Assembly (NCBI GenBank): GCA_017396665.1
Contig: JAFQLH010000043.1
Location: 1-32,567, forward strand
From: Oscillospiraceae bacterium
Lineage (GTDB): Bacteria; Bacillota; Clostridia; Oscillospirales; Ruminococcaceae
DNA length: 32,567 nucleotides
Reading direction: 5' to 3'
Positions 1 to 32,567 of this stretch are shown here, in pieces. The notes beneath the pieces are model-generated. The model worked only from the letters and a program-made list of their open reading frames with translations. It ran no database searches and was not told the origin of the DNA. Numbering within the stretch: the first letter of the stretch is position 1; each line of letters starts with the position of its first letter. Both the position numbers and the translations under genes were made by a program.

Positions 1-1
1 C

Positions 2-253
2 GTAACTAAGGAAGGCATCAACGCTGCTATGAAGGCTGCTGCTTCCGAGTCTTACGGCTACAACGAGGACCAGATTGTTTCTTCCGACGTTATCGGCATG
101 AAGTATGGTTCACTCTTCGATGCTACACAGACAATGGTAGCTAAGATTGCTGATGACCTCTACGAAGTACAGGTAGTTTCTTGGTACGACAACGAAAACT
201 CCTACACATCACAGATGGTTAGAACAATCAAGTACTTTGCAGAGCTTGCATAA
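2..253 (+). CDS. gap: Glyceraldehyde-3-phosphate dehydrogenase, C-terminal part (5' end outside window)
   Basis: This is the last 83 codons of a type I GAPDH, the glycolytic enzyme that converts glyceraldehyde-3-phosphate, NAD+ and phosphate to 1,3-bisphosphoglycerate in the cytoplasm. The reading frame is open from base 2 ([13 protein letters not shown]). It contains the family's conserved C-terminal segment, [11 protein letters not shown] followed by a MVRTIKYF-type last helix. The NAD-binding domain and catalytic Cys lie upstream of the window. Codon choice is strongly biased (AAG for Lys, GAC and TAC), as expected for a very highly expressed gene. A strong terminator follows within 25 bases, so this is the end of its transcript. 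Confidence 0.95.
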
Positions 254-276
254 TTAAAGCTTAAACAAGTAACTTC

Positions 277-309
277 AAAGGGGCTGTCCGAAAGGGCGGC
301 TCCTTTTTT
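277..309 (+). terminator. Intrinsic terminator of the GAPDH gene
   Basis: A 13-bp stem with G-U pairs (AAAGGGGCTGTCC against GGGCGGCTCCTTT) around a GAAA loop runs directly into a T tract. Confidence 0.9.
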
Positions 310-321
310 GTTTGTGCTCGC

Positions 322-350
322 TTGCAAGGGGAGAAAGAATGTGGTATAAT
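322..350 (+). promoter_or_regulatory. Sigma-A promoter for the 383-2570 operon
   Basis: The -35 box TTGCAA (322-327), a 17-base spacer and a perfect -10 TATAAT (345-350) preceded by an extended TG motif at 342-343. Transcription should start near 357. That is downstream of the ATG at 353, which excludes that ATG as the start of the next gene. Confidence 0.75.
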
Positions 351-382
351 TTATGAGTGTGAAAAATGAAGGGGAGGGGAAT

Positions 383-1396
383 ATGGTGATTCTGTTTCTT
401 GTAGGCGCACTGATTGGATACTTTGTCGTGAATATACTTCTTGGAATAATCGTGTATATCAGCGGAAAGCTTATGGGACATGTTCTCAGAGAGTGTACTA
501 TATTCGGCGTGAGAATAACTAAAATCAAGGGCAAGCTGTCAGCGAGTGCCTCAACGTTTTCCCCGACTGTCTCGGTTACAATAGTGAGGAAGGATGACGA
601 CCCTGTGCCCGAAGACCCTGTCTCATGCGAGTTTAAAAGTTCGTGTAGCCTGATTGTGCTGGCGCTGATTATAAACGGAGCTGTCGCAGCCGCGGGTGTG
701 CTGCTTGCTGCGAAGTATACCGAAGCCAAGCCCCTCGTTAACGGCTTTCTGATTATGCTCGGTCTGTGGACTCTGATTATTATCTCAACCTGCATAGACA
801 CAATCATAAAGCTTAAAGGAAACAGCGAAAAGGCAGTAGCGTTCAGAGAATCAATAATCGTCCGTAACAAGTGGATGCAGGGCGTCCGCCCAAGAGATAT
901 AGAGGTTTTATATAACGAGGATAAGGTTTATAGTCCGCAGGCAAATATATACCTGTTTTATGTCCAGAATCTTTACTACCACCTCCTCGATAAAGGTGAC
1001 TTTTATTACATAGAAAGACTCCTGCCGTATTTCCAGAAGAAAACGGAGTATTTTGCTCCTGCAAATGTAATCTACTATTTTGAGCTTCTCTATTATTACA
1101 GCATTATGTCCGCAATGGGCAACAAGGAGTGCAATTTCAAAGCGTATGAGCTGTATTCAAGGTGTCAGCAAAGCCTTGAGAATGATAATGACGTGAATGC
1201 AAGAAGAGTCCTTTCAGCGTTCAAGCTGTATGTTGCAAATGAGCCTGAGTCTGCGCTTGAGCTGGCAACAGAGGGCCTTAAAAACGCTGACGATTTCAAT
1301 TGCAGCGGACTTGTAGCAATGGAAAAGGAGCTTCTTGAGAATATCATAAAAAGTGCTCAGTTTGAGCTTGCACGGACAAGGGGAGAAAATATATGA
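383..1396 (+). CDS. Membrane protein, possible degenerate M50-like family member
   Basis: A 337-residue protein of unknown function. I chose the ATG at 383 because GGGGAGGGGA lies just before it and the promoter places the mRNA start after the alternative ATG at 353. Three hydrophobic segments lie near residues 2-28, 84-108 and 114-142. A hydrophilic, Tyr-rich helical C-terminal half follows and may be a TPR-like fold. The layout resembles clostridial site-2-protease-like (M50) membrane proteins that end in a helical repeat region. However, the place where HExxH would sit reads YISGKLMG, with no zinc ligands, so a protease activity is not supported. The stop overlaps the next start (ATGA), pointing to translational coupling. 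Confidence 0.75.
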   Translation: MVILFLVGALIGYFVVNILLGIIVYISGKLMGHVLRECTIFGVRITKIKGKLSASASTFSPTVSVTIVRKDDDPVPEDPVSCEFKSSCSLIVLALIINGAVAAAGVLLAAKYTEAKPLVNGFLIMLGLWTLIIISTCIDTIIKLKGNSEKAVAFRESIIVRNKWMQGVRPRDIEVLYNEDKVYSPQANIYLFYVQNLYYHLLDKGDFYYIERLLPYFQKKTEYFAPANVIYYFELLYYYSIMSAMGNKECNFKAYELYSRCQQSLENDNDVNARRVLSAFKLYVANEPESALELATEGLKNADDFNCSGLVAMEKELLENIIKSAQFELARTRGENI

Positions 1397-2238
1397 GAAA
1401 TATGTTCGGAATAAATGCCTCGATGAGCTTCAGCTCGCAGGTGTATGACGGAGACTGCTTCAGAACTAAAACTGCAAGTGCCGAAACCTCAGGCAGAATT
1501 AACAAAGCACAGAACGACGTTCGAAGCTGCGAGGAAAATGTTAAAGCAAATCCGATATTTGTAGTCGGAGCAATAATAACAGGCTTTATCGGAGCCTGCG
1601 CACTTATGGGATTTTTCAATGCCGTAGAGCGTGATTATATCGGCGACCCCGTTACGCTGATTATCGTTTCAGCACTGCTGTTTGCCGCTTGCATCGTGTT
1701 CTCGGTCCTTCATACAAAGGACCTTGACAAGAGAAAAGAGGAAAGCGATATCCCGCTTGCCAAAAAAGAGCTTATAATGGCTGAGGAAATGGCAAAGAGA
1801 GAGCTCGGCGTTCCTCAGAATGCACCTAAAATTGACGTTCTCGCACAGGTCTATACAATCGACGCTAAGGGCAGGGAAAAGACTATCTCAGGTGCTACCA
1901 ATACACACACAAACCTTGAGTTTTACTGCTACGTAAACGGCACAATGCTGTGCTTTTGTAATCTTCACTATGTGTTTGAAGTGCCGGTTTCCTCAATAGG
2001 TGCAATCGAACCGCAGAAGAAAAAAGCATCCTTCCCGAATTGGTATAAGGAGCAAAGATGCGGACAGAATCCGTACCGTCAGTATAAGATTACCTATGAT
2101 TCAAACAGACGTGCATACTACTGCAAGTATGTGAAAATCTACATTGACAATCCGATGGGTCAGTTCTATGTCGCAATACCAAATTATGATTTGGAAACCT
2201 TCTGCAGAGCGCTTGGCATAAATAATGCCGTGATGTAA
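1393..2238 (+). CDS. Two-helix membrane protein with C-terminal soluble domain, unknown function
   Basis: A 281-residue protein not recognised as a named family. It begins in a 4-base ATGA overlap with the upstream gene and the two are very probably made together. A polar N-terminus (1-50) is followed by two membrane helices (about 53-77 and 85-106), a charged helical linker (110-140), and a beta-rich C-terminal domain (150-281) with many Tyr and Cys residues. That domain is reminiscent of bacterial PH-like modules (inference only). The hairpin topology would leave both soluble ends on the same, probably cytoplasmic, side. Stop TAA at 2236. Confidence 0.75.
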   Translation: MRNMFGINASMSFSSQVYDGDCFRTKTASAETSGRINKAQNDVRSCEENVKANPIFVVGAIITGFIGACALMGFFNAVERDYIGDPVTLIIVSALLFAACIVFSVLHTKDLDKRKEESDIPLAKKELIMAEEMAKRELGVPQNAPKIDVLAQVYTIDAKGREKTISGATNTHTNLEFYCYVNGTMLCFCNLHYVFEVPVSSIGAIEPQKKKASFPNWYKEQRCGQNPYRQYKITYDSNRRAYYCKYVKIYIDNPMGQFYVAIPNYDLETFCRALGINNAVM

Positions 2239-2261
2239 ATACTAGTATCGGTGATGAGCGT

Positions 2262-2570
2262 ATGAATACGTTTGAAAGAATATACGAGGTAGTAAAACGA
2301 ATCCCGAAGGGCAAGGTCGCAACCTACGGTATGGTTGCAACAATGGCAGGTAATCCACGCTGGTCGCAGATTGTCGGCTACGCACTCCATGTCAACCCCG
2401 ATACATCGTCAATACCTTGCCACAGAGTAGTAAACCGCTTCGGCAGTACCGCAAAGGCGTTTGCTTTTGGCGGAGAGGATATGCAGAGAAAGCTGCTCGA
2501 AGCCGAGGGCGTAAGGTTTATCAGCGAAAATACAGTGGACCTAAAGCTATGCCTGTGGAACGGAGAATAA
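2262..2570 (+). CDS. MGMT-family (O6-alkylguanine methyltransferase-like) DNA-binding protein
   Basis: A 102-residue protein consisting only of the C-terminal DNA-binding and active-site domain of O6-methylguanine-DNA methyltransferases. The helix-turn-helix region (KGKVATYGMVATMAG, about 16-30) and the active-site motif IPCHRVV with Cys53 are visible. Ada/Ogt enzymes carry an additional N-terminal domain of about 70-80 residues, which is missing here. Alkyltransferase-like (ATL) proteins of this size usually have Trp in place of the Cys. Here the Cys is kept, so direct dealkylation is possible, but lesion flagging for excision repair is the alternative. The gene lies 23 bases after the previous one and is probably the last gene of that operon. 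Confidence 0.9.
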   Translation: MNTFERIYEVVKRIPKGKVATYGMVATMAGNPRWSQIVGYALHVNPDTSSIPCHRVVNRFGSTAKAFAFGGEDMQRKLLEAEGVRFISENTVDLKLCLWNGE

Positions 2571-2573
2571 AAT

Positions 2574-2617
2574 AAACCGCTTAAGGAATAAGTTTTCCAT
2601 AAGCGGTTTTTGTTTTT
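2574..2617. terminator. Bidirectional terminator between convergent genes
   Basis: Perfect 10-bp stem AAACCGCTTA / TAAGCGGTTT followed by a T-rich tail on the plus strand. On the minus strand the hairpin is followed by TTTATTTTATT, so it can also serve the MATE transporter gene that ends at 2621. Confidence 0.85.
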
Positions 2618-2620
2618 GTG

Positions 2621-3958
2621 TTATCGATAGTGTCCCTTTTTCCATACGCCGGACTTGTAGAATGCGTATGACATAACGGTAGCTATAATCCAGGCTATCG
2701 GCCAAGCCTTCCATATTCCCGATTCACCAAAGAAGCCTGACAGTATGAATACAAGTACAACTCTCAGCACAAGGTCGGTAAAGGTCGCAAGCATAAACTG
2801 AAGCATACAGCCGCTTCCCTTTAAAACACCGTCGCACATTATCTTTGTGCATACAAAGAAATAAAACGGCGATACAGTCCTTAAAAAAGCAGTTCCCGTA
2901 GCTAATGCTGAAGCAGTTGAGTCGCCGTCCATAAACAGCGAGAGGAACGGCTTTGGAATAACAAAGAACAGGCCAAAGAATAACGCAGCCACGCTTAGTC
3001 CCAGAACAAGCCCGCTTTTGAAGCAGTCAACGACTCTTTCAGGCTTTCTCGCACCAAGATTCTGTGCCGTGAAAGAGGAAATGCCGTTGCTCATTGTCGA
3101 AAAGCTGGTTACAGCAACAGTGTTGAGCTTAATTGCCGCCGAGTAGCCTGCAATAACAGACGAGCCAAAGTCGTTTACAACCGACTGCACAAACATATTA
3201 CCAACCGATACAAAGCTAAGCTGACAAATGCTCGGCACAGCAATAGAGCATATGCTCCTCAGCGCCCCGAAGCTTATGAGTCTCGGCTTTTCTTCGCTCG
3301 TTATTCTCCTTGCCTTGATTAAAAGAACAATAAGTGACAGAATGCAGGCAACTCCCTGCGCAATAAACGTCGCCCATGCAACTCCTGCAACGCCCATATC
3401 TAAAACCGCAACAAAAACATAGTCGAGAATTACGTTGCCGACAGACGAGCCGATGAGAAATATAAGCGGTGTCCTGCTGTCGCCGAGGCTGTTGAATATT
3501 CCCGTCGATACGTTGTATAAAAATAAGAACACAAACCCCAGCAGGTATACGTCAAGATACAGCTTGCCGTCACCAAAAATATCAGTCGGCGTGTTTACAA
3601 GTGATAAAAGCGGTCCGCTCGTAACAAGTCCGACAGCAGCGAGCAGTACGGAAATTATCAGACTGCATATGAGCGTCGTAGAAATGCAGGTCTTTACAGC
3701 CCTTAAATCCTTCGTCCCGAAGAAATGGCTTATAACAACCGAGCAGCCGCCCTGGAAGCCTATCGCAATCGACATAAAAATCATCGTGACAGGGTAGGAA
3801 GCTCCGACCGCCGCAAGTGCGTCTTCACCCGCAAACCGTCCTGCAATAACGCTGTCAGCGATGTTGTAAAGCTGCTGGAACAAGACGCCGATAAACATCG
3901 GCAGTGTAAACCGTACAAGGACAGGACCCGGCTTTCCTACAGTAAGGTCTTTAGTCAT
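2621..3958 (-). CDS. MATE-family efflux transporter
   Basis: A 445-residue inner-membrane antiporter of the MATE/MOP superfamily, which exports drugs or metabolites in exchange for Na+ or H+. The N-terminus has the family pattern (GPVLVRFTLPMFIGVLFQQL, then YNIADSVIAGRF), and about twelve hydrophobic segments fill the length normal for the family (about 440-460). The substrate cannot be read from sequence. Its ATG lies inside the last codons of the upstream gene (8-base overlap, 3951-3958), with AGAAGGAAG as ribosome site. The two genes are therefore co-transcribed and probably translationally coupled. Confidence 0.93.
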   Translation of the reverse strand: MTKDLTVGKPGPVLVRFTLPMFIGVLFQQLYNIADSVIAGRFAGEDALAAVGASYPVTMIFMSIAIGFQGGCSVVISHFFGTKDLRAVKTCISTTLICSLIISVLLAAVGLVTSGPLLSLVNTPTDIFGDGKLYLDVYLLGFVFLFLYNVSTGIFNSLGDSRTPLIFLIGSSVGNVILDYVFVAVLDMGVAGVAWATFIAQGVACILSLIVLLIKARRITSEEKPRLISFGALRSICSIAVPSICQLSFVSVGNMFVQSVVNDFGSSVIAGYSAAIKLNTVAVTSFSTMSNGISSFTAQNLGARKPERVVDCFKSGLVLGLSVAALFFGLFFVIPKPFLSLFMDGDSTASALATGTAFLRTVSPFYFFVCTKIMCDGVLKGSGCMLQFMLATFTDLVLRVVLVFILSGFFGESGIWKAWPIAWIIATVMSYAFYKSGVWKKGHYR

Positions 3959-4427
3959 TGTCAGCTTCCTTCTCTATCATAGTCTGCGCAATTATCCCTG
4001 CCGCCTGTGCAACAAGCTCTGCACAAGGACGCTTCTTGTAGTAGCCCTGTGTCCTCTCGGACGGAACAGGTGAGTCAGCTCCCTTTGTGTCAAGACCTAA
4101 AAGCTCACGGCATATGATTGAGCCGTTTTCCTCACTGAATTTCTTTGCAAGCGACTGAATGAGCGTGTAATGTGCCGTCTTTGCCGCATGGTCAGAGGTG
4201 TCGCTGTAGCCGTATTTCAGCCCTGCAACCATAAACATACCGCTTACAGCACCGCATACCTCCCTCAGTCTGCCCATGCCTCCGCCGAAGGACGACGAAA
4301 GTCTGAGCGCCATATCAAGAGGCATCGAAAGCTCCTGCGCAAAAGCTCCTAAAACTGCCTGTGAACAGTTGTAGCCCGACAGAAAAAGCTCTCTCGCACG
4401 CTCCTCGTAGTATTCTTTGCTGTTCAT
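3951..4427 (-). CDS. C_GCAxxG_C_C family putative redox protein
   Basis: A 158-residue cytoplasmic protein with the spaced cysteines that define this family: Cys21 in YNCSQAV, Cys58 in EVCGAVSG following a glycine-rich FGGGMGR segment, Cys106 in ICRELLG and Cys134 in RPCAELV. The family is annotated as putative redox-active and its biochemical role is not established. The length fits the family. The start ATG is preceded by GAAAGGGTG, and a consensus promoter lies about 40 bases further upstream. It is the first gene of a two-gene operon with the MATE transporter, which may mean the pair handles a redox-active or thiol-reactive compound (inference). Confidence 0.88.
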   Translation of the reverse strand: MNSKEYYEERARELFLSGYNCSQAVLGAFAQELSMPLDMALRLSSSFGGGMGRLREVCGAVSGMFMVAGLKYGYSDTSDHAAKTAHYTLIQSLAKKFSEENGSIICRELLGLDTKGADSPVPSERTQGYYKKRPCAELVAQAAGIIAQTMIEKEADND

Positions 4428-4465
4428 ATAAAAACACCCTTTCGGTGAAAAAATCGTACAGGAAC

Positions 4466-4494
4466 ATTATAATAGAATTCATTTTAAAAGTCAA
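4466..4494 (-). promoter_or_regulatory. Sigma-A promoter for the redox protein-MATE operon
   Basis: Read on the minus strand: TTGACT (4494-4489), 17-base spacer, TATAAT (4471-4466). It is back-to-back with the plus-strand promoter at 4520. Confidence 0.8.
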
Positions 4495-4519
4495 CGTGAA
4501 TATAGTACAAAAAATAGCC

Positions 4520-4548
4520 TTGACAAATCGAAAAATCCGTGTTAGCAT
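4520..4548 (+). promoter_or_regulatory. Promoter for the phage-like fibre/lysis cassette
   Basis: Consensus -35 TTGACA (4520-4525), 17-base spacer, and -10 TAGCAT (4543-4548) with an extended TG at 4540-4541. The predicted start near 4555 gives a leader of about 110 bases ahead of the fibre gene, with a terminator-like hairpin inside it. Confidence 0.6.
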
Positions 4549-4569
4549 TTTAATAGGGAAGGAAATACT

Positions 4570-4605
4570 GTGGCTATCCTGCTGTGCATTGGTACGGCAG
4601 GATAG
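4570..4605 (+). CDS. Possible 11-codon leader peptide
   Basis: A GTG at 4570 sits seven bases after GGGAAGG (4556-4562). It opens an 11-codon frame, (M)AILLCIGTAG, that ends with TAG at 4603. The frame lies almost entirely inside the terminator-like hairpin at 4573-4606. If it is translated, ribosomes would compete with hairpin formation. Eleven codons is far too short for coding statistics, so this may be chance. Confidence 0.25.
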   Translation: MAILLCIGTAG

Positions 4606-4612
4606 CTTTTTT
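4573..4612 (+). terminator. Terminator-like hairpin in the leader (candidate attenuator)
   Basis: Perfect 10-bp stem GCTATCCTGC / GCAGGATAGC followed by six Ts. It lies between the promoter at 4520-4548 and the first gene at 4668, with no other gene to terminate on this strand. It would therefore cut most transcripts to about 55 bases unless antitermination occurs. Confidence 0.7.
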
Positions 4613-4667
4613 GCAGGGACAGTTTTTCCTTTCTCAGCAGGGAAATTAAATATTGGGAGGAAATCAT

Positions 4668-6182
4668 TTGATAATCACAATTGATTCTAATTTCTACGCT
4701 TCGCCAAGTACAAGGCTTCTTGGAAACTATGGCGAAACCATGAGCCGAAGCATAGCGGTGTGCTACCCACTTGTTGAGGGAGCAAGCCTCTATAAGCTTC
4801 GTTTTTTGTTGCCCGATTTGAAAAGCTGTTATGAGGCTGACGTAACACTCGGCAGTATGACAGTATCGGGTAGCCTTCTCGCCCAGACAGGAAAGCTTAG
4901 CTGTCAGTGGATTGCGGCAGGTATAAACGAGCAGGGAGAGTATACCGTTGTCGCAAAGAGTAATGTCTTTTCACTTGTCGTCGGTGAAAGCATCGAAAGC
5001 GACTCTGCCGAGCCTGTCCCGACCTACGAGCAGGCTGCCGAGATGTTTGATAACGCAGTAGAGCTTCAGCAAAAGCTTGAGGGAACAGCAGAGCAGATTG
5101 ACGAATTTCTGCTCGAGTTTGACGAGGTTAAGGAAGCGTCGCAGGATGCCGTTTCAAAGGTAGAAGCACTTGAAAACGCTATCTCGCTTACCTCAACTCC
5201 ACCAATAGTAGCCTCAGTGCAGGGCGAAGCGGTTAGCATAACAGACAGCTCAGACAGAAGTCTGCAGGGGCTTATCGTTTACGGAAAGTCAACACAAAAC
5301 GGCACACCAACCCCCGATGCTCCTATCGAAATTGAGAGTGTTGCAAGTCCGGTTGTTACTATCAGCGGAAAGAATCTGCTTAAGAATACAGCGACAACGC
5401 AGACAGTGAACGGAGTAACTTTTACCGTCAATTCAGACGGAAGCATAACAGCAAACGGAACAGCAACGGCGAGCTTTTCAATAGCATTGGGCAAGGATAT
5501 CATTCTGCCGGCAGGTGATTATATTGTTTCCGGTGGAAAAGAAAAAAACGCCAGAATTGAATTTAGAGCCACTAAGCCGGACGGAAGTACAACAGGTGGA
5601 AATGATGTTGGTAGTGGGGTAAATGTAACTATTACTGATGATGTTGTTTCGTCAAAGGTTACTCTTGTAGTCATAAGCGCAACGGTATTCAACAATTACA
5701 CATTCCAACCTATGATACGCCTTGCAAGTGTTTCAGACGGCACATACGAGCCTTATAAGGAAGGACAGAGTCTTGTTGTAACATCAAACGGCTTGCACGG
5801 TATTCCAGTAACAAGCGGCGGCAACTATACCGACTCAAGCGGTCAGCAGTGGATAGCCGATGAGCTTGACTTTGAAAGAGGATTTCTTGTAAAAAGAACC
5901 ACGCTAATAGAAAGTTACAATGGCGAAGCCATAACAACGCCTTATATTTCAAGTACAGGCGAATTGACAATTGGAGCTACAGTTATTTATTCGGCAGCTC
6001 CAATCGAAACACCGCTCACAGATGAACAGAAGGCTGAATATTCAGCTCTCATGTCATACTTCCCGACAACAACCGCAACAAACGACAAGGGTGCAGGGCT
6101 GAAGCTTTCTTACATTGCTGATACCAAAACCTATGTGGACAACCAGTTCAAAATGCTTTTTGCACTTATATCATCAAACTAA
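4668..6182 (+). CDS. Phage tail fibre/baseplate-like structural protein (BppU-like N-terminus)
   Basis: A 504-residue protein resembling the receptor-binding or upper-baseplate proteins of Firmicutes siphophages. I chose the TTG at 4668 because GGGAGG sits seven bases before it; an in-frame TTG at 4653 overlaps that ribosome site. Residues 1-110 look like a BppU-type N-terminal beta domain. Residues 120-175 are a coiled-coil-like helix, as in trimeric fibres. From about 185 on there is a beta-rich shaft with the segment GKSTQNGTPTPDAPIEIE, which is common in clostridial prophage minor tail proteins. The C-terminus ends in a short helical segment (YVDNQFKMLFALI). It heads a cassette with XkdX-like, holin and endolysin genes. 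Here it could be a leftover of a prophage or part of a retained particle or lysis device. Confidence 0.8.
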   Translation: MIITIDSNFYASPSTRLLGNYGETMSRSIAVCYPLVEGASLYKLRFLLPDLKSCYEADVTLGSMTVSGSLLAQTGKLSCQWIAAGINEQGEYTVVAKSNVFSLVVGESIESDSAEPVPTYEQAAEMFDNAVELQQKLEGTAEQIDEFLLEFDEVKEASQDAVSKVEALENAISLTSTPPIVASVQGEAVSITDSSDRSLQGLIVYGKSTQNGTPTPDAPIEIESVASPVVTISGKNLLKNTATTQTVNGVTFTVNSDGSITANGTATASFSIALGKDIILPAGDYIVSGGKEKNARIEFRATKPDGSTTGGNDVGSGVNVTITDDVVSSKVTLVVISATVFNNYTFQPMIRLASVSDGTYEPYKEGQSLVVTSNGLHGIPVTSGGNYTDSSGQQWIADELDFERGFLVKRTTLIESYNGEAITTPYISSTGELTIGATVIYSAAPIETPLTDEQKAEYSALMSYFPTTTATNDKGAGLKLSYIADTKTYVDNQFKMLFALISSN

Positions 6183-6196
6183 AGGAGAAATGAAAT

Positions 6197-6391
6197 ATGT
6201 TTAATATCAGAGATTTTATCTTAAAGACACTCAAGGGAATGAAGGGCAACTACCCTGATTTTCAGATAAGAGAGTACGCTCTCAACTGGTACGAAAAGGG
6301 CAAGCTCACAGAGGACGACTTGTATGAAATTGAGCTGCTGCTCTGTCCGCCTGAGGCAGTCGAGGAAGAAATCACCGAGGAGATTTCGTAA
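6197..6391 (+). CDS. Small XkdX-like phage protein
   Basis: A 64-residue acidic protein with a strong ribosome site (AAAGGAGAAATGAAAT before ATG). The segment YALNWYEKGKLTEDDLYEIE resembles the short XkdX-type proteins found between the tail fibre and holin genes of Firmicutes phages and defective phages such as PBSX. Its molecular role is not well defined. Identification rests on size, the helix-turn pattern and gene order rather than a catalytic motif. Its stop overlaps the next start by one base (TAATG), which implies coupled translation with the holin. Confidence 0.65.
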   Translation: MFNIRDFILKTLKGMKGNYPDFQIREYALNWYEKGKLTEDDLYEIELLLCPPEAVEEEITEEIS

Positions 6392-6765
6392 TGCTCAAAT
6401 ACGTCATAATGTTTGCAATCGTGGTAGGGCTTGCGATATCTGATTTTGTTACAGGCTTTATAAAAGCGTATGTGACAAACTCTGTCGAGAGCTCCAAAAT
6501 GCGAAAGGGCGGTCTTAATAAAATCGCAGAGCTTGTCGTTATGGCAACTGCCTGCGGTCTTGAAATAGGGATAGAAATGCTCGCCAGAAATTCAGAAGGG
6601 GAGGAGCTGGCAAGAGTAGCAGGACTTGTGACTGCCTCAGCAATCTTCGGGTATATCGCATTTATGGAGATAATAAGCATCCTCGAAAACTATTCCGCAA
6701 TAAATCCGCAGGCAAACGGCTGGATAGTAAAGCTCATTAAAAAGCTCAAGTCGAAGGAGGACTAG
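6391..6765 (+). CDS. Phage holin family protein
   Basis: A 124-residue membrane protein of the holin type associated with toxin secretion and phage lysis (holin_4-like). The N-terminal helix contains the family-like AISDFVTGFIKAYV segment. It is followed by a short basic stretch (SSKMRKGG), a second helix (ELVVMATACGLEIGIEMLA), a third hydrophobic helix near residues 75-98 (LVTASAIFGYIAFMEIISIL) and a Lys-rich C-terminus. Such proteins oligomerise in the membrane to form lesions that let an endolysin reach the wall. Its place directly before the NlpC/P60 gene supports this. Confidence 0.85.
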   Translation: MLKYVIMFAIVVGLAISDFVTGFIKAYVTNSVESSKMRKGGLNKIAELVVMATACGLEIGIEMLARNSEGEELARVAGLVTASAIFGYIAFMEIISILENYSAINPQANGWIVKLIKKLKSKED

Positions 6766-6767
6766 CT

Positions 6768-7424
6768 ATGGCAAACAAAACCGCCTCAGGACTTGTGTCC
6801 TTCGTGAAGGCAAAGCTCGGCACACCGTACGTCTACGGCGCAAAAGGGGAGAAGCTCACGCTCGAAAAGTATAACACCCTCAAAAAGCTGTATGGCTCTC
6901 TCGTCTGGGCTTCTGATAAGAACAAGGTCGGAAAGACCTGTACAGACTGCTCAGGGCTCATATCGTGGTATACAGGCAAGGTGGTAAACTCCACAACCTA
7001 CAAGAATACCGCCACAAAGGTGCTCACAATCAGCAAGCTCTCTCAGGCAGTGCCGGGCTGTGCACTCTGGCGTCAGGGACATATCGGAGTGTACATAGGT
7101 GACGGCTACTGCATCGAGGCGAAGGGTTCAGCCTACGGAGTAGTAAAGACAAAAGCCTCGCAGGGAGGCTGGACTCATATTCTGTGGCTCTGTGACATCG
7201 GCTACGGCAAGACCGAAGCCGCTCCGAAGGTTACATACTTCCCAAAGTGCACCTACAAGGGTTACTCTATCGTCGATGCGTTAAAGTCAATCAAGGCTCA
7301 GAGCAGCTTTACCTACCGCACAAAAATCGCTAAGGCAAATGGCATAAAAGCCTACCTCGGCACAGCATCACAAAACTCAAAGCTTTTATTCTTACTCAAG
7401 GAAGGAAAGCTTATAAAGCCGTAA
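6768..7424 (+). CDS. NlpC/P60-family endolysin
   Basis: A 218-residue peptidoglycan hydrolase. Residues 7-145 form an NlpC/P60 (CHAP-like) cysteine peptidase domain with nucleophile Cys61 in TDCSGLIS, catalytic His105 in GHIGVYIG and the downstream IEAKG segment. These enzymes cut peptide bonds in the wall stem peptide. The C-terminal 50 or so residues (YSIVDALKSI to the end LLKEGKLIKP) form a small module also seen at the end of other clostridial lysins, and may bind wall. There is no signal peptide, so export would need the adjacent holin. The ribosome site is AAGGAGGA, two bases after the holin stop. It is the last gene of the cassette. Confidence 0.9.
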   Translation: MANKTASGLVSFVKAKLGTPYVYGAKGEKLTLEKYNTLKKLYGSLVWASDKNKVGKTCTDCSGLISWYTGKVVNSTTYKNTATKVLTISKLSQAVPGCALWRQGHIGVYIGDGYCIEAKGSAYGVVKTKASQGGWTHILWLCDIGYGKTEAAPKVTYFPKCTYKGYSIVDALKSIKAQSSFTYRTKIAKANGIKAYLGTASQNSKLLFLLKEGKLIKP

Positions 7425-7440
7425 AGCTATCAGCATAATT

Positions 7441-7512
7441 TCAGCCCCATAGGGTATCCACCGAGAGAATGAAATCTCTTAAGTGATGTACACCCTGTGG
7501 GGCTGATTTTTT
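7441..7512 (+). terminator. Terminator of the fibre/lysis cassette
   Basis: A long stem, TCAGCCCCATAGGG / CCCTGTGGGGCTGA, with a roughly 40-base loop that can form a small inner AGAGA/TCTCT hairpin. Six Ts follow. Confidence 0.85.
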
Positions 7513-7536
7513 GTATACGTAAAATCTCTGTATGAG

Positions 7537-7971
7537 CTATTTCTTCTTCCTTGGGTTGTGCTCATACATAAGGTCTGTGAGAATTCTTGAAACCTCTGCT
7601 ACGTTGTCAACATGTTTGCAGGTGAAATCTCCCGAGTTTGAACAGATGGTGAGAGTCCCGAAACGGTAAGGAAGTCCCTGATGACCTGCACGGTGATAAG
7701 AGATATCGGTAAGAGCTGAAGGCGGGATTCTCTTGTCGCAGAAATGAAGCACAAGCATATTTTCGTCATCAAGAGATATAATCTCCTTTGGCACAGAGAG
7801 AATGCTTTTGCAGATAAATCCGCATATGAGCATCATAAGAAGCCCCATCATTATTATAAGCAGGTCAGCATCAAACAAAGCAATTGCCAGAATAACGGCA
7901 ACAAGACCGAAAAGTGCAATCATGCTGTAAATCCACAGGTTTGTGTTGCTTCTCTTAGCGATAAGCTTCAT
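7537..7971 (-). CDS. Small membrane protein, tandem paralogue B
   Basis: A 144-residue protein of unknown function. I chose the ATG at 7971 (MKLIAKRS) because GGGAGG lies eight bases before it, and because this start aligns with the start of its upstream paralogue. It has two membrane helices (about residues 13-32 and 36-56). A soluble C-terminal domain follows with the shared pattern KxIISLDD, LHFC, a P-S/P-S-A/D TDxSYxRA segment, LTI, and VxxLTxLMY. It overlaps the end of paralogue A by 17 bases. It is the last gene of the operon containing the two-component system, so it may be an accessory factor or target of that system (inference). Confidence 0.8.
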   Translation of the reverse strand: MKLIAKRSNTNLWIYSMIALFGLVAVILAIALFDADLLIIMMGLLMMLICGFICKSILSVPKEIISLDDENMLVLHFCDKRIPPSALTDISYHRAGHQGLPYRFGTLTICSNSGDFTCKHVDNVAEVSRILTDLMYEHNPRKKK

Positions 7972-8407
7972 ACGGATAACCTCCCTGATTTGCGTTCTGC
8001 TGGTCGTACATAAGTCTTGTGAGCTCCTTTGATACAAGCTCTACGTTTGCAACATAGTTGCACTTGTACTTGTCTGTCCTTGTAGTGATGGTAAGTTTGC
8101 CCCATTCATACTGAAAGCCTCGTGATGAAGCCCTGTAGTAAGAAACATCAGTAATATCTGACGGCGAAATAGTCTTGTTGCAAAAGTGTAATATAAGCAT
8201 ACCGCTGTCATCAAGACTGATTATTCTCTTAGGTGTCATCAGTACTCCTGCAAGAATTGCAGCGCCCAGCAGCGTAACTATTAGCCCTGCTATGAATATA
8301 GCGGGTTCCTCTTGCTTTGCCGACATTACTATCATGAATATGCCAACAGCGGCAACAAACCCGTAAAGGAAGCCTATGCCGCCCTTTTTCTCTGCTATAA
8401 TTCTCAT
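7955..8407 (-). CDS. Small membrane protein, tandem paralogue A
   Basis: A 150-residue protein, clearly homologous to the following gene along its whole length. Both start MxxIAxK, have a two-helix hairpin, and have a C-terminal domain built on KxIISLDDxxMLxLHFCxK, TDxSYxRA and the final LTxLMY. The ATG at 8407 is chosen for the GAGGTAA site upstream and the match to the paralogue; longer in-frame starts would run into the response regulator gene. The function is unknown. The domain shape recalls small bacterial PH-like membrane proteins but I cannot assign it. It begins 10 bases after the response regulator stop. Confidence 0.8.
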   Translation of the reverse strand: MRIIAEKKGGIGFLYGFVAAVGIFMIVMSAKQEEPAIFIAGLIVTLLGAAILAGVLMTPKRIISLDDSGMLILHFCNKTISPSDITDVSYYRASSRGFQYEWGKLTITTRTDKYKCNYVANVELVSKELTRLMYDQQNANQGGYPYEAYR

Positions 8408-8417
8408 ATGTATTACC

Positions 8418-9047
8418 TCACTTTGCAATGTTTTTGAAGTAGAATACCGCAAGCTGTGTGCGGTCACGAAGCGAAAGCTTCTCAAGTATAAGACTTACCG
8501 AGTTGCGGACAGTGCCCTCGCTAAGAAAAAGCGAAGACGCAATCTCCTTGTTGTTGAGCCCCTCACCGACAAGCTCGATTATCTGCATCTCACGTTCGTT
8601 AAGGTCGTAGCTTTCGGGAGAGAATTCAGCCCTGTGTGTCCCGATAACCTCAGGCAGCTTATCAATAACAGCGTCGCCGAATACCCTCTGCCCACGGTTT
8701 ACAGCCTCGAGTGCAGGAGCGATTCCCTCAAAATCCTGTTTTAATATGTATCCCTTCGCACCTATAGAAAGAGCCTTCGCAATATACTCATCATCAGAGA
8801 AGGTCGTGAGGAAAAGTATCTTTGCCTCGGGGAACTCAGAGAGGATTTTTTCTCCCGCCTCAAGTCCCGTCATACCGTTCATTCTTATGTCCATAAGTGC
8901 AACGTCAGGTCTGTGCTCGCTGTAAAGCAAAATTGCTTCCTCGCCGCAAGAGCCTATTGCCGCAACCTCAATCCCCGAGCCGGCCTCAAGAATAGTCTTC
9001 AGCGATATCGCAACAAGCTTGTCGTCGTCAGTTATTGTTATTTTCAT
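8418..9047 (-). CDS. LuxR/NarL-family response regulator
   Basis: A 209-residue DNA-binding response regulator. Its receiver domain (1-120) has the acidic pocket DDD (7-9), the phosphoacceptor Asp53 in ALMDIRM, Thr81/Thr82 and Lys103 in ILKQD. A GerE/LuxR-type helix-turn-helix covers about 148-205 (LNEREMQIIELVGEGLNN, then KEIASSLFLSEGTVRN). The gene overlaps the 3' end of the histidine kinase by 20 bases, which is typical of a cognate pair. Its targets are not known. A near-perfect direct repeat around the operon's own promoter (11011-11054) is a candidate site for autoregulation. Confidence 0.95.
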   Translation of the reverse strand: MKITITDDDKLVAISLKTILEAGSGIEVAAIGSCGEEAILLYSEHRPDVALMDIRMNGMTGLEAGEKILSEFPEAKILFLTTFSDDEYIAKALSIGAKGYILKQDFEGIAPALEAVNRGQRVFGDAVIDKLPEVIGTHRAEFSPESYDLNEREMQIIELVGEGLNNKEIASSLFLSEGTVRNSVSLILEKLSLRDRTQLAVFYFKNIAK

Positions 9048-10122
9048 TTTCAGATAGCTCCTTTTTTGAAACTGTTACAAATATGCGGAAGCCGTTTTTG
9101 TTGTCAATCTCACATACTCCGCCCAGCGACATCGCCCTGTCACGAATGTTCTGAAGACCGATTCCGCTGTCCTTTATCTTCTTTGCAGTTCCGTTGTCAG
9201 AAAAGACAAGCTGCCAGAAAGCAGGGTGCTCACGCAGGATAACTGTAACCCTGTCGCAGTCTGAGTGCTTGATTACGTTTGAAACAGCCTCTTTTATAAT
9301 TCCGATAAAGCAAAGCTTGAGCTTTGTCGGTGAGCTTTCAGGAATATCGCAGTCAAGCGATACAGAAACCTCTCCGCTTATGGCACTGAGTGCATCCTTT
9401 ACCGAAACGGATAGGTTGACCGATTCATCGTGAAGTCTGTGAACGCTCATTCTTATGCTGTCCATAGCCTCCGAAAGCGTCTGACCGACACTCGTGAGCT
9501 GTTCTTTCATAGCCTCGTCCTTTTCGATGACCTTCATAGCACCAATCTGGAGAATTGAGCGTGAAAGCATATGACCTACGTTGTCGTGAATCTCTCTTGC
9601 GATTCTGTTTCTTTCACCAAGCGTCGCAAGGCGGATTTCGTAGTCCTGCCTGTCAATAAGCTGTCTGTTTCTCTCTGAAAGAAGATTCTGCTTTTCAATG
9701 TTATCGTCACGAATCTCAATGAGCTTCTTCTCGTATCCGTCAAGCTTCAACGATTTTACCGAAAGTGCCAGAGCGATTATTGTATCAACAATAATCAGAG
9801 TAAGCGTTCTTCCGCTTAGCGAATCAAGCGAAACAAGCAACGCTGCCGTCGGGATAATGAGAATGTATGGCTTTTTGCTGAGAACAATATCATAGAAGAT
9901 AAGCGGTATGAGCAGTAAAAGTTCAGGGACAAAAAGCGTTCCCGCAGAATAAACCAGCGGGATAAAAAGTGCATACGCCTTGTCCTTTGGGATAATCTCC
10001 GAAAGACAGGTGCAGCTAAGTGCCGCAAGTATGCATATTACAGGAGTAATAAAGCCCCCTCTTTCAAAAACAAGCGGAAGGCAAATCAGCAGTACAACAG
10101 ACTTGTCAAAGAGTCTTCTCAT
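9028..10122 (-). CDS. NarL/DesK-type sensor histidine kinase
   Basis: A 364-residue membrane kinase. Residues 1-125 hold about five or six hydrophobic segments with almost no extracellular loop, suggesting it senses the membrane or an intramembrane signal (inference). A coiled-coil-like linker (128-170) leads to the HisKA_3 domain with phospho-His179 in AREIHDNVGH. The HATPase_c domain has the N-box KEAVSNVIKHS (Asn282), DNG at 309-311 and GIGL at 320-323. It phosphorylates the response regulator encoded next. It lies 20 bases after the glycosyltransferase stop, with AAAGGAATGG as a somewhat distant ribosome site. No separate promoter was seen, so it is probably read from the 11022-11050 promoter. 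Confidence 0.93.
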   Translation of the reverse strand: MRRLFDKSVVLLICLPLVFERGGFITPVICILAALSCTCLSEIIPKDKAYALFIPLVYSAGTLFVPELLLLIPLIFYDIVLSKKPYILIIPTAALLVSLDSLSGRTLTLIIVDTIIALALSVKSLKLDGYEKKLIEIRDDNIEKQNLLSERNRQLIDRQDYEIRLATLGERNRIAREIHDNVGHMLSRSILQIGAMKVIEKDEAMKEQLTSVGQTLSEAMDSIRMSVHRLHDESVNLSVSVKDALSAISGEVSVSLDCDIPESSPTKLKLCFIGIIKEAVSNVIKHSDCDRVTVILREHPAFWQLVFSDNGTAKKIKDSGIGLQNIRDRAMSLGGVCEIDNKNGFRIFVTVSKKELSENENNNN

Positions 10123-10142
10123 TTAAATCTACCATTCCTTTG

Positions 10143-10985
10143 CTATCGCATGAGCTTCTTGTACAGAATTCCCGTAAGCTTTGACGGGAGAGCAAAAAGT
10201 AATACCTGCATCACGCTGGGTATAATAAAGTCAGAAAGGGAAGAGAAGCCACGCCTGTGCATATTCCAGCGCACCTTGATAAATGCCTTTGTGTTGGCAA
10301 GGTTGCGTCTCCTCTCAAGGTTGCCCTCAGTAACCCTGTATCTGAGCAGTACCTTAGGAATGTTTCCGCCGACTGCACCGTACTGAAGCATTTTTGTTAT
10401 AAAGTCGTAATCCTCGCAGCGTACAAGATTTGTGTCATAGCCGCCGCAGGCGAGTGCAACGCTCTTTTTGAAAAGCATAGTCTGGTTGTTGAAAGGGCTT
10501 CTCCTCTTTGCAAACTTCAGAACAGCCTTTGAGGAAAGCGGAACCTTTCTTGTCGCAATGGTTTCGCCCGTTTCAGAGGAAAACTCCTCAATGAACGAAC
10601 CGATTATGTCAAGCTCAGGGTGGAGCATCATTCTGCGTACCTGGTATTCAAACCTCTCCGGTAAAGCGATATCGTCGCTGTCCATCTTGCCGATAAGCTC
10701 ATTTTTGCAAAGCCTCAGCGAAAGATTTGCACAGCCCGAGGTGCCCAGCTTTTCCTTCGGCTGAACAATTCGTATGACATCCCCGTATTTGTCCTTTGCG
10801 CTCTTTAAAACCTGATAAAGCTCAGGCGTGAGCTTTCCGTCGCATATTATAACAAAGTCATTTGTTCTGTGAGTCTGGTTAAGTATACTCTCGATGCTCT
10901 GCTTTAAAAAGTGAGCATCTTCTTTGTCGTATACCGACATTGCAACGCTGTAAGGAAGCAGTGTCTTAGGAACGTTCTTTTCCAT
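10143..10985 (-). CDS. Family 2 glycosyltransferase
   Basis: A 280-residue GT-A fold glycosyltransferase. The N-terminal nucleotide-sugar half begins with PYSVAMSVYDKED and carries the metal-binding acidic motif MDSDDIALPERF (Asp102-Asp105). A later CEDYDF segment (about residues 198-203) fits the catalytic-base region of GT2 enzymes. The C-terminal 40 residues include a hydrophobic stretch that may attach it to the membrane. It probably adds a sugar to a lipid-linked polysaccharide precursor; the sugar is unknown. The ribosome site is GAGGAGG. It is the promoter-proximal gene of the transcript carrying the two-component system and is divergent to the EPS-initiating transferase at 11178. Confidence 0.9.
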   Translation of the reverse strand: MEKNVPKTLLPYSVAMSVYDKEDAHFLKQSIESILNQTHRTNDFVIICDGKLTPELYQVLKSAKDKYGDVIRIVQPKEKLGTSGCANLSLRLCKNELIGKMDSDDIALPERFEYQVRRMMLHPELDIIGSFIEEFSSETGETIATRKVPLSSKAVLKFAKRRSPFNNQTMLFKKSVALACGGYDTNLVRCEDYDFITKMLQYGAVGGNIPKVLLRYRVTEGNLERRRNLANTKAFIKVRWNMHRRGFSSLSDFIIPSVMQVLLFALPSKLTGILYKKLMR

Positions 10986-11010
10986 TTTTCCTCCTCAATG
11001 ATTAGCTTAA

Positions 11011-11054
11011 TTGTCAATAATATTATAGTATACCCGCATCGTTTTGTCAATTAT
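11011..11054. repeat. Direct repeat flanking the operon promoter (candidate operator)
   Basis: TTGTCAATAAT at 11011-11021 and TTGTCAATTAT at 11044-11054 match at 10 of 11 positions. They are 33 bases apart, about three helical turns. One covers the -35 box and the other the predicted transcription start. Confidence 0.4.
11022..11050 (-). promoter_or_regulatory. Consensus sigma-A promoter for GT2-kinase-regulator operon
   Basis: Read on the minus strand: TTGACA (11050-11045), exactly 17 bases, TATAAT (11027-11022). Both boxes match the consensus perfectly. Confidence 0.85.
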
Positions 11055-11086
11055 CGCAGTTAAAAATGAAAAAGCAGTGATAGGGC

Positions 11087-11115
11087 TTGAAAATGGCAGA
11101 TAAATGTGTTAAAAT
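11087..11115 (+). promoter_or_regulatory. Promoter for the sugar-phosphate transferase gene
   Basis: TTGAAA (11087-11092), 17-base spacer, TAAAAT (11110-11115) with an extended TG at 11107-11108. It is divergent from the 11022-11050 promoter, with the -35 boxes 36 bases apart. Confidence 0.7.
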
Positions 11116-11177
11116 AACCGAAGTGAAACCACGGAAAATACATAGAACGACAAAATGTATGGAGGTTCTTTATAAAA

Positions 11178-12590
11178 ATGAACAGTAGAGAGCAGTTCAA
11201 AAGAGTCATAATGTTTTTCGACTCGCTGATACTGGTTGCACTTGTGGTTGCCTCGTTCGGACTGTTATGGAGCGGTTATTATAACCTGACGATAATTGAT
11301 AATCCTTTCTTCAGGAAGGGAAACTATCTGCTTGTAGCGGTGTACACGCTCGTGTATGTGCTTTTCGGAGCATCCTTCTCAAGCTTTAAGGTCGGATATT
11401 CAAAGCCGATGGGACTGATAGGCTCGCAGACGCTTGCGCTTATTGTTACAAATGTCGTGACATATCTGCAGATAAGCCTTATCGGCAGAGGCTTTGTACC
11501 TGTCGCACCGCTGGTGATACTGACGCTTGTGGATATCGGCTATGCAGCGGTCTGGGCAATGTGCAGCTCTGTAATATACCGTAGGATATATCCTGCAAGA
11601 AAAATGATTATCGTGTACGGTAGCCAGAGTGCGAGAGACCTTGTTGTAAAAATGAGCAGCCGTGTGGACAAGTATATCATATGCTCGTCAATAAGCAGCA
11701 GCGAAGACCTTGACACAATAAAGGAAAAGATTCAGGAGTACGAAGCGGTAATCATCTGCGACGTGCCTGCGGAAAAGCGTTCGAAGATTTTGAAATTCAC
11801 ATTTGAAAGGTCTATCAGAACTTATATTAACCCTAAGCTTTCTGATATTATCGTAAGAGGTGCAGACGAGTTCCATATGTTCGATACACCGCTTCTTCTT
11901 GCAAGAAATCAGGGACTGAGCTTTGAGCAGAAGTTTTTAAAGAGAAGCATTGATATCATAGGCTCGCTTGCCGCAATTATCCTGACCTCTCCGCTTATGC
12001 TGATAGCGGCAGTAGCTATAAAGCTTTACGACAGAGGCCCTGTGCTTTATAAGCAGGAAAGACTCACAGAGGACAGAAGAACGTTCAATGTCTGGAAGTT
12101 CAGAAGTATGATACAGGATGCCGAAAAGGACGGAGTCGCAAGACTCTCAACAGAGCACGACAGCCGTATCACACCGATAGGAAAAATCATAAGAAAATGC
12201 CGACTCGACGAGCTCCCGCAGTTTTTCAACATCTTGGCAGGCGATATGTCGTTTGTAGGTCCAAGACCCGAAAGACCGGAGATTGCAAGGCAGTATGAGG
12301 AAACAATGCCTGAGTTTGCGTTCAGACTCAAGGTAAAAGCAGGACTTACAGGCTTTGCGCAGGTGTTCGGAAAGTACAATACAACACCTTATGACAAGCT
12401 CAAGCTCGACCTTATGTATATCCAGAGGCATTCGCTTGCACTGGATTTCAGGATTATGCTTATGACTCTTAAAACGGTGTTTATCCCCGATAGTACAGAG
12501 GGAATCGCCCAGGGAGCTGTAACAGCACTTCCCGAGGAGCAGGCAGAGAAGCAGGAGTTCCCGACTGAAAAAGAGGCAGAAAAAGAGTAA
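11178..12590 (+). CDS. Undecaprenyl-phosphate sugar-phosphate transferase (EPS initiation)
   Basis: A 470-residue polyprenyl glycosylphosphotransferase of the WcaJ/CpsE type. It transfers a hexose-1-phosphate from a UDP-sugar to undecaprenyl phosphate and so starts exopolysaccharide or capsule repeat-unit synthesis. Four N-terminal membrane helices (about 11-31, 50-70, 83-103, 109-135) and a soluble Rossmann-like region (140-235) precede the catalytic bac_transf domain (255-455). The catalytic domain has a membrane helix (KRSIDIIGSLAAIILTSPLM), VWKFRSM, RLDELPQFFNIL with Asp344-Glu345, and SFVGPRPERPE. The Glu/Lys-rich tail is dispensable-looking. GGAGG is 13 bases before the ATG. The sugar specificity cannot be read. 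No polymerase or flippase gene is nearby. Confidence 0.93.
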   Translation: MNSREQFKRVIMFFDSLILVALVVASFGLLWSGYYNLTIIDNPFFRKGNYLLVAVYTLVYVLFGASFSSFKVGYSKPMGLIGSQTLALIVTNVVTYLQISLIGRGFVPVAPLVILTLVDIGYAAVWAMCSSVIYRRIYPARKMIIVYGSQSARDLVVKMSSRVDKYIICSSISSSEDLDTIKEKIQEYEAVIICDVPAEKRSKILKFTFERSIRTYINPKLSDIIVRGADEFHMFDTPLLLARNQGLSFEQKFLKRSIDIIGSLAAIILTSPLMLIAAVAIKLYDRGPVLYKQERLTEDRRTFNVWKFRSMIQDAEKDGVARLSTEHDSRITPIGKIIRKCRLDELPQFFNILAGDMSFVGPRPERPEIARQYEETMPEFAFRLKVKAGLTGFAQVFGKYNTTPYDKLKLDLMYIQRHSLALDFRIMLMTLKTVFIPDSTEGIAQGAVTALPEEQAEKQEFPTEKEAEKE

Positions 12591-12594
12591 AAAT

Positions 12595-12627
12595 AAAACC
12601 TGAGAAGATTTTCTTCTCAGGTTTTTT
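12595..12627. terminator. Bidirectional terminator between EPS transferase and GH26 genes
   Basis: Twelve-bp stem AACCTGAGAAGA / TCTTCTCAGGTT with T-rich tails on both strands (GGTTTTTTGTTT on plus, GGTTTTATTTTT on minus). Confidence 0.9.
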
Positions 12628-12634
12628 GTTTGTG

Positions 12635-14326
12635 TTAATCCTCGTATGCGAGAGGGTAGCATCTCCAGTCAGGAAGCTCGCTCAATGTGAGAGCACGCTC
12701 GCTCTGATAGGTCTTCTTCCACTGCTCCTCAGCGGTGTAAATTGTAGAAAGCAGATGTCCGTCGAGTGCGTATTCTCCGCTCCATACAGCAAACCATGCC
12801 CAGCGTGAGCCTTCGTCAAATGCAGTGTCAACGTCGAACAGTACGCCGTTTTCTGAAAGTGCAACAATCTTGTTTGTTTCAGTAGCATCAAGAATGTAGT
12901 TGAATCTCTGGTCCTGTGACGAGTAGTCGTATGCGTCAGCGTAAATGTCAACGCTAATCATATCGCAGTATTCATCGCCCGGATACCAGTCAACATTCTG
13001 ACCGTTCCATACCCAGATGAGATTGTCAAGTCCCCAGTGGTTTGTGAGTCTGTCGTACATAAGTATCCACAGCTCCTTGTATGGACCTGCTCCGCCTGAG
13101 CCCCACCAGAACCAAGGATTGTTCCAGGTCGGGTCACCACCCGCCTCGTGAAGCGGTCTCCACAGAACAGGAATGTCAGCGTCTTCAAGCTTCTGAAGCT
13201 CTGCAGCAATAGCGTCAATATCGCTCACAAGAAGGTCGTAGCCCTCCTTGTCCTCGCCGCTCATAATCTTGGCAAGGTCAAGTCCCTGCGTTGCCTCTGT
13301 GTAAAAGCCCCTGTACCAAGGATAGTCAGCACTTCCCACGAGATATTTCTCAGGAGCATTCCAGTGCCATGCAATTGTAACAATTCCGCCTGCCTCGTCC
13401 CAAGCCTTCGCAGCAGTCAGGAACCTGTCACCCTCAGATGAGCCGTGTGCCACTCTGCTCGGCGAGCATTCAATAAGGTCAAGACCGAGTATCGCAGGAA
13501 GGTCTCCGCATACTCGCTGAATTTCCTTGAAGGTTCTGCTCTGGTCGTACAGCATAGCGTTGTCAAGCGGATATGCGTTGTCACCTGAATACTGACCTGT
13601 GAGAGTGTATTTTCCGTACACGTCAACAAGGAAGTTGTAAAGACGCTGTGTTGTGTCGTTGGCATTAGGGTTTGAAAGCTTGTGGCTTACGTCGTAAATC
13701 GAAAGGTCAACACCCTTAGAGCCGAAAATTTCAATGGAGTCAATGATGTATTCTCCTGTGTAGTCCTCGATGGTTACTGTGCATTCGCCAGCCTCAATAT
13801 AAAGGTTGCCGGCGTTTCCTTCACAGAAAGTCCCCGCCTCAGAGAAAGCGAAGGTAGCACTCGCACCATCGCCGAATTTAATTCTTGCAGGAGCGTTGTT
13901 GTCGCTTCTTGTACCTTTGACAACAACGTCATATCTTCCCGTGTATTCAACGTTGAAGGTAAAGGTCAGAGGCTCTTTTCTGGTTATTCCCGTAACGTAA
14001 CCGCTTCCGGAGAATTCGCCGTAGGTGTCTTCTGCACCGACAGTTGCGGACTCATAAAGCTCGCAGTCCTCAGCCTCAATAAAGAAATTGTATTCGTCAG
14101 GTACACCCGTTTCAGGCATATAGTCTGAATAGTCAAGGTCTCCGACCGTTTCAACAATCGGCTGTTCAGGCTCAGAAGAATCTGAAACTGAATCTGTCAC
14201 CGAGCTGTCAGCTCCGCTTGAAGTCTGGTCAGCAGTTGACGAAGATGAGTCAGATACCGAACAACCGAACATTGAAGCGGATATGATAACCGCACAGACA
14301 GCAGAAAGCAGTCTTTTATATTTCAT
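12635..14326 (-). CDS. Lipoprotein GH26 beta-mannanase-like enzyme with CBM35-like domain
   Basis: A 563-residue surface lipoprotein. The start at 14326 is chosen because it gives a clean lipoprotein signal peptide (MKYKRLL, then a hydrophobic core, then SMFGC with lipidated Cys22). A Ser/Asp-rich linker (23-56) would hold the enzyme off the membrane. Residues about 78-202 form a CBM6/35-like beta-sandwich opening with FFIEAEDCE. Residues about 215-560 form the GH26 TIM barrel: WRPLHEAGG with acid/base Glu394, ALSENGV with nucleophile Glu492, and WHWNAP and WVWNGQN subsite segments. GH26 members are mainly endo-beta-1,4-mannanases, so cutting mannan or galactomannan at the cell surface is likely. 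AAAGGAA lies 12 bases before the start. Confidence 0.93.
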   Translation of the reverse strand: MKYKRLLSAVCAVIISASMFGCSVSDSSSSTADQTSSGADSSVTDSVSDSSEPEQPIVETVGDLDYSDYMPETGVPDEYNFFIEAEDCELYESATVGAEDTYGEFSGSGYVTGITRKEPLTFTFNVEYTGRYDVVVKGTRSDNNAPARIKFGDGASATFAFSEAGTFCEGNAGNLYIEAGECTVTIEDYTGEYIIDSIEIFGSKGVDLSIYDVSHKLSNPNANDTTQRLYNFLVDVYGKYTLTGQYSGDNAYPLDNAMLYDQSRTFKEIQRVCGDLPAILGLDLIECSPSRVAHGSSEGDRFLTAAKAWDEAGGIVTIAWHWNAPEKYLVGSADYPWYRGFYTEATQGLDLAKIMSGEDKEGYDLLVSDIDAIAAELQKLEDADIPVLWRPLHEAGGDPTWNNPWFWWGSGGAGPYKELWILMYDRLTNHWGLDNLIWVWNGQNVDWYPGDEYCDMISVDIYADAYDYSSQDQRFNYILDATETNKIVALSENGVLFDVDTAFDEGSRWAWFAVWSGEYALDGHLLSTIYTAEEQWKKTYQSERALTLSELPDWRCYPLAYED

Positions 14327-14362
14327 TTGTATCACATTTCCTTTCACGAAATTTGTAATAAT

Positions 14363-14391
14363 ATGATACAACAAACTACGGCCAAAGTCAA
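14363..14391 (-). promoter_or_regulatory. Promoter for the GH26 lipoprotein gene
   Basis: Read on the minus strand: TTGACT (14391-14386), 17-base spacer, TATCAT (14368-14363). It is back-to-back with the promoter at 14410-14438; the -35 boxes are 18 bases apart, so one regulator could affect both. Confidence 0.7.
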
Positions 14392-14409
14392 TATGATTTT
14401 AAATTTCTA

Positions 14410-14438
14410 TTGACAGATTGATAGACCTATGATACAAT
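14410..14438 (+). promoter_or_regulatory. Promoter for the EAL/beta-helix gene
   Basis: TTGACA (14410-14415), 17-base spacer, TACAAT (14433-14438) with extended TG at 14430-14431. The same box pair occurs at 18310-18338. Confidence 0.8.
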
Positions 14439-14477
14439 TGTTATATTAATAAACGTAATAAGGCAGGTGACGGCAAA

Positions 14478-17400
14478 ATGTTTAAATATAACTATATGAG
14501 AAGACTGTTCTGGGAAATGCTGATTATTGCCGTTCTCTGCATTGGAGGAGCTGTAGGATGGTACTTTGCAGCAGGCTTCGGAATAGTGGTATTGAGCTTT
14601 TCCTTTGTCGCTGTACTTTCAATCGCAATATGCGTTTTTATCGGTATGTATTCAAAGCTCTATGTCAGACTTGAATCTATAATGGATGCCGCAGAACAGC
14701 ACTTCGTTATGCTCAGACCAAGAAAGCATGACTATAACGTGTACGGCTCGCAGTCGTTTCTTAAAAAGCTTGAGGATATACTTCCTCAGCGTACAGAGAT
14801 TTCAACAGACGAGTATGACTATTTCTATACAAGACTTTCAGCATCAGCCGAAACACTCGGCGGTGATACGTATTACAGATACAAGACAAAGGACGACGAG
14901 CTGTGGCTCAGATTCAAAAGAGTACAGGACAAGGGCAGGGTATCACTGCTTGTTATCGACGTAACCGATATGTATCTGCAGCGTGTGTATATGATGCAGA
15001 ATGACTACTACGATACACAGAGCAGACTGTATAACAGAGATGCAACGCTCACAAAGGTCCAGCAGTTTATCGATGACGGCTGTAAGATGGGTTACTTTGC
15101 AATGCTCTCTGTAAACGGAACAGAAAAGGAGCTCGCTTCGGGAAGCAACGAAATCGAAGAAGCACTTGCAGAGCTCAGCTTCTACCTCAAGAGAATATCA
15201 ACAAAGCGTGTCATTATCGGTAAGGCATCAAGAAGCAGCTTCCTTATGTTCTTTGCAGGCTCGAATATTGATATCAACTATGAGCTTTCAAAGATACTTG
15301 CATCAGCAAGAAAAATCATATCCGACTTCGCTCCGTCAGCTAAGCGACTCTCAGTTGCCTGTGGCTGCTGCAGATATCCTGAGGATTCAACTGACGCACA
15401 GTCACTTTGCTCAAAGGCTGAGTTTGCAATGCGAGAGGCAGCAGCCTCAAATGCTACCAATGCGGTAATGTTCTCAAGAGAGAAGTTCAACAACGAAAAG
15501 CTCGTTCAGACTAAGGCTAAGGCAGTGCACGAGGTTCTGTCAAACGGAAATATCGACTATAAGTTCCAGCCTATTGTCAATGCTCGAACAGGTAAGATTT
15601 TTGCGTTTGAAGCACTTATGCGTCCTGTCAGCGATATAAAGCTTTCGCCAACGGACATTATAGACATCGCAACAAAGGACAACTGCCTGCTCGACGTCGA
15701 AAGACTTACATTCAATGAGGTGCTCAGGCGTATCGAGGAAAACGAGCAGCTCCTCGGCGACCGTAAGGTGTTTATCAACAGTATCCCGAATACGCTTATT
15801 CCTGAGGATGAATTCTCGCAGATTTCTGAAAAGTTCGGCAGACTGTTTGAGCATACCGTTATCGAAATTACAGAAGATTTGAACTTCGACGACGAAAGCT
15901 TTAAGTCCTTCAGAAACAGATTTCTGTCGCTCAATTGTCAGCTTGCTCTCGACGACTTTGGAACAGGCTATTCAAACGAGTCAAACCTTCTTAAGTTCCA
16001 GCCATCATTCCTGAAGATGGATAAGGCACTTATCGAGAATATGGATACAGACCCGCAGAAGAGAAATCTTGTTGAGGGTATCGTAAGCTTTGCAAAGAAG
16101 CATAACATCAGAATTATCGCAGAAGGCGTAGAAACCCGCAAGGAGCTCGAATCTGCAATCTCTATCAACGTAGACTATATCCAGGGCTTCTATACAGCAA
16201 GACCAAGCTTTGAGCTTGTCGATAAGATTTCTGAAGAAATTTCAGACCATATCGTCGCTCTTAACTTAAAGCTCAAGAGTATAGATTCCAAGAGAGCCTA
16301 TGAAACACAGGAGCCGGGCGAGCTCGATATAGTGGAGCTTGCACTTAAGGGCTACTCAAATGTTCTCGTAAAGCATACACCGATTAAGTTTATCGGCGAA
16401 ACAACCAGAACAGCAGAAATCAGCGTAATAGTTGAAGATGATTTGTCAGCTCAGATTACATTTGAAAATTGTTCACTTGCAAGACATTCAGGACAAAGAT
16501 TCTTTATGATACTCGGTGAAAACTCAAATGTGGAGCTTCAGCTCATCGGCGAGAATAGGTTCTCTGGCGGCTTCAATGTTCCTGTCGGCTCAGAGCTGAG
16601 CGTTTCAGGTAACGGAAAAACGGAAATTATGCTCACAACCGATAATCCGATTGCCTTCGGAAGTCATTCAAAGAGTGGCTACGGACGTATAGATTTTGCC
16701 TACGAGGGCGAGTGCAGTATAAAGCAGTACGGCGATATCTGTATCGGATTCGGCGGAGTCTACAGCGCAATGCTGTCTGATATTATGATTCGTAACGCAA
16801 ATCTCTTTATCGAACAGCGTGGACTCAATAATATCGGTATCGGTTCAGCAGGCGGAGATGCCTCAATCGGTGTGTATAATTCTGTTATCAGAATTGAATG
16901 TAACGGCGATTCAGTAACAGGTATAGGCGTCGAAGCGGGAACTGTAGATACAGAAATATGCGCCTCTGAGATTTCTGTGGATATGGGCTCTGACAGAGCG
17001 GTCGGAGTAGGTATCCTCGAAAGCGGCGGCGGAAGCATCAATATCACAGACAAAACCGTGTTCAAGGCATACATAAGGTCGAAATCGGCTCTCTCTGTCG
17101 GCGCAAGAAACGGCAGACCGGAGATATTCTGCAATGACAGTATTATTGATATCGACTGTGAGGGTGCTGAAGCTATCGGTATCGGAGATATCGACGGCGA
17201 GTCTATTGTACAGGTTAAGAACGGCTCAGTCATAAGAGGGAAAATGGCTTCTGTTTCTCCGAAGCTTATCTCAACAAGCAGGGGACAGATATATATCGAC
17301 AGCGGTAATATCATCACAGACGGAGCACCTCCGAACGCTATAAACAGCAGAGGCAAGGAGCTTGTGTACTATAAGCTCGACAGGAGAGAGGACTTTGTCC

Positions 17401-17522
17401 TCGAGCATTATGACAACGGCGACAGCGGACGTTATGTGGCTCCCGTGTACGACGGAGCACCGCAGTATATCGGCGTCTGTCTTACAGAAGGCTCGCTCCC
17501 TGAAAATATCAGAACACTTTAA
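14478..17522 (+). CDS. Membrane EAL-domain protein with degenerate GGDEF and C-terminal beta-helix-like domain
   Basis: A 1014-residue protein. Two closely spaced membrane helices (about 11-33 and 36-57) put the rest in the cytoplasm. Residues 60-170 may be a PAS-like sensor. Residues 175-335 keep the start of a GGDEF fold (SRLYNRDATL), but the motif itself is replaced by GKASRSSF near 248-255, so no cyclase activity is expected. The EAL domain (345-590) keeps the expected catalytic residues: EAL 378-380, Asn434, Glu463 in IEITE, Asp492-Asp493 in LDDFGTG, Lys513, Glu549 in AEGVET and Gln569. It should therefore hydrolyse c-di-GMP. Residues about 640-960 form repeated short beta strands with IGIGSAGG, TGIGVEAG, VGVGILESGGG and IGIGDIDG turns, like a right-handed beta-helix. 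Such domains are normally extracellular. Confidence 0.88.
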   Translation: MFKYNYMRRLFWEMLIIAVLCIGGAVGWYFAAGFGIVVLSFSFVAVLSIAICVFIGMYSKLYVRLESIMDAAEQHFVMLRPRKHDYNVYGSQSFLKKLEDILPQRTEISTDEYDYFYTRLSASAETLGGDTYYRYKTKDDELWLRFKRVQDKGRVSLLVIDVTDMYLQRVYMMQNDYYDTQSRLYNRDATLTKVQQFIDDGCKMGYFAMLSVNGTEKELASGSNEIEEALAELSFYLKRISTKRVIIGKASRSSFLMFFAGSNIDINYELSKILASARKIISDFAPSAKRLSVACGCCRYPEDSTDAQSLCSKAEFAMREAAASNATNAVMFSREKFNNEKLVQTKAKAVHEVLSNGNIDYKFQPIVNARTGKIFAFEALMRPVSDIKLSPTDIIDIATKDNCLLDVERLTFNEVLRRIEENEQLLGDRKVFINSIPNTLIPEDEFSQISEKFGRLFEHTVIEITEDLNFDDESFKSFRNRFLSLNCQLALDDFGTGYSNESNLLKFQPSFLKMDKALIENMDTDPQKRNLVEGIVSFAKKHNIRIIAEGVETRKELESAISINVDYIQGFYTARPSFELVDKISEEISDHIVALNLKLKSIDSKRAYETQEPGELDIVELALKGYSNVLVKHTPIKFIGETTRTAEISVIVEDDLSAQITFENCSLARHSGQRFFMILGENSNVELQLIGENRFSGGFNVPVGSELSVSGNGKTEIMLTTDNPIAFGSHSKSGYGRIDFAYEGECSIKQYGDICIGFGGVYSAMLSDIMIRNANLFIEQRGLNNIGIGSAGGDASIGVYNSVIRIECNGDSVTGIGVEAGTVDTEICASEISVDMGSDRAVGVGILESGGGSINITDKTVFKAYIRSKSALSVGARNGRPEIFCNDSIIDIDCEGAEAIGIGDIDGESIVQVKNGSVIRGKMASVSPKLISTSRGQIYIDSGNIITDGAPPNAINSRGKELVYYKLDRREDFVLEHYDNGDSGRYVAPVYDGAPQYIGVCLTEGSLPENIRTL

Positions 17523-17528
17523 AACAAT

Positions 17529-17560
17529 AAGTCCCCACAGGTTAATTCCTGCGGGGACTT
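17529..17560. terminator. Hairpin between convergent EAL and XRE genes
   Basis: Thirteen-bp stem AAGTCCCCACAGG / CCTGCGGGGACTT with one mismatch or wobble. The tail is T-rich but interrupted on plus (CCTTTGTCTTG) and TTATTGTTTT on minus, so it probably serves both directions. Confidence 0.75.
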
Positions 17561-17571
17561 CCTTTGTCTTG

Positions 17572-18114
17572 TTATTCTGTAATGAGTGCAGCGTAGTAGT
17601 CGCTGAGAAGCTTTGCGGATTTGTTCATAAGATGCATGCTTTCCTCAGCTCTCTCACCGTTTGAGTAAAGACCTTCCTTAGCATACTCGTTAGCCTGCTT
17701 TGCGTAGTTTACAGCAGTCTGAAGCTCGCTCTTGGAAGAAGCCTCCTTAGCAAGCTCAAGGCATGCAATAGAACGAAGCGCATTGTATTCGTCCTTGAAG
17801 TTTTCACTGTCCTTTTCAAGAACCTCAAGTGCCTTCTGATACTTTCCGCCATTGATTGCACGCTTTGCCTCAATGATTGAATAAGCATCAGAGCTTCCTG
17901 ATGAGTTTTCATCATCCTCAGGAATAAGAGAGGACATTGATATTTCAAGAACAGATGCTAAATATTCGAGTGTCTTGATTGACGGAGTAGCTACTCCGCT
18001 CTCAATCTGACTGAGCATGTTTCTTGTGATAAAATCACCGACAACCTCGCTCTGTGTCATTTTCTTTGCAAGTCTTGCCTCTTTAAGCCGACGGCCAAGT
18101 TCAACAGAATTCAT
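17572..18114 (-). CDS. XRE-family transcriptional regulator with helical C-terminal domain
   Basis: A 180-residue cytoplasmic regulator. The helix-turn-helix (6-60) has the usual order: LGRRLKEARLAKKMTQSEV, a recognition region TRNMLSQIESGVATPS, and TLEYLASVLEIS. A Ser/Asp/Glu linker (63-75) leads to an all-alpha C-terminal domain (78-178) that looks TPR-like, as in XRE regulators that bind small peptides or partner proteins. The ligand and targets are unknown. The start is set by GAGGAGG. The mRNA leader is about 105 bases and holds an inverted repeat (18132-18181). It is divergent to the LTA-synthase-family gene, which may be a target (inference). Confidence 0.9.
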   Translation of the reverse strand: MNSVELGRRLKEARLAKKMTQSEVVGDFITRNMLSQIESGVATPSIKTLEYLASVLEISMSSLIPEDDENSSGSSDAYSIIEAKRAINGGKYQKALEVLEKDSENFKDEYNALRSIACLELAKEASSKSELQTAVNYAKQANEYAKEGLYSNGERAEESMHLMNKSAKLLSDYYAALITE

Positions 18115-18131
18115 ATAGTAATTACCTCCTC

Positions 18132-18181
18132 TAACGCTTAGATAACCATTACCTTTGGGTAAATGAATTTACTATGCGTTA
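18132..18181 (-). repeat. Inverted repeat in the XRE gene leader
   Basis: TAACGCTTA (18132-18140) and TATGCGTTA (18173-18181) pair at 8 of 9 positions. A smaller TTACC/GGTAA pair lies inside. It lies between the promoter and the ribosome site of the XRE gene, so it could be an operator or a leader RNA structure. Confidence 0.35.
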
Positions 18182-18225
18182 AATCATTTTCCATAAAACA
18201 TCCCTTGTAAACTTTATTTACTTAT

Positions 18226-18254
18226 ATTATAGCAGACAATTTTTCATTTTGCAA
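18226..18254 (-). promoter_or_regulatory. Promoter for the XRE regulator gene
   Basis: Read on the minus strand: TTGCAA (18254-18249), 17-base spacer, TATAAT (18231-18226). Confidence 0.7.
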
Positions 18255-18309
18255 GCCTTTTTTGAATGTTGATAAAAAATTGATATCGACATTCGTATTT
18301 TATATGTGC

Positions 18310-18338
18310 TTGACAAACAAAACCGTTTGAAGTACAAT
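18310..18338 (+). promoter_or_regulatory. Promoter for the LTA-synthase-family gene
   Basis: TTGACA (18310-18315), 17-base spacer, TACAAT (18333-18338). The predicted start near 18345 gives a short leader of about 30 bases. Confidence 0.8.
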
Positions 18339-18376
18339 TTATTAGTAGAAAATAAGTTCAGAAAGCTGAAAAATAT

Positions 18377-19996
18377 ATGAGTAAACGTTCAATCGGACAA
18401 AAGCTAAAAAAAGCTCTGACGGCTGTTTTTGCGGTGCTTGGAATACCGGCAGTAAAAAAGCAGGATGTTCAAAGAAATGAGAGTAAGAAAAACAAAGCCG
18501 CAGTAGTGCTTCTGCTGGGTGGGATTTTACTTGCTCTTCTTGTGATGTTTTCTGCAATATGGGTGCGAATGTCCTTCGGCAAGGTAAGTATAGCATCAAT
18601 ACTGTTTACACTCGAATTTGCACAGGACGGCTTCACGACAGGGGATATAATAGAGTTTCTTCTCAAATGTGTCCTGCCGACTGTAATAAGCGGATATGTC
18701 GTGTGCAGACTCATCCTTATCTCCTTTTCGTATAAAAAGGCAACCTATAAGCTCGGTAAGAAGGGCGAGGGAGTTGCTTTTAGGTTTTCAAGGAAAATCG
18801 CTTCGATAGCAGGCGTGTTTATTATCGTTACGTGTATAGCAACAACCCTGCTCGTGCTTCCTATCATCCAGCATATAATGACGCTGGGTGTTAAAAGTGA
18901 AATATACGACGACTACTATGTCGCTCCGACTTCTGATATATTGGTGTTCCCCGAAGAGAAAAGAAATCTCATCTATATATACCTTGAGTCTATGGAGAAT
19001 ACCTATGCCGATAAGCAAAGCGGCGGTGCGTATGACGATAACTATATCCCGAACCTCACAGCGCTTGCAATGTCAGATGAAAGTATAAGCTTCTCAAATT
19101 CTGACAAGCTCGGCGGTGCAAGTGTCTTCTCTGACGGAATGGAATTTACTATGGCATCGTTTGTCTCGCAGACAGCAGGTGTGCCGATTTCCTCTGCATC
19201 AAATGTAAATAAGAAAAATTATAAGCTTGACAGAATGCTCCCCGGCATCGTTACCCTCGAGGATATCCTGAAAGAGCAGGGCTATAACCAGATGCTCCTG
19301 CAGGGAAGTACGGGCAAGTTTGCAGGTACGGACCTCTATTACGGAAGATATGACGATACAGTGTTCTTCCCGTATGAGAGCTTTATAAGTGAAGGAGTCG
19401 TTCCCGAGGATTATTATGAGTTCTGGGGCGTCGAGGACTTAAAGCTTTATGACTACGCAAAGCAGGAGCTTTTAAGACTTTCCCAGGAGCCTGAGCCGTT
19501 TGCCTTCACACTATTTACAATAGATACCCATAGACCGGAGGGCTTTTTCTGTCCGGAATGTGAGGAGGAATACTCCGAGCAGTATGCGAATGTTATCTCG
19601 TGTGCCGACAGACAGATAGCCGAGTTTGTAAGCTGGCTCAAGGAACAGGACTTCTACGAGAATACAACAGTCATAATTGTCGGCGACCACCCAAGCATGA
19701 ACGAGGAGTTCTTTGAGGAAATAGGCGACTATAAGAGGAATACATATAACTGTATCCTCAATTCCGCCGTACAGCCTGTGAATACAAATAACAGACTTTA
19801 CAGCCCGATTGATATGCTTCCGACAACGCTTGCCGCTATGGGCGTCACAGTAAAGGGCGACAGGCTGGGAATAGGTACAAACCTGTTTTCTGAAAAGCCA
19901 ACACTTGCAGAAGAGCTCGGCGAGGAAAAACTTGTCAGTGAGCTTAACGTAAAGTCTGACTACTACAACGAAAAATTCTGGCTGTATGAGGAATAG
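18377..19996 (+). CDS. LTA synthase/OpgB-family phosphoglycerol transferase (sulfatase fold)
   Basis: A 539-residue membrane enzyme of the sulfatase/alkaline-phosphatase superfamily that moves sn-glycerol-1-phosphate from phosphatidylglycerol onto a surface glycan or lipid. After a basic cytoplasmic N-terminus it shows three membrane helices (about 41-63, 93-115, 141-164), fewer than the five of classical LtaS. The catalytic domain follows outside the cell: Glu204 in IYLESMENTY, the nucleophile Thr258 in GMEFTMASFVSQTAGVP, DTH at 383-385 and GDHPSM with Asp437-His438. The motif around Thr258 is closer to OpgB/MdoB-like members than to S. aureus LtaS. The true acceptor is unknown. The ribosome site is weak (AGAAAGCTG). 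Confidence 0.88.
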   Translation: MSKRSIGQKLKKALTAVFAVLGIPAVKKQDVQRNESKKNKAAVVLLLGGILLALLVMFSAIWVRMSFGKVSIASILFTLEFAQDGFTTGDIIEFLLKCVLPTVISGYVVCRLILISFSYKKATYKLGKKGEGVAFRFSRKIASIAGVFIIVTCIATTLLVLPIIQHIMTLGVKSEIYDDYYVAPTSDILVFPEEKRNLIYIYLESMENTYADKQSGGAYDDNYIPNLTALAMSDESISFSNSDKLGGASVFSDGMEFTMASFVSQTAGVPISSASNVNKKNYKLDRMLPGIVTLEDILKEQGYNQMLLQGSTGKFAGTDLYYGRYDDTVFFPYESFISEGVVPEDYYEFWGVEDLKLYDYAKQELLRLSQEPEPFAFTLFTIDTHRPEGFFCPECEEEYSEQYANVISCADRQIAEFVSWLKEQDFYENTTVIIVGDHPSMNEEFFEEIGDYKRNTYNCILNSAVQPVNTNNRLYSPIDMLPTTLAAMGVTVKGDRLGIGTNLFSEKPTLAEELGEEKLVSELNVKSDYYNEKFWLYEE

Positions 19997-20011
19997 GAAA
20001 GGAAATGTGTA

Positions 20012-20521
20012 ATGGAGCTTGACAGGATGCTCAGGTTCACACTTAAAAGTGTGTTTTTATTCATTATAATAAATTGCGGAGTGTCAGTGCTCGTGCCAAT
20101 CGTTGCAAGCGTTATAAGTAACGCTGTCGGTGTAAACTCAGTGCAGGACTTTTTAGGCTCGGATAAGGTTATGTCATGCACCGCATGGCTAGTAACTGTA
20201 ATAACTATGATGTGGGTGCTGTGGGAGGACTCAAAGAAGAATACCGCATATAAAGCCTTCGACGGAATAAACACCGCAATAACCTTCCTCGCAATCTTTG
20301 TGGCTTACTTTTTCCCTGTCCTCTATATCGACGAGGCACGTGAAAATGTCGAGGTCGCACTCAGGCAGTATTACTATACCTGCCTGTGGATTAGAGGAGA
20401 AGACGGAGAATATGAGATTCCAGTTATGCTCACGGCAATTATCGGAATAGTTCCGATGATGGCAACCTACGTTGCAGGACACTACCTTTATGTAAAAAAA
20501 CACCCCGAAATCAAGGATTGA
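20012..20521 (+). CDS. Small multi-pass membrane protein, unknown function
   Basis: A 169-residue protein, not recognised as a known family. Hydrophobic segments lie near residues 12-38, 55-72, 87-106 and 137-157, suggesting four membrane helices. Polar loops are acidic in the middle (DEARENVEV, RGEDGEYE). It starts 15 bases after the LTA-synthase-family stop with AGGAAAGGAAATG as ribosome site, so the two are one operon. It may be a partner or stability factor of that enzyme (inference from position only). Confidence 0.75.
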   Translation: MELDRMLRFTLKSVFLFIIINCGVSVLVPIVASVISNAVGVNSVQDFLGSDKVMSCTAWLVTVITMMWVLWEDSKKNTAYKAFDGINTAITFLAIFVAYFFPVLYIDEARENVEVALRQYYYTCLWIRGEDGEYEIPVMLTAIIGIVPMMATYVAGHYLYVKKHPEIKD

Positions 20522-20571
20522 TAGTAAAGTTTTAAACCTTTGTCAAGCGTTTTTGTGCAAATTCGTCAATC

Positions 20572-20597
20572 TTCATAAAAATGGCTATGAATTTTTT
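20572..20597 (+). terminator. Weak terminator-like hairpin
   Basis: Six-bp stem TTCATA / TATGAA followed by six Ts. The stem is short and AT-rich, so termination may be partial. Confidence 0.4.
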
Positions 20598-20631
20598 ACA
20601 TTTTTAAATAATAAATAATTTGTAAAAAATC

Positions 20632-20661
20632 TTGATTGTTAGGTGTGTTATATGGTATAAT
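20632..20661 (+). promoter_or_regulatory. Promoter for the type IV pilus operon
   Basis: TTGATT (20632-20637), 18-base spacer, TATAAT (20656-20661) with extended TG at 20653-20654. It leaves a leader of about 75 bases ahead of pilC. The surrounding 220-base gap is AT-rich and holds no gene. Confidence 0.7.
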
Positions 20662-20741
20662 ATAAAAAATGCGTCGATATGTATATTTGACGTAGCTTTT
20701 ATTCTGGCAATGAACTATTATGGAGGTGTAACTAGAAAGAA

Positions 20742-21929
20742 ATGAAGAAGTTTGTTTATATTGCAAAGGATACGTCCGGTAAAACCATAAAGGGTGCGAT
20801 GGAGGCAGAAACCAGAGAAGAAGTCAACGCGAAAATTTATGACCAAGGCTGGTTCCCTGTAAAGATTACCGCAGACCTCGGTAAGGGCGTAAGCGGAATG
20901 CACAAATTCACAACAAAAGAACTTTCTTTCTGCTGTCGACAGCTGTCGGCGATGATGTCCTCCGGTCTTACAATCGTAAAGGCTCTGGACATTCTCTACA
21001 AGCAAATGAACAAGAAGGACGCACAGCAGACATGGCTTGATGTCTACGAAAGCGTTCAGAAGGGTGCAACCTTCACTGAAGCGCTCCAGGAAAAGAACGG
21101 TGCTTTCCCGGAATTCTTCATCAGTATGATTGGTGCCGGTGAATCCTCCGGTACACTCGATACTGTAATGGCAAGACTTCAGGACCATTACGCAAAGGAA
21201 AACAGAACAACAAATAAGATTAAGGGTGCTATGACATACCCAATCGTACTTGCTGTACTCTGTGTAGTAATGGTAATCGGTATGTTTACTCTCATTCTTC
21301 CGAACTTCAGAGATATGGGTAACGAAGAGGATATGAGTATAATCACAAAGGCTCTGTTCGCATTCAGTGACTTTGTCATCGAGAAGTGGTGGCTGCTTAT
21401 AATTATCGTTGCGGTAGTTGTATTTGCAATTGTCTACGGTCTCAAGATTAAGTCAGTAAGACTTAAGTATGACGAAATCAAGCTTAAGATGCCTAAGGTA
21501 GGAAAGCTTATCAAGATTATCTATACAGGTAGATTTGCAAGAACAATGTCATCCCTGTACTCATCAGGTATCCCGATGGTAGAATGCCTCGAGCGTTCAT
21601 CAAAGATTCTTGGTAACTCATACGTTGACGAAGCGTTTATCCAGATTGTCGACGAAGTAAAGCAGGGTCAGCCGCTTTCAACTTCAATCCAGAAGACAGA
21701 AGTATTCGACCCTATGTTCTGTTCAATCGTATACGTTGGTGAAGAGTCAGGTGCTCTTGACGAAATTCTTTCAAAGACAGCGGACTACTACGAGGAAGAA
21801 TCCGACTCAGCTATCGAGCGTCTCGTAGGTCTTATGGAACCTCTGATGATTGTAATCATGGGTTGTGCAATCGGTCTTTGTCTGGCAGGTATCTTCCCAC
21901 TCCTGTACGGCGGTATGGATATCGAATAA
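20742..21929 (+). CDS. pilC: Type IV pilus inner-membrane platform protein PilC (T2SF family)
   Basis: A 395-residue polytopic protein that couples the PilB/PilT motors to pilin insertion. The N-terminal YIAKDTSGKTIKGAMEAE segment is the classic PilC/GspF start. Two T2SF domains (about 58-185 and 262-388) each hold the ELSFCCRQLSAMM- or GRFARTMSSLYSSG-type helix and an ESSG/EESG turn (GAGESSGTLD; VGEESGALDE). Membrane helices lie at about 166-190, 217-240 and 367-390. The length is normal. GGAGGTG is 13 bases before the ATG. Codon use is strongly biased to AAG, GAC and ATC, as across the whole pilus cluster. First gene of the operon. Confidence 0.96.
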   Translation: MKKFVYIAKDTSGKTIKGAMEAETREEVNAKIYDQGWFPVKITADLGKGVSGMHKFTTKELSFCCRQLSAMMSSGLTIVKALDILYKQMNKKDAQQTWLDVYESVQKGATFTEALQEKNGAFPEFFISMIGAGESSGTLDTVMARLQDHYAKENRTTNKIKGAMTYPIVLAVLCVVMVIGMFTLILPNFRDMGNEEDMSIITKALFAFSDFVIEKWWLLIIIVAVVVFAIVYGLKIKSVRLKYDEIKLKMPKVGKLIKIIYTGRFARTMSSLYSSGIPMVECLERSSKILGNSYVDEAFIQIVDEVKQGQPLSTSIQKTEVFDPMFCSIVYVGEESGALDEILSKTADYYEEESDSAIERLVGLMEPLMIVIMGCAIGLCLAGIFPLLYGGMDIE

Positions 21930-21967
21930 AAGAAATGTTCTTAATAATATAGAGAGGTGAATTAAAA

Positions 21968-23584
21968 ATGCTATCATTTGATATATCTGATAGAAAAATT
22001 TATGCCGTAAAGGGCGATAACGTCGGCGGAAAAATCAAGATTGAACGTTCATGTGAAATCGATGTTCCTGCAGATATGATTGTCAGCGGCGAAGTTGTAA
22101 ATCTTACAGGCGTAAGCGATGTTATCCTTAACAGAATCCGTGAGGAAAGTATGTTTGATAAGAACGCTATCATCACATTCTCATCAAGCAACATCGTGTT
22201 CAAGGAACTCGTAATTCCAAAGGCAAAGCCGGACCAGTTCCTTTCAATGGTACAGAACCAGATGGTTCACGAAATGGGTATTACAAACGACTTCAGTATT
22301 TCATATACTATCGTAGGTGAAGCAGGCCCTGAAAACCCCGGCGCTATGAAGGTTCTCGCAACAGCTTGTCCTTTCGCAGTAGTAGAAAGCTACAGAAAGC
22401 TGTTCAGCATCATGAACATCACTCTCAAGAGCGCTAATATCAGCTGTAACTCAATCTCAAGAATCGTTGTATCCGACAAGTCAAATGCAAACAGAATGCC
22501 ACTTCTCGTTATGCAGCTTGACCCTAACTTCCTCGGAATGACACTCTTCGAAAACGGCCAGATGGCATTTGCAAGATACGTTCCTATCGCAGAGGAAGAC
22601 TACGACTCTGATGATTACATAGTAGAAGCAATGACTGAGAACATCTTCAGAATGACTCAGTTCAATAAGGCAAGAGGCGGCCCGGGTATCTCAAATGTTA
22701 TCCTCTACGGTCAGATTGATGACTACATCAAGTACGCTGACGAGCTTGCAAAGATGGATATCGCAGTTTCTATCCTCCCTGTACCTTCACAGATTACAGG
22801 TTACGAAAACTTCGAGTTCACACTCTACGCAAATGCAATCGGTGCCCTCTATAAGAGAAATAAGCTCACAGAACGTATCAACCTCATCGAGGTAGACTCC
22901 TCAACAGGACGTTCAAGCGCAGCTAATAAGCAGTTCCTTATGTACCTGCTCGGCGGTATCGCAATCGTTGCTGTTGTAATTGCAGCAGGTAAGTTCGCTT
23001 TGAGCGCATGGAACTCATCGGTTCAGGACGACATCAAGGACGTAAATAAGAAGATTGCAGCAGCCCAGGCTCAGATTGCTGAGAGCGCTAAGTACGAAAC
23101 AATGCTTACAAAGCTTGATAAGTACTATAAGTCTGCTGACAATGCTTCAAGAGCGTTTGAGTCACTTCCGCTGCTCAGCCTTGAAACATACGAGAATATT
23201 GCACAGCTCGCTATCGATAACGGCGCAATCGTAGACAACTACACAAAGACAGGTTTCGGTGACTTTGCTTACAATATCAACGGAACAATCACAATCAGCA
23301 ATGTTAAGTTCACATCTGAAGAAGATATGACAAACTTCGTTAAGGCAGTTGCTGAAAGCGACGACTTCTACGCTTACACATTTACAGGATTCAATACAGA
23401 AACACCTGTTGTAAGTGATAAGAATGACGAAGATAAGGACGATGACGATAAGGATACAACAGTTACAGATACTGAACTCGTTTATATCCTCCCTGCAATG
23501 ACCCTGACACTCAAGGAAGGCGACTATGCAGAAATGATGGCACAGCAGAATGCAGCAAATAATCAGGCTGCTGACGCTAAGTAA
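21968..23584 (+). CDS. pilM: PilM-PilN fusion, type IV pilus alignment protein
   Basis: A 538-residue protein that joins two normally separate subunits. Residues 1-295 look like the actin-like cytoplasmic PilM (MLSFDISDRKIYAVKGD start; segments PLLVMQLDPNFLGMTLFENG and FARYVPIAEE). Residues 301-309 (TERINLIEV) match the short INL peptide by which PilN usually docks into PilM, here covalently attached. A membrane helix (324-346), a helical stretch (350-390) and a PilN-like extracytoplasmic domain follow. The tail is strongly acidic (DEDKDDDDKD near 465-475) and ends in a Gln/Asn/Ala-rich segment. It would form the inner-membrane alignment complex with the PilO-like product of the next gene. 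Confidence 0.85.
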   Translation: MLSFDISDRKIYAVKGDNVGGKIKIERSCEIDVPADMIVSGEVVNLTGVSDVILNRIREESMFDKNAIITFSSSNIVFKELVIPKAKPDQFLSMVQNQMVHEMGITNDFSISYTIVGEAGPENPGAMKVLATACPFAVVESYRKLFSIMNITLKSANISCNSISRIVVSDKSNANRMPLLVMQLDPNFLGMTLFENGQMAFARYVPIAEEDYDSDDYIVEAMTENIFRMTQFNKARGGPGISNVILYGQIDDYIKYADELAKMDIAVSILPVPSQITGYENFEFTLYANAIGALYKRNKLTERINLIEVDSSTGRSSAANKQFLMYLLGGIAIVAVVIAAGKFALSAWNSSVQDDIKDVNKKIAAAQAQIAESAKYETMLTKLDKYYKSADNASRAFESLPLLSLETYENIAQLAIDNGAIVDNYTKTGFGDFAYNINGTITISNVKFTSEEDMTNFVKAVAESDDFYAYTFTGFNTETPVVSDKNDEDKDDDDKDTTVTDTELVYILPAMTLTLKEGDYAEMMAQQNAANNQAADAK

Positions 23585-23602
23585 GAAAGGAGCTGACGCA
23601 TA

Positions 23603-24349
23603 ATGAATCTTACACAGAAGGATAAAATAACTCTGTCCGTACTGGCAATTGTGCTCGCACTTTTTATAGGAGTATGGTTCATCCTTAAGCCGGCTTGGCA
23701 GGAAGTACAGGATTCCAAGAAGGATTATAATGAGCTCAGAAAGGACTATACTGCGCTCGAAACACAGGTTCAGCAGAAGGCATCAATCAAGCAGGACGTT
23801 CAGAAGAGATACGATGAATGTATCGAACTCGCTCAGATGTTCTACGATGACTCAACTGACTACGCTCTCCAGCAGGAAGTTTACAACCAGCTCGAAAACG
23901 TTGGTATTACAGTAACTTCAAATACAGTTTCCCATTCTACAAAGCTTCTCTCAGCTTATAGATATAAGCCGCATACACTTGATATCCCAAGTAATGAATA
24001 TGCTGATATCAATGTTGATACAGGAAACAAGAATGCAGTCGCTACAATCGAATCACAGACAGTAGGTTGCTACACATTTAACATCGAGTTCACAAATGCA
24101 AACAAGGATAAGATATTCGAGTTTGTTGAGAACCTCAAGACATACGACCATACAACAATGGTTGTAACAAGCCTTTCCTTCGAGGTTAACGCATTCGACG
24201 TTGAGGCTGACGCTGAAGCTGATAAGCCTGCTCTTGATGAGGAGGAAGAGGAAGATAACAAGAAGAAGGAAGATATCGACCTCGGAACAGGTAGCATTTC
24301 CCTCGAGCTCTACTACATGATGACTCCAGAGGCTCCTGTATTTGAGTAA
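23603..24349 (+). CDS. pilO: PilO-like type IV pilus assembly protein
   Basis: A 248-residue bitopic protein. It has a short cytoplasmic N-terminus, one membrane helix (9-28, LSVLAIVLALFIGVWFIL), a coiled-coil-like stretch (32-75), and a ferredoxin-like extracytoplasmic domain (about 80-195) typical of PilO. A Glu/Asp-rich insert (203-228) precedes the last strand. Sequence identity to Proteobacterial PilO is low; the call rests on architecture and its place right after the PilM-PilN fusion (18-base gap, GAAAGGAGC ribosome site). It should pair with the PilN-like part. Confidence 0.85.
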   Translation: MNLTQKDKITLSVLAIVLALFIGVWFILKPAWQEVQDSKKDYNELRKDYTALETQVQQKASIKQDVQKRYDECIELAQMFYDDSTDYALQQEVYNQLENVGITVTSNTVSHSTKLLSAYRYKPHTLDIPSNEYADINVDTGNKNAVATIESQTVGCYTFNIEFTNANKDKIFEFVENLKTYDHTTMVVTSLSFEVNAFDVEADAEADKPALDEEEEEDNKKKEDIDLGTGSISLELYYMMTPEAPVFE

Positions 24350-24361
24350 ACTTACTAATTG

Positions 24362-24398
24362 CGATAGGTGAAGGCGAGAAATTGCTTTCACCATATCG
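24362..24398 (+). other. Strong intra-operon RNA hairpin
   Basis: CGATA-GGTGAAGGC pairs with GCTTTCACC-A-TATCG: 14 base pairs with one bulged A and an 8-base loop. It is not followed by a T tract, so it is not an intrinsic terminator. It lies between the assembly genes and the pilin genes and ends 28 bases before the next ribosome site. Confidence 0.65.
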
Positions 24399-24442
24399 TG
24401 TTTATGGTAAAGGTTTAAAAATCATCGGAAAGGATGGTATTT

Positions 24443-26749
24443 ATGGTTAACTTAAAAGCTAATCGAAAGAACAATAATGGTTCGACACTGCTGACAGTTG
24501 TAACCGTATCCTGCTTTGCAGCAATTCTTATTGCGGCAGTTCTGGGATTTGTAGCCCGTGCACACAGAAATGCGTACCACAACTACAATTCAGAGCAGGC
24601 ATACTATATCGCAACCTCTGCTCTCGATAGTATCCATGACTATCTTGAAAAAGACGGCGCCGATTATACAACTCTTCTTGACATGGCAGGAGCTAACGGC
24701 GGTGCAGGCTCTGAAGGTGTCGTAAAGCTTGGTGACCTCACAATGGATGACGTTGTTCCCGGCGGTGAGTGTACAGTAAGCGTGAAGTATATGGGCACAG
24801 CCTATATCAGAGTGTCAGTAACAGGCAGATGTAACGGTCAGGAGGAAACAATTAATGCGTATTACTCCGTAATTACAAACTCTGTCCCTGCACAGATTGA
24901 CAACGCTATCTACGCAAGCAACGATATCACATTTGCTCTTTCAGCAACAAACGCAGGTTCCATTACTTCAAATGGCTCCTATGAAACATCCAATAACTCA
25001 AAGTCTAACGGTTCTATCGTAACAGACGGAGACTTCCTCGTTAAGACATCCTATACCTGGACTGACGACCCTAACGGCTGCGGAAGCTTTGTTGTTGTAG
25101 GCGGAAACTTCCTCAATAACAACAGCGGAACAACCTTCTATCCGGGATATTCAAAGGTTCTTACACAGAACGTTTCTGAGTTTATTACAGTAGAAGGCGG
25201 ATTTATGCCGATTCAGAGTATGTCAATCGGTACCGCTGTAAAGGTTATGGACGTGTATGCAAATACAGTGTACCTCGGCGGTGCTAAGACCACAAGTACA
25301 CACTATAAGACCGGATACCCTGGACCTAACTCAATGTCGCTCACAATGTACGGCAATATGTACTGCTATAAGTACGAAAATGCTTCACATCCACTCCACG
25401 GTCACGATGATGACGGCGACTTTATCGTAACAAATAACGCTACATCACTCGACCTCACAGGAGATTTGTTCGTAGAAGGCGATATCGTAAACGAGTCAAA
25501 TCATAACATCAGAATCAACGGTACTCTCTTTATCGCTGATGATACTACTATCACAACTCCTACACAGTACCCGATTATCTGTAATTCTATCAGCTATTCA
25601 TCTAATAATGCAGGTAAGGTTCTTCAGATGATACAGAATAAGAAAATCAGAATCCCTAAGACTCCCGGCGGCTCTGATTACTATTCAGCTTCTGAATTCC
25701 AGACACTTATGAATAGTACAAACGATGAAGATAAGGCAAAGCTTTCTACAATCGTAAGAACAGATGCAATCGTTCATACAGCTTCAAATCACAGAAATTA
25801 TAAGCCTTCAACAGACTATAATGACTACAAGCGTGAGTATGAGAATACATCTGACTTCGTTAATAACAACGCTGTAATCAAGAACCTCTATCAGCAGGCT
25901 CTTGTTACATCAACAAATAATATTACAAACTTTACTTCAGGTGCAGGTAATGACGCAACTGTAGGTCTTGACTTCAGCTATGTTGTAAACAAGAACTACT
26001 GCTACATCGGACCTGAACACTTCGAGCAGATTAAGGGTAAGGACGTTCTTATCGATATGACAAAGTTTGCAGGCGACTGCGTTGTCGTTATCGACTGCAA
26101 TAACCAGTCACGTACACTCGAGGATATGAACATCCTTATCAAGAACGGCGTCAAGAAGGTTGACGGTACTGAGGTCACAGCTCCTGAAGGCTTCTGTTAC
26201 ATTATCGTTAAGTATGATGATAACGCATCAACAACAAATACACTTAACTTCAAGTGGTGTAACATCTACGACTACTGCACATATCAGCACGTTGTAAAGG
26301 GCGGTAAGGCTATCAACCTTACAAGCTATGTAGGCGGAGAAGACGAAATAATCAATGAAATCTATAATAACGTTGTTTATACACCAAACCTCGTAAGAAA
26401 TTACATTATGGTTGACGCAGGCGATAAGATTGCCTTCCCACAGGACAGCAACAATTATATGATGGAGGCTATACTCTATGCTCCGGGCGTTAACGTTGAC
26501 GATAGCGGTAACGGTAATAACCAGCATAAGTACCTCTTCGATGCTGCAACTCCTACAACAGTTTCAGGCTTCGGTACAGACGGTACAAAGAGAGTTGCAT
26601 TCCTCGGTGCTATGATTTGTAATTCCTTCAACAGCTCAAGTAATACATTCGCTGTAGCATTCTCTGCACCGGCACCGGGTTCAGGTGTAGGCGCATCCGG
26701 TTCAAGCGGAAGGACTGAGGTAAGATTCAGCCACTATGAATCAAGATAA
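24443..26749 (+). CDS. Giant PilX-like minor pilin with beta-helix-like body
   Basis: A 768-residue pilin-like protein. I chose the ATG at 24443 because GGAAAGG ends nine bases before it; the ATG at 24434 touches that site. The prepilin-like N-terminus is basic and Asn-rich, with a likely peptidase cut after Gly13 (NNNG/STLLTVV), but the usual Glu at +5 is Thr. The helix and the following NSEQAYYIATSALDSIHDYL segment match PilX-type minor pilins. The body (about 145-735) is beta-rich with repeated strand patterns (GSFVVVGGNFLN, LTGDLFVEGDIV, IRINGTLFIADDT), like a surface beta-helix. The C-terminus has a Gly/Ser/Ala-Pro linker. It may be a pilus-tip or adhesive subunit. Confidence 0.8.
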   Translation: MVNLKANRKNNNGSTLLTVVTVSCFAAILIAAVLGFVARAHRNAYHNYNSEQAYYIATSALDSIHDYLEKDGADYTTLLDMAGANGGAGSEGVVKLGDLTMDDVVPGGECTVSVKYMGTAYIRVSVTGRCNGQEETINAYYSVITNSVPAQIDNAIYASNDITFALSATNAGSITSNGSYETSNNSKSNGSIVTDGDFLVKTSYTWTDDPNGCGSFVVVGGNFLNNNSGTTFYPGYSKVLTQNVSEFITVEGGFMPIQSMSIGTAVKVMDVYANTVYLGGAKTTSTHYKTGYPGPNSMSLTMYGNMYCYKYENASHPLHGHDDDGDFIVTNNATSLDLTGDLFVEGDIVNESNHNIRINGTLFIADDTTITTPTQYPIICNSISYSSNNAGKVLQMIQNKKIRIPKTPGGSDYYSASEFQTLMNSTNDEDKAKLSTIVRTDAIVHTASNHRNYKPSTDYNDYKREYENTSDFVNNNAVIKNLYQQALVTSTNNITNFTSGAGNDATVGLDFSYVVNKNYCYIGPEHFEQIKGKDVLIDMTKFAGDCVVVIDCNNQSRTLEDMNILIKNGVKKVDGTEVTAPEGFCYIIVKYDDNASTTNTLNFKWCNIYDYCTYQHVVKGGKAINLTSYVGGEDEIINEIYNNVVYTPNLVRNYIMVDAGDKIAFPQDSNNYMMEAILYAPGVNVDDSGNGNNQHKYLFDAATPTTVSGFGTDGTKRVAFLGAMICNSFNSSSNTFAVAFSAPAPGSGVGASGSSGRTEVRFSHYESR

Positions 26750-26763
26750 AGGAGGGGAATCTC

Positions 26764-27189
26764 ATGAAATTCTTTGAAAAGCTCAAAAACAGAATAAAGA
26801 AGAATAACGAGGGTATGACTCTCGTAGAGGTTCTCGTCTCCGTTACTCTGTTCGCAATTATGGCAGGCATGATTATGGCTGCCGCAAACTACTCAATTCG
26901 TACACAGGCTGATACAGAGGAGTGGAATGACCAGACTGATAACCAGTCTACATACCTCTCACAGTATCGTTCAAAGGCAATTGTTGATGCGGCGGGCGAC
27001 CCTACCGGTATCCAGTTCACCGGCGGCGGTACACAGTATGAGCTCAAGATTGTTATTGATGGAACAATACACGAAACAGGTGCTATGGTTTCAATCTATA
27101 ACGTAAATACTCAGTATGAGTACAACGATGAAGGTACTGCTCTTCCTACTAACGAAGATGTAAACCTCAGATTCTTCAGAGTAGACTAA
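26764..27189 (+). CDS. Type IV prepilin (PilV/GspI-like)
   Basis: A 141-residue prepilin with a 17-residue basic leader (MKFFEKLKNRIKKNNEG) cut before Met18: G/MTLVEVLVSVTLFAIMAG, with the canonical Glu at +5 (Glu22). The hydrophobic helix continues to about residue 43. A small soluble domain (50-141) lacks the C-terminal Cys pair of many Proteobacterial pilins. The sequence type GMTLVEVLV is most like PilV/GspI minor pilins, yet it is the only short pilin in the cluster, so it may also be a structural subunit. The ribosome site AAAGGAGGGG lies six bases before ATG. Confidence 0.9.
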   Translation: MKFFEKLKNRIKKNNEGMTLVEVLVSVTLFAIMAGMIMAAANYSIRTQADTEEWNDQTDNQSTYLSQYRSKAIVDAAGDPTGIQFTGGGTQYELKIVIDGTIHETGAMVSIYNVNTQYEYNDEGTALPTNEDVNLRFFRVD

Positions 27190-27202
27190 GGGGGTGTAAA
27201 GC

Positions 27203-29086
27203 ATGGAAAATATCAATGTAACCAAGAAAAAGAATAATGCCGGCTTTACCCTCATAGAGCTTATAGTTGTAATGGCTCTTATGGCAATTATCATGGGCGC
27301 AATCTTAAACTTCATCGAACCTACTTCAAAGCTCTATGCAACAACAAATGCATACCTTAACCAGGAAGAGGCCGTTACCTCAATCTATAATGTGCTCAAT
27401 GACGACCTTATGTACGCAACCGACGTTTGCGTGTTCACCGGCGTTTCAAATCACTCAGATAACGATGGCGAAACAGTTGGTCTCGCAGCAGAGCTTATAA
27501 ACTATGCAAATGCCCAGACAGGAAACAATACTATAATGTATAATAACTGTATCGTTCTTGATAATGTCAATGTGCGAACAGCGACAAGCAAGTCTGAGGC
27601 AAAGGGTGCTACAGGCTCTATCACAAAGTATGCCCTCACAGACCCTACAAACTATACCTATAAGGACGTTACAACCGACGCTTCACTTACTTCAGGTAAT
27701 AAGCTCTATACAAACTACTTCGCTCTCGAAGACCTTACCTTCATGGATGACTACAAGTTCTTCTTTACTGTAGAAGGTCCACGTTCAGGTCAGGAGCAGG
27801 TTCTCACACTCAAGACAGATGTTTATTCTCCGACATATAATTCCGATACCGGTGAGTATGAATTTACAGAGAATCACTTCTCCGCTGAGAACTCAATCGA
27901 GTTTGTAAACATTAACTCCGGTGCTGCTACAAGTAACTGCGACCTCGATACAAGCGGTCCTGATACAGGCTACATCCTTATCTTCTACAACAGAAGAGAA
28001 AAGATTCCTGAGGCAACCGTAAACGTAAACTTCGAGTGCTATATCCTCGAGTCCGACGGCTCACAGTATAAGCAGGCTTGTACATTCACAGCTCCACAGG
28101 GCTCTGATATCTCTCAGCAGGTAATTGATGAGTCTGAATCACTCAATACAATCGAGCCGGTTTCCAATACTCACGTTTTCTTCAGTACAGGTATGTATTC
28201 AACAACACCGTTTGACCCGTATGTCGACGGAAAGGTCTACTATAACCTGACAAGCGCTTCCGGAACGGGTACAATCAAGCTTTACGCTGTATACAAGAAG
28301 GAGCTCAAGCAGAGCGTTCCGTTCAGCATTAATGTGTATAACGGTTCAGATATCACAACTGCAGTGAATACCATGACCTATACAAGAAACTACGGCGAAT
28401 CGCTTAACCTGTCACTTTCAGTTCCATCCGGCTATGACGGAGCATACTACGCATACTGCGGTACAACAATCGAAGCTGACCTTTCGAATATCAAAAATAA
28501 TATGGATATCTATCCATACTATTATAGAACATATACCGTAAAGTTCCAGCTTCCTGACGGAAGGTCCTTCAAGAACGGCGCATTCGATATGACCGGCGTT
28601 CAGGAGGATACACTCGTTGTTGCTCCTGTAGGACTTCTCGATGATGTCATCGACGAAGTGAATGCTAAGCAGTATAGCTACGCTCTGCGTTCTGAGGACG
28701 TTTTCCTCAGCCCTATCGTCGGTAATACAGTAATCCTTATAGATGAAACTGTTATCGATATCGTTACAGAATCAGGTCTCGTGGGTTCTGAAGCACAGGC
28801 TTACAACAATGCACACGTAATCAGACTTACAAACGAAACTGATGCAGAAATTACTGCAGCAGATATCACAATCAAGTTTGACGGAAATGTATCCGGACTT
28901 ACTTTCACAGGTGATACAGCTCCATATTCAGTAGTTTCAATTTCAGGTAATACGGTTGTAATCAACTTCACCAAGAAGTCTGCAGGCTGGTGGACAGCAC
29001 TTTATCCGCATGGCTCAACTGAAAGCCTCGTGTTTACTCTCTCAAATAACGCAAATATCACAGAGATTACCTGCGTTCCTAAGTAA
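27203..29086 (+). CDS. Giant type IV prepilin with adhesin-like C-terminal domains
   Basis: A 627-residue prepilin. The leader (MENINVTKKKNNAG) is cut before Phe15 in G/FTLIELIVVMALMAIIMG, with Glu19 at +5. Residues 15-265 form a PilW-like pilin domain. Two beta-rich repeats follow (about 268-366 and 370-450), each with the VNFECYIL/VPFSINVYN, KLYAVYKK/DIYPYYYR pattern seen in Gram-positive surface adhesin repeats. The last 93 residues (535-627) look like a carbohydrate-binding-module-type beta-sandwich: IRLTNETDAEITAADITIKF, then ISGNTVVINFTKK, GWWTALYPHGSTESLVFTL. The binding target is not known. Last gene of the operon; AAGGGGGTG precedes the ATG. Confidence 0.88.
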   Translation: MENINVTKKKNNAGFTLIELIVVMALMAIIMGAILNFIEPTSKLYATTNAYLNQEEAVTSIYNVLNDDLMYATDVCVFTGVSNHSDNDGETVGLAAELINYANAQTGNNTIMYNNCIVLDNVNVRTATSKSEAKGATGSITKYALTDPTNYTYKDVTTDASLTSGNKLYTNYFALEDLTFMDDYKFFFTVEGPRSGQEQVLTLKTDVYSPTYNSDTGEYEFTENHFSAENSIEFVNINSGAATSNCDLDTSGPDTGYILIFYNRREKIPEATVNVNFECYILESDGSQYKQACTFTAPQGSDISQQVIDESESLNTIEPVSNTHVFFSTGMYSTTPFDPYVDGKVYYNLTSASGTGTIKLYAVYKKELKQSVPFSINVYNGSDITTAVNTMTYTRNYGESLNLSLSVPSGYDGAYYAYCGTTIEADLSNIKNNMDIYPYYYRTYTVKFQLPDGRSFKNGAFDMTGVQEDTLVVAPVGLLDDVIDEVNAKQYSYALRSEDVFLSPIVGNTVILIDETVIDIVTESGLVGSEAQAYNNAHVIRLTNETDAEITAADITIKFDGNVSGLTFTGDTAPYSVVSISGNTVVINFTKKSAGWWTALYPHGSTESLVFTLSNNANITEITCVPK

Positions 29087-29090
29087 ACTG

Positions 29091-29159
29091 TTATGTAATT
29101 TAAGTAGAGTATCCGCTTCCACTTATGGCGGTAGCGGGTACTACTCTTAAAGGACATAA
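29091..29159 (+). other. Long hairpin after the pilin operon
   Basis: TTATGT (29091-29096) pairs with ACATAA (29154-29159). Inside it, the 18-base arms at 29100-29117 and 29133-29150 pair with an internal loop. There is no T tract behind it on this strand. It is probably a 3' end structure of the pilin mRNA. Confidence 0.55.
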
Positions 29160-29160
29160 T

Positions 29161-29192
29161 TAAAACAAAATCCCCGCCCGAAAGGGCAGGGA
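29161..29192 (-). terminator. Terminator of the prepilin peptidase gene
   Basis: On the minus strand TCCCTGCCC / GGGCGGGGA pairs fully (one G-U) around TTTC, then runs into TTTTGTTTTA. On the plus strand the same position is a C-A mismatch, so the element is built for the minus direction. Confidence 0.85.
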
Positions 29193-29211
29193 AGCTTTTG
29201 TGTATGTCGGT

Positions 29212-30027
29212 TTATTGAATAAAACCTGCAAACCTCAGGTAAAGGTCAGCAAGCTGGTTTCCCCATATTGCACATATCGCAATACCAAGAGAAAGCCATG
29301 GACCAAAAGCGAACTTAGAACCTCCTGTGCAGTGCTTGATGATAAGTCCTGCAATGGAAGCGGTCACAAGACCGATAAAGAACGCTGCAACAGTTGCCTT
29401 GACACCAAGGAAAAGTCCTGCTGCTGCCATCAGGTAAACGTCACCTCTGCCCATAGCCTTTCCCTTGGAAAGAAGCTCAATGGCAAGAAGTATGAGGCTT
29501 ACAACAAAGAAACCGATTATGCGGCTTTTCAAATCTGCATCGTCAATGTGATAAAGGTCAAGCTCAAATTGCCAGCGAAGGTAATCGAGAATACCAAGTA
29601 TCGCAATAAACAGTACCATGTAGTTTGAGATAAGCTGTGTGTCCCAGTCCATAAAGAAAACTACTATAAGTGCCGACATAAGCAGGCAAACTAAAATAGC
29701 CTTTATCGGACTGTACATAAAGTCGTAGTACATGAAAACGAGTACATAAATAATACCGTTGAGTGCTTCGACAATACAGTATCTCGGAGAAATCTTAGCT
29801 CCACAGCTACGGCACTTTCCACGCAGGAATAACCAACTGAAAACAGGGATAAGGTCGTAACGCTTAATCTGTGCCCCGCAGGTCATACAGTGGGAGTTTT
29901 GCTTGGTGAGGGATTCCTCCTTAGGCAGACGGTAAATGCAGACGTTCAGAAAGCTGCCAATCGTTATTCCGAAAAGGAATATGAAGGCGTATACTATAAT
30001 AGAGTATACAAGCTCTGAAACGGGCAT
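29212..30027 (-). CDS. pilD: Type IV prepilin leader peptidase/N-methyltransferase PilD
   Basis: A 271-residue membrane aspartic protease that cuts prepilin leaders after Gly and methylates the new N-terminus. After a first membrane helix the GSFLNVCIYRLP segment introduces the cytoplasmic methyltransferase domain, with two Cys pairs that bind zinc (Cys47/Cys50 and Cys72/Cys75). The protease aspartates are visible as MDWDTQLI (Asp127) and GRGDVYLM (GxGD, Asp196). About eight membrane helices fill the normal length of about 250-290 residues. The gene stands alone on the minus strand between the pilin operon and pilB, with its own promoter and terminator. The start is supported by an AGGAGG site. 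Confidence 0.96.
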   Translation of the reverse strand: MPVSELVYSIIVYAFIFLFGITIGSFLNVCIYRLPKEESLTKQNSHCMTCGAQIKRYDLIPVFSWLFLRGKCRSCGAKISPRYCIVEALNGIIYVLVFMYYDFMYSPIKAILVCLLMSALIVVFFMDWDTQLISNYMVLFIAILGILDYLRWQFELDLYHIDDADLKSRIIGFFVVSLILLAIELLSKGKAMGRGDVYLMAAAGLFLGVKATVAAFFIGLVTASIAGLIIKHCTGGSKFAFGPWLSLGIAICAIWGNQLADLYLRFAGFIQ

Positions 30028-30055
30028 ATAAATCCTCCTGTATTAAGTTTTTTAT

Positions 30056-30084
30056 ATTGTAACATATTTTTTGTGATTTTACAA
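30056..30084 (-). promoter_or_regulatory. Promoter for pilD
   Basis: Read on the minus strand: TTGTAA (30084-30079), 17-base spacer, TACAAT (30061-30056) with an extended TG. Confidence 0.65.
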
Positions 30085-30085
30085 G

Positions 30086-30091
30086 TATAAT
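30086..30091 (+). promoter_or_regulatory. -10 box for pilB-pilT
   Basis: A perfect TATAAT 38 bases before the pilB start, but no convincing -35 box at the right distance. It directly abuts the pilD -35, so the two promoters face away from each other over shared sequence. Confidence 0.5.
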
Positions 30092-30128
30092 TTAGCATTC
30101 AAATATAGCAAAAAGGAAGGGAAAAACT

Positions 30129-31820
30129 ATGAAGAATATGCCAATCGGCCAGTATCTGGTTGAGAAGGGACTTCTGACAGAAGAGAATTTGCAGAAGGTA
30201 CTCGCAAAGCAGAAGGAATCAAAGGGAAAAATGTTCGGTGACGTTATCGTCGATATGGGACTTATCTCCGATAAGGAGTTCGCAAAGGTCCTCGCAGAAA
30301 GACTTAACGTTACTTATGTAGACCTCGACGAAGTAAACTTTGTTCCGGAAGTCGTAAAGAAAATTCCTGAGGCAGTTGCAAGAAAGTATAACCTCATCGC
30401 AATCAGCCTCGTAGGAAAGAGACTTACTGTTGCAACAAATGACCCTGCAAACTTCTACATCTTTGAAGACGTAAGAATTATCACAGGCTGTAACGTAGTA
30501 CCGGTCCTCGCAACAAAGCTCTCAATTGCAAAGTATATCGGTAAGCTCTATTCAGCAGGAAGTGCCGAAAATATCGCTGCCGAAGCTTCTCAGGCTGCAG
30601 AGGATATGGGCGATATCGACGTAACGGACCTCGACCTGTCAGCAGACAGAATCGAAAACGCCCCAATCGTTAAGCTCGCTAATACTATTATCGAAAACTC
30701 CCACAGACATGAAGCAACGGACATACATATCGAGCCGTTTGAGAACTATACAAGAATCAGAGTCCGTGTAAACGGCGACCTTGTGGAGCTTATGCCTCCT
30801 GTTTCTCCGCTCATCCATGGCCCGCTTGTAACAAGATATAAGATTCTCAGCGGTATGAATATCGCTGAAAAGAGAGTACCGCAGGACGGACGTATGTCAG
30901 CAGACGTTGACGGAACCCACCTTGACCTCCGTGTATCTAACCTTCCTACAGTTCACGGCGAAAAGGTCGTTATCCGTATCCTCGCAACAGGTAACGTTGC
31001 AACTAGAAAGGTTACCGACCTCGGTATGAACGATACAAACTACCAGAAGTTTATCTCAATGCTTAAGGTTCCTCAGGGCGTTATGCTCGTAACAGGACCT
31101 ACAGGTTCAGGTAAAACAACAACCCTTTACGCAGCCCTCGGTGAAATGGCAAAGCCTCATGTTAATGTTATCACAGTAGAAGACCCGGTCGAAAAGGAAA
31201 TCGAAGGTATCAACCAGTGTCAGATTAACGATAAGGCAGGTATGACCTTTGCCGCAGCTCTCCGTTCTATCCTCCGTCAGGACCCTGACATCATAATGGT
31301 CGGAGAAATGCGTGACCAGGAAACATCTGAAATCGCTATCCGTGCCGCTATTACAGGACATATGGTGCTTTCAACACTCCATACCAACGACGCAGCTTCA
31401 ACTGTAACAAGACTTGTGGACATGGGCGTTGCTCCGTACATGGTTGCAACCTCACTTATCGGTATCGTTGCACAGCGACTTACCAAGGTGCTTTGTCCTG
31501 AATGTAAAAGGCTCAGAATGTCTGCTGAGGAAGATAATATGCTCCTCGGTATTGATAAGGATAAGAGAATACCAATCTATGACGCAGTAGGTTGCCCTAA
31601 CTGTAATAACACCGGCTATAGGGGACGTACCGCTATCCACGAGATTCTGCTCTGTACATCAAGAATGTCATCTCTCATTACCTCAGGCGCTAAGGCAGAC
31701 GCAATCGCCGAGCTCGCTAAGGAAGAGGGAACAAGACTCCTGCGTGATAACGTTGCCGACCTCGTTCAGGAAGGCAAGACAACAATGGAAGAGCTTATCC
31801 GTGTAACATACGCAGTATAA
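30129..31820 (+). CDS. pilB: Type IV pilus extension ATPase PilB (GspE family)
   Basis: A 563-residue hexameric cytoplasmic ATPase that drives pilus growth. The N-terminal MshEN/T2SSE_N domain (5-140) begins IGQYLVEKGLLTEENLQKVL; domains of this type in some PilB/MshE proteins bind c-di-GMP. The motor half has Walker A GPTGSGKT (323-330), the Asp box EDPVE (351-355), Walker B DIIMVGEMRD (387-396), the His box STLHTND (415-421), and a C-terminal zinc tetracysteine (CPEC at 456-459 and CPNC near 487). The length is normal. AAAAAGGAAGGG precedes the ATG. First gene of an operon with pilT. Confidence 0.96.
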   Translation: MKNMPIGQYLVEKGLLTEENLQKVLAKQKESKGKMFGDVIVDMGLISDKEFAKVLAERLNVTYVDLDEVNFVPEVVKKIPEAVARKYNLIAISLVGKRLTVATNDPANFYIFEDVRIITGCNVVPVLATKLSIAKYIGKLYSAGSAENIAAEASQAAEDMGDIDVTDLDLSADRIENAPIVKLANTIIENSHRHEATDIHIEPFENYTRIRVRVNGDLVELMPPVSPLIHGPLVTRYKILSGMNIAEKRVPQDGRMSADVDGTHLDLRVSNLPTVHGEKVVIRILATGNVATRKVTDLGMNDTNYQKFISMLKVPQGVMLVTGPTGSGKTTTLYAALGEMAKPHVNVITVEDPVEKEIEGINQCQINDKAGMTFAAALRSILRQDPDIIMVGEMRDQETSEIAIRAAITGHMVLSTLHTNDAASTVTRLVDMGVAPYMVATSLIGIVAQRLTKVLCPECKRLRMSAEEDNMLLGIDKDKRIPIYDAVGCPNCNNTGYRGRTAIHEILLCTSRMSSLITSGAKADAIAELAKEEGTRLLRDNVADLVQEGKTTMEELIRVTYAV

Positions 31821-31840
31821 TTTTTTGGAGGGAAAACTAA

Positions 31841-32567
31841 ATGGCAGCAGTTGATATTAACCAGATTCTTGACGAGTCAAGAGCACTCGGATGCTCTGAC
31901 CTTCACTTTACAGTAGGTATTCCACCAATCGTAAGACAGGGTGGTAGCCTCAGAAAGCTTTCTTCATATTCAGAAATGACCGAAATTGATATTCTCCGTA
32001 TCTGTGAAGCAATGTGTAACGAGATGCAGAAGAAGTCAATCAAGGAGCATATCGACACCGACTTTACATTCGTATCAAAGAGAGGCTTCAGACACAGAGT
32101 TAACGTTTATCGCCAGAGAGGTAACACAGCAATCGCTATCCGTCTTCTCAGAAACGATATCCCAACACTCTCTGACCTTAACCTCCCACCTGTACTCGCT
32201 GAATTCGCAATGCGTCCTCGTGGACTCGTTCTTGTAACAGGCCCTACAGGTTCCGGTAAGTCTACAACACTTGCCGCTATGATTGACCACGTAAATGTCA
32301 ATAAGTCAGCTCATATCATCACAATCGAAGACCCTATCGAATATATGCACGGTCATAAGAGATGTATGGTAAACCAGAGAGAAATCGGACAGGACGTTTC
32401 AAGCTTCTCAATGGCGCTCCGTGCCGCACTCCGAGAAGACCCGGATATCATCCTCGTAGGAGAAATGCGTGACTACGAAACAATCGAAGCCGCTGTAACT
32501 GCCGCTGAAACAGGACACCTTGTTATGTCTACACTTCATACAACAGACGCAGCTTCAACAATCGACC
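31841..32567 (+). CDS. pilT: Type IV pilus retraction ATPase PilT (3' end outside window)
   Basis: The first 242 codons of PilT, the hexameric motor that depolymerises pili and powers twitching. The ATG at 31841 follows TTGGAGGG and lies 20 bases after the pilB stop. The reading frame is open to the window edge. It starts AAVDINQILDESRALGCSDL, the PilT-type N-terminal PAS-like domain with the SDLHFTVG segment. It then has Walker A GPTGSGKST, the Asp box IEDPIEYMHGHK, Walker B DPDIILVGEMRDYETIE and the His box STLHTTDAAST. EYMH after the Asp box and the absence of a long N-terminal domain separate it from PilB. Its presence suggests retractile pili. Confidence 0.95.
   Translation, partial: MAAVDINQILDESRALGCSDLHFTVGIPPIVRQGGSLRKLSSYSEMTEIDILRICEAMCNEMQKKSIKEHIDTDFTFVSKRGFRHRVNVYRQRGNTAIAIRLLRNDIPTLSDLNLPPVLAEFAMRPRGLVLVTGPTGSGKSTTLAAMIDHVNVNKSAHIITIEDPIEYMHGHKRCMVNQREIGQDVSSFSMALRAALREDPDIILVGEMRDYETIEAAVTAAETGHLVMSTLHTTDAASTID

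Follow-up and report, generated by a model that had tools for sequence, protein, structure and literature searches.

Organisation of the locus

The window analysed here is a stretch of 32,567 nucleotides from an Oscillospiraceae bacterium. The gene under study occupies an uninterrupted open reading frame from 14478 to 17522, which encodes 1014 amino acids and is followed by TAA. The gene, its parts and its immediate surroundings are as follows.

14410..14438, + strand: TTGACA-17-TACAAT promoter-like site, its second hexamer preceded by TG (11/12 consensus matches)
14478..17522, + strand: whole gene, 1014 aa; transmembrane (TM) hairpin, PAS-like part, degenerate GGDEF, EAL and beta-helix, a layout kept in the genus
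14481..14690, + strand: two membrane helices, residues 2-71 (hydropathy and full-length model, low pLDDT)
14703..14960, + strand: predicted PAS-like fold, residues ~76-161 (order of secondary-structure elements in the model)
15036..15446, + strand: degenerate GGDEF domain, residues ~187-323, motif absent (sub-threshold PF00990)
15525..16205, + strand: EAL phosphodiesterase domain, residues 350-576 (Pfam stretch; PF00563 and eight catalytic/metal residues)
16233..16274, + strand: connecting helix, residues 586-599 (full-length model)
16296..17486, + strand: predicted right-handed parallel beta-helix, residues ~607-1003 (periodicity, AlphaFold2 model and VIA-align)
17529..17560, no strand assigned: hairpin of 13 pairs in the gap where the EAL and HTH genes converge (called as a - strand terminator by the scan)
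17572..18114, - strand: HTH regulator, the next gene in 10/10 same-genus loci

An earlier reading of this DNA, made from the letters alone (the sequence-only reading), had described a single 1014-residue frame, and the frame is indeed open from end to end. That reading also named a frameshift or assembly error joining two genes as something that would overturn it. Such a join is excluded because the whole protein occurs in eight other genomes of the same genus (49-67% identity) and, in two contig-end pieces, in a ninth (G003). All 10 same-genus genomes searched carry the fusion, on separate contigs of separate genomes, and the wider search returned 92 EAL-bearing proteins. No point in favour of an artefactual join was found, and we consider it vanishingly improbable.

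Two membrane helices had been placed ahead of both domains, in agreement with hydropathy, which gives hydrophobic segments at residues 14-32 and 36-54 of the window protein, and with the full-length model, which has helices at 2-32 and 37-71 with low pLDDT there. Between the helices and the GGDEF-like part, residues ~76-161 are predicted to be PAS-like, the fold name being taken from the order of elements in the model; Pfam scans of the whole protein and of the N-terminal part gave no PAS match. The full-length model has a pTM of 0.59, and the placement of the EAL domain relative to the beta-helix is uncertain in it.

A complete EAL domain behind a degenerate GGDEF domain

The EAL domain matches Pfam PF00563 with 162.1 bits (cut-off 31.3) over residues 350-576. 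It contains E378, N434, E463, D492, D493, K513, E549 and Q569, which we take from the EAL literature to be the catalytic and metal residues. With three truncated EAL rows set aside, all eight (E, N, E, D, D, K, E, Q) are kept in 90/90 full EAL rows. The claim that every expected metal and catalytic residue is present thus stands, and by its sequence the window protein is an EAL-type c-di-GMP phosphodiesterase with a complete catalytic set. We infer that the domain would hydrolyse c-di-GMP.

A GGDEF region without its motif had also been reported. When the N-terminal part was scanned alone, PF00990 scored 21.5 bits, under its cut-off of 23.8, and this part is therefore treated as a degenerate relative; a search of the window protein for a GG(D/E)EF-type motif found none, as had been claimed. 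The window protein was rejected as an active diguanylate cyclase on both grounds.

The C-terminal part is predicted to be a beta-helix without a described family

The sequence-only reading had put the region of repeated beta strands at about 350 residues. The region is present, and its length must be corrected to about 400 residues (~607-1003). It comprises an N-terminal region followed by eight repeat units of 28-33 residues (residues ~696-933). In both the glycine and the aliphatic columns the best lag is 28, a result matched by 0.1% and 0 of 2000 permutations, respectively. Covariation also peaks at a separation of 28, weakly (mean z 0.72, fourth behind separations 6, 7 and 9), and the EAL domain, used as a control, has no peak there. 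AlphaFold2 folds the region with high confidence as a solenoid, as had been anticipated, and the coils of parallel strands in the model are those of a right-handed parallel beta-helix. The fold assignment stands on this model together with VIA-align, in which Vag8 is the best neighbour and SRRP, PfbA and AlgE4 are also found, with identities of 6-15%; a Foldseek PDB search alone with the beta-helix model returned nothing at E up to 0.001.

Searches of family libraries gave only scattered matches. For the C-terminal 415 residues of the window member, Pfam returned no family even with E values up to 10 allowed. Among 13 members searched at the same threshold, DUF4402 (PF14352) matched five (best E 0.018), YadA_head (PF05658) one (E 0.062) and G8 one. 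With a 52-member beta alignment, seven Pfam families matched one member each (best E 0.0005), no family matched more than one of the 52 domains at E up to 0.05, and DUF4402 and YadA_head were absent at that threshold. One of these 52 members, not the window member, weakly matched the Cthe_2159 carbohydrate-binding family (PF14262; E 0.021). Three NCBIfam families likewise matched one member each (best E 0.016). Against sequences of solved structures the best E value was 0.62 in the first search, and PDB matches stayed at or above E 0.6 with 52 members. Bactofilin profiles were absent both from the matches of the full-length protein (E up to 1) and from those of the 52 beta domains (E up to 0.05). 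Since the matches in the Pfam, NCBIfam and PDB sequence libraries are weak or confined to single members, the beta-helix represents, at the level of sequence, a family undescribed in the libraries searched. No second copy was found at E up to 10 in the window's own genome (incomplete, 86.8%).

In an alignment of 95 rows, the best conserved columns of the beta domain are glycine and aliphatic. Only Y608, N693 and P702 reach about 90% among columns with a polar, aromatic or proline majority, and six further such columns, including E895, lie at 64-73%. The fold alone would leave an enzyme possible, because the fold neighbours include beta-helix enzymes. A search for signs of a catalytic beta-helix (polysaccharide lyase, epimerase or other enzyme) gave that reading no support, for want of a profile match and of a conserved catalytic polar set. 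Because the conserved columns are mostly glycine or aliphatic and few are polar, binding or scaffolding appears more likely than catalysis.

The beta-helix is most likely cytoplasmic

Solenoids of this kind usually sit outside the cell, and the sequence-only reading had nevertheless placed this one inside. Several observations favour that placement. By hydropathy, 62 of the 87 complete relatives lack anything resembling a TM or signal segment ahead of the EAL domain. Cysteine makes up on average 2.7% of the beta part (n = 90, range 1.4-4.8) versus 0.7% of the EAL domain, which fits a reducing compartment. In the window protein the two helices are joined by few residues, so that both ends should lie on one side of the membrane. 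The beta-helix is thus most likely cytoplasmic, and we conclude with high confidence that the module is a beta-helix carried on an EAL domain inside the cell. A model other than a solenoid and an external EAL domain had been listed by the sequence-only reading as refutations; the structure prediction and the topology evidence go against both.

The expectation that such solenoids are usually extracellular fits the only complete EAL-less homologue found (L129), a protein of 2474 residues with a signal-like N-terminus, tandem beta modules, a Pfam match to PF18889 (Beta helix repeat) and only two cysteines. Its modules and the beta domain align collinearly along about 150 residues (hhalign probability 98.6, E 5.6e-16). 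Because they are homologous, the cytoplasmic domain and these surface-type repeat modules share ancestry. This secreted-looking relative is also what speaks for a reading in which an inactive EAL relic is followed by a C-terminal part that is exported or displayed on the surface. That reading is very improbable and was rejected, given the segment counts, the EAL residues kept in 90/90 rows and the cysteine-rich beta domain.

Distribution and origin of the fusion

The beta profile was found in 62 of 297 genomes of the family sample, or 61 (about a fifth) after G296 was dropped, since an ORF-level profile search does not return its match (L119). It was also found in 12/295 genomes of the order sample, every one a member of that family; in 11/291 of the class sample, three in the family and eight outside (seven EAL fusions from two further families, and L129); and in 2/299 of the phylum sample. 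The 14 named relatives are metagenome-assembled genomes labelled Ruminococcus sp., Oscillospiraceae or uncultured Clostridia, several of them with a gut or rumen source given in the title.

Together these searches gave 95 distinct proteins with the beta domain, with the fragment matches G308:C12, G103:C115 and G030:C76 (family sample) and G471 (order sample) excluded. The EAL domain lies directly ahead in 92; the others are L129, which is left out of the EAL counts, and L065 and L109, which have no full EAL domain and whose contigs end there. The gap between the EAL and beta domains is 16-24 residues in 87/92 proteins and 28-49 in the remainder, and the beta domain itself spans about 300-410 residues. 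In a tree built from 53 of 92 fused EALs plus 26 chosen others, from which an unfused member inside the clade could escape, the beta-helix-bearing EALs form one clade (support 96/88). As far as sampled, the sequences thus indicate that the beta-helix was joined once, to one EAL lineage.

The beta-helix keeps a near-fixed distance from the EAL domain while the N-terminal parts vary by subgroup. By length alone, the 87 complete proteins fall into N-terminal classes of ~80-100 residues (14), 250-350 residues without the two-helix segment (29), the two-helix class of the window (21), ~500 residues (9) and ~630-660 residues (14). These five classes need five changes on the tree, where four is the minimum possible. 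Five rows open at the 5' end are excluded from the TM, cysteine and class counts. Hydropathy finds a TM-like segment in 2/29 'soluble' rows and 2/14 LacI+GGDEF rows. A Pfam check covering nine representatives found LacI/Peripla_BP domains at the N-terminus of four, one from the ~500-residue class and three from the longest. A GGDEF or SGDEF motif occurs in four members of the longest class, and RGEDF in one middle-class member; some relatives may therefore be bifunctional.

A type IV pilus locus adjoins the fusion gene

Downstream, the window contains genes resembling those of a type IV pilus machine.

20742..21929, + strand: PilC-like type IV pilus platform protein (T2SSF, Pfam match)
21968..23584, + strand: PilM-like protein
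23603..24349, + strand: PilO/GspM-like protein (T2SSM)
24434-26749: 771-aa protein of the pilus locus
26764..27189, + strand: prepilin-like protein (N_methyl profile match)
27203..29086, + strand: large prepilin-like protein (N_methyl)
29212..30027, - strand: PilD-like prepilin peptidase
30129..31820, + strand: PilB-like extension ATPase with MshEN (T2SSE 433 bits; MshEN 59.7 bits vs 23.1)
31841..32567, + strand: second T2SSE ATPase (150 bits), PilT-like by gene order and reading, cut by the window end

This arrangement recurs in the genus. In 9/9 other same-genus loci a PilC homologue (84-93% identity) comes 1.5-3.3 kb after the fusion gene, and in 9/9 a PilM homologue (71-82%) also lies downstream; the PilO/GspM homologue is found in 7/9, and the remaining two loci may stop short of it. 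The opposite-strand HTH gene and, in the window, a sulfatase-family gene separate the fusion gene from the pilus genes. Because of these intervening genes and its own promoter-like site, the fusion gene is placed outside the pilus operon. The promoter scan returned 17 sites versus 8.3 in shuffles, about twofold, and the site at 14410-14438 is a candidate of unproven function. In other genera, a GTPase read as YchF adjoins 9 of 94 loci, and a cluster whose longest member is read as LacI-type lies near 11 of 94. Since neighbour clusters differ there, synteny ties the gene to pili in the window's genus only.

An Rfam scan of the window found no family, and hence no catalogued c-di-GMP riboswitch, at the gathering score. 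The 771-aa protein was considered as a relative of the beta domain and rejected (hhalign probability 0.1). The adjoining pilus locus with its MshEN-bearing PilB, the PAS-like domain, and the breadth and apparent single origin of the module all go beyond the sequence-only reading.

MshEN and the module tend to occur together in the family sample

PMC5013675 describes MshEN as a c-di-GMP receptor domain. Of the two 24-residue MshEN motifs, motif 1 fits a relaxed pattern in the window's PilB and motif 2 fits at all but its first residue. In the family sample MshEN was found in 59/61 module-bearing genomes versus 54/236 module-free ones, counts that ignore phylogeny. The two module-bearing genomes without a match are G001 and G321; for G001, coordinates suggest that the contig ends short of the expected place. 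To allow for the general tendency of EAL-rich genomes to carry MshEN, genomes were grouped by how many EAL matches they have; matches were counted to nine at most, so that nine means at least nine. With and without the module, MshEN was present in 1/1 versus 6/43 genomes with one EAL match (p 0.16), 6/6 versus 10/48 with 2-3 (p 0.0003), 21/22 versus 18/31 with 4-6 (p 0.003) and 31/32 versus 14/17 with 7-9 (p 0.11). The link between MshEN and the module therefore holds in two of four strata, with kinship ignored. As background to the host group, PMC3672088 and PMC3244431 together tie type IV pili to cellulose adhesion in R. albus and place a pilin of R. flavefaciens in its extracellular proteome.

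Comparison with known systems

Like GGDEF-EAL tandem phosphodiesterases, the window protein has a strong EAL domain with complete catalytic residues and a degenerate GGDEF domain ahead; unlike them, it carries after the EAL domain a beta-helix of about 400 residues, without a curated family in the libraries searched. In YkuI-type proteins, too, an accessory domain (YkuI_C) is placed after the EAL domain. PMC8846402 describes YkuI_C as a CACHE-like accessory domain of EAL proteins, thought to be intracellular. The position and presumed location are thus shared, whereas YkuI_C is CACHE-like and the domain here is predicted to be a parallel beta-helix; no YkuI_C Pfam match was found in the window protein. 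The EAL domain of FimX serves as a receptor for c-di-GMP and is no longer catalytic. FimX-type pilus regulators (PMC8389850) share with the window protein a degenerate GGDEF domain followed by EAL and a tie to type IV pili. The window protein differs in keeping all eight EAL residues and in having the beta-helix and the TM hairpin. A FimX-like receptor, as that type is generally understood, was rejected for the EAL domain on account of those eight residues.

The L129 modules are homologous to the beta domain but occur as tandem copies in a protein with a signal-like N-terminus, two cysteines and no EAL domain. Pectate-lyase-like beta-helices, adhesins and tailspikes (Vag8, SRRP, PfbA, AlgE4) are, by title, extracellular proteins or enzymes; identity to them is 6-15%, and the window's arm has no conserved catalytic-looking set. 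Bactofilins, generally known as cytoplasmic beta-helices, share that location, yet none matches here in Pfam, and the window's beta-helix is, going by their usual length, several times longer. No EAL/beta-helix protein was found by title or abstract opening among the literature matches listed. An EAL domain followed by an intracellular beta-helix thus appears to be a new architecture, and the enzyme itself fits the EAL family by both sequence features tested. Enzymes of c-di-GMP turnover are usually thought to be governed by a sensor ahead of them; here, in about a fifth of 297 family genomes, the accessory beta-helix sits behind the catalytic domain. The finding bears on what a surface-type parallel beta-helix does inside a cell, and on c-di-GMP control of type IV pili in Ruminococcus-like gut bacteria.

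Possible roles of the beta-helix

The sequence-only reading had offered a cytoplasmic scaffold, a polymerising module or a ligand sensor as candidate roles, and the evidence draws no sharp line among the three. The explanation we favour is that the EAL part would hydrolyse c-di-GMP and the beta-helix would act as a rigid docking or regulatory arm, binding a cytoplasmic partner (protein or glycan) and either positioning the enzyme or altering its activity. In the window's genus the two-helix anchor would tether the enzyme to the inner face of the membrane, and from there it could lower c-di-GMP around the adjoining pilus machine with its MshEN-bearing PilB. The cue for turning down pilus extension and adhesion would be sensed either by the PAS-like/GGDEF-like part or by the beta-helix. 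The arm is read in this way because it lacks a conserved polar set suggestive of an enzyme, and a docking or regulatory element is the probable identity. The pilus as output in the window's genus falls slightly short of an even chance: the gene stands apart from the pilus operon, the synteny is local, and in the window's PilB the second MshEN repeat is missing its first residue. Among the module-free genomes, 54 have MshEN all the same, and the outer strata give p values of 0.16 and 0.11. In addition, regulation could lie solely with the PAS-like and GGDEF-like part, the arm being a mere stabiliser, and the placement of EAL domain and beta-helix in the full-length model is uncertain (pTM 0.59). 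Taken whole, the account of a membrane-anchored phosphodiesterase with a rigid cytoplasmic arm, working in this genus on the c-di-GMP that the pilus motor senses, is evenly poised between right and wrong.

Two other roles for the beta-helix compete with this account. It could be a cytoplasmic receptor for a glycan or metabolite that controls the EAL domain allosterically, forming a sugar-to-c-di-GMP relay. Among the nearest solved structures there are many beta-helices that bind or process glycans, tailspikes and adhesins, four of nine scanned representatives have LacI-type sugar-binding domains at the N-terminus, and one member matches Cthe_2159. However, likeness of fold shows no function, the best match (Vag8) is in complex with a host protein, the Cthe_2159 match is weak and single among 52, and the few columns near 90% form no obvious conserved binding patch; we think this role unlikely. 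Alternatively, the beta-helix could be a self-assembly device, packing side by side or end to end into phosphodiesterase clusters or bringing together the EAL dimer that EAL catalysis needs. The near-fixed linker and the rigid all-beta rod predicted by AlphaFold2 would suit such a device, as would the precedent of bactofilins, cytoplasmic beta-helices that polymerise. Yet bactofilin is not among the Pfam matches and other EAL proteins dimerise without such a part, which leaves self-assembly rather improbable.

A broader form of the receptor idea, which is speculative and doubtful, would have a surface-type, glycan-binding beta-helix brought into the cytoplasm once, where it became an obligate arm and an internal receptor gating c-di-GMP and, via the MshEN-bearing PilB, pilus adhesion. 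If true, second-messenger enzymes would have an intracellular sensor or docking domain of a new kind. Its host range would be a phosphodiesterase lineage of Clostridia, in Ruminococcus-like gut bacteria, and its ligand a glycan, a sugar compound or the pilus base.

Relatives of the fusion protein

In four relatives of the fusion protein (L072, L088, L120 and L124), EAL and the beta-helix are joined to a LacI-type sugar-binding domain. L072, L088 and L124 also match GGDEF, and a transmembrane segment is not clear in any of the four, which are apparently cytoplasmic sensors connecting sugar to c-di-GMP. The C-terminal beta-helix (beta domain) also has a secreted-looking homologue without EAL:

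L129:1908-9329, minus strand, 2474-aa protein with a signal-like N-terminus by hydropathy

This protein contains six tandem modules, each homologous to the beta domain of the fusion protein, and nine of its stretches match PF18889 (Beta helix repeat).

Across 90 relatives, cysteine makes up on average 2.7% of the beta domains, compared with 0.7% of the EAL domains of the same proteins. This high content may mean that the coil core has adapted to cytoplasmic conditions, or that the domain senses metals or redox state.

Genes around the fusion gene

12635-14374, minus strand, glycoside hydrolase family 26 protein, adjoining the fusion gene
18377-19996, plus strand, sulfatase-family gene resembling LtaS/phosphoglycerol transferases, with the HTH gene on one side and the type IV pilus genes on the other
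24434-26749, plus strand, 771-aa protein of the type IV pilus locus with a single N-terminal hydrophobic segment, judged by eye

A relative of the glycoside hydrolase gene lies directly upstream of the fusion gene, on varying strands, in half of the same-genus loci (5 of 10); in the window's own glycoside hydrolase, the match of a CBM35-like part is sub-threshold. The distance from the fusion gene to the next pilus-side gene is about 2.5 kb in the window, L131 and L138 versus about 0.8–0.9 kb in the seven remaining same-genus loci, suggesting insertion or loss. The 771-aa protein, which matched no Pfam family, may be a tip protein or a minor pilin of large size.

Elsewhere in the window (2621-4427, minus strand), genes for a MATE exporter and a C_GCAxxG_C_C putative redox-active protein overlap by 8 bases.
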